From contig CM067374.1 of assembly GCA_034401795.1 (NCBI GenBank), positions 94,580,398 through 94,644,397 of the forward strand: DNA of 64,000 nucleotides, given 5' to 3'. Origin of the DNA: Chaetoderma sp. LZ-2023a (taxonomy: Eukaryota > Mollusca > Caudofoveata > Chaetodermatida > Chaetodermatidae). The translations under genes were made by a program, and so were the position numbers. Under the pieces are notes generated by a model, which ran no database searches, had not been told where the DNA came from, and saw only the letters and a list, made by a program, of their open reading frames with translations. Below, in pieces: positions 1 through 64,000 of the stretch; position 1 is the first letter of the stretch, and every line of letters starts with the position of its first letter.

Positions 1-334
1 TCTATACCACTCAATTATATGACTTCATACTCAATTTATACGTCACATATAGACTGACGTCACAATACATAGTGATGCATCTAGCTCCGTCATGAACATT
101 TAAAAGTCCGTCAGGTGTACAAATTGTTTGTCTCTGATGGATTTACTATTTAATAAACATTCTGTTGAATATTTTGAAACTAATTTAACCAGGCGCTGTT
201 GTTGTATTAGTTACCAGGAATTTGGGATTCTGGGAATTCAGGATTCAACGTATGTAAATTGATTCCAACACAGGCAAATGTGGGCAGAGTTTAGCTAGAA
301 ATGGGAGGGGCATGGCAAGAAATGGACCCCTCTA
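1..334 (+). mobile_element. Family A fold-back MITE, right core arm deleted
   Basis: Oriented with the CRE-rich end first: a TGACGTCA near 53, then the TTTAATAAACATTCT stretch, then the left palindrome arm at about 165. The right arm is missing and the sequence jumps to the outer segment with CCAACACAGG and GGAGGGGCATGG, ending near GGACCCCTCTAT. Its first few bases may lie outside the window. Paralogous copies are at 32,733 and 56,303. Confidence 0.75.
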
Positions 335-404
335 TAAGTTGTTGCTGCCGACCATCAAAATAAAATGCATAGCAAATGATCAGTAAATATATGACATTCC
401 CTTC

Positions 405-640
405 AAACCTGATATTTGTTCAAGAAAATTTAAATTTTCTCATAGAAAATGTTCATTTGCAGACCAAGAGAAGACCATTTTTGAAAATGCACCACTGGAA
501 TGACTGACCCGGTTATCGAGTAGTATTTTCTTGGTCAACAAATGAACATTTCTCAAGACCACTGCAGAAGCTATCTTTGGTTGATATGAGTGTTAAAGCA
601 TTAACGCGGTATTCACGCACATTTGTGACTCAATCCATTC
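405..640. mobile_element. Family B fold-back element, unit 1 copy
   Basis: Contains the family B signature: CATTTGCAGACCAAGAGAAG, then TTTTTGAAAATGCACCACTGG, AATGACTG, a CGGTTATCGAG centre and a degraded second arm with CATTTCTCAAGACC. It is recognised by comparison with the nearly complete palindrome at 47,345-47,570. Copies in the other units are at 33,130 and 56,815. Confidence 0.6.
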
Positions 641-1165
641 CTTGACTGACGACGTCACACTTTTGAAGCCTGTTAGCCGGTGGTTAGATTCGAACTCGAG
701 GAACAAGAAATGCACCTTCAACTGTTCACAAGAATATATCTATTTTGCTCTATAATAGAATCTATTGGAAATTTCCGACAATTAATAGTTGAAGATTACG
801 AAGGAGCTTAAAGCAAAAGTAAGCCCTCTCCCCTCCCAAACCACCCACCCCCACCATCGATCTCAAACTAATCACATACCTAGCTTAGTTGGCAGCGGTA
901 GTCTGGTAGAAATTGCCGCGATAATTCGTTGCTTTTCCATGAATACTTTGCCAGCCGTTAAATGTCTAGAAAGCTGAATTTAATCATTGCTAATGGATAT
1001 AAGTGGCTGCGTTATCCAAAATGTCGATTCCGAGAATTACCAGAACAAATTCTTTCCAAAAGCAGTGCCGGGATTTCATTAACACACGCCATCCTGAATT
1101 CCAACCAAACAAATGCGTACCCTGGCGCTTACTATAGACTAAATAAAGTCTGGAGAGTCTTAAAT
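640..1165. other. Unit backbone, no gene seen
   Basis: Present in all three units (33,373-33,890; 57,065-57,555) with substitutions and small indels in every frame, so the small ORFs here are not under visible coding constraint. A tRNA A-box-like TAGCTTAGTTGG occurs near 883 and a B-box-like TTCGAATC lies on the minus strand near 690, but they do not form a tRNA or SINE. Confidence 0.6.
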
Positions 1166-1174
1166 GCATTATTT

Positions 1175-1385
1175 TCCGTCAAATTGTACGAATTGTTGTC
1201 TTTACTATTTAATAAACATGATGTTGAATAATTTAAAACTAGTTTGACTGGACGCTGTTGGTGCCATAGGCAGCAACAACACCCTATCAAAATAGTTTCA
1301 CACCTTTCAACCGCTTGCCTGTATAGATTTCTGGAAATTGAGATTCAGTGAGTGCGTGGATCCCTTAATTCCAACATGGGCAAAG
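1175..1385 (+). mobile_element. Family A MITE, partial
   Basis: Starts inside the CRE-side arm (CCGTCAAATTGTACGAATTG), carries both palindrome arms around 1,240-1,305 and the beginning of the GC-box side (GAAATTGAGATTCAG). It then runs into unrelated sequence. Units 2 and 3 retain a complete version at 33,936 and 57,601, so this copy was truncated by a deletion at its left. Confidence 0.65.
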
Positions 1386-1585
1386 CCATTTTCCCGCCGG
1401 CAGAGGGTTAATCCTCTGCGACGTGGTAATTCCTGCTAGACGTAATTAGTATGGTCTGATGGTGTCACGAGAATGGGAAAAGTGTACATGCAGCGTAGCT
1501 AGAGGGGATCGGGGGGGGGGGGGCTGCATATAAATATAAAACTTGATTCATCCATTATCTTTTATTTTATCTCTACCATGTACTA

Positions 1586-1990
1586 GGCGATTTAAAATCA
1601 TTAACCTAAAAAACATGAAAATATGTCAAAAAACGTGAACAGTGTTTATGCTGATTGCATGCGTGTAAGGCAGACACATCATCAGTAACTTTTTCATTGA
1701 GATTCGATGGGCCATTGTTGAGAAAGAAAGATTTGAGAAAACTGTAACAAAATTTACCAATACGGATGGCGACACCGATGGCGACGACGACGACAACGAC
1801 GACGACGACAGCGGCAGCGAAACAGAAATAGCGATCCACATGTCTCGCTTTCTGCTACGCAGACGAGATTAAATCAATGCTATTGACCAACAACAAATGA
1901 TGAAACCATAAACGCACAGTTATGTCATAATAAAAGCAAAATATTAGACTACATAGATCCATTACACATGAATGACGTCAGACTTTACAG
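1586..1990. repeat. GAC-rich triplet microsatellite and flanks
   Basis: A (GAC)n/(GAT)n-like triplet run lies at about 1,765-1,825. The same position in unit 2 (35,005-35,075) and unit 3 (58,680-58,757) holds a differently interrupted triplet run. Alanine- or valine-rich reading frames across it are translations of the microsatellite, not genes. Just upstream at 1,511-1,524 is a G homopolymer. Confidence 0.8.
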
Positions 1991-2007
1991 GCATACTGGC
2001 AGCCAAT

Positions 2008-2335
2008 AGATAGATCCGTTCTCATGCTCATATGACCTCATAATCAATTGCGCTACATATAGGCTGACGGCGCTATCAAAATGAGTAATGAATGATATAG
2101 GTCCGTCATGGATAGTCCGTCAAGTGTAAGAATTGTATGTCTTTACTACTTAATAAACATTCTATTGAATATTTTGAAACTAATTTGACTTTGTTATGTT
2201 GCTGCCATAGGCAACAACAACACCAAGTCAAATTAGTTTCCAAATATTCAACAGGTTACCTTGAAATTAGGATTCAGTCATTTCAGGATTGAAGGTATAT
2301 GAATCGACCCGGACACGAGCAAAGCATGGTATAAG
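2008..2335 (+). mobile_element. Family A MITE
   Basis: CRE-side arm with a mutated TGACCTCA, then TTTACTACTTAATAAACATTC and both palindrome arms (about 2,165-2,265). The GC-box side is eroded. Paralogues at 35,198 (core partly deleted) and 58,938. Confidence 0.7.
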
Positions 2336-2394
2336 GTACTACATTAACATTTAGCAGTGAGGTGAAACTATGTTATATAAATTTGTAAGTTTTT

Positions 2395-2672
2395 GTCCAT
2401 CCATCCTTCCATCAATCCATTCACCCATCCACCCACACACCCACCCACTCAACCAACCAACCAACCACCCATCCATCCATCCATCCATCCATCCATCCAT
2501 CCATCCATCAGTCCATCCATCTATCCATCCATCCACCCACCCACCCACCCACCCAGCCGCCCGCCCGCCCGCCCGCCCGCCCATCCATCCATCCATCCAT
2601 CCATCCATCCATCCATCCATCCATCCACCCACCCACCCACCCACCCACCAACCCACCCAACCAACCGCCAGC
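2395..2672. repeat. CATC/CACC tetranucleotide microsatellite
   Basis: About 280 bp of (CCAT)n with interspersed CCAC and CCGC units. Open frames on both strands (HPSIHPSI-like, WMDGWMDG-like) are repeat translations. The paralogous site in unit 2 (35,667-35,873) has the same motif with a different internal pattern. In unit 3 it is replaced by ACGC, AC and CCAA repeats. Confidence 0.95.
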
Positions 2673-2689
2673 ATCATAATCATTGTTAC

Positions 2690-3459
2690 TGTTCTGTACT
2701 TTACTTAATGATATTAACAATTTTCCGTGAAACAACTCGAAGAACTTGTAATAATTTAGCCGAGTATAAAAATATTTAGGTAAGAGAGTTTTCTCCTGTC
2801 TATTTGGAAGTTGTCACATTTGAGTATGGAGAGGTATTCGTCATGAATACCATTGTGTGTTCACAGGCTAGATCATGGATTCTAGTTCCTCTCCAAGTAC
2901 TGTTCCAATACCAGGGAAGCAATGCAACATAGGGTAAAATGGGGCATAATAATTGCATTATTTAACCTATAGTGTCCCACATTGTTACCATAGAATAATA
3001 CTTGTTTGCGTATGTGAACACGATTTAGGATAATGTATTGATTTTCACGTTCCTTGAGCTAATGGCGTTTGAGTGAATATCATCACATAACTATCAATCT
3101 GAAGAAAAAATGCGTGAAATTATAGATATTTATTTCAGGTAAACATGAACAAATCAATAAATTCCATTATTTCCAATCTATTATACAAACACATCAAATG
3201 GTTAAACACCACATAACATAGGCCATTATGTGGCAATGGCAATCAGAAAACACCTGTAAGCAAACCATCATTATTCTAACATGCAGTTCGGAGCGATCGA
3301 AATGATCTTCAAATAACTTGATAGTCCATATCTGATTTACGTGAAGAAATGAAAGAAACTATGTATTAAACTGATAGATAAATACAATTAAACCTGCTTG
3401 TAGCGGACCCTGTGTGGAGCATAAATGTAGTGATTAAATACAGGTGGTTGCTGAGTATA
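2690..3459. other. Unit backbone shared with unit 3, no gene seen
   Basis: Collinear with 59,838-60,619; absent from unit 2. Stop codons and indels between copies fall in all frames. Nothing recognisable as a gene or RNA. Confidence 0.6.
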
Positions 3460-3461
3460 AT

Positions 3462-3858
3462 TCACCTTTCCAGAGTACCCACCCATCATATGACGTCATA
3501 ATGAACTGCGTGGTGTGTACAATGACATCATAATGAATGACGCCATGAATGACGTCGATAAGTACGTCACGAACGCATATTTGATGACGGTCTATGGGCT
3601 GTTGTACGAATTGTTTGCGTTTACTATTTAATAAATATTCTGTTGAATATTTTGAAACTAATTTAACTGGGCGCTGTTGCTGCCTATGGCAGCAACAGCA
3701 CCCAGTCTAATTAGTTACAAAATATTCAACAGCTTCCCTGTATAGTTTTCAGGAAATTGATAGTTAGGGCATTCGGGGATCGATCAATCCAAACACGGCG
3801 AGGTGTGGGTGGAGCTTAGCTAGTGATGGGCGGGGCATAGCTAAAAATGGAAAGGTCC
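3462..3858 (+). mobile_element. Family A MITE, complete young copy with AT target duplication
   Basis: A 397-bp element flanked by AT (3,460-3,461 and 3,859-3,860). The left end is TCACCTTTCCAG; the right end reads inward as GGACCTTTCCA. The CRE arm has TGACGTCA at 3,491 plus several GTCA half-sites. The palindrome arms lie at about 3,641-3,685 and 3,688-3,732, and the GC box GGGCGGGGC near 3,830. Unit 3 has the empty site: deleting the element and one AT gives a gap-free match to 60,600-60,640. It closely resembles the copy at 15,360-15,753, suggesting recent spread. Confidence 0.9.
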
Positions 3859-3860
3859 AT

Positions 3861-4670
3861 TCATTTGCTATGGTGAGAAATCTATGGGGATCAAATGGTA
3901 GAGTGGCCTTAAGACCAGGCCATGTGCATTTTAAACATCTTAAGGAATTAGCAACCTTTACCTCATAAACAAATATCCCTATTGATTAATTCTTATCAAG
4001 GTCTATAAAAGAAAACCTGCTTATGTTTGCTCTAGATAAAGTATTGTCATATCCGGTGGAAGATTGGATTTTATTTAGAGAATGATATTTATGAAAGCTG
4101 AATGATGCATAAAACTAATGTACACAAAACAGGTTCTTTATATAGCTTTATTTAACTCTTTAAATCTCACAAGCCAGGAGCGATAAATTATTTATGTAAG
4201 GAATATTCGGTTGAATGTTTCGAAACTAATTTGACTGGGAGCTGATGCTGCCTATGGCAGCAACAGCTTCTAGTCAACTTGGTTTCGAAATATCCAGAAG
4301 TATATTTGTATAGCTGTCTTGAATTTCTACTTTCATAAACGTTTAACCATTATTATGTAGTACAATCAACTTCATTTATTGATCTCTCACATCCTATGGC
4401 TTAGATTAACATTAACACATTGGAAATTTCCAAAAAATACTTACATATAAATATCTTACCATTGGTACTGAATGCCATTCCCCATCATCCAAACTATAGC
4501 CTTTCACAATAGCCCTGGACATGTCCGTAACGAGGATTTTCTCAACACGACATTCAAACACGAAATTATGTTACATACGCTACTCGTACAACAAATAATC
4601 GCCTGTTTTTCGAAGTATATTAAGACCATTTGGAAATTAATTTAGACATACCGATGCTTTGTTTAATGAA
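3861..4670. other. Unit backbone with a family A core remnant at 4,195-4,335
   Basis: 3,861-4,330 matches 60,622-61,003 in unit 3. A solitary family A palindrome (arms about 4,210-4,250 and 4,255-4,295) is followed by a fragment of the GC-box side. 4,340-4,670 holds nothing recognised. Confidence 0.6.
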
Positions 4671-4991
4671 CCCTTCGATTTTAGCTATGCCCCGCCCATC
4701 TCTAGCTAATCTCCACTTGCACCTCGCTTATGTTGGGATCGATCCCTGAACTCTCGGAATCTCAATTTTCAGAAAACTATACATATTAGCTGTTGAATAT
4801 TTTGAAACTTATTTAACTGGATGCTGTTGTTATTAAATATCAAAGACATACGATTCGTACAATGTGTCGGACTATTAAGCGTTTAAGATGGACTAAATTG
4901 AGTGATTCATGATATAATGATTATGACGTCATCCTACACGTCATGTAGTTGATTATGACGTCATGTGATGGATGGATAAACTGAAAAGGTC
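4670..4991 (-). mobile_element. Family A MITE, right core arm deleted
   Basis: Reverse orientation: GC-box side first (TAGCTATGCCCCGCCCATC), left palindrome arm near 4,790, then a direct jump to ATTAAATATCAAAGACATAC and two TGACGTCA sites near 4,928 and 4,957. It ends in GATAAACTGAAAAGGTC. The segment ACATACGATTCGTACA followed by TGTGTCGGACTATTAAGCG aligns with the 35-bp satellite monomer. Confidence 0.8.
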
Positions 4992-4994
4992 AGT

Positions 4995-6390
4995 TGGCGT
5001 TGTGATCGCATAAATTGACTATCAGTCAAAGAGGGTCTAAGAAAATGTACAGACCTGTAAAATATAAATTTGTTTTGGATGGTGCGCGCTACTCTCTAAA
5101 GTGTGTGCGTTAGATATCGCATTTATAAATGATTAATGTTAGAAAATTGTGAAGAATAGAAACTATTTTAGTTCAGTTGAAATGATCGCCCTTTCTGAAA
5201 CATTTTCATGTGCCACCTTTTGTCTAAAATAGTCAATTAATCACAGTACTAAATCAGAGAACAGAATCACAGCTACAACATTTCATGCAATGTGACTACG
5301 TAGCTTCTATATTGATTTATTAACCTTCACGTAACTATATGTATGTCTTCCAGCACCATATAATAGAGCCAATTCAACTCCTCAATGCTTTAATATCTTG
5401 GATATGCCTCAACCTGGTAGATTTATCAATCGCCTTTTGCTTTGACATAGTTGAGCAATTAAATTAAATTGTTTAGAATGGCCAAATATCACGACCTTGG
5501 TATTCAATGCTTTAAAACAAAAAAAGGCAAGGGGTGGGGGGGGGGTGGGGGGGGGGCGGGGGGGGGGGGTTGTTGCAGTTGCATAACTGTTTTCTACAAA
5601 TTGATTTTGATTTTGATTTTCAACAGATAATTACTTGCAAATTAAAACACCAGTAAGCTTTTGGAATGAGACACGAGAGAGCGACACGCCAGAAAATGCA
5701 GTTTTTAATTTTTACCATCACTCATTGATGTAAAAACGACTGATTTTTAAACATACGGTTAAAACACAAATTCAGAATTTTTAAGAGACTTGGTTTGCAA
5801 ATTGTGTTGGAAATTTGTTTTGCAATTCTTTTAAATATAGGTTTAAGGTCTATGCATCATTGTTGGACCTTATAATCGTCTATTAAGCCATGAGATGCTA
5901 CTTGATCAAATACAGATGGGGGAATAAATACAGCTTTCCTAACATTATACTGTTTCTATAAATGTCTGATTTAGCAATGCTCACTGAATGTTAGCACAAC
6001 TTGACTTGGAGAGGTATTTGTAACATTTCTGTATGATAGAATTTAAAATAAGCAACGCCACCACGACACATATTCGATAAGAAATCTTAATATTAGAAAT
6101 AGTTTTTATGATGAAACCGGCGAAATTCAACAATTTAATATGCCACCATTCAAATGAGTCAATGTTTCCAATCTTTTCATGAGATTTGAAACATATCATT
6201 CTTCAATTTTACTAACAACGTATACCACTATAGAAGATCTATCATTCGTGTATACATTCATGTTGGTGGAGGGAAAAGGCAAGAGAATAATACATAACCT
6301 AAATGGAATGATGGATTTGTGTCAATATGTTTATCCACAGTTGAAGTAAGATGACTAGTACAGATACGCTACTTCCTTAAACAAGCGTAT
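4995..6390. other. Unit backbone with poly-G tract, no gene seen
   Basis: 5,384-5,650 is shared with 63,780-64,000 and 5,906-6,380 with 36,580-36,900. At 5,530-5,571 lies an interrupted G-rich tract (runs of 8-11 G) which unit 3 lacks at the matching position near 63,905. No ORF here is conserved between units. Confidence 0.6.
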
Positions 6391-6392
6391 AT

Positions 6393-6750
6393 AACATACT
6401 CTCTGTCAATTACGTCACATGTAGGCTGACGCCACAATCATAAATGACAGCGAATACTCCGTCATGATGCTCAAGTGTACGAATTGGATATCTTGGTGGA
6501 TAAACTATTTAATAAACATTCTGTTCAATATTTTTGAAACTAATTTTACTGGGCGCTGTTGCTGCCATATGCAACAAGAGCACTCAGACAAATTTGTTTC
6601 AAAATATTCAACATCTTACCTGTATAGTTACCTTGAAATTAGGATTATGAGAATTTAGGTTTCAATGTATGCAAATCTACCTCAACAAGCACAAAGCGTT
6701 GGTGGAGCTTAGCTAGAAATGGGCGGGGCATAGCTAGAAATGGCCCACTT
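6393..6750 (+). mobile_element. Family A MITE
   Basis: CRE side (degraded), both core arms near 6,520-6,615, then the GC-box side with paired TAGCTAGAAATGG repeats flanking GGGCGGGGC. The unit 2 paralogue (36,926-37,300) preserves the left end that is lost here. Confidence 0.75.
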
Positions 6751-6754
6751 TATT

Positions 6755-7498
6755 GCATTATTATTATTATTAGGCATGACTGTTTCGAACATGCTTCTGC
6801 TTGCTGCTATGCTATTCTATCCTTAACGCCCTAAGTTTCGTGGCAGGTGTGCAGACCAAATATGGATGTGGACCTCCTATTTGAAGGATCTATATATATT
6901 CAGGCGATTTTTGCGCAATACACCTTTCCCCACATTGACGTCATTACGCGTGGATTTCCCTAAATCAACGCTCGGAGCAAAACGGCTGGCTGGTATAGCA
7001 GCCAACAATCAGCTGACCCGCATTGCATTACTAATGCACTAAAATATACCGCAATTTAAACCGTTCCTATAAAATTAAATTATTATATTATTTAAATCAT
7101 ATATAATTGGAAAGCGCATTCAATTGCCGAAACATTAATGCATTATTTTTTATATTTTTGTAAAGTTATTGGCGTATATAAAATACACCATTCATTAAAT
7201 CAAATGGACAATAGGGGATATTTTAAAATTGCAATCAACTGTATTAAATTTTACAAAACTATAAAAACAAATACAGAAATGTATAGAAAATTGGCTTAGC
7301 TTTCCAATGATGTATGACTTCAATAATATTATGAGCACAGTTTTTCATATACACTGGTTAAAGTGCACTGTATCTGATTCCCATAGTAAAGTAATGCTGT
7401 TTCCTCATCGGCTATCACGTTACCAGCCAGAAGCTGTCAGCACAATGTATTCTGGGAAGGTATTTTCCCAAACTACGCTAATGTGGGAAAGGTCTATT
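6755..7498. other. Unit 1 backbone, no gene seen
   Basis: 6,755-6,905 is shared with 37,303-37,420. 6,905-7,498 has no match in unit 2 or 3 and contains nothing recognised; it is A+T-rich. Confidence 0.5.
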
Positions 7499-8068
7499 AG
7501 GTATCAATGAAATAAACATGTTTCCATGACCATTTCCCCAAAATGCCATAGTGAAAGTAAAAGAATGCATAACAAAATGACAGGACACATAGTTATATGC
7601 TTGTGACGAGTATTGCACGTTTTATATATGGCCTTGTAATACAGAGCTGATTCAATAACTCACCTGACAGCAGAATATGCGAGCTACCTGTATAGGAAAT
7701 GTGCTGTATATGCAGGCAGGCATCTGTTTATAAGATGAAAGTATGTTTCTAAATGAATTCTGTGGTAATAGTTCCCTCTATGTAGGTATCAATGAAATGA
7801 GCAAGTTCACATGACCATTTGCGCAAATGACATAGTGAAAGCAAAGGAACATATACAAAAATGATAGGACACATAATTCTATGCATGTTGCTGAATATTG
7901 TGCATTTCATGTATGGCATTGCAATACAGTGCTGATTTTTAGACCGCAGAATATGCGAGTTATCTCTATCTATGAAATGTGTTGTATATGTGGGCAAGTA
8001 TCTGTTTATAAGATGAAAGTCTATTTTAAAATTAATTCTGTGGTAATAGTTCACCCTAATCCGAGACT
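7499..8068. repeat. Two-copy tandem duplication, 285-bp period
   Basis: AGGTATCAATGAAAT starts at 7,499 and again at 7,784, and the intervening sequence repeats with divergence (AATATGCGAGCTACCTGTAT vs AATATGCGAGTTATCTCTAT). Unit 2 carries only one copy (37,616-37,890). The minus-strand ORF of the second copy differs from its unit 2 counterpart almost only by amino-acid-changing substitutions, so it is not conserved as protein. Confidence 0.8.
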
Positions 8069-8079
8069 GACGCACGAGG

Positions 8080-8475
8080 TGGCATTATAGCAAATGGACT
8101 CACGTTTGAGAGCTGCGTTATGTTGCTTGAATCAAAGTTCTCTGTCTGTCTTTGAGTGATAGAGTGTATCTTCTTATTGTGTGTAAGATTCTGCCTGACA
8201 CTGGTAGTTGGTTTCCGGCTATGAATGTGTCTTTGAAGTGTTCATGTATGATCAGCGGGGCTGTAGTCTCGCTTGAAATGCTCCAACGCATTTGTCTATT
8301 GATTGTTCTTCTAGTATTCTTTTGCTAACCTTTCATTTTACTTTGAAGATATCTGCTTAGCACTCCATTATGTCGTCTAAGTCTTCATCTTTTGTAAGTA
8401 TCCTTTGTCTATTTCGCTCCTCTACTTGCTGTGTCTTTTCCTCATGCTGCCATTTCTTCCATCCCGCATTGCATC
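8080..8475 (-). pseudogene. Decayed ORF fragment, unrecognised (unit 1 copy)
   Basis: Minus-strand reading gives a stretch ending HFKDTFIAGNQLP, then SGRILHTIRRYTLSLKDRQ, then a stop, with several stops upstream. Unit 2 has a longer open version (37,889-38,281). The composition looks like real protein rather than chance, so it may be a remnant of a mobile-element ORF, but I cannot name the family. Confidence 0.25.
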
Positions 8476-8772
8476 TTTACATCTTGGTGTTTGATGGTCT
8501 TACAATTAATTAAGGTTTGCTTTCAGTGGTTCACTATATACTTCTCGCACATATTCTTTGACGGTATACTTTTTCTTTCAATTCAATTCGCGCTTCTTAT
8601 CAATTTGTTAATTTATTTCCAATTTCCTTTGATTGCTTTTGTGGCGTGTCAGTTTCCCTTCTCTTAGTTTTTCATTTTCGTGTGGTTTCTAGATCTTTTC
8701 GTAATAGATCTTACATTCGTTGTTTTATGTTGTGTAACTTGGTCTGTTTTATTCCCGTTTTCCTGGTATTAT

Positions 8773-9171
8773 GGATGTTTCTGATCTGACGTCATGATTA
8801 ATTACGGCAATTGTTAGCTGATGCCACGATCCAAATCACGTACCTCCGTCACGTAATTCAAAATATCCGTCACCAAGATGCGTGAATTGGAGGCATATGT
8901 ATTTAGCGAAGATACAATTTAATAAACATTCTGATGAATATTTTGAAACTAATTTAACTGGGAGCTGTTGCTGTTGTGGCTATTCAAAAGCTTACCTGTC
9001 TAGATACCTTGAAATCGAGATTCTGAGAATTCAGAACTCCGCCCACCTTATAAGCGTACTGCACTCGATTAAAAAATATATGGTATATTTAGTAATCGAT
9101 TGGAGTACGCGTATAAAGTGGGTGGAGCTTAAATAGAATTGGGCGTGGCATAGCTAGAAATGGACCCGTAT
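8773..9171 (+). mobile_element. Family A MITE with extra internal inverted repeat
   Basis: Begins after AT at 8,771 with GGATGTTTCTG and carries TGACGTCA near 8,798. One core arm is present and the other is largely deleted (8,935-8,990). The GC-box side is interrupted by an inverted repeat at 9,035-9,129. Ends at TGGACCCGTAT followed by AT. Absent from unit 2, where 8,690-9,960 is missing. Confidence 0.75.
9035..9129. repeat. Inverted repeat, about 35-bp arms
   Basis: The left arm CTCCGCCCACCTTATAAGCG continues to CACTCGATT at 9,070. It pairs with AATCGATTGGAGTACGCG and TATAAAGTGGGTGGAG at 9,094-9,128 around a roughly 23-bp A+T loop. The outer part duplicates the family A sequence GTGGGTGGAGCTTA in inverted form, so this is a secondary palindrome inside a MITE. 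Confidence 0.8.
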
Positions 9172-9346
9172 ATTCACGTTTAGTTTACTCACCACTGACC
9201 AATCTGTATTACATTGAATACTCACGCATCTTTGATCCGGACCTATCAATAACGGACACTGTCTGGATCATTGGCAAGATAATACAACTCATTTGATAAG
9301 GTAATTAGTCTTAGGGGAAAATAGGATTGCTAAGTCGTGGCGTAAT

Positions 9347-9702
9347 GCATAAATCCAATCAGTCACTCAAGTATTGACGTCATAATCAATTACGTCACCA
9401 TATAGGTTGACGTCGCAATCATAATTGACAGACAATTCTGAGTCATGAAGCTGGAGAGGTCCGTCAAGTGTATGAATTGTAAGTCTGTGATGGAATTACT
9501 ATTTAATAAAGATTATGTTGAATATTTTGAAATTAATTTGACTGCCTGCAGAGGTAGCAATAACGCCCAGTCAAATTAATTTTAAAATATACAAAAGCCT
9601 ACCTGTATAGTTACTTTGAAAATAGGATTCTGGGAATTCAGTATTCAAAGTATAAAAATCAATCCCACATGGGCGGGGTTTAGCTAGAGTTGGGTCCGGC
9701 TG
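9347..9702 (+). mobile_element. Family A MITE
   Basis: Follows AT at 9,345. CRE arm with TGACGTCA near 9,375. GAGGTCCGTCAAGTGTATG near 9,455 is the reverse complement of the satellite monomer core. Core arms about 9,518-9,545 and 9,565-9,595. The GC-box side is shortened. Confidence 0.75.
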
Positions 9703-9719
9703 TTTGTTAATCATGTAAC

Positions 9720-9963
9720 CCTCGAAATGCCAGTGTCTCAATTCCACAACACCTATACAGGACAGCTGTTGAATATTTTGAAACCAATTGGACTGAAATG
9801 CATCCAGGTGTCTCATAAGTTGCAAAGTGTTGTGATTTACTTGAATATAACTGTTCACAAATATGTGTGAGAATGGGCATAGGCAGCACCAGCTCCACAT
9901 TAAATTGGTTTCAAAATAGTCAACTGTTTACCTGCATAGTTACCATGAAATTTGAATTCTGGG
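9720..9963. mobile_element. Family A tail-to-tail fold-back (both flanks GC-box side)
   Basis: The left part reads as the reverse-oriented GC-box side (CACCTATACAGG, then ACAGCTGTTGAATATTTTG). The right part reads as the forward GC-box side (CAACTGTTTACCTGCATAG, then TTCTGGGAATT), with about 60 bp of other sequence in the loop. Both outer arms are therefore the same half of the element. Confidence 0.65.
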
Positions 9964-9964
9964 A

Positions 9965-11540
9965 ATTTTGGTTAAAAGGACTTAGAAAAGGAGATATGAA
10001 TGCATTAAGCTCTCGTGCGTACATGCGCCTGGACGTATGCTCTGGAAAGTAACTCCACTGCATGGTGGAAAGGTTTACGTCAACCAATGTGGAGATATGA
10101 CTTTAGTAGCGTAGCTTCAGGATTTCCAGCTAAACAAGACTGACAGTAACACAGCACAATCTGTTTTCCTCTTCGAGATTACATCAAAGCATCTTCAACG
10201 ATAAATCTATAATTTACATTAGCCAGTAAAAAGAGAATATAATCATAAGTGTTTTATAAACATCTTGTAAGCCCACCCGCTACTGGTCATACATTGACCC
10301 ATAACAAAACCATAAACGTCGGATGGGTAACGAACCATAATGGATATTTCACCTGGGAAAATCTCTCGTTTGAAAACGTTTGAAAACATTATACAATGCA
10401 GTGAATCTACGTTATTCATTTTTACTGTTGCAATAAAACATCAAACATCAAGCCATCCCAGGAGGTCGTGAACACGGCATTGCTGAACGCTGTACTGTTG
10501 TTACCATGACCAGTGTCGGATGAAATCGTAAGAGGACTGATGCATGTTGTGGGTGGGGTGGGGTGAATAATAATTTCGGCCTGGTGAAAGCCAAAGCCCA
10601 ACCAGAATGTGGGGAGCGGTCGCTTCCCGGAAAGTTTTGATGTCTAGATAGTATCATTTGTTCTCCTACCCAACCCCCACCCGGCAATACATCTTGACCA
10701 ACCCGCCTGCAGCCACCCCGAATTTGAGTGACAAAAAATATGTTTACGCATGTTCTCTTTATACAAACAAAAGTAGCTTCTGGACATGACGTCTCTTGAT
10801 TGTATTTTAGTTTAATATTATTCATCATCTTCTTGATGCTCTCAGATGGCATCTCCTGTATTCTCAGATGGAAATATGGACCGTTCAAGTGGCTATTAAA
10901 TTATTCTATTTTAGCCATTTAGTTTCATTTGTTGCTCACTCAATTTTCGGTATGGCATATTTTGACGGGCTAAAAAATTGAGAGTACACAATAAAATTAA
11001 ATGGTTAAAATTGAACAATTTAAGAGCCAGCTGAGGCCCATAATTCCATCTGGAAATACAGGAGATGCTATATCTGTGCGCATCTAGACACAGGCATGAA
11101 TTATCGCGTCCAGGCTGCTATTGGATGGCGAAACTGGATAAAACATATTATTCACTAAACTGGGTGGATAGTGTGGTTGGATGGGGGTGATGGGGGTAGG
11201 ATGGGAGGGGTGAGTGGGGTGGAGGCAAATCCCTATTATAATCCGGTACTGGCGATTGCCCACAACCGCATACTGCAATATGGTTGTAAATATGACCTTT
11301 GACAAGACCGCGCAGTGACAAGCTCATACCACTCAACGTGAACACGTACTTCATTACTCAACGTTGGCAACAGAGTTAGTTGTTGAGTACATATAGTGCA
11401 ATAATTTCTTTTAAAATCAACCATGTCATGCTATTGTGAGTATTAGACATTGTCAACATATACACCGGATTCCTGATAAATAAACATATTAATTTATATG
11501 CGCCGAAATTATTTTGTGCACGATGTCGGCGTATGCGGAA
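9965..11540. other. Unit backbone, no gene seen
   Basis: Collinear with 38,867-40,455 in unit 2. Includes a C/G-skewed stretch at 11,160-11,225 and a small C-rich one at 10,660-10,685. The longest minus-strand frame (10,448-10,888) is broken in unit 2 by indels, so I do not call it a gene. Confidence 0.6.
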
Positions 11541-11541
11541 T

Positions 11542-11899
11542 GGCTGGATCATATATATGCGCCCCAAGTATATGAAGTCATAATCAATTACGCCACATGT
11601 ATGCTGACGTCACATTCAAAATGCATAATTAATTAAGTGTCTAGCTCCGTCATGAATATTGGAAAAATCTGGCTCTACTATTTAATAAACACCCTTCTAA
11701 ATATTTTGAAACTAATTTGACCGGCGCTTTTGCTGCCATAGTTTCAAAATTTCAACACCTTACCTATATTGTGACCTTGATATTGGGGTTGATGCTGAGA
11801 ATTCAGTGTTCGATAAATCCCAACACGGGCGATGCGGAACGATAAATGGGCGGGGCATAGCTATAAATGGGCGGAGCATAGCTAGAAACGGGTCCTTCT
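11542..11899 (+). mobile_element. Family A MITE, normal arm order
   Basis: CRE side with TGACGTCA near 11,606, a shortened core (about 11,695-11,755), and the GC-box side with GGGCGGGGCATAGCTA. In unit 2 the paralogous element (40,462-40,735) has a CRE-side arm on its right instead. Confidence 0.75.
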
Positions 11900-12054
11900 A
11901 ATAGCTAATAGCGAAAAAGCTTAAAGTTCTTAGTGGTAGTAACTTCACCTAGGAAAATAGAGATGTACGCCCACTTTCTAAGCAATAATGCTCCAACATA
12001 ATACCACATGGGCTTGTTAACTGTCAGCCTGCTTGATTTCTGCAGATTACATTT

Positions 12055-12265
12055 TCCATGATGGTTAACTCTGAATATGTTGGATATTTTGAAAACAATT
12101 TGACTGATATAGGCAACAACAGCTCCAGCTCAAATTAGTTTTAAAATATTGGAATGTGGTTACTGCGTAGTCAGGTTTCAAAGATTAAAAACTATTCCAG
12201 CATGCGAAAAAGTGGGCAAAGCCGAGCTAGAAATTGGCGGGGAATAACTAAAACTCGACCCCTCT
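12055..12265 (+). mobile_element. Family A MITE, CRE side missing
   Basis: Core arms about 12,076-12,100 and 12,128-12,152, then a short GC-box side ending CGACCCCTCT followed by AT. The paralogue at 41,860-42,100 has a better preserved core. Confidence 0.65.
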
Positions 12266-12530
12266 ATTGCTGCAAGAGGGTGCGAAAGAGTTTCATCAAC
12301 AGAGCTCTTTCTTCATCAACTGTAATCGATGAGCCGCCAGCTTCTGTTATCTTTAAAGCATACATAAACAAGGGATTTAGTAATCGATTCATTGATTAAT
12401 TTTAATACGCATTAGTAAAAGTTCATAGAAGTACGTGTGGTAGTAGAGACTGTAAACATGTGCTCATTTGATCAGCAATCGATCATTGTTGACTGCGACT
12501 GTGATTTCACAACATTTCCTATTTGACAAT

Positions 12531-12915
12531 CCATTCCAACTGTAGGTTGCCTCGGTCAATTCCTCGCTAATCTTCGCTCCTGTTAACGCGTGTTAGAATC
12601 AATTTGAATCTTCGAAAACCGAATTCCCAGAGTCAAAATTTCAAGGTATCTATATGGACACAGGTAAACTGTTGAATATTTTGGAACCAATTTGACTGAG
12701 AGTTACTGTTGCCTTTTGCAGCAACAGCTTCAATCAAATTAGTATGAAATATTATTCAAGCGCATGTTTATCATACAATGCATAGCTTACACGGCAGAAT
12801 TTTCGATTGCGTGACGGATTTGTAAAATAAACGTCATTTTGTTTGAGCAATCAGATAACAAGTGACGTAGTTTGATTCTGACATCAGATAGTTGAGCAAC
12901 ATACCGGATCTCTCC
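12531..12915 (-). mobile_element. Family A MITE, diverged
   Basis: Bounded by AT (12,529-12,530 and 12,916-12,917). GC-box side first, core arms near 12,672-12,700 and 12,722-12,755, then a CRE side whose TGACGTCA sites are decayed to GTGACG and TGACATCA. Paralogue at 42,403-42,787. Confidence 0.7.
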
Positions 12916-13023
12916 ATGCTATGCATATTATACGTCTCACTGACATTTTGCATGTAACCCTGAATGAGCTGTTGACTGGCCATATTTAATGAATATACAG
13001 ACTTAATGGGGTCTTTGGCTGGC

Positions 13024-13230
13024 GGGATCCGACTCAACGAGCTGTCAATCAAGTATCTGACGTCATAATCAATATGTCACTTATTAGTCGACGCCAAATG
13101 ACGTTGGTCTGTAATGAAAGTTGAAAAGGTCCGGCAGTAAGCATCTGAATTGCATGCCATTGGTGAATGTACAACTTAATCTAAAGTCTGTTGAATATTT
13201 AAAAACTAATTTGACTGGGAGCCGGTGCTT
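13024..13230 (+). mobile_element. Family A half-element (CRE side and one core arm)
   Basis: GGATCCGACTC, TGACGTCA near 13,059, then the left core arm (13,188-13,218) and an abrupt end inside the core. The paralogue at 42,895-43,090 is truncated at the same place, so the breakage predates the unit duplication. Confidence 0.65.
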
Positions 13231-13394
13231 CACATTACAGGTTGTATGATGCTGAGGTAGCATATAAGTGCTAAAGGAAAGCTTGAATTGGAAGCCATAC
13301 TAGAGATTGGTAAAACAATGATGGGACGAAATGATAAAACATAGTTTGCAAAGTTGTCATTCTCACCAACTCACGATTAATGTCTCAATAGAAG

Positions 13395-13755
13395 GGACCA
13401 TTTTTTTTAGCAATGTCAGGCCCATTTCTAGCCAAGATCCACACGCACTTTGCCCTTGTTGGGATCGATGGAGCCCTAAATTCCTAGAATCCCAATATCA
13501 CAGTAAATACAATGGTAACATGGTGAAGATGTTGAAACCAATTTGACTTGGTGCTATTGCTGCTGATGCCTTAGTTTCAAAATATTCAACAGACTGTTTA
13601 TTAAATGGTAAAGCCATACAATCCGTACACTTGAGGGTCTGTCTATTCAATGTTCCTGACGGAGCTGAACACGCCACTCATTACACATTTTGATTGAGAC
13701 GCCAGACGCATTTGATTCTGACGTCATGTATTTGAGCGACATGTCGGATTTATCC
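13395..13755 (-). mobile_element. Family A MITE
   Basis: GGACCATTTTTTTTAGCAATG start, core arms near 13,523-13,545 and 13,572-13,592, CRE side with TGACGTCA near 13,717. Ends at GGATTTATCC followed by AT. Contains CATACAATCCGTACACTTGA, matching the satellite monomer. Paralogue at 43,261-43,661. Confidence 0.75.
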
Positions 13756-13997
13756 ATTTCTTGATGATGCAGACCAGGAGATACATAATTATCGAGAAAT
13801 AGACGTGACGGTCAGCTGGCTAAGAAAGCACACCCCGACACTGACATCTCATACAGTGAAGGAAAATCCTCAACCAAAGCTCCTTTAATGGACAAAGTAG
13901 TCAAGGAAACTATAACAAAGAGAATGCCTTCTGTTCATTAACCGTCTGACTGATGAGGTTCTGCAGACAACTTTTCCCAACGGTTATATCTGTGGAC

Positions 13998-14070
13998 CTG
14001 CTAAATATTTTGACATCAATTTGACGGAAACTTGCTTTCAGTCAAATAGTTTTCAAAATACTCAATCAAG
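13998..14070. mobile_element. Family A core palindrome remnant
   Basis: CTAAATATTTTGACATCAAT and GTTTTCAAAATACTCAA form the two arms; no outer segments remain. Paralogue at 43,970-44,045. Confidence 0.5.
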
Positions 14071-14393
14071 AGCTTTTGCCATTTGAAATTATTGTCTTGT
14101 GGCTCGCACTAGCGAGACAGCTAAACTGAAAAGGGCAAGTGATTATTCTGTTGTCAAAGAGGCTCAATCTCGAGAAACCGACGTTTTGCGTATGATAATA
14201 GGCGACCGGGACAGAACATGCTTGAAATACCTCACTAGACTCACAGCTCCAAGACAGATCACATTGTCTAAAGGCACAGACATCTACATAAACCTCTTAG
14301 AACGTAAAATGGGCTGAAGTGCACTGTCCGGTGTCCGCTACATCAAAGTGACTGGACTACAATTCTGATGGCCAGACAATACAGACGACGAAT

Positions 14394-14786
14394 GGATCTT
14401 TCCAGTTTTAACTATGCCCCCCCCCCCCATCCCTAGATAAGGTCCACCCATGCTTCGCCTGTGTTGGGATCGATCGATTCTTGAACTCCTTGCCTATTAT
14501 TTTCCAAAAAAACTATAAAGGTAAGTTGTTGAATATTTCGAAACTAATTTGACTGTGTGATGTTGTTGCCAATGACAAGCAACAGCGCCCAGTAAAATTA
14601 GTTTCAAAATATTCAACAACATGTTTATTAAATAGTAAAGACAAACAATTCATCAACATGACAGACTAGTAAGCGTTTAAGACGGACTAAGTCGAGCCAT
14701 TCATGCTGTATTGATTATGACCTCATCCTTCACGTCACATAGGTAATTATGACGTCATAAGATCGAAGGATAAACTGGAACGGTCC
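14394..14786 (-). mobile_element. Family A MITE, complete, with poly-C GC box
   Basis: A 393-bp element bounded by AT on both sides. Termini are GGATCTTTCCAGTTTT and, inverted, GGACCGTTCCAGTTTATC. The usual ATGCCCCGCCCATC has become a 12-base C run at 14,417-14,428. The core is a full palindrome (14,528-14,622). TGACGTCA near 14,748. Paralogue at 44,359-44,713. Confidence 0.85.
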
Positions 14787-14839
14787 ATTCGCCTTGGTAT
14801 TCGACCCATATCGAGCATAATCAGAAATATGCTTCTTGC

Positions 14840-15110
14840 AATTGATGCCCCACCCATTTCTATCTAAGCTCCGCCCACATTTTACGCGTGTTGGAATCGA
14901 AACTAAACATAGAAACCTGAATTCTTATAATCTAAATTTCCAAGCAAATATACAGGTAATCTGCTGCACATCTTGAAACTAATTTAACTTGGGCTGTTGT
15001 TGCCTATCGCAGAGACAGCTCTCAGTCAAATTAGTTTTAGAAACCCAGAATGTTTAATAAATTGTAAATTCATCAAAGACATACGATTTTCATGTAAGAT
15101 GGGTTGTCCC
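14840..15110 (-). mobile_element. Family A MITE, partial
   Basis: GC-box side (ATGCCCCACCCATTTC), core arms near 14,962-14,990 and 15,022-15,042, then AATGTTTAATAAATTG and a truncated CRE side. Paralogue at 44,764-45,045. Confidence 0.65.
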
Positions 15111-15359
15111 AATAGACATAATATAGAGGAATAGACTGGACATTCACATGACCGTCACTATGTGGCGAGCTGTCCCGCCCACCGGTGACTAGAGTTTAGT
15201 AAAATGCAAATAGACAAATTGGACTGGCGCAGACGAGCGGGTGCATATATAGCCTCCAAACAGGACGAAATTCTTTTTTGTAATAGGAACAGAAATTGAA
15301 CAGAAGCGAATATATATATTTTTATCATAAATAAAACTATTGGCTCTATTAATCTGAAT

Positions 15360-15753
15360 GGACCTTTCCATTTTTAGCTATGCCCGGTCCATCACTAGCT
15401 AAGCTCCACCGACACCTCCCCGCGTTGGTATTGATCGATCCCCAAATGCTATAGGTATCGATCTGAAAACTATACAGGGAAGCGGTTGAATATTTTGTAA
15501 CTAATTTGACTGGGTGCTGGTGCTGCCTATGGCAGCAACAGCGCCCAGTCAAATTAGTTTCAAAATATTCAACAAAATATTTGTTAAATAGTAAAAGCAA
15601 ACAATTTGTACAACAACGCATAGACCGTCTTCAAATATGCGTTCGTGACGTACTTATCGACATCATTCATGACGTCATTCATTATGATGTCATTCTACAC
15701 ATCACGCAGTTCATTATGACGTCATATGATGGGTGGGTACTCTGGAAAGATGA
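15360..15753 (-). mobile_element. Family A MITE, complete young copy
   Basis: A 394-bp element bounded by AT (15,358-15,359; 15,754-15,755), with ends GGACCTTTCC and, inverted, TCATCTTTCCAG. Perfect core palindrome around 15,485-15,575; TGACGTCA near 15,668 and 15,715. Very close in sequence to the reverse complement of 3,462-3,858. Unit 2 lacks it near 45,285-45,320, although a 24-bp difference there means that empty site is not clean. Confidence 0.9.
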
Positions 15754-15756
15754 ATT

Positions 15757-16740
15757 AGTAACAAAGACATATTACTTTAGAGAATATAATGAAGTACTGA
15801 ATTGAAATTCCGCCTTTGAGAAAGTTACAGCCAGCATACAGCCATTTGACTCTGCGCTTGTCCCCTTCACATAGAAGGGGTCTTCGTCGGACCGATTTGA
15901 AAAGGAATGCATTGAAAAGCAATCTCCTGCACTCTTTAGAGAAATCTGAGTAAAATACTCCTTACCTCGTATTTAAAAAACTACATTAAAAAAATTCTAG
16001 GGGACAGCTGCTTTCGGCAGAAATATGGCTTGTCTGTAATAAATATGTCTTCTGTTATATGTGCCAGGGTATTTATATTAATGCTGATAGATATGTCGTG
16101 TTGAGACCTGGAATCATGTGATTTCTGTCTAACAAGTTCCAATAATCAGCGCTGGTAACTATCCCCTTAGAAAATTACCCCCATAGGGAGGTGCTGTCAT
16201 CCGACTGCGCTTGACGTTTAGCTTTACATTCGGGCCACCGCGCCGACCCACAAAACAATAAATCAGCTTCCATTGGGAAATGACATCGATCTACCCGTCA
16301 ATCGGATATAAAAGCGTGAGAGCGAGAAATTCCCTGACGAGGCAATCGACTCGTAAATGCTCCAAATTAACTTCTTACAAGTCGTTTGTAACATCGACAG
16401 CTTTCACACTTTTCTTGATCGACTAGTGAGTCGGTGTCACTCCGATATTTGATACTGTACGTGCCTGTTCAATTGAATGTTCTTGATGACTGGTGGTCTG
16501 CCAGATGCTGTCTATTATGAAAAACAGAACTATGTCCACGACAGGCCACACGTGACATCATTCATCTACTGACAATGTGCCTATTAATATATTAGCACGC
16601 AATATAGTACCAAAATAGCGACAGCCTGCACAGACCCTCAAACTGGCGGCCCTGCGACATAGTTGGATAGACATCATGGGCTGGCTCATGTTTGCAAATA
16701 TCTGCAAAGCTTTGCAATACTTTAATAACACCCACTAAGC
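15757..16740. other. Best-conserved unit backbone segment; holds a promoter-like site
   Basis: Collinear with 45,325-46,260 and visually among the most conserved non-transposon sequence in the unit. No ORF longer than about 31 codons is shared; the short ORF starting at 16,356 is stopped at its third codon in unit 2. See the separate entry for 16,268-16,431. Confidence 0.6.
16268..16431 (+). promoter_or_regulatory. Candidate Pol II promoter: CCAAT (inverted), TATA box, donor-like site
   Basis: ATTGG (inverted CCAAT) at 16,272, TATAAAAG at 16,307-16,314, and GTGAGT (good 5' splice-site match) at 16,426, about 90 bp after the expected start near 16,337. Spacing fits a TATA promoter with a short first exon, or a remnant of an LTR. 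I found no LTR boundaries. In unit 2 the surroundings are preserved but the TATA box reads TACAGAAG, so at most the unit 1 copy would work this way. Confidence 0.3.
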
Positions 16741-16744
16741 TAAT

Positions 16745-17135
16745 GGCCCATTCCAGCGTTAGCTATGACCCGCCCATCTATATCTAACCTCCTCCTACAC
16801 CTCGTTCGTGTTGGAATCGACCGATCCCTTAACTTCCTGACTATCAAATTCCAGAAAACTATACAGGTAAGCTGTTGAATATTTTAAAACTAATTTGACC
16901 TGGTGGTGTTGATGTCATATGTGTGCTGTTTCTGCCTGTGCCAGCAACAGCACCCAGTCAAATTAGGTCCAAAATATTCGACATCATGTTTATTAAATAG
17001 TAAAGACATACAATTCGCACAACAACACTTAGTTCATCACCAATTATGCATTCGTGACGCACTTATCTACGTCATTCATGACATCGCGTAGTTGATTATG
17101 CCATCATATCATGAGCAGATAAACTGGAAAGGCCC
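16745..17135 (-). mobile_element. Family A MITE left of the satellite
   Basis: Bounded by AT, with ends GGCCCATTCCAG and, inverted, GGGCCTTTCCAGTTTATC. Core arms contain ATTTTAAAACTAATTTG, a variant shared with the left half of the unit 2 element at 46,264-46,637. The loop is enlarged. Confidence 0.85.
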
Positions 17136-17229
17136 ATTGTTCAGGTAACCTAGTACTATCATTGCAACAAACTACTGTCCAGATGGCTGCTAAATATGGA
17201 AGTCCTTGGCTCTTTAACACTGAAGCTGA

Positions 17230-17310
17230 CCAGATTCTGCAGTGATCTTGAGAGGCGTCCATTTGCAGACCAAGAAAAGAGTATTCGAGATGATAGGTTT
17301 GCCACTAGAA
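17230..17310. mobile_element. Family B left arm fragment
   Basis: CATTTGCAGACCAAGAAAAG followed by GAGTATTCGAGATGATAG and CCACTAGAAATGG matches one arm of the family B fold-back. The other arm appears at 18,180-18,290, with a LINE fragment between them. Confidence 0.5.
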
Positions 17311-17599
17311 ATGGAGTATACAGATGATGTTGACTTTAGCCACGATGGCTACGTCCTCTTGATACACTTTCTTCCAATAATTGCAGAACAGCTCAAGGCT
17401 GCAAAACTCTTGGAATGAACCTAAAACATAGTTCACTAACGTATATCTATCATACGCAAAATAAATGAATGATGACGGTACCCCTTCATCGGCGCACTGA
17501 GATGTGGAGGAAGAACATAATCTTGGATTCCTCCTCTGCAGCTCTACAGATATTGGAAATCGCTGTGTAACATGAAATATCACCTTCCAGCCCGTTTAG
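17311..17599 (-). other. Unit 1-specific sequence, unrecognised minus-strand frame
   Basis: A minus-strand frame of 92 codons lies at 17,305-17,583. Its residues do not recall any family to me and there is no second copy for comparison. It could be part of the adjacent decayed retroelement or chance. Confidence 0.25.
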
Positions 17600-18090
17600 G
17601 AGGTGTGGAATTCTGGCTCTAAGTTCACTATGGAAGTCAAGATGGACTATATGATGCTACATGTGTTTTCAAAATGCTGTACAATAGCAACAGCTGGGCA
17701 ACTCCAAATGCGCTCGTGAGCACACTTGATTCATGTCACGCGCCAGCCATTATAAATCATCTCTGGCCACACAGTCTGATATTAAATGTAGCACTTTACA
17801 ACATTTGTAAAATGAAGCCTCTGTCTGTGAGGGTAGTGCAACAGCGATTGTCTATGTTCGGACAAATACGCCTGCTCAGAAAGCGCTAAAACTATCAGTG
17901 GTAGGTGCCAACAGATATCAGGTACAAAAAAGATGCCAGGACATCAACTTGCTAAGTATTGTGCAATCAGACCGCAAAACGTAATCCAGATACGATAAAG
18001 AACCTAAAGGAGCTTAGGACGCTCACAGCGGACAAGACACCATGGTGGAATAGATTGAGGAAAACCCGATTGAAGCTGAAATAGGTTTTC
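17600..18090 (+). pseudogene. Decayed non-LTR retrotransposon 3' fragment
   Basis: Plus-strand frames give SWATPNALVSTLDSCHA, then RVVQQRLSMFGQI, and after frame changes IKNLKELRTLTADKTPWW followed by NRLRKTRLK and a TAG near 18,082. This order (a cysteine-bearing linker, an RRLRMFGHI-like motif, a polar C-terminal helix before the stop) is typical of the region after the reverse transcriptase in RTE/CR1-type LINEs. The call rests on remembered family patterns; a protein search would settle it. At least two frameshifts. Confidence 0.5.
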
Positions 18091-18179
18091 ATTTCTTCAG
18101 CTGCAGAGCAAAGTCCTTCATCTTCATCGTTGTCATCATTTTAACAGTGTTTTTTTTGTCTATTTACTATTATAATGAT

Positions 18180-18290
18180 TGACGCGGTAAACGAGCCGGT
18201 TATTCCAGTGGTAAAATTAAAAAACCCAATCTCTTGGTCCATAAATGGACATGAAAAAGTTGAAATTTCATTAAGAAATTTGAGGATTAA
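18180..18290. mobile_element. Family B right arm fragment
   Basis: GAGCCGGTTATTCCAGTGG, then CTCTTGGTCCATAAATGGAC: the counterpart of the arm at 17,230-17,310. Confidence 0.5.
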
Positions 18291-19773
18291 AAATTAATTC
18301 AACTTCATGTTTGTTAAATTGTACATGCATCAAAGGCATACAATTCCTACAGTTGACTGGGCTGTAAACGCTATACAATTCCTACAGTTGACAGACCTTT
18401 AAATATTATGCAACTCGTACAGTTGACGGACCCTTAAATATTATACAATTCCTACAGTTGATGGATCTTTAAATGTTATACAATTCCCACAGTTGATAGA
18501 CCTTTAAATGTTATACAATTCCTACTGTTGACGGACCTTTAAATGTTATACAATTCGTACAGTTGACGGACCTGTAACCATTATACAATTTGTACAGTTG
18601 ACTGATCTTTAAACGTTATACAATTCCTACAGTTGACAGACTTTTAGATATTATACAATTCGTACAGTTGACGGACACTTATATGTTATACAATTCCTAC
18701 TGTTGACTGACCTGTACATGCTATACAATTCCTACAGTTGACATACCTTTAAATATTATACAATTCCTACAGTTGATGGACCTGTAAATGTTATACAATT
18801 CCTACCGTTGACGGACCTGTAAACATTATACAATTCGTACTGTTGACTGACTTTCAAACGTTATACAATTCCTACAGTTGACAAACCTTTAAATATTATA
18901 CAATTCGTACAGTTGACGGACACTTAAATGTTATACAATTCCTATAGTTGACGGACCTTTAAATCTTATACAATTCGTAGAGTTGACTGACCCTTCAACG
19001 TTATACAATTCGTACAGTTGACAGATCTTTAAATGTTATACAATTCGTACAGTTGACGGACCATTAAATGCTATACCATTCCTACAGTTGACTGACCTGT
19101 AAATGCTATACCATTCCTACAGTTGACTGAACTGTAAATGCTATACAATTCCTACAGTTGATAGACCTTTAAGTGTGATACAATTCCTACAGTTGATGGA
19201 CCTTTAAACGTTATACAATTCCTACAGTTGACGGACCTGTAAAGTTATACAATTCGTACAGCTGACTGACCTTTAAACGTTATACAATTTCTACAGTTGA
19301 CAGACCTTTAAATATTATACAATTCCTACAGTTGACTGACCGGTAAATGTTATACAATTCCTACCGTTGACGGGCCTTTGAATGTTATACAATTCCTACA
19401 GTTGACGGACCTTTAAATGTTTTACAATTCCTACAGTTGACGGACCTGTAAACGTTATACAATTCGTACAGTTGACTGACCTTTAAAGGTTATACAATTC
19501 CTACAGTTAACAGACCTTTAAATATTATACAATTCGTACAATTGAAGAACCATTATATGTTATACAATTTCTACAGTTGATGGACCTTTAAATGTTAGAC
19601 AATTCCTACAGTTGATGGACCTTTAAATGTTATACAATTCCTACAGTTGATTGACCATTAAACATTATACAATTCCTACAGTTGACTGCCCTGTAAACGT
19701 TATACAATTCGTGCAGTTGACAGACCTTTAAATGTTACACAATTCCTACAGTTGACTGACCTGTAAACGTTAT

Positions 19774-20330
19774 ACACTTCCTACAGTTGACAGACCTTTA
19801 AATATTATACAATTCGTTCAATTGACGGACTATTAAATGTTATACAATTCCTACTGATGATGGACCTTTAAATATTATACAATTCCTACAGTTGACTGGC
19901 CTGTAAACGTAATACAATTCCTACAGCTGACGGACATGTAAATATTATACAATTTCGATAGTTGACCTGCAAACGTTATACAATTCGTACAGTTGACTGA
20001 CCTTTAAACATTATACAATTCCTACAGTTGACAGGGAATTTAAATGTTATTTAATTCCTACAGCTGACTAACATGTAAACGTTATACAATTCCTACAGTT
20101 GACGGACCTTTAAATGTTATAAAATTCCAACAGTTGACTGACCTGTAAACGTTAAACAATTCGTACAGTTGACTGACATTTAAACGCTATACAATTCCTA
20201 CAGTTGACGGACCTTTAAATGTTATAAAATTCCTACAGTTGACTGACCTGTACACGCTATATAATTCCTACAGCTTACGGACCGTTAAATGTTATAAAAT
20301 TCCAACAGTTGACTGACCTGTAAACGTTAT
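19774..20330. repeat. 557-bp higher-order duplication within the satellite
   Basis: The unusual variant ACACTTCCTACAGTTGACAG at 19,774 recurs at 20,331. The variants following it (CGTTCAATTGACGGACTATT, CTACTGATGATGG vs CTACTGATAATGG) recur in the same order. 557 bp is close to 16 monomers. Confidence 0.75.
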
Positions 20331-21770
20331 ACACTTCCTACAGTTGACAGACCTTTAAATATTATACAATTCGTTCAATTGACGGACTATTAAATGTTAT
20401 ACAATTCCTACTGATAATGGACCTTTAAATATTATACAATTCCTACAGTTGACTGGCCTGTAAACGTAATACAATTCCTACAGCTGACGGACATTTAAAT
20501 ATTATACAATTCCGATAGTTGACCTGCAAACGTTATACAATTCGTACAGTTGACTGACCTTTAAACATTATACAATTCCTACAGTTGACGGACCTTTAAA
20601 TGTTATAAAATTCCAACAGTTGACTGACCTGTAAACGTTAAACAATTCGTACAGTTGACTGACATTTAAACGCTATACAATTCCTACAGCTTACGGACCT
20701 TTAAATGTTATACAATTCTTACAGTTGACGGACCTGTAAACGTTATACAATTCGTAAAGTTGACAGACCTTTAAATATTATACAATTCTTACAGTTGACG
20801 GACCCTTAAATGTTATACAATTCCTACAGTTGATGGACCTTTAAATGTTATACAATTCCCACAGTTGATGGACCTTTAAATGCTATACAATTCCCACAGT
20901 TGGTGGACCTTTAAATGCTATACAATTCCTATGGTTGATGGACCCTTCAACTTTATACAATTCGTACAGTTAACAGACCTTTAAATGTTATACAATTCGT
21001 ACAGTTGACGGACCCTTAAATGTTATACAATTCGTACAGTTGACGGACCCTTAAATGTTATACAATTCCTAGAGTTGACTGACCTGTAAATGCTATACAA
21101 TTCCTACAGTTGACAGACCTTTAAATGTTATAAAATTCCTACAGTTGATGGACCTTTAAACGTTATACAATTCCTACAGTTGACGGACATGTAAAGTTAT
21201 ACTATTCCTACCGTTGACTGACCTGTACACGTTATACAATTCGTGCGGTTGATGGACCTTTAAATGTTATACAATTTCTACAGTTGACTGACCTGTAAAC
21301 GTTATACAATTCGTACAGCTGACTGACATTTAAACGTTATACAATTCCTACAGTTGACAGACCTTTAAATATTATACAATTCCTACAGTTGACTGGCCTG
21401 TAAACGTTATACAATTCCTACAGTTGATGGGCCTTTGAATGTTATGCAATTCCTACAGTTGACTGACCTGTAATCCTTAAACAATTCCTACAGTTGACTG
21501 ACCTTTAAAGGTTATACAATTTCTACAGTTGACAGACCTTTAAATATTATACAAATCGTACAATTGACGGGCCATTGAATGTTATACAATTCCTACAGTT
21601 GATGGGCCTTTAAATGTTGTACAATTCCCACACTTGATTGACCTTTAAATGTTAGACAATTCCTACAGTTGACGGACCTTTAAATGTTAGAAAATTCATA
21701 AAGTTGACAGACCTTTAAATGTTATACAATTCGTACATTTGACGAACCCTTAAATGTTATACAATTCCTA

Positions 21771-24700
21771 CAGTCGATGGACCTTTAAATGTTATACAAT
21801 TCCTACAGTTGATTGATCTTTAAACATTGTACAATTCCTACAGTTGACTGACCTGTAAACGTTATTCAATTCGTGCAGTTGACGGACCTGTACACGTTAT
21901 ACAATTCGTACAGTTGACGGACCCTTTAAACGTTATACAATTCCTACAGTTGTCGGACCTTTAAATGTTATACAATTCCTACAGTTGACTGACCTGTAAA
22001 CGCTATACACCTCGTACAGTTGACTGACCGTTAAACGTTATACAATTCCTACAATTGACAGACCTTTAAATGTTATACAATTCCTACAGTTGACTGACCT
22101 GTAAACGTAATACAATTCCTACAGCTGCCGGACAATTAAATATTATACAATTCCTACAGTTGACCTGTAAACGTTAGACAATTCCTACGGTTGACTTACC
22201 TTTAAATGTTATAAAATTCCTACAGTTGACTGACCTGTACACGTTATACAATTCCTACAGTTGCTGGACCTTTAAATGTTATACACTTCTTACAGTTGAC
22301 GGACCTGTAAACGTTATACAATTCCTACAGTTGACTGACCTTTACACATTATACAATTCCTACAGTTGACAGACCTTTAAATATTATACAATTCGTACAG
22401 TTGACGGACCCTTAAATGTTATACAATTCCTACAGTTGCTGGACCTTTAAATGTTATACAATTCCCACAGTTGATGGACCTTTAAATGTTAGACAATTCC
22501 TACAGTTGGCGGACCTTTAAATGTTAGACAATTACTACAGTTGACGGACCCTTAAATCTTATACAATTCGTACAGTTGACGGACCCTTCAACGTTATACA
22601 ATTCGTACAGTTGACAGACCTTTAAGTGTTATACAATTCATACAGTTGACGGACACTTAAATGTCATACAATTCCTACAGTTGATGGACCTTTAAATGTT
22701 ATACAATTCTTACAGTTGATGGACCTTAAACGTTATACAATTCCTACAGTTGACTGACCAGTAAACGTTATACAATTCGTGCAGTTGACGGACCTTTAAA
22801 TGGTATACAATTCCTACCGTTAACTGACCTGTGAACGTTATACAATTCGTACAGTTGACTGACCTTTGAATGTTATACAATTCCTACAGTTGACTGACCT
22901 GTAAACGTTATACAATTCCTACAGTTGACGGACATTTGAATGTTATACAATTCCTACATTTGACTGACCTGTAAACGTTATACAATTCCTAGAGTTTACG
23001 GACCTCAAAGTGTTTTACAATTCCTACAATTTACGGACCTGTAAACGTTATACAATTCGTACAGTTGACTGACCTTTGAACGTTATACAATTCCTACAGC
23101 TGACAGATCTTTAAATAGTATACAATTCGTACAATTGGCGGACCTTTAAATGTTATACAATTCGTACAGCTGACGGACCTTTAAATGCTATACAATTCCT
23201 ACAGTTGACAGACCTTTACATCTTATACAATTCCTACAGTTGATGGACCTTTAAACATTATACAATTCCTACAGTTGACAGACCTTTACATCTTATACAA
23301 TTCCTACAGTTGATGGACCTTTAAACGTTATACAATTCCTACAGTTGACTGACCTGTAAACGTTATACAATTCCTACAGTTGACGGACCTTTAAATGTTA
23401 TACGTTTCCCACAGTTGATGGACCCTTAAACGTTATACAATTGACAGTCCTTTACATATTATACAGTTCGTACAGTTGACGGACCCTTAAATGTTATACA
23501 ATTCCTACAGTCGATGGACCTTTAAATGTTATACAATTCCTACAGTTGATTGATCTTTAAACATTGTACAATTCCTACAGTTGACTGACCTGTAAACGTT
23601 ATTCAATTCGTGCAGTTGACGGACCTTTAAATGTTATACAATTCCTACAGTTGACTGACCTGTACACGTTATACAATTCGTACAGTTGACGGACCCTTTA
23701 AACGTTATACAATTCCTACAGTTGACGGACCTTTAAATGTTATACAATTCCTACAGTTGACTGACCTGTAAACGCTATACACCTCGTACAGTTGACTGAC
23801 CGTTAAACGTTATACAATTCCTACAATTGACAGACCTTTAAATGTTATACAATTCCTACAGTTGGCTGACCTGTAAACGTAATACAATTCCTACAGCTGC
23901 CGGACAATTAAATATTATACAATTCCTACAGTTGACCTGTAAACGTTATACAATTCGTACAGTTGACGGACATTTAAATATTATACAATTCCTACAGTTG
24001 ACCTGTAAACGTTAGACAATTCCTACAGTTGACTTACCTTTAAATGTTATAAAATTCCTACAGTTGACTGACCTGTACACGTTATACAATTCCTACAGTT
24101 GCTGGACCTTTAAATGTTATACACTTCTTACAGTTGACGGACCTGTAAACGTTATACAATTCCTACAGTTGACTGACCTTTACACATTATACAATTCCTA
24201 CAGTTGACAGACCTTTAAATATTATACAATTCGTACAGTTGACGGACCCTTAAATGTTATACAATTCCTACAGTTGCTGGACCTTTAAATGTTATACAAT
24301 TCCCACAGTTGATGGACCTTTAAATGTTAGACAATTCCTACAGTTGGCGGACCTTTAAATGTTAGACAATTACTACAGTTGACGGACCCTTAAATCTTAT
24401 ACAATTCGTACAGTTGACGGACCCTTCAACGTTATACAATTCGTACAGTTGACAGACCTTTAAGTGTTATACAATTCATACAGTTGACGGACACTTAAAT
24501 GTCATACAATTCCTACAGTTGATGGACCTTTAAATGTTATACAATTCTTACAGTTGATGGACCTTAAACGTTATACAATTCCTACAGTTGACTGACCAGT
24601 AAACGTTATACAATTCGTGCAGTTGACGGACCTTTAAATGGTATACAATTCCTACCGTTAACTGACCTGTGAACGTTATACAATTCGTACAGTTGACTGA

Positions 24701-27180
24701 CCTTTGAATGTTATACAATTCCTACAGTTGACTGACCTGTAAACGTTATACAATTCCTACAGTTGACGGACATTTGAATGTTATACAATTCCTACATTTG
24801 ACTGACCTGTAAACGTTATACAATTCCTAGAGTTTACGGACCTCAAAGTGTTTTACAATTCCTACAATTTACGGACCTGTAAACGTTATACAATTCGTAC
24901 AGTTGACTGACCTTTGAACGTTATACAATTCCTACAGCTGACAGATCTTTAAATAGTATACAATTCGTACAATTGGCGGACCTTTAAATGTTATACAATT
25001 CGTACAGCTGACGGACCTTTAAATGCTATACAATTCCTACAGTTGACAGACCTTTACATCTTATACAATTCCTACAGTTGATGGACCTTTAAACATTATA
25101 CAATTCCTACAGTTGACAGACCTTTACATCTTATACAATTCCTACAGTTGATGGACCTTTAAACGTTATACAATTCCTACAGTTGACTGACCTGTAAACG
25201 TTATACAATTCCTACAGTTGACGGACCTTTAAATGTTATACGTTTCCCACAGTTGATGGACCCTTAAACGTTATACAATTGACAGTCCTTTACATATTAT
25301 ACAGTTCGTACAGTTGACGGACCCTTAAATGTTATACAATTCCTACAGTCGATGGACCTTTAAATGTTATACAATTCCTACAGTTGATTGATCTTTAAAC
25401 ATTGTACAATTCCTACAGTTGACTGACCTGTAAACGTTATTCAATTCGTGCAGTTGACGGACCTTTAAATGTTATACAATTCCTACAGTTGACTGACCTG
25501 TACACGTTATACAATTCGTACAGTTGACGGACCCTTTAAACGTTATACAATTCCTACAGTTGACGGACCTTTAAATGTTATACAATTCCTACAGTTGACT
25601 GACCTGTAAACGCTATACACCTCGTACAGTTGACTGACCGTTAAACGTTATACAATTCCTACAATTGACAGACCTTTAAATGTTATACAATTCCTACAGT
25701 TGGCTGACCTGTAAACGTAATACAATTCCTACAGCTGCCGGACAATTAAATATTATACAATTCCTACAGTTGACCTGTAAACGTTATACAATTCGTACAG
25801 TTGACGGACATTTAAATATTATACAATTCCTACAGTTGACCTGTAAACGTTAGACAATTCCTACAGTTGACTTACCTTTAAATGTTATAAAATTCCTACA
25901 GTTGACTGACCTGTACACGTTATACAATTCCTACAGTTGCTGGACCTTTAAATGTTATACACTTCTTACAGTTGACGGACCTGTAAACGTTATACAATTC
26001 CTACAGTTGACTGACCTTTACACATTATACAATTCCTACAGTTGACAGACCTTTAAATATTATACAATTCGTACAGTTGACGGACCCTTAAATGTTATAC
26101 AATTCCTACAGTTGCTGGACCTTTAAATGTTATACAATTCCCACAGTTGATGGACCTTTAAATGTTAGACAATTCCTACAGTTGGCGGACCTTTAAATGT
26201 TAGACAATTACTACAGTTGACGGACCCTTAAATCTTATACAATTCGTACAGTTGACGGACCCTTCAACGTTATACAATTCGTACAGTTGACAGACCTTTA
26301 AGTGTTATACAATTCATACAGTTGACGGACACTTAAATGTCATACAATTCCTACAGTTGATGGCCCTGTAAATGTTATACAATTCCTACAGTTGATGGAC
26401 CTTTAAACGTTATACAATTCCTACAGTTGACTGACTGACCAGTAAACGTTATACAATTCGTGCAGTTGACGGACCTTTAAATGGTATACAATTCCTACAG
26501 TTAACTGACCTGTGAACGTTATACAATTCGTACAGTTGACTGACCTTTGAACGTTATACAATTCCTACAGTTGACTGACCTGTAAACGTTATACAATTCC
26601 TACAGTTGACGGACATTTGAATGTTATACAATTCCTACATTTGACTGACCTGTAAACGTTATACAATTCCTAGAGTTTACGGACCTCTAAGTGTTTTACA
26701 ATTCCTACAGTTTACGGACCTGTAAACGTTATACAATTCGTACAGTTGACTGACCTTTGAACGTTATACAATTCCTACAGCTGACAGACCTTTAGATAGT
26801 ATACAATTCGTACAATTGGCGGACCCTTAAATGTTATACAATTCCTACAGTTTGTGGACCTTTAAATGTTATACAATTCCTACAGTTGATGGACCCTTCA
26901 ACTTTATACAATTCGTACAGTTTACGGACCTCTAAGTGTTTTACAATTCCTACAATTTACGGACCTGTAAACGTTATACAATTCGTACAGTTGACTGACC
27001 TTTGAACGTTATACAATTCCTACAGCTGACAGATCTTTAAATAGTATACAATTCGTACAATTGGCGCACCTTTAAATGTTATACAATTCGTACAGTTGAC
27101 GGACCTTTAAATGCTATACAATTCCTACAGTTCATGGTCCTTTAAATGTTATACAATTCCTACAGTTAATGGACCTTTAA
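21771..27180. repeat. Higher-order repeats of 1,737 and 1,838 bp within the satellite
   Basis: The marker CAGTCGATGG occurs at 21,771, 23,508 and 25,346. The sequence after each repeats the same ordered series of monomer variants. The second and third copies are almost identical to about 26,350. The first is 101 bp shorter, explained by two missing blocks of about 65 and 35 bp. After 26,350 the third copy diverges and then resumes. Confidence 0.85.
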
Positions 27181-27592
27181 ACGTTATACAATTCTTACAG
27201 TTGACGGACCTGTAAACATTATACAATTCGTACAGTTGAGTGACCTTTAAACATTATACAATTCCTACAGTTGACAGACCTTTACATCTTATACAATTCC
27301 TACAGTTGATGGACCTTTAAACGTTATACAATTCCTACAGTTGACTGACCTGTAAACGTTATACAATTCCTACAGTTGACGGACCTTTAAATGTTATACT
27401 ATTCCCACAGTTGATGGACCCTTAAACGTTATACAATTGACAGACCTTTACATATTATACAGTTCGTACAGTTGATGGACCCTTAAATGTTATACAATTC
27501 ATACAGTTGACGGACCTTTAAATGTCATACAATTCCTACAGTTGGTGGAACTTTAAATGTCATAAAATTCCTACAGTTGCCAGACATTTAAT

Positions 27593-27894
27593 TGTTCAGG
27601 ATGAAGATAAATACGTAATTCATTACGAATATTCATTGTGAATTCTTATCCATCCTATACACAGTCTCCAGTTTAAGGTGTTGCTGTATACCACTTGAAA
27701 TGAAAGAATATTTGGTGGCGTGTGATCTCCTAGATAGCCTTTAAGACGTCCAATTTCGCGAGTATTCTAAATTCACCCATTTCAAGAGACGCCCATGTAA
27801 TCAATAGGGGACAATTTTCCGAGGAGATGGTGTCGTTCTTTATATGTACTGATATCTAGCTATTTGTGTAAACATCGGCGATTTCCTTCATACT
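27593..27894. other. Satellite right flank, no gene seen
   Basis: Begins TTCAGGATGAAG, which loosely resembles the family A continuation TTTAAGATGG, then runs into unit 1-specific sequence with no recognised feature. Confidence 0.45.
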
Positions 27895-28255
27895 TTGTTG
27901 CCTTTCTTCATCCCCCCCATTTCTAGTTAAGACGCGGCCCATGTTGGAATAAATTGTCCACCAATCCCATTTTCAAGGTAACTAAACAGGTAAGCTGTTG
28001 AATATTATGAAACTAATTTTACCGTGAGCTGTTGCTATGGCAAAACAGCTCTAAGTCAAATTAGTTTTAAAATGTTCAATAGAATGTTTATTAATTTGGT
28101 AAATCATCAAAACCATACAAACCATATAAACCAAACTAGTTCGTGACGGACGCTTAGACTTTGCCGATGGACTTAGTTATTTTGATTGTGGCGTCAGTCA
28201 ACGTGTGAAGTATTTGATTGTGAAGTCACATATTTGAGTGACATATCGGGTCCCT
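27895..28255 (-). mobile_element. Family A MITE
   Basis: GC-box side with a C run at about 27,912, core arms near 27,996-28,025 and 28,055-28,085, and a CRE side with TTGATTGTGGCGTCA. Ends at GGTCCCTCC followed by AT. Confidence 0.7.
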
Positions 28256-28299
28256 CCATTGAAAGTGAATGGAAATATTGTATAGTGATATCAGGGGTG

Positions 28300-28652
28300 A
28301 AAAGGTTAATCTCTCAGTCTGCGTTGAATGGATAGCAATGACCCGCCAAGGGCATATTTCGCCAGTGTTGGGATCGATCGATTCCCCAGCTCCCTGACTA
28401 TCAATTTCCAGAAAACTATACAGGCAAGTTGTTGAATATTTTGACACTAATATGACTGGGCGCTGTTTCTGATTATCTATTGATTACATATTAAGGACAT
28501 ATAATTCATATTACAACGCTTAGTCCATCATCAATTAAGAATCTGAAACGAACTCAGCTACGTCATTCATGACGTAATTGATTATGACGTCATCCTGCAC
28601 GTCGCATAGTTGATTATGACGTCGCATGATTGAGTGACAGACTGGAATCCTC
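28300..28652 (-). mobile_element. Family A MITE right of the satellite
   Basis: GC-box side degraded; first core arm near 28,430; second arm lost. CRE side with TGACGTCA near 28,588. The end ACTGGAATCCTCC plus AT and the following TGTTCCTGCCC are shared with the right end of the unit 2 element at 46,264-46,637. Confidence 0.75.
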
Positions 28653-29263
28653 CATTGTTCCTGCCCTGCGTAAACCTTGCTTTACTCACTTATCTATCAT
28701 TCTTCAAATACCATGATGAACTGTTTTTGATTAGTCCAGTTTGAGCATATGACATGAATAGAATCCCATCAGTAATGTTGATCAAAATTGTGCTAATTGT
28801 GATAGTCATGTACGATAGCAAAATTTAAAGGTGGGACTAGGGGCGTGAGATTGAGCAAAATATGGTGATAAATCGATATATGGGAGATCGTATATCGTAT
28901 TGATATACAGTACATCTTCATTTTGAAAAATGTCTGCGTGGTGGCGACACATTAGTAATAATTTTAATTAAAAACACAGCCTAAAACTGTTGAATATTTT
29001 GGAATTAAGTTGACTTGAAACTGTTGCTGCCTATATGTCATTTCAAAATATTCATCATGTCGACATAAATCGTTCACGCCATTTCGATTGTTTTTAGTTT
29101 ATCATAGTAGCAATATACACGATATTTCATCAAATCGAGACATACTTATATCGACATACAGTATAACTCATACATAACGTAACATGTTTCCAAAGCAACA
29201 AGAACAAATTTGTCCAATACCCGCGTCATTGATATATTTTTCAATTGGGCCGTCGTAAGGTCA
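28653..29263. other. Unit backbone with family A core remnant at 28,987-29,059
   Basis: Collinear with 46,638-47,180. Contains an A+T-rich segment with TATCGATATA-like inverted repeats flanking the core remnant (also in unit 2). No gene seen. Confidence 0.6.
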
Positions 29264-29721
29264 AGTCTCTATTTTGGAAACAATGTTGCTGAAAGTTGTT
29301 GGGTTCAGTTGCATTTTAGTTTTTGACCGTAAAATTGGCCTACCTATTCGCGACCCCGCAGACACACATCAACCCAAGTTCGGAAAAGATCGCTCTATTA
29401 CAGTTATTGAAAAATGCTTCAAAAATGTCTATTTTGAAAACAATTTTGCTGAAAGCTGTTGCTATTGTGTTCAAGCCCCAAAATTGCCATACATGTTCGG
29501 ACCACATTGACAAGCTCACAGCCGAGATTTGAGAAGATTGCACCAGTAGAACCACAGTTATTAAAGAAGGCGTAAAATGTATGTTTTGGAAACTGTTTCT
29601 AAAAGCTGAAGTCGTTGCGTTTCAGACCCCGAAATAGGTACACCTGTTAGGGATCCCACGGGCATGCTTCTCTCCAAATTTGAAGAAGTTACCTCGAGTA
29701 GAACCAGAGTTAGTGCTATAA
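29264..29721. repeat. Three diverged tandem repeats of about 145-162 bp
   Basis: Copies start near 29,264, 29,426 and 29,577. Each begins with an ATTTTGGAAAC-like stretch and GCTGAAAG, passes a CCCC-AAAATTG-like stretch, and ends with GTAGAACCACAGTTA or a variant. Absent at the corresponding place in unit 2, which has other sequence. ORFs here are short and not conserved between copies. Confidence 0.65.
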
Positions 29722-31340
29722 CGTTTAACTACTGAAATGGAACAGTATTTGTTGATACGTGATGGTAATACTCTTCAACCTATCTAATTTAGCCAAATAT
29801 TCTTTCATTTCAAGAAAAATGCTTTTATAACATTGAACCAATACGGGGTGGGTGGGTATGGTCAATATTCCCAAAAACGCTTACCAGGTTGGGACAAAAT
29901 ATCCAATTGTCACATTTCCATGCAGTTTATACTGGTTATAAACTCATTTGAGACTAAGAATAATGGCGTGGCCATATCTGTCAGTCAAGTATCTGACGTC
30001 ATACCCAAATACGTCACATGTTAACTCACGTCACAATTAAAATGATGAACGTCGTCAAGAATGTCGAAAAGTCCATTATGAACTATACGTCTATGGTAAA
30101 TTTACAATTTGAAAAACATTCTGTTGAATATTTTGGTACTAATTCGATTGGGAACTATTAGTCAATTTGTTTTCAAATATTCAACACTTGTTACATGTAC
30201 CTTAAAATTCGGAATTCCGGTTTCAAATTATGTGTTTACATTGATTCTAATACACGTGTAAAGTGTGCGGAGCATAGCTAGAAATGGGAAAGTATATTGA
30301 TAGACATGGAACACTATTATATATCATGTTGATCGTGATTATTTGACCCTTTAAATGATGAATGCCATGTATCTCAATGGGCAACCATACAGGAACGCTG
30401 CTGTATATTTTGAAATGAATATAACTGCCAGCAACGGCTTCCAGGCATATTAATTTTAAAATATTTAACAAAATATGCTATATCTTGTAGGTAATATAAT
30501 TTTTCATGGATTTGTTTTTGAAATAGTTAACGCATTTCCTGCACTTGTTGCTTGGCATCAAACTAAGATATTAGATTCGCAGGGATGAAGAGGTCGGCGT
30601 TTTAATCAGTGACATTCTTGGTTGAATTGCCTTTGCCTTGTATAAACATTGTGTTAGTCGGTTATAGACCATTCTTCAAACACGACGATATTAATGGTTT
30701 GATTAGTAGAATCCGAAGAGATGACATGCATCGAACCCCTCTCAATAAGCTTGATTAAAAATTGTTGTAACAGGGCCAATGGTATCGACGTGCGTCAAAG
30801 ATGGCTGGTTAACCATTCGGACCCGGAATTTCCAGAATCTTAATTTTAAAGTTGGCCTAATCATATAGGTGATTTTTTGAATATTTTGAAACTAATTCGA
30901 CAGGGAGCTGTTACTGCCTTCCAGCCAAATTATAGTTTCGAAATATTAAAGAGAATGTTTCTGAAATTGCAAATGAATCTTTGACTTCGGTCTTTCGTGT
31001 TTAAAGGGGTTATTTCGTTGATTTGTGCAACAAGTCATTTGGAAATGTACTTCATGATGTCAACACGTGTTGTTTGTTCATCACGAGGTGTGATTGGCAT
31101 CTACATGTCCCCCAATGTTCTACGCTTGTTTCTACTTTCAAGCCATGCTTGGACTTTGTTTCATTAGATTTATCCTTATATATATGAACCTAGTCTTTTG
31201 AATTCATTTATACTCCCCAATAAACCAATATGACCCGCATTAAACGTCGCTGATTATTTTGAAATACAATTTCAGCAAGAATTGTTGCTGTACTAGGTGT
31301 CAATAATTTTCAGTCAATTATATTCAGCATATTAAGCATT
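29722..31340. other. Unit backbone with four family A elements or cores
   Basis: Collinear with 49,430-51,015. It holds a diverged forward family A element (29,965-30,294; TGACGTCA near 29,993), cores at 30,385-30,480 and 31,245-31,340, and a reverse partial element at 30,815-30,990. Each has a paralogue at the same position in unit 2, so these predate the duplication. No gene seen. Confidence 0.65.
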
Positions 31341-32333
31341 TTCCTTCCGTGTATTACGTGTATTAAGTTGTATGATTAGATGTAAACAGTTAATGACTCT
31401 ATCATTTTGTTTCTTAGTAATTCTGTACTGATGAAGATGAGAAAGTTTTGTCTAGACAGACCATTAGTGACTGGCCGAGAGGGAAAGGAATTATAGTCCC
31501 TGAAATAGCTATTCATAAATTGACATATTTACCCTGTCACGCTGAATATACGCTTCATATTTCGTTTTAAATAACTCTATCCTTTTGCTGATGAAAGATA
31601 GAATTCTGTGTCATCCAACATTATCAAGAGTTGGTATAGCTCTTCAACTCTGCAGATACCACCGAGCCCTAAACGCCGAATGAGCTAAACCGGGAACATC
31701 TGTCCTCCTCATAAAACAGTACTTCACTTGACGTAATGACAAACATCCGTTCATAGTACTCAAAATACAGGGAACCAATCAGATCCGGTTTACACCTCGG
31801 TTTGCATGGACCGACATGATGGTTTAACGGCCCACTATCCCTCCTATAGATGCTGATGCGCTATACCCCGTTACCCCGCCACCCCGTCCCCCACCCCACT
31901 ATGCTACCACCCACCCCTCATGTTTCAAATATAAACCATGCATAGAAGCCGATTTCGAATTAGATCCTACACTCGTACATTGCATAAGTGAACCATATTT
32001 GATCACGAATTATGAAATACAGAATTAAATAGATTGTAAAAAGGTTTTCTATTCTACATATAGTATTACTTTCACCTGGTACAATATCTAGAACATTCAT
32101 AGGTATTAATTACCCAGGTATAAAGTATTATGCCAAATTATTTCCGGTCTGACCAAGGCCAAATTTTGGTCAAATAGATGTGTCCGCTGGTTCGAAATTT
32201 TCACATCATCCTGATTCATATGTGAAAAGGATATATCCTGCAAACAATGGCAAGAAACGAACGAGAGAAGAATTTGTAAGGTGAAATCTTATTTTATTAC
32301 CCTTATGCGAGTTTGGCTCCTGACCACGGTACA
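31341..32333. other. Unit backbone containing the empty site of the LINE
   Basis: Collinear with 51,016-51,644 and 55,622-55,912. GATCACGAATTATGAAATAC near 32,000 is the uninterrupted counterpart of the LINE target in unit 2. A C-rich stretch lies at 31,868-31,915. No gene seen. Confidence 0.7.
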
Positions 32334-32335
32334 AT

Positions 32336-32705
32336 GGAGGCATCCAGTTTTCGCCATGCTCCACCCATCTCTAGCTAAGCTCCACCCACATTTCGTCTGT
32401 GTTTGGATTGATCGATCCCTGAACTCCATGATTATCTATTTCCAAGAAACTATTAAAGAAGCTGTTAAATATTCTGAAACTAAATTGACTTGGTGCTGTT
32501 GCTGCCTATGGCAACATCTAGGTCCAGTCAAATTAGTTTCAAAATATTGAACATCATGTAAATAGTAAAGACATACGATTCATACAACAATTCTTAGTCC
32601 GTCATCAATTATGCGTTCGTGATGACCATTTTTACGTAGCGTCATCCTACACGGCACGTAGTTGATGATGATGTCATATGATTGATAGTTAAACTGGAAA
32701 GCTCT
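32336..32705 (-). mobile_element. Family A MITE
   Basis: Bounded by AT. Ends GGAGGCATCCAGTTTT and, inverted, AGAGCTTTCCAGTTT. Full core near 32,460-32,555. Paralogue at 55,915-56,277, where the CRE sites are better preserved. Confidence 0.85.
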
Positions 32706-32732
32706 ATTTCTTATGATTACGTCAATCTAGGA

Positions 32733-33065
32733 CCCCCATCTACCGCTCAATTATATGACTTCATACTCAATTTATACGTCACATATAGACGGACGTCACA
32801 ATATATAGTGACGCATCTATCTCCGTCATGAAGATTTAAATGTCCGTAAGGTGTACGGATTGTTTGTCTCTGATGGATTTACTATTTAATACACATTATG
32901 TTGAATATTTTGAAACTAATTTAACTGGGCGCTGTTGTTGAATTGGTTACCAGGAATTTGGGATGTATGTAAATTGATTCAAACACAGGTAAATGTGAGC
33001 GGAAGTTAGCTATAAATGTGCGGGGGGGGGGGGGCTGTGGGAAGCTAGAAATGGATTTATCTATC
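32733..33065 (+). mobile_element. Family A MITE, poly-G GC box
   Basis: Unit 2 counterpart of the element at the window start, with the same missing right core arm. GGGCGGGGC is replaced by a 13-base G run at 33,022-33,034. Confidence 0.75.
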
Positions 33066-33935
33066 TATTAGTTGTTGGTGCCGATCATCAAAATAACATG
33101 CATAACAAATGATCAGTAAATATATGGCATTCGCTTTAAACCTGATATTTGTTCAAGAAAATTTAAATTTTCTCATAGAAAATGGTCATTTGAAGACCAA
33201 GAGAAGAATATTTTTGAAAATGTACCACTGGAATGACTGGCCCGGTTATCGAGTAGTCTTCTCATGGTCAACAAATGAACATTTCTCAAGACCACTGCAG
33301 AAGCTATCTTTGGTTGATATGAGTGTTAAAGCATTAACGCGGTATTCACGCACATTTGTGACTCAATCCATTCCTTGACTGACGACGTCACACTTTTGAA
33401 GCCTGTTAGCCGGTGGTTAGATTCGAACTCGAGGAACAAGAAATGCACCTTCAACTGTTCACAAGAATATATCTAGTTGCTCTATAATAGAATCTATTGG
33501 AAATTTTCGACAATTAATACTTGAAGATTATGAAGGAGCTTAAAGCAAAAGTACCCCACCCCCTCCCAACCCACTCAGCCCCACCCTCGATCTCAAACTA
33601 ATCACATTCCTAGCTTAGTTGGCAGCGGTCGGTCTGGTAGTAATTGCAAGGATAATTCGTTGCTTTGCCATGAATACTTTGCGGGCCATTAACTGTCTAG
33701 AAAACTGAATTTAATCATTGCTATTGGATATAAGTAGCTGCGTTATCCAAATGTGTCGATTCAGAGAATTACCAGAGCAAATTCTTTCCAAAAGCAGTGT
33801 CAGAATTTCATTAACACACGCCATCCTGAATTTCATCCAAACAAATGGGTACCCTGGCGCTAAATATAGACTAAATAAAGTCTGGAGAGTTGACTAAAAA
33901 CAAATTGAATACAAATTGTTGCTGCATAAAATATT
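33066..33935. other. Unit backbone with family B element (33,130-33,330)
   Basis: Near-identical to 340-1,165. The apparent 89-codon ORF at 33,109-33,378 crosses the family B repeat and is not kept open in the other units. No gene seen. Confidence 0.65.
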
Positions 33936-34305
33936 GGAGGAATCCTGTTTCTCAGTTAGTCAAATGGCGTCATTATCATCTACGTCACATGCACGCTGAC
34001 GTCATAATCAATTACGTCATGAATGACGCCATTTTACTCCGTCAAGTTGTACGAATTCTATCTCTTTCATGTTTAATAAACATTTTGTTGACTGTTTTGA
34101 AACTGATTTGACTGGCGCTGTTGCTGTCATAAGCCACAACAGCACCCATTCAAATTAGTTTAAAAAAAATTCAGCAGCTTACCTGTATACTTTTTCTGGA
34201 ACTGGATAGGCAGGCAGTTCAGGGAGCGATCGATTGGAACACAGGCAAAGTGTGGATGGAGGTTAGCTAAAAATGGGCAGGGCATAACTAAAACAGGATT
34301 CCTCC
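33936..34305 (+). mobile_element. Family A MITE with perfect 15-bp TIR
   Basis: Left end GGAGGAATCCTGTTT and right end its exact reverse complement, followed by AT. CRE arm with TGACGTCA near 34,000. Core arms near 34,085-34,120 and 34,138-34,175. Best preserved termini in the window. Paralogue at 57,601-57,972. Confidence 0.9.
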
Positions 34306-34324
34306 ATTACTCCATCTTAAATTC

Positions 34325-34545
34325 CAAATAGCCCGTCAAGTTGTACGAATTGTATGTCTTTACTATCTAATAAAGATAGGCAGCAACAGCGCCTAGTTAA
34401 ATTAGTTTCCGAGAAAATATTCATTGGCATACCTGTATAGCTTTCATGAAATTGAGAATCAGGGTACTCAGGGATTGATTGATCCCAACACGTGCAATGC
34501 ATGGGTGGAGCTTAGCTAGAGATGAGCGGATTCATCCCTTATCAG
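34325..34545 (+). mobile_element. Family A MITE, left core arm deleted
   Basis: CCGTCAAGTTGTACGAATTG, CTATCTAATAAAGATAGGC, then directly the right core arm (CAGCAACAGCGCC) and the GC-box side. Paralogue at 57,985-58,205. Confidence 0.65.
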
Positions 34546-34662
34546 TAATAGATATATATTATCGCTGATATGTAGTTATATAGTTTACAGCATCCAGGAC
34601 TGTATGTGGTTATAAATGCTATTTTATATGTGCCGTATCCATTACAATTGAAGAATACATTT

Positions 34663-34760
34663 CTAGTATACTCCGCCCATTTCTGGCCAAGCTCCGCCAA
34701 CTTTGTACGTGATTTCACACTTCAATTCCCAGAATCTAAGCTGTGGTGATTCAGATCGTA
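34663..34760 (-). mobile_element. Family A GC-box-side fragment
   Basis: CTCCGCCCATTTCTGGCC and the CCAGAATCTAAG segment, with no core. Paralogue at 58,320-58,415. Confidence 0.5.
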
Positions 34761-34769
34761 TCCATGTAG

Positions 34770-35197
34770 AGCGTAGGTACAGTTTTATTAACATCTGATA
34801 AACCATTGTGGAACAAAAATGCGATTTAAAAACATTAACCTAAAACAATGAATAATATGTCCAAAAACGTGATCAAATAGGAAAACTGAATGAATATGCT
34901 GATAGCATGCGTGTAAAGCATACAAAACATCTGTACAGTTTCATTGAGATTTGATGAACCATTGTTGAGACAGAAACGTTTTAGAAAACCGTAACCAAAT
35001 GTACCAATACAGACGCCGATACCGACGCCGCCATCGCCGCCGCCGCCAACGACGGCGACGACGACGACGGAAATAGTGATATTGGCTAACATCAAATGAT
35101 GAATGCGTAAACACACAAATCTGACATAATAAAGACAAAATATTACACTTATGATTCATTACATATTTATGACGTCAGATTTAATAAGCCTACTGGC
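34770..35197. repeat. GAC/GCC triplet microsatellite and flanks (unit 2)
   Basis: Counterpart of 1,586-1,990; triplet run at about 35,008-35,072 with more GCC units. No gene seen. Confidence 0.8.
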
Positions 35198-35525
35198 GGC
35201 CAATGGATAGATCCGTTCTGTCGCTCAAGTATATGACGTCATAATCAATTGAGTCACAAACAGGCTGAGGTCACAATCAAATACGTAACGAATGACGTAG
35301 CTAGATCCGTCATGAATAATCGGTCAAATATAAGAATTGTATTTTTTTACTTTTTAGTTGAATATTTGCCATAGGCGGCAACAAAACTAAGCAAAATTAG
35401 TTTCTAAATATTCAGCAGGTTACATTAAAATTAGGATTCTCGCATTCAAATTATATAAATCGATCCGTGAGCAAAGCATGAGTGGAGGTTAGCTAGAAAT
35501 TGGCGGGGCATAGCTAGAAATGAAT
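35198..35525 (+). mobile_element. Family A MITE, core partly deleted
   Basis: GGATAGATCCGTTCTG start, TGACGTCA near 35,232, shortened core near 35,355-35,415, GC-box side with GGCGGGGCATAGCTAG. Paralogues at 2,008 and 58,938. Confidence 0.75.
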
Positions 35526-35666
35526 AAATCCATAGTATGACTGCCTGCAACAACAGGTATAAATCTGTTATTAAAGTCGAATTTAGCAAGATACTACATA
35601 TATCATACAAGTCTTTTTACTCCCAGCTCGCTATACATGATATATGGGATACTAGATTAACATTTC

Positions 35667-35873
35667 GTCCATCCATCCATCCATCCATCAAACCACCCAC
35701 CCAGCAACCCACTAACCCATCACCATCCATCCACCCACCCACCATCCATCCACCACCCACCCACCATCCATTTCCCACCACCCACCCACCCATCCATCCA
35801 TCCATCCATCCATCCATCCATCCATCCATCCATCCATCCATCCACCCATCCATCCATCCATCCACCCACCCAC
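35667..35873. repeat. CATC/CACC microsatellite (unit 2)
   Basis: Tetranucleotide repeat at the same place as 2,395-2,672. Both-strand open frames are translations of the repeat. Confidence 0.95.
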
Positions 35874-35882
35874 TCAATAATT

Positions 35883-36923
35883 GAAATGAAGCTTTTTGAG
35901 TAATTTTCCTCTTACTCAGGACTGATATAAGATATTTAACAATACTACACTTCAATCAAAAAATTTGCCATATAATTGGCTTGAAATTACCACTAGTATT
36001 CGTTTGGAAAGGACATTTTTTCAATATATGTCAAATATACACTATTTTTTGTGTGTGGCCATGCCTGAGTTAGCCGGGGCTTTAATATGGTACCAAGATA
36101 ACGAATAAGTACACACTCTTTACACATTTACACATGTATTGATATTGCCCCGCCTAAATTGGAAACAGAGAGGTCACAGATTGATTCTAGCAAATTATGT
36201 TCTTGAGTTGGAATTGAGTTATGGGGGTAAACGTGCTGCAAATATCTCTTGATCTAAATATATGTTACGTGTATGATATGATTGTATAAGTATATTGTGG
36301 TAAAATATGCAGAGAGTAAGTTGGCGCGATGCCGCAGGTCATCTTTCTATGATAGATTCTGATGCAATTATGAACAGTGGATTCTTTTATAATCGTGCGT
36401 TAGCAATCTCTCATAATTTATTATGATTAATTTATAAATAAAATTATAAAAGATAGATTATAATTTATTTAACATAATTTATTAAATTTAACTATTTAAA
36501 GCATTTATGACTAAAATTGGTGTTCGTTTTGTTATACCCTGCGTTGGACAATGTAGCTCCTCTAATGTTACTTTATTAAATACAGATGGGGTAATTAATA
36601 AGCTTTCCTGAAGTTAGACTGTTTCTATCAATGTCTGATTTAACATTACTCACGGAATGCTAGCACAACTTGACCTGGAGAGGTATTAGCATAAGAAATA
36701 GTTTAGTGATGAAACAACCGAAACGCAACATTTTAATATTCCACCGCTGGGTAGTCCAGAGAATAATACACTACCTAAATGGAATGATAGATTCATGTCA
36801 ATATGTTTATCCACAGTTGAAGTAAGAAGATTAGTACAGAAACGATACTTCTGAAAACAAGGGTGTATAACTATTAACATACACGCTTTTGCTAAAAAAA
36901 ACACCCTATTAATGAATGTGGCA
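35883..36923. other. Unit backbone, no gene seen
   Basis: 35,883-36,540 matches 63,177-63,770; 36,580-36,900 matches 5,906-6,380. A+T-rich, with an AATTTATTATGATTAATTT inverted-repeat-like stretch near 36,415-36,480. Confidence 0.6.
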
Positions 36924-36925
36924 AT

Positions 36926-37300
36926 GGATGAATCCGATCCGTCAATCAAGTCTGTGGTGTCATAATCAATTGCATCACATGTAGGTTGATGCCACAATCA
37001 TAATTGATAGCGGTTACTCCGCTATGAACCTGGGATACTCCGCCAAGTATACAAATTTGTATGGCTTGATGGATTTACTATTTAATAACCATTCTTGTCA
37101 ATATATTGAAACAAATCTTACTGAGCTATAGGCAGGCGATAGCACCCAGTCAAATTTGTTTCAAAATATTCAACAGCTGGCCTGTATAGTTGCTTTGAAA
37201 TTAGGATTCTGAGAATTCAACAAAATCGACACCAACAGGCGCAAGCGTGTGCGGGGACTAGCTAGAAATGGGCGGGGCATAGCCAGAAATGGATCCGTCT
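36926..37300 (+). mobile_element. Family A MITE
   Basis: Bounded by AT. Starts GGATGAATCCG, ends GGATCCGTCT. The core left arm is eroded; the GC-box side retains GGGCGGGGC and paired TAGCYAGAAATGG motifs. Paralogue at 6,393-6,750. Confidence 0.75.
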
Positions 37301-37420
37301 ATTATGGCATGATTTTGGGAGCAGGCATCTGCGTGATGGTATACTATTCAATCCCTAACCCTCTATGTATCCTAGCACATGTGACGATCATGTGTGGATG
37401 TCGATATCATATTTGAGATG

Positions 37421-37425
37421 GTATG

Positions 37426-37488
<63 letters not shown>

Positions 37489-37586
37489 TTGTATTTCTAC
37501 CGCCATTGTCAATGTACAAATAATCCTCATATGCCGTTGTCACGGCCTGAGTGTAATAAAGAAAATACGAAATACGAAATACGAAA
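37421..37586. repeat. AAT microsatellite plus retroposon-like insert
   Basis: About 165 bp absent from the collinear unit 1 sequence near 6,890. It has (AAT)n at 37,424-37,488, a unique middle, TGTAATAAAG, and a tail of three AATACGAA-type units. This resembles the 3' end of a LINE or SINE with a tandem tail. No protein-coding signal. Confidence 0.5.
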
Positions 37587-37615
37587 GATATATATTCAGG
37601 CCATTCGCGCGCATG

Positions 37616-37890
37616 TAGGTATCAATGAAATGAGCAAGTTCACATGACCATTTGCCCAAATGACATAGTGAAAGCAAAGGAACATATACAAAAATGATAG
37701 GACACAGAATTCTATGCATGTTGCTGAATATTGTACATTTCATGTATGACATTGCAATACAGTGCTGATTTTTAGACAGCAGAATATGCGAGTTATCTCT
37801 ATCTATGAAATGTGTTGTATATGTGGGCAAGTATCTGTTTATAAGATGAAAGTCTATTTTAAAATTAATTGTGTGCTAATAGTTCACCCT
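37616..37890. other. Single copy of the 285-bp unit duplicated in unit 1
   Basis: Matches 7,784-8,068. See the unit 1 entry. Confidence 0.7.
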
Positions 37891-38281
37891 AATCCGAGAC
37901 TGACGCATCACGTAGCATCATAGTTGATGGACTCACAATTGAAATTCTCAGTCTGTCTTTGAGTGATAGAGTGTATCTTCTTATTGTGTGTAAGATTCTG
38001 CCTGCCACTGGTAGTTGGTTTCCGGCTATGAATGTGTCTTTGAAGTGTTCATGTATGATCAGCGGGGCCGTAGTCTCATTTGAAATGCTCCAACGCATTT
38101 GTCTATTGATTGTTCTGCTGGCATTCTTTTGACAAACTTTCATTTTACATTGAAGATATCTGCTTAGTCCTCCATTATGTTGTCTATGTTTTAATCCTCT
38201 ATGATTATCCTTTTGTATATTTCGCTCTTCTACTTGCTGATGCCGTTTCCTCATTATGCCATTTCTTCCCTCCCGCATCAC
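37889..38281 (-). pseudogene. Unrecognised 130-codon minus-strand ORF
   Basis: Open from an ATG near 38,281. Basic N-terminal half; C-terminal half includes SNETTAPLIIHEHFKDTF and GRILHTIRRYTLSLKDRL. The unit 1 copy (8,080-8,475) has stops upstream but keeps the C-terminal frame with mostly conservative changes. Probably a fragment of a decayed mobile-element protein; I cannot identify it. There is no sign of its own promoter or exon structure. Confidence 0.25.
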
Positions 38282-38319
38282 ATCTTTACATCTTTGTGTT
38301 TGATGGTCGTGAACTTAAT

Positions 38320-38684
38320 GGACATTTCCGGTTGTAGCTATGCCCCGCCCATCTCTAGCTAAGCTCCACCAACACCTCGCGCATGTTGTGATCGATCGAT
38401 CTCTGAACACCCTGACTATAAATTTTAAAAAACCCACACAGGTAAGCCTAATGCAGCAACCACGGCCAGACAAATAAACTTCAAAATATTCAACAGCATG
38501 TTTATTAAATTGCAAAGAATTACAAAGACATACATATTTATACAACGTGTCGGACTATTTGAGATTTGATGACGCCTATATGGAGCCCTTTGTGACGTAA
38601 TGTTTGTGACGTCATCATACACACGCTGAGCTGATCATGACGTCATACAAGGTCAGATGATGGAGAAATACTCTGGAAAGGTGA
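38320..38684 (-). mobile_element. Family A MITE inserted after unit duplication
   Basis: Bounded by AT (38,318-38,319; 38,685-38,686). Ends GGACATTTCCGG and, inverted, TCACCTTTCCAG. TGACGTCA near 38,604 and 38,637; first core arm deleted. Unit 1 has the empty site: removing the element and one AT gives a gap-free 17-base alignment of CGTGAACTTAATTAAGG with 8,499-8,515. Confidence 0.9.
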
Positions 38685-38686
38685 AT

Positions 38687-40455
38687 TAAGGTTTGCTTTC
38701 AATGGTTCAATATATACTTCTCGCCCATATTCTGTGACAGTATACTTTTCTCTTTTCTTTTAATTCAATTCACGCTTCTTATCAATTTGTCATTTATTTC
38801 CAGTTTCCTTTGTGGTGTTTCAGTTTCTTTTCTCTTAGTTTAAAATTTTTTATTTTTCAGGTTAAAAGGACTTAGGAATAGGAGATATGAATGCGTCAAG
38901 CTATCGCGCAAGCACATGTGCTCTGGAAAGTAACTCCACGGCATGGTGGAAAAGTTTACATAGACCAATACGCAGATATGACTTTAGCAGCGTAGTTCCA
39001 GGATTTCCAGCTAAACAAGACTACCAGTAACACAGCACAATCTGTTTTCCTCTTCGAGTTCAAATCAAAGCATCTTCATATATAAATCTATAATTTACAC
39101 CCGTCTGTAAAAAGATAATACAATCATAAGTGTTTCTATAAACATCTTTAAGCCCACCCGCTTCTGGTCATATATTGACCCATAATAAAACCATAACCGC
39201 CGGATAGGTAATGAACCATAATGAATATTTCACCTGGGAAGATCTCTCGTTTGAAAACATTATACAATGCAGTAAATCTACGTTAATCATTTTTTGCTGT
39301 TGCAATAAAACATCAAGCCATCCCAGGGGGTCATGAACACGACATTGCTGAACGCTGTGCTGTTGTTACCATGCCCAATGTCTGATTAAATCGTAAGAGG
39401 ACTGGCGCATGTTGTGGGTGTGGGTGAGGGTGGGTTGAATAATATTTTCGGGTTCAGGAAAGCCAAAGCCCAAACAGAATGTGGGGAGAGATCCGGGTCG
39501 TTCCCCGGAAAGTTTTGAAGTCAACTCGGGTCTTAATAGCGATTTGTCACCCCACCACCAACCCCACCACCACCCCACCCCGTCGGCAATATATCTTGTG
39601 CAACCCGCTTCCACCCACCCCTCCCCACTTTAGTGAAAATTTTTCTTTATGCATGGTCTCTTTATACAAACTAAAGTAGCTATCTGGACATGATGGCTTA
39701 TGATTGTATTATGGTTTAATATTAGTTATCATCTTCTATATGCTTTCAGATAGTATCTCCTCTATTTTCAGACGGTTATATGGACTATCAACTAGCTGTT
39801 AAATTATTCTAATTTAGCCATTTAGTTTCATTTGTTCCTCATTAAATTTTCTGTATGCCAAATCTTGACGGGCTAAAAATTTGAGTGTACAAAATGAAAT
39901 TAAATGGTTAAAATTGAACAATTTAACGGCCAGCTAATGGTCCATATTTCCATCTGGAGATACAGGGGATGGTATGTCTGATAGCATTTAGACACCATCA
40001 TGAATTATTGTGTACATACCGCTACTGGCTGTCAATACTGGATGAAACAAATTATTCACCAAAATTGGGTGGGTGGTGTGTTTTGCTGGGGGTGATGGGG
40101 GTAGGGTGGTTGAGGGGTGGTGGATGGGGGCGGAAGCAAATCCCTATTTATAATCCGGTACTGGCGATTGCTTACAACTGCATATTGTACATATATGGTT
40201 GCAAATATGACCTTTGACAAGAACACGCAGTGACAAGCTCACATCACTAAACATGAAAACGTAATTCATTACTAAACGCTGGTAACAGAGTTGGTTGTTG
40301 AGTACATATATTGCAATATTGTCTTTTTAAAGCAACAATGTGTATGCTCTTGTGAGTATTAGAACTTGCCAACATATACACGGTATTCGTGCCAAATACA
40401 CATATTAATTTTTCTGCGCTGACATTATTTTGTGTATAATGTCGGCGTATGAGGA
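38687..40455. other. Unit backbone, no gene seen
   Basis: 38,687-38,850 matches 8,511-8,680; 38,867-40,455 matches 9,965-11,535. C-rich stretch at 39,550-39,625 and G-rich stretch at 40,062-40,135, both of which vary between units. Confidence 0.6.
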
Positions 40456-40461
40456 ATTGCT

Positions 40462-40735
40462 GGATCCTATCTGTCACCCATGTAAATGAAGTCATAATCA
40501 ATATCATCACATGTATGCTGACGTCACACTCAAAATGCATAATGAATGAAGTATCTCGCTCCGTCATAAATATAGAAAAGTCCGCCAAATGTACTGTACG
40601 TCATGAATGCCAATTGGCTTTACTATTTAATAAACACTCTTTTAATATTTTGAAACTAATTTGCCTGGCTCCCGTTGCTGCAACAGCTCCCAATCAGAAC
40701 AGTTTCAAAGTATTCAACAGAGTATTCCTTAAATC
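40462..40735. mobile_element. Family A head-to-head fold-back (both flanks CRE side)
   Basis: Left: CRE side with TGACGTCA near 40,520 and TACTATTTAATAAACACTC. Right of the core: CAACAGAGTATTCCTTAAAT, CATAAAGAAG, the CRE-side sequence in reverse. The unit 1 counterpart (11,542-11,899) has the normal GC-box side on the right, so the right arm was exchanged in one of the units. Confidence 0.65.
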
Positions 40736-41859
40736 ATAAAGAAGTTGTCATTTCGTAAAATTAAGTGTGCAAGGGTCCAAGAATATCTAAATAAATCAAT
40801 GCTGGTGCTTAACTGCAAATGATTACGCCATAAATATAGCAATTATGACGTAATATAATCAAATATATTACACTTCCGGGTCCATTGCACGTATATTACG
40901 TTGGAATTAATAAATTAACACGCCTATTGCATGATCCTTTTACAAATACACATATACGATCTGCGAATTGATGAGCAAAGCGTGTTTGAAATGTACATGT
41001 ATAGGCACTCTGTGAGCAAACTGGTATGATTTTCGTGAATATATACGATTTGATCAAAATATCGATAAATCTAGAGCCACTCACCCAGATCTGCAATGCG
41101 TGCAAAAGCCCACCCCACCCCCTACCCCAGACTTTCCGTCTTGTCCCCTCCACGAAAATCCGGTTGCCATCATGAGCTAACGCCTCGGCATGCCTCAGTT
41201 TTGCCCTCCAACCCGCCAAAACAGATTTGGTTTTGCACCCTCAGGCAGGCGAATCTGCCTACGTAACTGCATTATAGGAAGTAATACTCGATTGTACACA
41301 CCATATAATAACTGTACCAGTAGCCGGGCAAAACAAAGAAACCAGCAGAGTTTAATTAATTTATATCTTAAAACTAACGTAACTCAAGTTGCATATTTGA
41401 ATGTAGTCTAATCGAGCTCATGGATCTGGATGTACCTAATTATGGCTATTCAATTTGCATATCTTTTTTTGCCAATAACTGGCGTTATGATAATAATAAC
41501 AGCTTACGTGATCTCTGAAAATACAAATACTTATCTACAGGAAGGTGCCCATCAAAATGTTGGTGCTGTTTGGAAGGTTGTCTATTAACCTAGATTGTAT
41601 ATGGGGGGGGGGGGCTGTTAAGGTGAAAACAAAGTCTTCGTTATTTCCTTTAAAGGTTGAATGTGACACCTTAAAATCCACTTGCCCCTCAGAATGCTGG
41701 TCAATAATTGGCTAATACTGTTGAGGAAACGTAACAAATCAACCCAAACTTGGGCATATTTTGAAACTTCCTTCAAGTTAAAATAAAACGGATTCTGTTA
41801 CTGTAACTATTTCCCTTAATGTTTCCAAAATGCAAGTGTGCTTCCCTTGCTTTTTGGTA
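40736..41859. other. Unit 2-specific segment, no gene seen
   Basis: No counterpart in unit 1, where only about 150 bp separates the flanking family A elements. Contains a G run at 41,604-41,614. The 107-codon minus-strand frame at 40,896-41,219 recalls no protein family. Confidence 0.45.
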
Positions 41860-42100
41860 AATGTACAATTTAATAACCAGTCTGTTGAATATTTTGAAAT
41901 TAATTTGACTGGGAGATGTTTTGCCATAGGAAGCAAGCGCTCCAAGTCAAATTAGTTTCATAATGTACAATACGAGCTTATCTGTGCAGTTACTTTGAAA
42001 TGTAGTTTCTGAGCATTCATTAAAATCGATTCCAACACGGGCAAAAGTGGTCAGAGCTTAGGTAGAAATGGGCGGGGAATAATTAATACTCAACCCCTCT
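41860..42100 (+). mobile_element. Family A MITE, CRE side missing
   Basis: Core arms near 41,884-41,915 and 41,945-41,970; short GC-box side with GGGCGGGGAATAA. Paralogue of 12,055-12,265. Confidence 0.65.
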
Positions 42101-42402
42101 TTCGCTACAAGGCGGTGCGAAACAGTTTCATCACCAGAGCCTTTTCTTTATCAACTGTAATAGACGCGCTGTTAGCTTCTGTTATCTTTAAAGCATACAT
42201 AACCAAAGGATTTGGTAATCGATTCATCGATTCATCGATTAAATTTAACACGCATTAGGTGCATTATGTGTCGGTAAAATGTTGATAGAAGTACGTGGGA
42301 TAGTGGAGACTGTAAACATGTGCTCATTTGATCAATAATGGGCCATTGCTGACTGCGTGGCCGTGAAGGTCTGCGATGTCATAACATTTCCTATTAGACT
42401 AT

Positions 42403-42787
42403 CCATTCCTACTGTAGCTGGGCTCAGCCAATTTCTTTCAAAGCTTCTCTCCCGTTGACGCGTGTTGAAATCAATTTGAATCTTCGAAAATTGAATTCCC
42501 AGAGTCAAAATTTCCAGGCATCTATATGAATACAGGTCAACTGTTGAATATTTGGAACTAATTTGACTGAGAGTCATTGTTGCCTTGGGAAGCATTAAAT
42601 TCAATCAAATTAGTATCAAATATTATTCGACGGGGTGTTTATCATACGATTCATAGGCTTACGTGACGGACTTTTCGACTGCATGACGGACTTCTAAAAT
42701 AAACCTCATTTTGATAGAGAAATCAGATAAGAAGTGACGTATTTTGATTCTGACTTCAGATAGTTGAGCAACACATCGGAGCTCTCC
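42403..42787 (-). mobile_element. Family A MITE, diverged
   Basis: Paralogue of 12,531-12,915; AT on the left only. Core arms near 42,542-42,565 and 42,600-42,630. Confidence 0.65.
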
Positions 42788-42894
42788 ACGCGAGGCATAT
42801 TATAAGCCTCACTGACATTTTACCTGTAACCCTGATGAGATGTTTACGGGCACTATTTTATTAATATACAGAGTTGATGGGAACTTTGGCTGTA

Positions 42895-43090
42895 GAGATC
42901 CGACTCAACGAGCTGTCAATCACGTATCTGACGTCAAAATCAAATACGTCACCTATTATCCAACGCCACCCTCACATGACGTGGGTCTGTCATGCTCGAT
43001 GAAAAAGTCCTACACTAAGCTTCTGAATTGCATGTCATAGTGAATGTACAATGTAATCAATATTCTGAAACTAATTTGACTGGGAGCAGG
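42895..43090 (+). mobile_element. Family A half-element
   Basis: Paralogue of 13,024-13,230, truncated at the same point in the core; TGACGTCA near 42,929. Confidence 0.6.
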
Positions 43091-43260
43091 TGTTTTACAC
43101 GACAGTTAGCATTGCGCCGATGTAGCATATATACGCACTGAAGGAAACCTTGAATTGGAAGTCATACTAGAGAATGGTAAAATAGCGAAGGGACGAAATG
43201 ATAAAACATAGCTTGCAAAGTTGTCATTCTCACCAACTCACGATTAGTGTCTCAATAGAA

Positions 43261-43661
43261 GGGCCCATTTCAGCAATGTCACGTCCATTTCTAGCTAATC
43301 CCCTCACACACTGCCCGTGTTGAAATCGACAGAGACCTGAGTTCCCAGAATCCCAGTATCACGGTAACTATACAGGCAACCTGTTAACGATTTTGAAACT
43401 AATTTGAGCTGGTCCTGTTGCTGTTGATGCCAGCAACAGCGTCCAGTCAAATTATTTTCAAAATATTCAACAGACTGTTTATTAAATAGTAAAGACATAC
43501 AATTAGTACACTTGACACTTCAATGTTCCTGACAGAGCTGGATACGTTATTCATTACACATTTTTATTCGGCATTCCTTACACCTTTTGATTGAGACGCC
43601 AGCCTACATGTGATGTAAGCAATTATGACGTCATATACAGGGTGACATGTCGGATCTATCC
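43261..43661 (-). mobile_element. Family A MITE
   Basis: GGGCCCATTTCAGCAATG start, full core at 43,383-43,472, CRE side with TGACGTCA near 43,625, end GGATCTATCC followed by AT. GACATACAATTAGTACACTT shows the satellite-like segment. Paralogue of 13,395-13,755. Confidence 0.8.
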
Positions 43662-43662
43662 A

Positions 43663-44357
43663 TTTCGGAGATAAATGAGGTAACATCGGCTGTAATAGAA
43701 GTTGATAGAGACACAAAGAAATCAATCCTGCAATGAATACCAGGACATACAGAAATATCAAGAAACGGACGTGACGGTCAGATGGCTAAGGAAGCACAGC
43801 CCAACAACGTCATCTCATACAGTGAAGCCAAAACCTCAACCAAATCCCCCTTAATGGCCAGACGGAAAAGTATTAAATGAGCTGATAACAAAGAGGATGC
43901 CTTCTATTCAGTAACCGGCTGACAGCTGTGTTTTTGTAGACGACATTTCCCTAGGGTTATATCTCTGGACATGCTAAATATTTTGCTAACAATTTGGCTG
44001 AAACTTTCTTTCAGTCAAAACAGTTTTCAAAATATTCAGGAAGTCAAGAGCTTTTTCACATTGAAATTATTGTCTTGTGGCTCGCATTAAGGAGACAGCT
44101 AAACTGAAAAGGGGAAGTGATTTTTGTGTCGTGTAAGAGCACACTCGCCATTGAAGGCTCAATCTCGAGAAATCAACCTTTGCGTATGACAAGAGGCGAG
44201 CGAAACAGAACATATTTGCTTTAGACTCACAGCTCTGAGACAGATCACATTGGCACACATATATCCACATAAACCTTCATAGGACGTTAACTGAGCTGAA
44301 GTGCACTGTCCTGTGCCAACTACATCAATGTAACTGGTCTACAATACAGGGCAAGAA
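43663..44357. other. Unit backbone with family A core remnant (43,970-44,045)
   Basis: Collinear with 13,757-14,392. Short ORFs differ between units by stops and frameshifts. No gene seen. Confidence 0.6.
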
Positions 44358-44358
44358 T

Positions 44359-44713
44359 GGAAGGTTCCAGTTTTAATCTTTAGATAAACTCCGTCCACAC
44401 CTCGCTGGTGTTGGGATCGATCAATCGATCGATCCTGAACTCTCTGTCTATCATTTTAAATAAAACAGGTAAGCTGTTTGACTGTGTGCTGTTGCTGCCA
44501 GCAACAGCAGGCACCAAGTACAATTAGTTTCAAAATATTCAACAACATGTTTATTAATATTAAAGACATACAATTTATAGAAACTGACGGACTATTAAAG
44601 TGTTTAATACGGACTAAATCTAGTCATTCGTGCTGTAATTGATTAAGACGTATCCTCCACGTCATGTAGTTGATTATGACATCGTATGACGGATGGATAA
44701 ACTGGCAAGATCT
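44359..44713 (-). mobile_element. Family A MITE
   Basis: Bounded by AT. Ends GGAAGGTTCCAGTTTT and, inverted, AGATCTTGCCAGTTTATC. First core arm mostly deleted. ACATACAATTTATAGAAACT then GACGGACTATTAAAG aligns with the satellite monomer. Paralogue of 14,394-14,786. Confidence 0.8.
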
Positions 44714-44763
44714 ATTAGCATTGGTGTTTGAACCATAGCGAGCATCATCAGCAATACTCTTCA

Positions 44764-45045
44764 TGCAATAGAGATCCATTTCTAGCTATGCCCCGCCCAC
44801 TTCTATCCAAGCTCCGCCCACATTTACGTGCTAGAATCGATATTAAACTTTGAAACCTGAACTTCTATAATCTAAATTCCAAGGCAAATGTACAGGTAAT
44901 CTGCTGAACATGTTGAAACTAATTTGACTGCGGCTGTTGTTGCATATGGCAGCAACAACTCTTAGTCAAATTAGTTTAAAAACCCAAAATGTTTATTAAA
45001 TTGTAAATTCATCAAAGACATACGATTTTCATGGAGGATGGGTTG
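44764..45045 (-). mobile_element. Family A MITE, CRE side truncated
   Basis: GC-box side ATGCCCCGCCCACTTC, core arms near 44,908-44,940 and 44,952-44,985. Paralogue of 14,840-15,110. Confidence 0.65.
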
Positions 45046-46261
45046 TCCCCATAGACGTATTATATAGGATTATACTGGATATTCGCTTAACCCGAGCTGT
45101 CCCGACCACCGGTGTGACTAGAGTTCAGCAAAATGCAACTGCACATGTTGGACTCGCCGACGCAGACGATCAGGTGCATATATAACCTTAAAAAAGGACG
45201 AACATCCTTTTCATAATTGCAAGAGAAATTGAACAGAAGCGAATTTATATATTTTTATCAGAAATAAAATTGTTTTAGCTTTATTAATCTGACACTTTAA
45301 TTGACTACGTATTAGAATTAGCAACAAAAACGTACTAGTTTAGAGACTATAATGACGCGCTGAACTGAAATTCTGGTTTGGAGAGGGCTACAGCCACTCT
45401 ACGGCTATTTAACTCTGGTTGTCCTCGTCGAACAGATCTGAAAATGAATGCCATGAAAAGCAATCTCCCGCGTGATTTAGAGCAATCTGAGTAAAATACG
45501 TCTTACATGTGTATTTAAAAACTATGCTGTGAACATCCCAGGGGACAGCTGCTTTCAGCAGAAAAATGGCTCGACTGTTATATGTGTCAGGGTCTTTATA
45601 TTAATGCTGATAGATAGGTCGTGTTGAGACCTGGGATCATGTGACTTGTGTCTAACAAATTCCAATAATCAGCACCGGGTAACTATCCCCGTAGCAAATT
45701 ATCCAGTATTGAGGCGCTGTCATCCGACTGCGGTTGATGTTTAGCTTTCCATTCGGGCCACCGCGCCGACCCACAAAACAATAAATCAGCATCCATTGGG
45801 AAATGACATCGATCTACCCGTCAATCGGATACAGAAGCGTGAGAGCGCGAAATTCCCAGACGAGGCAATCGACTCGTAAATGCTCTAAATTAACTTCCTA
45901 CAAGTCGTTTGTAACATCGACAGCTTTCACCATTTTCTTGATCGACTAGTGAGTCGGTGTCACTCCGATATTTGATACTGTACGTGTCTGTTCAATTGAA
46001 GGTTCTTGATGACTGGTGGTCTGCCAGATGCTGTCTATTATGAATAACAGAACTATGTCCACGACAGGCCACACGTAACATCATTCATCTACTAACAATG
46101 TGCCTATTAATATATTCGCGAGAAATATAGTACCAAAATAGCCACAGACTGCTCAGACCCTCAAGCGGTCCTGTGACATATTTGGATAGACATCATGGAC
46201 TGGTTCATGTCTGCAAATATCTGCAAAGTTTTGTAATAGTTTAATAACACCCACTAAGCTA
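45046..46261. other. Unit backbone, conserved segment with mutated TATA site
   Basis: Collinear with 15,111-15,357 and 15,757-16,742, without the family A insertion present in unit 1. 45,790-45,960 is the counterpart of the promoter-like segment, with TATAAAAG changed to TACAGAAG. No gene seen. Confidence 0.6.
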
Positions 46262-46263
46262 AT

Positions 46264-46637
46264 GGACCGTTCCAACTTTAGCTATGCCCTGCCCATCTCT
46301 AGCTAAGCCCCACCCACACCTCGCTCGTGTTGGGATCGAGCGATCCCTGAACTCCCTGACTATCAATTTCCAGAAAACTGTACAGGTAAGTTGTTGAATA
46401 TTTTAAAACTAATTTGACTGGGTGCTGTTGCTCCCCATGGCAACAACAGCGCCCAGTGAAATTAGCAACAGCATGTTTATTAAATACTAAAGACGTGCAA
46501 TTCGTACAACAACGCTTCTTGCGGCATCACTTAATAGTTTGTGATGAACTTAGCTACGTCATTCATTATGACGTCATCCTACACGTCTCGTATTTGATTA
46601 TGACGTCACATGATTGACTGCGAAACTGGAATCCTCC
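46264..46637 (-). mobile_element. Chimeric family A MITE replacing the satellite region
   Basis: Left flank and left half (including ATTTTAAAACTAATTTG) match the unit 1 element at 16,745. The right end (ACTGGAATCCTCC) and right flank (CCTGCCCTG) match the element at 28,300-28,652. The intervening 11.5 kb of unit 1, including the satellite, is missing. TGACGTCA near 46,568 and 46,602. Confidence 0.75.
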
Positions 46638-46639
46638 CG

Positions 46640-47235
46640 TGTCCCTGCCCTGTGTAATCCTCGCTTCACTCACTTCTTCAAATATCATGATGAATTGTTT
46701 TTGATTAGTAGTTTGGGCATATGACATGAATACAATTCCATCAATGACGTTGATTAAAATTGCGCTAATTGAGTTAGTCCTGTATGATCACATGACTTAA
46801 ACGTGGGACTAGGGGCGTGAGAATGAGTAAAATATCGTGATAAATCGATATATCAGAGTTTGCATATCGTATTGATATATTGTATAGCTACATTTTGAAA
46901 ACTGCCTGTGATCTGGCGACACATTGGTAATAATGTGATTGAAAACACCCCACAGCTTCAACCTGTTGAATATTTTGAAATTAATTTGACTTGAAGCTTT
47001 TGCTGCGTGTAGTTAATTTCAAAATATTCATCATGCGGCAGAAATTATTCATGACATTTCGATTGTATTTAGTTTATCACTGTGACAAATAACGATATTT
47101 CATCAAATCGAGATATACGTATATCGATTTACAGTACAACTCATAAATAAGTTAAAATGTTTCCATAATAATCAATTCAATACGAGATATGCACCGTTGC
47201 ATATTAGCCATATTAGGCATGATTGTCACGAGTTG
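46640..47235. other. Unit backbone with family A core (46,964-47,034)
   Basis: Collinear with 28,655-29,175. No gene seen. Confidence 0.6.
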
Positions 47236-47322
47236 TAGAATTTGCTCCACATTAGCCAGTCACATTATGACTAATCTATCGCATTCGTCATAATGTCACT
47301 GGCTAATGCGGAGCAAATTCTA
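47236..47322. repeat. Inverted repeat with 36-bp arms
   Basis: TAGAATTTGCTCCACATTAG followed by CCAGTCACATTATGAC pairs with 47,287-47,322 with about two mismatches around a 15-bp loop. Not related to family A or B by eye; unit 2 only. Confidence 0.85.
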
Positions 47323-47344
47323 TATGCAAAAACAAGATGTGTAA

Positions 47345-47570
47345 TAAGCCTTTAACACTCATATCAGCCAAAAACGGCTTTTGCCGTGGTCTTGAGAAAT
47401 GTCCATTTTCTGAACAAGAGAAGGCAATTTTTGAAAATTTACAACTGAAATGACTGGCTCGATAACCGAGCCAGTCATTCCAGTGGTAAATTTTCAAAAA
47501 CATTCTTCTGTTTGTCTGCAAATTGACATTTTCTTTGGAAAATCGAAATTTTCTTGAAAAGATTTAAGCC
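47345..47570. mobile_element. Family B fold-back, most complete copy
   Basis: Palindrome centred near 47,464 on GGCTCGATAACCGAGCC, with arms of about 60 bp (CAAGAGAAGG, TTTTTGAAAATTTACAACTG and the inverse CAGTGGTAAATTTTCAAAAA, CATTCTTCTG). It is bordered by TTAAC and GGTTAA. Related fragments are at 405, 17,230, 18,180, 33,130, 47,965, 48,965 and 56,815. Confidence 0.75.
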
Positions 47571-47649
47571 TTAAATGGTTAAGCTATGCGGTGTGAAAAC
47601 AATATAATGTAATTTCATCATTCAAGCTGTCAATCTTGTCTTTCTTTAA

Positions 47650-49420
47650 AGGGATATTCCACTGGGGGATTTTATGCATCTGACGTAAAGTACTAATTTT
47701 CCGCATTAATTTGAGACCAAGAGCACAATTTTATGCCAACAAATAAAAAAGATATCCTCAATTTAAATTGCTAAAGTAAGCAGTAGATAGAGGCGCCATT
47801 TTGAACAAGTAGCTGACGTCACCGACACACCTACTCTGTTTGCCCGATCGAGGATAGCCGTAACCAGGGGAGGTAAATCTTGCATCTCGTGGATAATTAG
47901 CGTACTGGCTAAACAACTGACACTTTGCCGCAGTGTTTGGAGGAAATTAAAGTGCAATTAGTGTCCCGATGATCGCGCCAGTCATTGTAGTGCTAAATTG
48001 TCAAAAATTGTTTTCCTATGGGCAATTTCTATTTTTAAAAACATTGAGAGGTTATGCCAGGAGCGTGTTTGCGATCAACCAGCTACAACAAATTCTTGAA
48101 AAATATATTAGTTGAATAAATGTTGAATGTAATTTCTCTGAAAGCTGTTGCTATTGCAACTTTTGCTTCCAGTCAAATTCCAGTTTCAAAATATTCAACA
48201 GGCAGTAAATATGGGTCAACATTTTAAAATTTGGGATCAGTTAGTTAACCCTTTCATGGACAGAAAAGCAGAAAGCTTAAAATTTACCCTGCATAGGTCT
48301 ATTGTGTGAAACTAATTAGTTTGGAAGCTACTGCAACATAATTCCAGGGAAATTTAATTCAGAATATTCAACACTCTGCATAGTTATTTTAAAATTGGGA
48401 GTAAACGTTGTAATGATTAATAACGCTGGATCTCAATAGTGTGAAAGCACTAAACTACTAATTATGTCTAGCATACACTTATCATTATTTACTAGCTGTC
48501 ACCTACTATCGTCTATGAAGTAAGCCGCTAAGCGGTTGCCTATAATTGACCGACCGGACAATCAGTGACATCGTTTCATTTTGGTTTGCAAATCCCGTTT
48601 TACAATTGATGCAAGCAAATACGACGTTAATTGTCGAGTTTGATTCTTTTATATTAAAATTAAGTACCGCGCCTTTTTTCTTGAAATTCATGACACATTA
48701 TTTTAAAATTATACAGACTATATGTTCTAAACTTGTGTCTTCCAAATTTAAATGTGGAAGATGTCCATCCAGTGCCGATGTTATGACGCCATCTTTCAGT
48801 TAGCCCCTTTTCATGCGGATGCTTTTGTGGATCGGTATCTGAAAATGTGAATTTCCGTACCCTTTCCATGATCGTTTCTATTACTGCAAGCCCATGCTTG
48901 ACATGCGGACATGATGCGATTTAACCATTTCACGCCAGCACTGGCCTCTGCAATCGTCAAGTTGAGGACGCAGGTCAAAAGAAGGCTATTTTGAGAATTT
49001 ACAACTAAAACGTGTGTCTCAGTAACCGAACCAGCCATTCCAGTGGTCAATTTTCAAAAATAGTCTTCGCTTGGCCTGCAAATGGCCATTCAATAAGGAA
49101 ATGTTCTGATTTTCCTGACAGAATTTGGTCATTAACGGGTTAATTAATATTCGGCTGTCATAACGCGAAGTAAACAGGTAAAACTAAAAGCGCTGGCGAT
49201 ATTTTGCTGGTGTGTCGTGGACGTCATAATCTCGCGGTTTCTCGCTCTCGTTGCGAGAAAATGGATGCGCCCAGGAGTCATGTTTTCGAGCGTTTTGGGC
49301 ATATTCATTTTATTATTTCTCGGCAATGGAACGGTGTATTACATATTTTTTTGCGGCAACTATTTCGGATTATAGTATATTTTTAGTTGACTTATTCCCG
49401 ATTTTCACTGGAATTTCCCT
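47650..49420. mobile_element. TTAA-flanked non-autonomous DNA transposon
   Basis: TTAA at 47,646-47,649 and 49,421-49,424. Inner ends are AGGGATATTCCACTGG and, inverted, AGGGAAATTCCAGTG. Similarity between the arms extends inward: GACGTCACCGACACACC at 47,815 against GACGTCCACGACACACC inverted near 49,225, implying long degenerate terminal repeats. No transposase is visible. TTAA targets are characteristic of piggyBac and Kolobok elements; the family is undetermined. Family A cores (48,100-48,205; 48,300-48,380) and family B fragments (47,965-48,065; 48,965-49,145) are nested inside. Confidence 0.75.
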
Positions 49421-49424
49421 TTAA

Positions 49425-51632
49425 CAGTTTAATGCTATAGCTTATAACTACTGAAATGAAAGACTATTATTTGACATGTGGTGGCTAATGCTCTACAACC
49501 TGTCTAATTACGCCAAGAGAAATGCTTTTATAACACTGAACCAATATGGGGTGGGTGGGTATGGTCAATGTTCCCAGAAATGCTTACTAGGTTAAGACAG
49601 AATATCTAATTTGAGACAGTCTCTTCGACTGTAAGAATACTGGCGTTACCATATCTTCCACCCAAGTATCTGACGTAATAATCAAATACGTCACATGTTA
49701 ACTGTCTTCACAATTAAAATGACGTACAACGTCAACAATGTCCAAAACTCCGTTATGAATTATCTTATGTCTTTGGTAAATTTACAATTTAAAAACCTTT
49801 CTCTTGAATATTTTGGAACTAATTAGATTGCGAACTATCAGTCAATTTATTTTCAACTATTCATCAGCTTACCTGTCCCTTGGAATTTGGAATTCAAGTT
49901 TCAAATTGTGTTTACATTGCTTCTAATACACGTGTAAAGTGTGCGGAGCATAGCTAGAAATGAGTAAGTAGATTTATAGACATGGATCCCTATTATATAT
50001 CATGTTGATCGTGATTATTTGACCCTTTAAATGATGAATTCCCTGTATCTCAATTTCAGGGCAACCATATAGGAAAGCAGCTGTATATTTTGAAATTAAT
50101 ATGACTGCCAGCAACGGCTTCCAGTCATATTAATTTCAAAACATTCAACAAAATATGCTATATCTCACAAGGAATGTACCTTTTCATGGAATTGTTGTTG
50201 AAATAATTACCGCATTTCCTGCAATTGTTATTTTGCATCAAACAAAGATATTGGAATCACAGGGATGAAGAGGTCAGCGTTTTAATCAGCGATATTCTTG
50301 GTTGTTGCTTTGGCTTGTATAAACATTATGTAATTTATGTTAGTCAGTTATAGACCATTCTTCAAACACGACGGCATTAATGGTTTGATTTGTAGAATGC
50401 TGGGAGATGACATGAATAGAATCCCTCTCAATGAGCTTGATTAAAAATTGTTGTAACAGGGCCAATGGTATCGACGTGCGTCAAAGATGGCTGGTTAACC
50501 ATTCGGATCCTGAATTTCCAGAATCTTAGTTTCAAAGTTGGCCTAATCATATAGGTAACCTGTTGAATATTTTGAAACTAATTTGACAGGAAGCAACAGC
50601 TTCCAGTTAAATTAGTTTCGAAATATTAAAGAAAATATTTATGAAATTGCAAATGAATGTTTTGAATTTGGTCTTTCGTTTTAAAGGGTTTATTTCGTTA
50701 ATTTTGTCCAACAATTCATTTGTAAATGTACTTCCTGATGTCAACACGTGTTGTTTGTTCGTCACGAGGTGTGATTGGCATCTATATGACCCCAATCTAT
50801 TCAACTTTCAAGCCATGCTTGGACCTTGTTTCATTAGATTTACCCTCATATATCTGAACTTAGTCTTTTGAATTCATTTATCCTTCTCAATAAATCAATG
50901 TGGCCTGCTATAAACGTCGCTGATTATTTTGAAATACAATCTAAGCGAAAATTATTGCTGTCCTAGGGAGCAATAATTTTCAGTCAATTATATTAAAAAT
51001 ATTAAGCATTTTCCTTTCGTGTATTACGTTTTATGATTAGATGTAAACAGTTAATGACTCTATATCGTCTTCCCCCGTAGTAATTTCGTATTGATGAAGA
51101 TCAGAAAATCTTGTCTAGACAGACCATTAGTGACTGGGCGAGGCGTAAAGGAATTATAGTCGCTGAAATAGCTATTCACAAATTGACTTATTTACCCCTG
51201 TCACGCCGAATGTACGCTTCATATTTCGTTGCAGATAACTCTAAACCCTTTGTTGACCAAATATAGAATTTTGGGTCAACCAGCGTTATCAAGAGCCGGT
51301 ATAGCTCTTCGACTCTGCAGATACCCTCTAGCCATAAACGGGAATGAGCTAAACGGGGAACATCTGTCCTCATAAAACAGTACTGCACTAGATATAATGG
51401 CTAGCATCCGTTGATAGTTCTCAAAACACAAGGAACAAATCCGATCCGGTTCACATCTCTGTTTTAAGGGACCGACATGATGGTTTAACAATCCACTATA
51501 CCTGCTATAGATGCTGATGTGGCCCAACGCCTCTCCCACCCCCGCACCCACGTTTTCAAACATCAACCGTACACAGAGGCCGATTTCGACGTAGATCCCA
51601 GATTCCTACATTGCATAAGGGAACCATACTTG
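49425..51632. other. Unit backbone with family A elements
   Basis: Collinear with 29,720-31,995. Forward family A element at 49,645-49,970; cores at 50,063-50,165 and 50,928-51,015; reverse partial element at 50,505-50,670. No gene seen. Confidence 0.65.
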
Positions 51633-51644
51633 ATCATGAATAAT

Positions 51645-54600
51645 CTTCTTCTTTTCGATCGGTGGTATCACACTTGGAGAGCCGTTCTCAAGATGAAATC
51701 TGTGGTTTTCTGCAGTTCTTCCACAGGCCCATACAGCTTTTCAAGAAAAGAGGTTGACAAAAGCCATATCTCTTCTCTCAGCAGATGATACGTACTGCAA
51801 CATTGAAGTATGTGCTCTGTGGTCTGTTCTGCTTCTCCACAAGGACAAGCGGGCGATGTCGTAAGGTGGAACCGCCTGTACATGTGTTGGTTTAATCTGT
51901 TGTGTCCAGTTCTGAGACGGTAAATGGTCACTTGCTCTGGCCTCGAGAGATGATGGTAGGCATCTTCTGATTGAGGTGTTCTATAGAGTGACTTGATGAT
52001 AGTCTTCGTCTCTGTATGTGTAACCATGTTTTCTGTCTGATTCTCTTCTTCACCCACCTTTGCCATCTTGTCTGCTTCCTCATTTCCTTGAACTCCACAG
52101 TGTGAGGGGATCCACTGCAATGCTATCCGAAAGCATTTGATGGCTTGTAGTGCTTCTTCAAGTTGTGGTTGCTTACCTTTGGTGATAGCCTCAAGGACGG
52201 AGCGGGCATCAGATAAAAAGACAATCTGTGCAATAGGGTCTGCTGTTCTGCTGATGGTATTAGCTGCATGAACCAGTGCTTCGACTTCAGCTCTGTTGTT
52301 TGTGCAGTGTTTGCCCGTCGGTATTGAAGCTGACTCATGTGGTCCGTTTGGATACTGTATGTGCAGTTCGGCACCTCCGCTCCTAATCGCATCTTTGGCT
52401 GATCCATCTGTGTAGATCCTTATCTATGTCTCCTGAGGGTACATTTCTTCCAGCATGGCTAGGGTCAGGGCCTTCTTGCTCACATCATTGTGTTCATCTT
52501 TGGTTGTGAGATGAGGTACTGTGGTGCGAATAGCTATGCTCTCTAGTTTGTTTTCCCAGGGTGGAGGATCAAGGGTGTGGTTTGGGTCTTCTATTTGTGC
52601 TGGCAACATTTCTTGATGTTTCCTTTGAAGTGCTTTTGTCTCTTTCACAACACTTGATCTTTTAAGTCTTCCTGATGACAGCTGTGCCTGCCTGATCTTC
52701 ATCGGGTGGTTGCTGAACGATTTGAACTTTGCGGCTTGGATCAGTGCTTTGCATTCCCTTCCTTTGCTAAGTGGGGGGATGCCTGCTGTCTGCTCCATTT
52801 TTTCTATTGGTGTTGATCTCATTCCACCAGTGATGATGCGCAGTGCCTGGTTTTATACTCTGTCGAGGTTCTGTTGATGAGATTTAGCTGCTGTCATCCA
52901 TGAGCTGGATCCATACTCAAGGTGTGGTCGTACGGCACCTAGGTAGATGGTCTTGAGGATCCTTTCATTGGCACCCCACTTTGTTCCTGCCAGCTTCCTC
53001 GTGATGTTTAGCTTTCTTCTGGCCTTTGCCTCTGCATTCTGTATGTGCTCCTTCCATGTTAATCTCCTGTAGTAGGTGACTCCCAGGTATGTCTGCTGGT
53101 CCTCGTACTCGAGTGGAGTACCGCCCAGTGTCAGATTGCCAACCTTGGTTTTGGTGGACAGTGAGAATAGCATGGCTGATGATTTTTCTTTGTTGATGGT
53201 AATACACCATCGATTGGCCCAAGCTGTAATTCTGTCCAAGGCGAGCTGCGTTTTGTACGTGGCAGTCATTGTATACTCCTCGTGCACCAGAGCACGAGGT
53301 CATCTGCATAGAGGGCTGCTTGGATCTCATTGGGCAGCTCTGCTACAATGTCATTAATGAAGAGTATGAACAGAGTTGGTGATAATACTCCGCCTTGTGG
53401 CACGCCTTGTCTCAGCAATACATTCTGTCCAGATTGTCCATCCACCAGCACCCTAGCTCTGCGATTGTGTAGGTACGACTTGGTCCACCGGAACATGTTG
53501 CCACCGATGCCTGTGCGCCGGAGCTTCACGAGGAGGCCATCCTTCCACACCTTGTCAAATGCCTTCTGCAGATCGATAAAGGCAGCCAGCATCACCTTCT
53601 TGGCTTGAAAAGTGCCCTCTATGACCTGTGCAAGATGTGTTGTTTGATCTTCTGTGCTCCTGTATCTTCTGAAGCCGGCCTGCTCTGAAACTATAATGTT
53701 CTCCGACTCCAGGTACCACTGCAACCGCTGGTTGATGATGCGCTCCATGGTCTTGCATATGCAGCTTGTAAGACTGATAGGATGGCAGCTCAGCACTTTC
53801 GTCTTGTTCTTCCCTTTTCTCAGAATAGGAGTCATTCTGGCTTCCTTCCAGCACTGAGGAACCTCTCCATTGGTCCAACTGCGATTAAAGATGTCTAGCA
53901 ACTTGCGGAGAGATGCATTACCAAGGTGTTGGATCATTTCATTCGTAGTGCCATCTGGCTCGGGAGATTTCTTCTTGTTAAATTGGCGGATAGCCTTCTT
54001 CAGTTCTGTTAAACTAATGTCAACTTTCATTGCATCGTGAGTGTTGGTGTCTGTTCTTTCCTTTTGCTCTTTTCTAACCTCTTTTTGACGCATACGTGGT
54101 ATAGAAATGTTGCTTTCTTTTGCATATGCCTTCGCAAAGGCATCTCCAGCCATCTTTCCTGTCAGTGTTTGTCCATCTTCTTCAAGAGTAATCTTCTCTC
54201 CCCCGACACCCTCATCATTCAGTGCTTTAGTCAGTCTCGATAGCTTTGTGGTGTCTCTCTCTAAATTAAACCCTGCCGTCTTTTCCCTCCAGCTTCTTCT
54301 TTGTGCCCCCAGCTTGGTCTTTAGATACATGGCTTTAGTTTGTTGTAGCGTGAAGTGGTTTTCATGACAGGGATTACCCTCTGCATCTTCTCTGGCCTTG
54401 TCTAGTTTATCATGTGCTGCTTGCAGTTCTGTTGTCCAGTAGGGGCGGTAGTTTTTCCTGAACCCTCGAGGAATTGCTTCGTTGGCAGCCTTGAGGATAC
54501 CTGAATTAAATTCCTTGACCACGTTGTTGATGTTTCTCCCTTCTACTGCTATATTTTGGGTAAGCTCACTGGAACGAATGCCGAACAGACTCCAATTTGC

Positions 54601-55609
54601 CTTTTTGTAGTTCCACGTTGGATGTTGAGGTGTACTTGTCGAAATACTTCCAGAAAAAGAGAGGAGGACTGGGCGGTGGTCGCTTCCTCCTAACTGCGAT
54701 CCGACCACTCTACTGAGGTTTCTGTGAATGTCTTCAGTACAAAATGCCAAGTTCGGCGTTGTTGTCGAGTGCCACCGGCGCGAGTAGAAGGTAGGCTGAT
54801 CTGTGGGATCGTTGACAAGTAAAATGTGCTTTTCATCTTGCCATGCTTCAATGTCTTCTCCTCGTTTATCAAGTGTTCTGTATCCCCAGCTCTGGGACTG
54901 GCTATTAAAGTCTCCCGCAATGAGGAAGTGGCAGTCCGGGACCTGGATTGTGTCAAGTGAGAGATTCTTGTCATTAGGGCAGTAATAATTGACAATGTCA
55001 ATCACAGAGTTGCTGGTTGTTACCTTGATCTTGATATATTCCGCCTCTTCCATAAAGGGTTTGATCTGGCTGGTGTTCACGCTGTTTCGGACCAAGCTGA
55101 TCACTCCACCTTTCTTTCTTCCTCTTCGATCACACCGGAAAATCTGGTGGCCTCTGATCTTAAATGGTTTACCTTCTTGCAGGTGTGTCTCTTGGATGCA
55201 GCAGATATCAATGTTGTTTTCGTACAGGAACTGTTCGAGCTCTGATTTCTTGTTGGTAACCCCTTCTGCGTTCCAGTGCATGATGTTGATACTAGGGTTC
55301 TCTTTGGGGTTGGTCTTCTCTTTCGGGTTGCCAGTAGCTCTCCATCCTCGTCCCCTAGCTCCACAAGACGAGTTGATTGGACCTCCAGTAGCTGGGGGTG
55401 GGCTCCTTCGAGGCGTGGAGCCCGGCGCTGCACCTGCCTGACGGATCCTCGCAGGACGAGCACCATTTCGGTTGATTCGATCTCCAAGTGTCATTTCATT
55501 AGCGTTGTGCATAATGCTCTGGTTAGCACCCCCAAATGTCTCGATTGACACCCAGTGGGTTACACCCCTGCGCCACGTTGAGGCCGAGCATATAGTCTTA
55601 AACAGGGGT
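51645..55609 (-). mobile_element. LINE insertion (I/Jockey-type, with RNase H), 12-bp TSD
   Basis: A 3,965-bp element exactly flanked by ATCATGAATAAT (51,633-51,644 and 55,610-55,621). The undisturbed target lies in unit 1 near 32,000. Transcribed from the minus strand: the 5' end is ACCCCTGTTTAAGAC; the 3' end is GAAAAGAAGAAG, only about 23 nt after the stop codon, so the 3' UTR is almost absent and ends in an AAG-type tail. No ORF1 precedes the endonuclease, so it is probably 5'-truncated, although a one-ORF element cannot be excluded. Confidence 0.9.
51668..55512 (-). pseudogene. LINE ORF2: endonuclease, reverse transcriptase, RNase H (disrupted)
   Basis: Endonuclease (EEP/APE type) motifs in order: MHWNAEG, IQETHL, AGDFNSQ, GSDHRPV. 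Reverse transcriptase: KSPEPDG (usually KSPGPDG), FIDLQKAFDKVW, RQGVPQGGVLSP, YADDLVLW at about 53,289-53,312. A frameshift near 53,280 moves the thumb region to another frame (HLEYGSSSW, to 52,853). A TAA at about 52,850 and a TAG at about 52,424 interrupt it further. RNase H follows: IYTDGSA, NRAEVEAL, FLSDARSV, WIPSHCGVQGNEEAD. The C-terminal part has a CPCGEAEQTTEHILQC zinc-like motif. An RNase H after the RT points to the I/Jockey superfamily. The three lesions make it inactive. The open frame formally continues upstream of the LINE into flanking DNA, so I start at the first in-element Met. Confidence 0.9.
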
Positions 55610-55621
55610 ATCATGAATAAT

Positions 55622-55913
55622 GAAATACAGATAAAATATATTGTAAATAAGGTTTTATATTCTACACATAGTATTGCTTTCACCTGGTACAATATCTTGA
55701 ACATTTATTCATTCCCGTTATAAAGTCTCCTGCCAAATTATTCCACGTCTGATCCAGACGAAATTTTGGTCAAATAGATGTTTAGAAATTTTTGACATCG
55801 GCTTGATTCATATGTAAAAAAGGATATAGCCTGCAAATAATGCGAGATTAATTTGTAAGGTGAAATGTTATTTTCTTACCCATAAGCGAGTTTGGCTCCT
55901 GACTACAGTACAA
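55622..55913. other. Unit backbone downstream of the LINE
   Basis: Continues the alignment with 32,012-32,334. No gene seen. Confidence 0.6.
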
Positions 55914-55914
55914 T

Positions 55915-56277
55915 TGAGGAATCCAGTTTTAGCATTGCCGCGCTCATCTCTAGCTAAGCTCGATCCCTGAACTCCCTGACTCAATTTCTAAAAAATATAT
56001 ATGGGTAGGCTGTTAAATATTCTGAAACTAATTTGACCGAGTGCTAGTGCTGCCTGTGGCAACAACAACGCCCAGTCAAATTAGTTTCAAAATATTGAAC
56101 AGCATGTTTATTAAATTGTAGATACGATTCGTACAACAACGCTTAGTCCGTCATCAATCATGAGTTCGTGACGAACATATCTACGTCATTCATGACGTCA
56201 TTGATTCTGACGTCAGCCTAAAAGGCGCATAGTTTCATTATGACGTCATATGATTGATGGATAAACTGGAAACTTCC
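55915..56277 (-). mobile_element. Family A MITE
   Basis: Ends GAGGAATCCAGTTTT and, inverted, GGAAGTTTCCAGTTTATC. Full core at 56,010-56,100. TGACGTCA near 56,191, 56,207 and 56,238. Paralogue of 32,336-32,705. Confidence 0.85.
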
Positions 56278-56302
56278 ATTTCTGATGACTACGTCAAAGT
56301 AG

Positions 56303-56683
56303 GGACCCCATTTACCACTCAAGTATATGACGTCATACGCAATTTATACGCGACATGTAGGCTAACATCACAATACTTAGACACACATCTAGCTCCGTCA
56401 TGAACATTGAAAAATCCGTAAAGTGTACGAATTGTATGTCTCAGAGGGACTTACTGTTTAATAAACATTCTATTAGATACTTTGAAACTAATTTGACTGC
56501 GCTGCTGTTGCCAATTGCAGCAACATCACCTTGCCAAATTAGTTTCAAAATATTTATTGGCATACCTGGAATTCTGGTGAGGGAGCATTCAACATAAGTA
56601 AATTGATTCCAACACAGGTAAATGTTGGCGGAGTTTAGCTAGAAATAGGCGGGTCACGGCAAGAAATGGGACCGACTATTAGT
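56303..56683 (+). mobile_element. Family A MITE, unit 3 copy
   Basis: TGACGTCA near 56,326, full core at 56,470-56,555, and a GC-box side that runs into the palindrome at 56,650. Paralogues at 1 and 32,733, both lacking the right core arm that this copy retains. Confidence 0.75.
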
Positions 56684-56810
56684 TGTTGCCGACCATAAAA
56701 TAACATGCATAGCAAAGGCTTATTAAATATATTTAATGAGCGTTTGCTATGCATGTTATTTTATGGTCGGCAACAACTATTAGTTGGGCCCATTTCTTGC
56801 CATGCCCCGC
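56650..56810. repeat. Unit 3-specific palindrome, about 80-bp arms
   Basis: Centre at ATTAAATATATTTAAT (56,722-56,737). The arms carry GCAAGAAATGGG, TAGTTGTTGCCGACC and ATAACATGCATAGCAAA on the left, and their inverse on the right to about 56,810, with few mismatches. In units 1 and 2 the left-arm sequence is single and followed directly by GCATTCCCTTT-like sequence, so the right arm is a new inverted duplication. Confidence 0.9.
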
Positions 56811-57600
56811 ATTCCCTTTAAACTTGATATTTGTTCAAGTTAATTTAAATTTTCTCATAGAAAATCTCCATTTGCGGACCAAGAGAAAATTATTTTTGAA
56901 AATGTACATTGGAATGACTGGCTCGGTTATTAAGCCAGGCTTTACAGTAGTAAATTTTCACAAATAGTCTTTTATTGGTCTGCAAATGGACATTTCTCGA
57001 AACCACTGCAAAAGCGGTCTTTGGCTGATATGAGCGTTAACGCATTAACGCATTGTTCCTTGACGGACGTCACGCTTTTGAGGCCTTTCAGGCGGTGGTA
57101 TGATTCGAACTCGAGGAGCAAGGAATGCACTTCCAACTGTTAACAAGATTATATCTAGTTGCTTTATAATAGAATCTATTAGAAATTCACGACAATTAAT
57201 ACTTGAAGACTACACAGGAGCTTATAGCAAAAGTATCCCCCACCCCTCCCCTCACCCATACCACCTCCCCAAACCACCTACCCCACGCTCGATCTCAAAC
57301 TAATCACACACCTAGCTTAGTTGGCAGAGGTAGTCTGGTAGCAATTGCCGCGATAATTCGTTGCTTTTCCATGAATACTTTGCCGGCCGTTAAATGTCTG
57401 GAAAGCTGAATTTAATCATTGCTAATGGATATAAGTAGCTGCGTTATCCAAAATGTCGATTCCGAGAATTACCAGAGCAAATTCTTTCCAAAAGTAGTGC
57501 CAGGAACAAATGGGTACCCTGGCACTAAATATAGGCTAAATAAAGCCTGGCGCGTAGCTTGAAAACAAACTGAATAAAAATTGTTGCTGCATAAATTATT
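56811..57600. other. Unit backbone with family B element (56,815-57,050)
   Basis: Follows 380-1,165 and 33,110-33,935. This family B copy keeps more of its right arm (GGTCTGCAAATGGACATTTC) than those in units 1 and 2. C-rich stretch at 57,237-57,290. No gene seen. Confidence 0.6.
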
Positions 57601-57972
57601 GGAAGAATCCTGTTTCTCAGTTAATCACACAGCGTCATTATCATCTACGTCACATATACGTTGACGTCATAATCAATTACGTTATGAATGACCCTATTTT
57701 ACTCCGTCAAGTTATATGAATTGTATCTCCTTACTGTTTAAGAAAACATTTTGCTGAATGTTTTGAAACTGATTTGACTGGCGCTGTTGCTGGCATAAGC
57801 CACTACAGCACCCGGTCAAATTAGTTTAAAAAAAATATTCAACAGCTTACCTGTATGCTTTTCTGGAAATGGATAGTCAGGGAGTTCAGCGAGCTATCGA
57901 TCAAAACACAGGCAAAGTGTGGATGGAGGTTAGCTAAAAATGGACGGGGCATAACTAAAACAGGATTCCTCC
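57601..57972 (+). mobile_element. Family A MITE
   Basis: Ends GGAAGAATCCTGTTT and, inverted, GGAGGAATCCTGTTT. TGACGTCA near 57,662. Core arms near 57,750-57,790 and 57,808-57,845. Paralogue of 33,936-34,305. Confidence 0.85.
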
Positions 57973-57984
57973 ATTACTCCGTCT

Positions 57985-58205
57985 TAACCGCTGAATAGCC
58001 CGTAAAGTTGTACGAATTGTATGTCTTTACTATTTAATAAACATAGGCAGCAACAGCGCCTAGTAAAATTAGTTTCCAACAAGATATTCAATCGTATACC
58101 TGTATAGTTTTCAGGAAATTGAGATTCAGGGAGCTCAGGGATCGATTGATCTCAACACGGGCAATGCCTTGGTCGAGCTTAGCTAAAACTGAGCGGATTC
58201 ATCCA
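57985..58205 (+). mobile_element. Family A MITE, left core arm deleted
   Basis: Paralogue of 34,325-34,545 with the same core deletion, so the deletion predates the separation of these units. Confidence 0.65.
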
Positions 58206-58319
58206 TTATCAGCAATGGTTATATATTATCTCTGGTATGTAATGTATATAGTTTGCAGCATCCAGGACTGTATGTGCTTATAAATGCTATTTTAGATGTG
58301 ACGTGCCCATTAGAATTGA

Positions 58320-58937
58320 AAGATCCATTTCTATCTATGCTCCGCCCGCTAAGCTCCGCCCACTTTGTACGTCATTTCAAACTTGAATTCCCAGAATCTA
58401 AGCTGTGATGATTCAGATTGCATCCATGCACAGCATAGGTCATAATTGTAGTTTCATTGAAATCTGATAAACCATTGTTGAACAAAAATACAATTTAAGA
58501 ACATTAACGTAAAAGAACATGAATAATAAGTCCAAAAAAGAGAACACATAGAAAAAATGAATGAATATACTGATTGCATGCGTCTAAGGCATACAGACAT
58601 CTGTACAATTTTATTGAGATTCGATGGGCCATTGTTGGGAAAGAAACATTTCAGAAACCTTTTGCCAAATGTACCAATACAGACGCCGACGCCGACACCG
58701 CCGCCGTCGCCGCATCCGACGACAACGACGACGGCGACGACAACGACGACAACGTAAATAGCGATCCCGATGTCTCGCTTTCTGCTACGCAACGGAAACA
58801 AAATCAATGCTATTGGCCAAGAGCAGATGATGAAGGCATAAATACACAGCTATGGCATAATAAAGACACTATATTACACTCTCGGATTCACTACATATGT
58901 ATGACGTTAGACTTAACAATCCTACTGGCTGCCAATG
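58320..58937. repeat. Family A fragment, triplet microsatellite and backbone
   Basis: GC-box-side fragment at 58,320-58,415; GAC/GCC triplets at about 58,680-58,757. Counterpart of 34,663-35,197. No gene seen. Confidence 0.65.
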
Positions 58938-59265
58938 GATAGATCCGTTCTGTCTCTCAAGTATGTGACGTCATAATCAATTGTGTCACAAATAGGCTGA
59001 CGTCACAATCAAAATGCGTAACGAATGACGTAGCTTGGTCGTCATAAATAATCCGTTAAATGTAAGAATTGCATATTTTTACTTTTTAGTAAACATTCCG
59101 TTGGATATTTGCCATAGGCAGCAACAACACCAAGTCAAATTAGGTTCTAAATATTCAACAGGTTACTTAGGATCCTTACTTATATAAATAGATCATGATA
59201 CGAGCAGAACATGATCGGAGGTTAGCTAGAAACGTGCGAGGTTAGCTAGAAACGTGCGGGGCGTA
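58938..59265 (+). mobile_element. Family A MITE, core partly deleted
   Basis: GGATAGATCCGTTCTG start; TGACGTCA near 58,966 and 58,999; the GC-box side ends with a tandem GGTTAGCTAGAAACGTGCG. Paralogues at 2,008 and 35,198. Confidence 0.7.

Positions 59266-59359
<94 letters not shown>
59266..59359. repeat. (AT)n microsatellite, about 94 bp
   Basis: Uninterrupted alternating TA starting at the GC-box end of a family A element; absent from units 1 and 2. Confidence 0.97.
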
Positions 59360-59363
<4 letters not shown>

Positions 59364-59592
59364 TATAGCTCTATAGTATGACTGCCTGCAACAACATGTA
59401 TAAATTTGAAAAATTAAGCCAAATTCAACAACATACTACTACTCTGAAAAATAAAGCCGAATTTAGCAACATACTACATATAAGATACACGTTTTATTAC
59501 TCCCAGATAGTTATCCATGATATGGGGTACTACATTACCATTTCGTCCATCAATCGCTCTATCCCTCTCTCCATTCATCTATCCACCCACCC

Positions 59593-59601
59593 ACACACAC
59601 A

Positions 59602-59673
<72 letters not shown>

Positions 59674-59690
59674 CACGCGCACATACACAC

Positions 59691-59729
<39 letters not shown>

Positions 59730-59818
59730 AACCAACCAACCAACCAACCAACCAACCAACCAACCAACCAGCCAACCAGCCAACCAGCCAGCCAGCCAGC
59801 CAGCCAACCAACCAACCA
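59593..59818. repeat. Compound microsatellite: ACGC, AC and CCAA/CCAG
   Basis: (ACGC)n at about 59,601-59,672, (AC)n to 59,728, (CCAA)n then CCAG-interspersed repeats to about 59,818. It occupies the position of the CATC repeat of units 1 and 2. Threonine/histidine and valine/cysteine reading frames across it are repeat translations. Confidence 0.97.
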
Positions 59819-59837
59819 CTACCACCGTAATCATCAT

Positions 59838-60870
59838 CATTGTTACTGTTCTGTACATTACTTAATGTTATTAACAATCTTCGGGGAACCAACTCGGAGA
59901 ACTTGTAATAATTTGGCCGATGATAGAAGTATTAAATAGGTACGAGTTTTCTCCTGTTGTTTCGGACGTTGTCACATTTGGGAATGGAGTGATATTCGTC
60001 ACCAATACCATTCTGTGTACATATGCTAGCTCATGGATTCTATCTCCTCTGCCAGTTACCGTCCCCTTGCCAGGGAAGCAATGCAACATGGGAAAAAGGT
60101 GTATAATAATGGCATTATTTATCCTATAGTGTCCCACATTGTTGCCATAGAACACTGCTTCTGCGTATGTGTTCACGATTTAGGATAACATGTTGATTTT
60201 CTCTTCCCTTGAGCTAACGGCGTTTAAGCGAAAATCAGCACATAATTATAGATCTGAAAAAATGTGTGAAATTATACATATTTATTTCATGTAAACACGA
60301 ACAAATCAATACGTTCCTTTATTTCCAATCTATTATACAAACACATCAAATCGTTAAACACCAGGTAACATAGGCTATAGAATTATCTGGCCACGGCAAT
60401 CGGAAAACACCTGTTAGCAAACAATCATTATTCCGACATGCAGTTCAGAACGATGGAAATGATCTTCAAATAACTCAATAGTCCGTATCCGAATACGGGA
60501 AGAAATGAAAGAAACTATATATTAAATAGATAGATAGATAGATAGAATCAAATCTGTTTATAGCGGACCCTGAGTGGAGCAGAAAACTAGTGACTGAATA
60601 CAGATGGTTGCTGAATACAATTCAATTGTTATGGTGAAATAAGCTATTGTAATCAAATGATAGAGGGGCCTTAAGACCAGGCCATGTGTATTTTAAACAT
60701 CTTAAGAATTAGCAACCGTTACCTCCATAAACAAATATCCGTTAGAGACAGGTTAGAATTTCGATTTATTCTTACACAGGTCTATAAAAGGAAACGTGGT
60801 TATTTTTGTTCTATAGAAAGTATTATCATTTCCGGTGGAAGATTGGGTTTCTTGATAGATTATTGATGAT
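59838..60870. other. Unit backbone with an empty family A site, no gene seen
   Basis: Collinear with 2,690-3,459 and 3,861-4,190. The AT at 60,620-60,621 is the unoccupied target of the element at 3,462. Short (GATA)n at 60,526-60,545. Confidence 0.7.
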
Positions 60871-61032
60871 GTAAGGAATATTCTGTTGAATATGTTGACA
60901 ACAATTTGACTGGGAGTTGTTGCTGCATATGTCAGCAACAGCATTGATTCAAATTATTAAAAAAATATTCCGCAGTCTTGTTGTAAAGTTCTCTTGAAAT
61001 TGAGATACTGGGATTTCAATGATTAATGGATT
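60871..61032 (+). mobile_element. Family A core, target of the second LINE
   Basis: Core arms near 60,883-60,915 and 60,935-60,970, then the start of the GC-box side (TTGAAATTGAGATACTGG). The LINE at 61,033 interrupts it. Paralogue of 4,195-4,335. Confidence 0.65.
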
Positions 61033-62654
61033 GGTTTAAACGTGATTTATTTTGTTCAGATGGAAGCACGATAAGACTTAGTCTTATGCCCGTGTCTCCC
61101 ATACACATACAGATTATTAAAAACTTTTTTACAACAAAATGGCGGCAAATTATAATAGTTTAATTAATTGTAGTCTATTGGTGTGTATAAGTGTGTGGAT
61201 GTTGAGTGTGAGGTGGGGTAGAGTAGGAAGAAAGACAGAGATAGTGAGAGAGAGGGGGAAAGGGGTGGGGGGAGAGGGTGAGAGATAGAGAGAGCGAGGA
61301 ATAAGATCAAATGGAAGAATAGCAGAGGCGAACTCTAGGTGCTGCCTTCGCCCCGACCTGTACGTGTTGGGCTGCTGTCCATTTACCCCTTAAACTATAA
61401 GTTCGCGAACGGTAAGCTACTGAAAGTGGTTGGTGCTAATTATGTATTGACATACCGTATTACAGATCAGTTTGTTCATTTCCAAGTTGGCAGTGTAAGT
61501 CCCGTATAGAAGCTGGTTGACCGTAAGATTAGCAAGAGAAATATCGTTCAAGGCAAGCTGATTTTGGAAAACGACTCTTTGCTCGTTAAAAAGGGCACAA
61601 TGTAAGAGGTATTGGCTTGTAGATTCATCATTGTGCCCACAAGAACAACTGGCAGATTCCGACAGAAAGTTGTCAAATAGATGTCGGTTTAAAGAACTAC
61701 AACCATTTCGGAGCCTGCATAGCATTATGTTGGCAAACCTCGGGCCTACGTAATACCACTCAGGGTGTTGTCGTATGGGTGACATCGCCTTGAGTTTGCT
61801 TTTAAATTCTAGAAGAGTGGCAGAATCTCTCACCGGCACAGGAAGCATATTCCAGGCGCGGATGGTTGCTGGGAAAAAGGATCCATAGAAGAGCTCAGTA
61901 CGGCAGCGGAATGGAGTGAAGAAATTTGGATGACGGATATTGTAAGGATTTCGTGCTTGGGATAGTGTGGGAAGATGGTTGACCAGAACCTCACAGGTCA
62001 TCCCGTTAATAATTTTAAATAGCATAGATAATCTATGAAATTCACGTCTGCTTGACAAGGTTTCGATGCCTATTTCTAAGTACAGGTCTTCAGTGCTCGC
62101 ACTACGTGTCATTCCACATCTTTTTGGATATCCTTTAGCCGAATTACAAGATATTGTGGAATATTATCCCACACAACATCTGCATATTCTAAAGATGGTC
62201 TAATAAATGTTTTGTACATGATCTCGAGACATTTACGGTCTAGAATATATTTTTGACCTTTAAGTAAGGAGAGTTTGTGTTTTGCGTTTGCTATGAGATT
62301 ACTCACATGGTTAAGCCAATTCCCTTTGTTATTAAAGGTAATGCCGAGGTGCTTATGATCAGTTGACGGTAGAATTTCAGAATCTTTGAAGTTGATTGAA
62401 AAGGATGTGGGCTAGTTGCGCAGGCAAAAAAATAGAGATGTAGTTTTCGAGGCATTAAACTCGACGAGCCACATGTTTGCCCAATGCGTCATGGTCAGTA
62501 GATCGTAATCGAGTGTGGCAGTGTGTTCTTTTATATCATCTGACATTACATATAGGCACGTGTCATCAGCAAAAGTCTAATATTGTGAATTATATCGCTG
62601 AGCATGTCATTAATAAAAACTAAGAATAACAAAGGACCAAGCACAGAGCCTTGG
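61033..62654 (-). mobile_element. Truncated CR1/L2-like LINE, 29-bp TSD
   Basis: Flanked by a 29-bp direct repeat (61,004-61,032 and 62,655-62,683), which starts GATACTGGGATTTC and ends AATGATTAATGGATT. On the minus strand the element begins inside the reverse transcriptase and ends after a 3' UTR of about 380 nt. The UTR contains a CT-rich stretch (61,215-61,300 on the plus strand is GA-rich) and an AATAAA near its end. Confidence 0.8.
61417..62654 (-). pseudogene. Reverse transcriptase C-terminal remnant of the CR1/L2-like LINE
   Basis: Minus-strand frames give SQGSVLGPLLFLVFIND and, after a frame change, ADDTCLYV (the catalytic ADD box). A thumb region follows with RPSLEYADVVWDN, then another frameshift near 62,112 and a 231-codon frame with CRTELFYGSFFPATIRAWN, CRLRNGCSSLNRHLF and a CSCGHNDESTSQYLLHC zinc-like motif. 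The SFFP-W-N-LP stretch is typical of CR1/L2-group C-termini. Multiple lesions; inactive. Confidence 0.8.
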
Positions 62655-62683
62655 GATACTGGGATTTCAATGATTAATGGATT

Positions 62684-64000
62684 AAATATTATTTATCTGA
62701 GAATGTCAAATGTAGGAGGACAGATGGACAATATTGCTAGATCTCCAGGCCTGATAGATAGGGCATATGAAACAAATAAACGTCAGACATTTACACCTGT
62801 AACATTGAACGAATGCTTTTTATTGGTATAAAATTTTCCTTTACACTTTTACGATTATTCACGGGAGCCAGCATCATGATGAGCATAATGAAAATGTGTT
62901 ATAGGCCCAAACCATTGTACAAAATGTACTTTCATAAATAAGACAACTCATTTCTCGTCAATAAAATCACAATTTGCATAGCACTTACTATTTAAAACAA
63001 TCACGAAAATATGAAAATTATTATGCCTATATATTGGTTGAGCTTAACACCTTCAACGATTGGAAGAGAAAAGTTCATCAGGCAAGCAAATTAAAATACT
63101 TTAAACTTTTCACCTCTTTCAAGATACACTATTTACAACTAAGCTCCTTCCCACTGCTGTATTTTATTGAAAATAATTGAAATGAAGCTTTTTTGAGTAA
63201 TTTTCTTATTACTCAGAACTGATATAAAATATTTAACAATACTGATCTTTAATCAAAAGATTTGCCACTTAATTGACTTGAAATTACCACTAGTATTCGT
63301 TCGGATAGGATATTTGTTCAATATATGTCAAATATACCATATTTTTTGTGTGGGCACGCCTGAGTAAGCCGGGACTTTAATGTGGTGCTAAGATAACGAA
63401 TACGTCCATCATACTCTTTACACATTTACACATGTGTTGATATTTCCCCGCCTAAATTGGAAACAGAGAGCAAATTATGTTCATGAGTTGGAATTGAGTT
63501 ATGGGGGTAAACTTGCTGCAAATATCTCTTGATCTAAACATATTTTACGCGTATGATATGATTTTATAAATATATTGTGATAACATATGCAGAGAGTAAA
63601 TTGGTGTAATGTCAGCAATCATCTTTCTGTGATAGATTCTGATGCATGTATCAACAGTGGATTCTTTTATAATCGTGCGCTAGTAATCTCTCGTAAATTA
63701 TTTAATAACATTATTTAACCAATTACGACCAAAATTGATGTTCGTTTTGTTATACACTGCTTTGGACAATATAGTTCCTATATGCTTCAATAACTTGGAT
63801 ATATGTCAACCTGGTAGATTTACCGATCGCCTTTTGATTTGACACAGTTGAGCAATTAAATTAGTTTAGAACGATCACTTATCACAATCTTGGTTTTCGA
63901 TGCATTCACAAATGGACAGTTGCATACAGGTTTTCAACATATTGAGTTTGATTTTCAACAGATAATTACTTGAAATTTAAAACAGCATTAAGCTTTTGGA
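62684..64000. other. Unit backbone to the window end, no gene seen
   Basis: 63,177-63,770 matches 35,883-36,540 and 63,780-64,000 matches 5,384-5,650. 62,684-63,176 has no counterpart in the window and nothing recognised. Confidence 0.55.

Follow-up and report, generated by a model that had tools for sequence, protein, structure and literature searches.

Satellite DNAs derived from MITEs have already been described, including Xstir and miDNA4 in Xenopus, the HindIII satDNA of bivalves, and others (as listed in PMC12628747 and PMC9659126). The Xstir tandem arrays of Xenopus are reported to be related to an Xmix MITE (Hikosaka and Kawahara 2004, cited through PMC12628747 and PMC9659126). The miDNA4 satellite of Xenopus tropicalis is described within a Tc1/mariner MITE (Scalvenzi and Pollet 2014, cited through the same two articles). 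Outside vertebrates, the Tetris / TIR-220 system of Drosophila virilis is described as an internal tandem repeat amplified within its element to up to 66 copies (PMC4079207), and oyster Helentrons are reported to carry satellite-like arrays (PMC7492417). Here we describe a 35-bp satellite array and a MITE-like element, termed family A, which occur together in one window, namely the whole 64,000-nucleotide stretch of Chaetoderma sp. LZ-2023a DNA that was analyzed.

The locus is a further case of a known route, that of a satellite arising from a transposon, as seen in frogs, flies, and shellfish. It resembles Xstir, by description and not by sequence, in that internal MITE sequence is the presumed origin of the Xstir repeat, which occurs in MITE, array, and composite forms; unlike in that system, a single locus is seen here. 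The miDNA4 element is reported to hold either a single unit or an array, and its arrays may lose the element ends, both of which are comparable to our locus. However, its authors reportedly infer the capture of a pre-existing repeat, whereas here the segment looks native to family A. Tetris is similar in that part of the interior of a non-autonomous DNA transposon was amplified within the element into longer arrays, which may have disrupted it. According to the published description, its unit is about 220 bp long and already tandem in the terminal inverted repeats, whereas the present unit is 35 bp long and single in the other aligned copies. The compared cases are either satellites already spread through the genome or elements with short internal repeats beforehand; here, 64 kb of sequence contain single-copy source segments together with the expanded array and its two junctions. 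One can therefore read the segment that founded the array, and its borders, directly, and the locus would be well suited to population studies of length variation. We found no paper on a 35-bp MITE-derived satDNA in the open-licence literature, and we do not claim that it is unpublished.

The satellite array and its probable source element

Tandem Repeats Finder and wrap-around alignment delimited an array of 266 tandem 35-bp units at 18,338-27,596 on the plus strand (consensus ATACAATTCCTACAGTTGACGGACCTTTAAATGTT), in agreement with the array of about 9.3 kb that an earlier sequence-only reading of this DNA had noted. Tandem Repeats Finder reported a period of 35, 266 copies, 82% matches, and a score of 11,252. 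In the wrap-around alignment, 247 of the 266 units have a length of exactly 35 bp, the mean pairwise identity is 84%, and the mean identity to the consensus is 90%. All units are arranged head-to-tail, and this is the one such array seen. Both the array and the remaining window are AT-rich (35% and 39% GC, respectively). Self-comparison of the array further revealed a higher-order block of 1,838 bp, corresponding to a lag of 53 units, which is repeated about 2.3 times at 22,190-26,363 (plus strand). Positions 22,190-24,525 match the sequence 1,838 bp downstream base for base (2,336 bp, 0 mismatches), which reflects either unequal exchange in the very recent past or an error in the assembly.

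The source element, family A, is an interspersed, MITE-like repeat with a consensus of about 404 bp, which was built from a separate alignment of 13 longer copies. This consensus has terminal inverted repeats: it starts with AATGGACCTTTCCAGTTT, and its other end is the exact reverse complement of that sequence (18 of 18 bp); several inner positions are poorly conserved between copies. The element consists, in order, of a left arm, a central palindrome, a segment homologous to the satellite unit, and a right arm in which TGACGTCA is abundant (CRE-rich). With three stretches of family A as queries, BLAST returned 83 clusters of matches outside the array at E values up to 1, and 31 places holding the right half of the element were picked by hand from these clusters for alignment. 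Many of the omitted clusters are core fragments or weak matches, but a few (for example, 35,231-35,296) resemble further copies. Two of the 31 places, at 15,035 and 44,975, fit the family poorly, reaching 18.7 and 23.1 bits, respectively, when left out of the profile. The aligned parts of the 31 copies make up 5,230 of the 54,670 bp outside the array. The family fits a MITE as judged from its sequence, the name being used descriptively here; the ends given are provisional, with several copies sharing longer flanks. Visual inspection of the 12 bases on either side of the 13 copies revealed no target-site duplications, and the family A pattern had 0 matches in viral contigs. Certain copies have common flanks in pairs (16,759 with 46,260; 33,950 with 57,614; 14,391 with 44,375; and 32,348 with 56,000), which may point to longer elements or to insertions nested within one another.

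The satellite unit is family A sequence. The sequence-only reading had assigned the monomer to the family A stretch between the core and the CRE arm and had suggested aligning the two consensus sequences as a check; this alignment ranked the real unit above every one of 5,000 shuffles. The unit scored 35, with a 6-base gap, when aligned to the 31-copy consensus, a value that none of the 5,000 composition shuffles reached (best, 27). Against the consensus of a 5-copy subfamily it scored 46 without gaps, matching at 29 of 33 positions, while the best of 5,000 composition shuffles scored 34. Scores on the opposite strand were at background. A profile of the 266 units was also run over the window with the array masked, and all nine matches with E<0.1 fall inside the 31 family A copies. 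When matches were listed up to E 10, there were 35, consisting of 21 within family A copies and 14 elsewhere. The best match outside the array is a single-copy homologue at 95-127 on the minus strand (23.1 bits, E 4.3e-6), and further single-copy homologues in family A lie on the same strand at 9,457-9,481 (20.4 bits, E 3e-5), 56,403-56,437 (19.5 bits, E 5.8e-5), and 2,115-2,138 (18.1 bits, E 1.6e-4). Among the three examples previously cited for this homology, the one at 9,455-9,480 (minus strand) is strong, but those at 4,850-4,890 and 44,565-44,605 are weak when taken alone, and the homologues at 95-127, 56,403-56,437, and 2,115-2,138 are stronger than either. The former of the two corresponds to 4,848-4,881 on the plus strand (6.7 bits, E 0.58) and the latter to 44,566-44,605 on the plus strand (4.3 bits, E 3.3, at 44,585-44,599); in both copies, it is the family alignment that places the segment.

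Neither the alignment nor the unit profile detected a second unit in any of the 31 aligned copies. The sole adjacent pair of profile matches within one copy consists of the homologue at 2,115-2,138 and a 10-base, 3.2-bit fragment at 2,099-2,108. Thus, intermediates are missing from the material examined: 0 of the 31 family A copies in the window contain 2 to 10 units. An exact scan with a 19-base piece of the unit gave 0 matches in viral contigs. The same piece matched three loci in bacterial contigs, once each, and these were set aside because about 4 matches were estimated by chance in 257 Gb.

Array borders and the host copy

At each of its edges, the array passes into MITE sequence in the same register to within a few bases, clearly on the left and marginally on the right when that edge is considered alone. 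On the left, positions 18,297-18,337 (plus strand) match the part of the family A profile between the core palindrome and the unit, and BLAST matches to family A extend back to 18,287. The left flank alone scores 11.1 bits against the family A profile, compared with 2.7 bits for the best of 1,000 shuffles. The family A sequence that had been reported at this edge, ATGTTTGTTAAATTG, is present at 18,308-18,322 and does align to the family. The right edge, which the sequence-only reading had not mentioned, also runs into family A: positions 27,597-27,641 (plus strand) match the profile towards the CRE arm, and by eye only the likeness continues to about 27,660. Taken alone, the right flank is marginal, since its 8.9 bits against the same profile do not exceed the 9.0 bits of the best of 1,000 shuffles; together with the last unit it reaches 22.8 bits.

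When the left flank, the last unit, and the right flank are joined, they form one family A match of 45.7 bits, which covers profile positions 11-126 and runs from 18,297 to 27,641 (E 2.4e-15, for a target set of six short sequences). Among 1,000 constructs with shuffled flanks placed around the real unit, none scored above 11.3 bits. Searched with the 5-copy subfamily profile, the joined sequence reaches 35.5 bits and the left flank by itself 5.9 bits; the right flank by itself is not among the matches listed. When each of the 31 copies was left out of the profile in turn, the joined sequence obtained 40.4-50.9 bits and the omitted copies 18.7-116.8 bits, which places the joined sequence near the low end of the family A range. 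On the 31-copy profile, the left flank occupies positions 11-46, the units 43-83, and the right flank 87-126; on the subfamily profile, the left flank (18-57) and the unit (58-93) abut at 57/58. Accordingly, the array occupies the expected place of one segment, within a few bases. In a more stringent control, in which real flanks were drawn at random from this MITE-rich window, 8 of 2,000 constructs spanned both junctions and one, at 89.0 bits, exceeded 45.7 bits, probably because other family A copies had been drawn.

The element that holds the array is a truncated relic abutting another repeat and not a complete element. About 41-51 bp of the host MITE remain on the left and, by profile, 45 bp on the right. 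The left remnant adjoins a different dispersed repeat at 18,182-18,291, which aligns to the reverse complement of 33,135-33,254. No terminal repeats of the host copy with up to 5 substitutions were found in 16,501-18,338 or 27,597-29,500, and the one pair detected there is that of another family A copy, at 16,742-17,138. The array therefore lies inside the remains of a MITE. At the left edge, the motif GCATCAAAGGCA is similar to the ATCCATCAGAGACA found in a subset of copies (an exact match in two and a near match in others), and copies of the ATCCATCAGAGACA type also include several of the best unit matches. The right edge (CATTCATTACG) is closer to other family A copies than to the group of the left-edge motif. 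The host is thus not a simple member of one subfamily. As a side observation, the dispersed repeat family (GAGCCAGTCATTCCAGTGG...) is found at 18,153-18,291, 33,135-33,254, 47,428-47,499, 48,989-49,059, and 56,864-56,955.

Origin of the array

Homology, strand, and register at both edges agree, and they indicate that the satellite has grown from an internal MITE segment; the transposon-to-satellite transition suggested earlier is therefore supported, here for the one array seen. Most probably, a single internal segment of one MITE copy was amplified in situ, and unequal exchange lengthened the array. The process would have begun when, in one non-autonomous family A copy, about 35 bp of internal sequence between the central palindrome and the CRE-rich right arm were duplicated in tandem by chance. 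Replication slippage or unequal exchange may then have enlarged the array to about 266 units, and a later exchange over one whole block could have produced the exact 53-unit repeat. This order of events, with duplication followed by growth through slippage or unequal exchange, is our reconstruction, and the array presumably has no selected function. We are evenly divided as to whether the locus represents a founding step, in which a segment that is single-copy throughout the family and had no prior tandem structure reached about 266 units in place without being dispersed.

Several other explanations bear on these data. It is practically negligible that the likeness is a chance one between an AT-rich repeat and an AT-rich element: although the array and the remaining window share this composition and the shuffle controls were composition shuffles only, no shuffled unit reached the real score in 5,000 attempts, and the constructs with shuffled flanks stayed far below the joined match. 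An assembly artefact is a more serious concern, although an unlikely one, and would affect the exact 1,838-bp block repeat and hence part of the array length. That 2,336 bp are free of mismatches where units generally differ from each other as noted above speaks for such an error; however, recent unequal exchange would look identical, and the MITE homology and both edges are independent of the block repeat.

The direction of the change could also have been the reverse, with the satellite existing first, an ancestral MITE taking up one unit, and the array re-expanding from the captured unit. Such a capture model has been reported for miDNA4 of Xenopus (PMC12628747), and one window provides no independent date for the satellite. 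We nevertheless regard it as quite improbable here, given that the segment can be aligned across divergent members of family A as a stretch of one continuous element and that, in the window, every unit-profile match with E<0.1 falls within the array or the family A copies. It is similarly improbable that the flanks come from two family A fragments whose recombination formed or brought in the array. Family A copies are frequent in the window, the motif at the left edge is like one copy group and that at the right edge (CATTCATTACG) like another, and the left flank yields to another repeat at about 18,291, all of which would suit this explanation, but the two flanks can be joined through one unit into one continuous element, large gaps and overlaps being absent. 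In-situ amplification within one MITE copy remains our preferred explanation; the points that weigh against it are the shortness of the MITE flanks, the marginal score of the right flank by itself, the result with randomly drawn real flanks, the lack of host terminal repeats in the searched regions, the lack of 2- to 10-unit intermediates in the 31 copies, and the absence of closer likeness to the MITE in edge units.

Within the array, units at the edges are no closer to the MITE than inner ones (Spearman 0.04, p 0.56), so no gradient from edge to centre was found. Hairpin-driven expansion was also considered and rejected: three units folded as DNA no better than shuffled sequences (z +1.31; 181 of 200 shuffles folded at least as well). 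The family has CAT at both ends of the segment, and five junctions read GTCATA, three of the five lying within the repeated block; this is suggestive only, and we do not claim microhomology at the segment ends as part of the origin.

The window also contains other features. A 278-bp unit occurs twice in tandem at 7,493-8,052, with an apparent further copy, judged from translations, at 37,540-37,875. Non-LTR retrotransposon-like ORFs are present on the minus strand at 51,668-55,704, where the ORF at 53,266-55,704 has endonuclease and reverse transcriptase domains and that at 51,668-52,423 has an RNase H domain.
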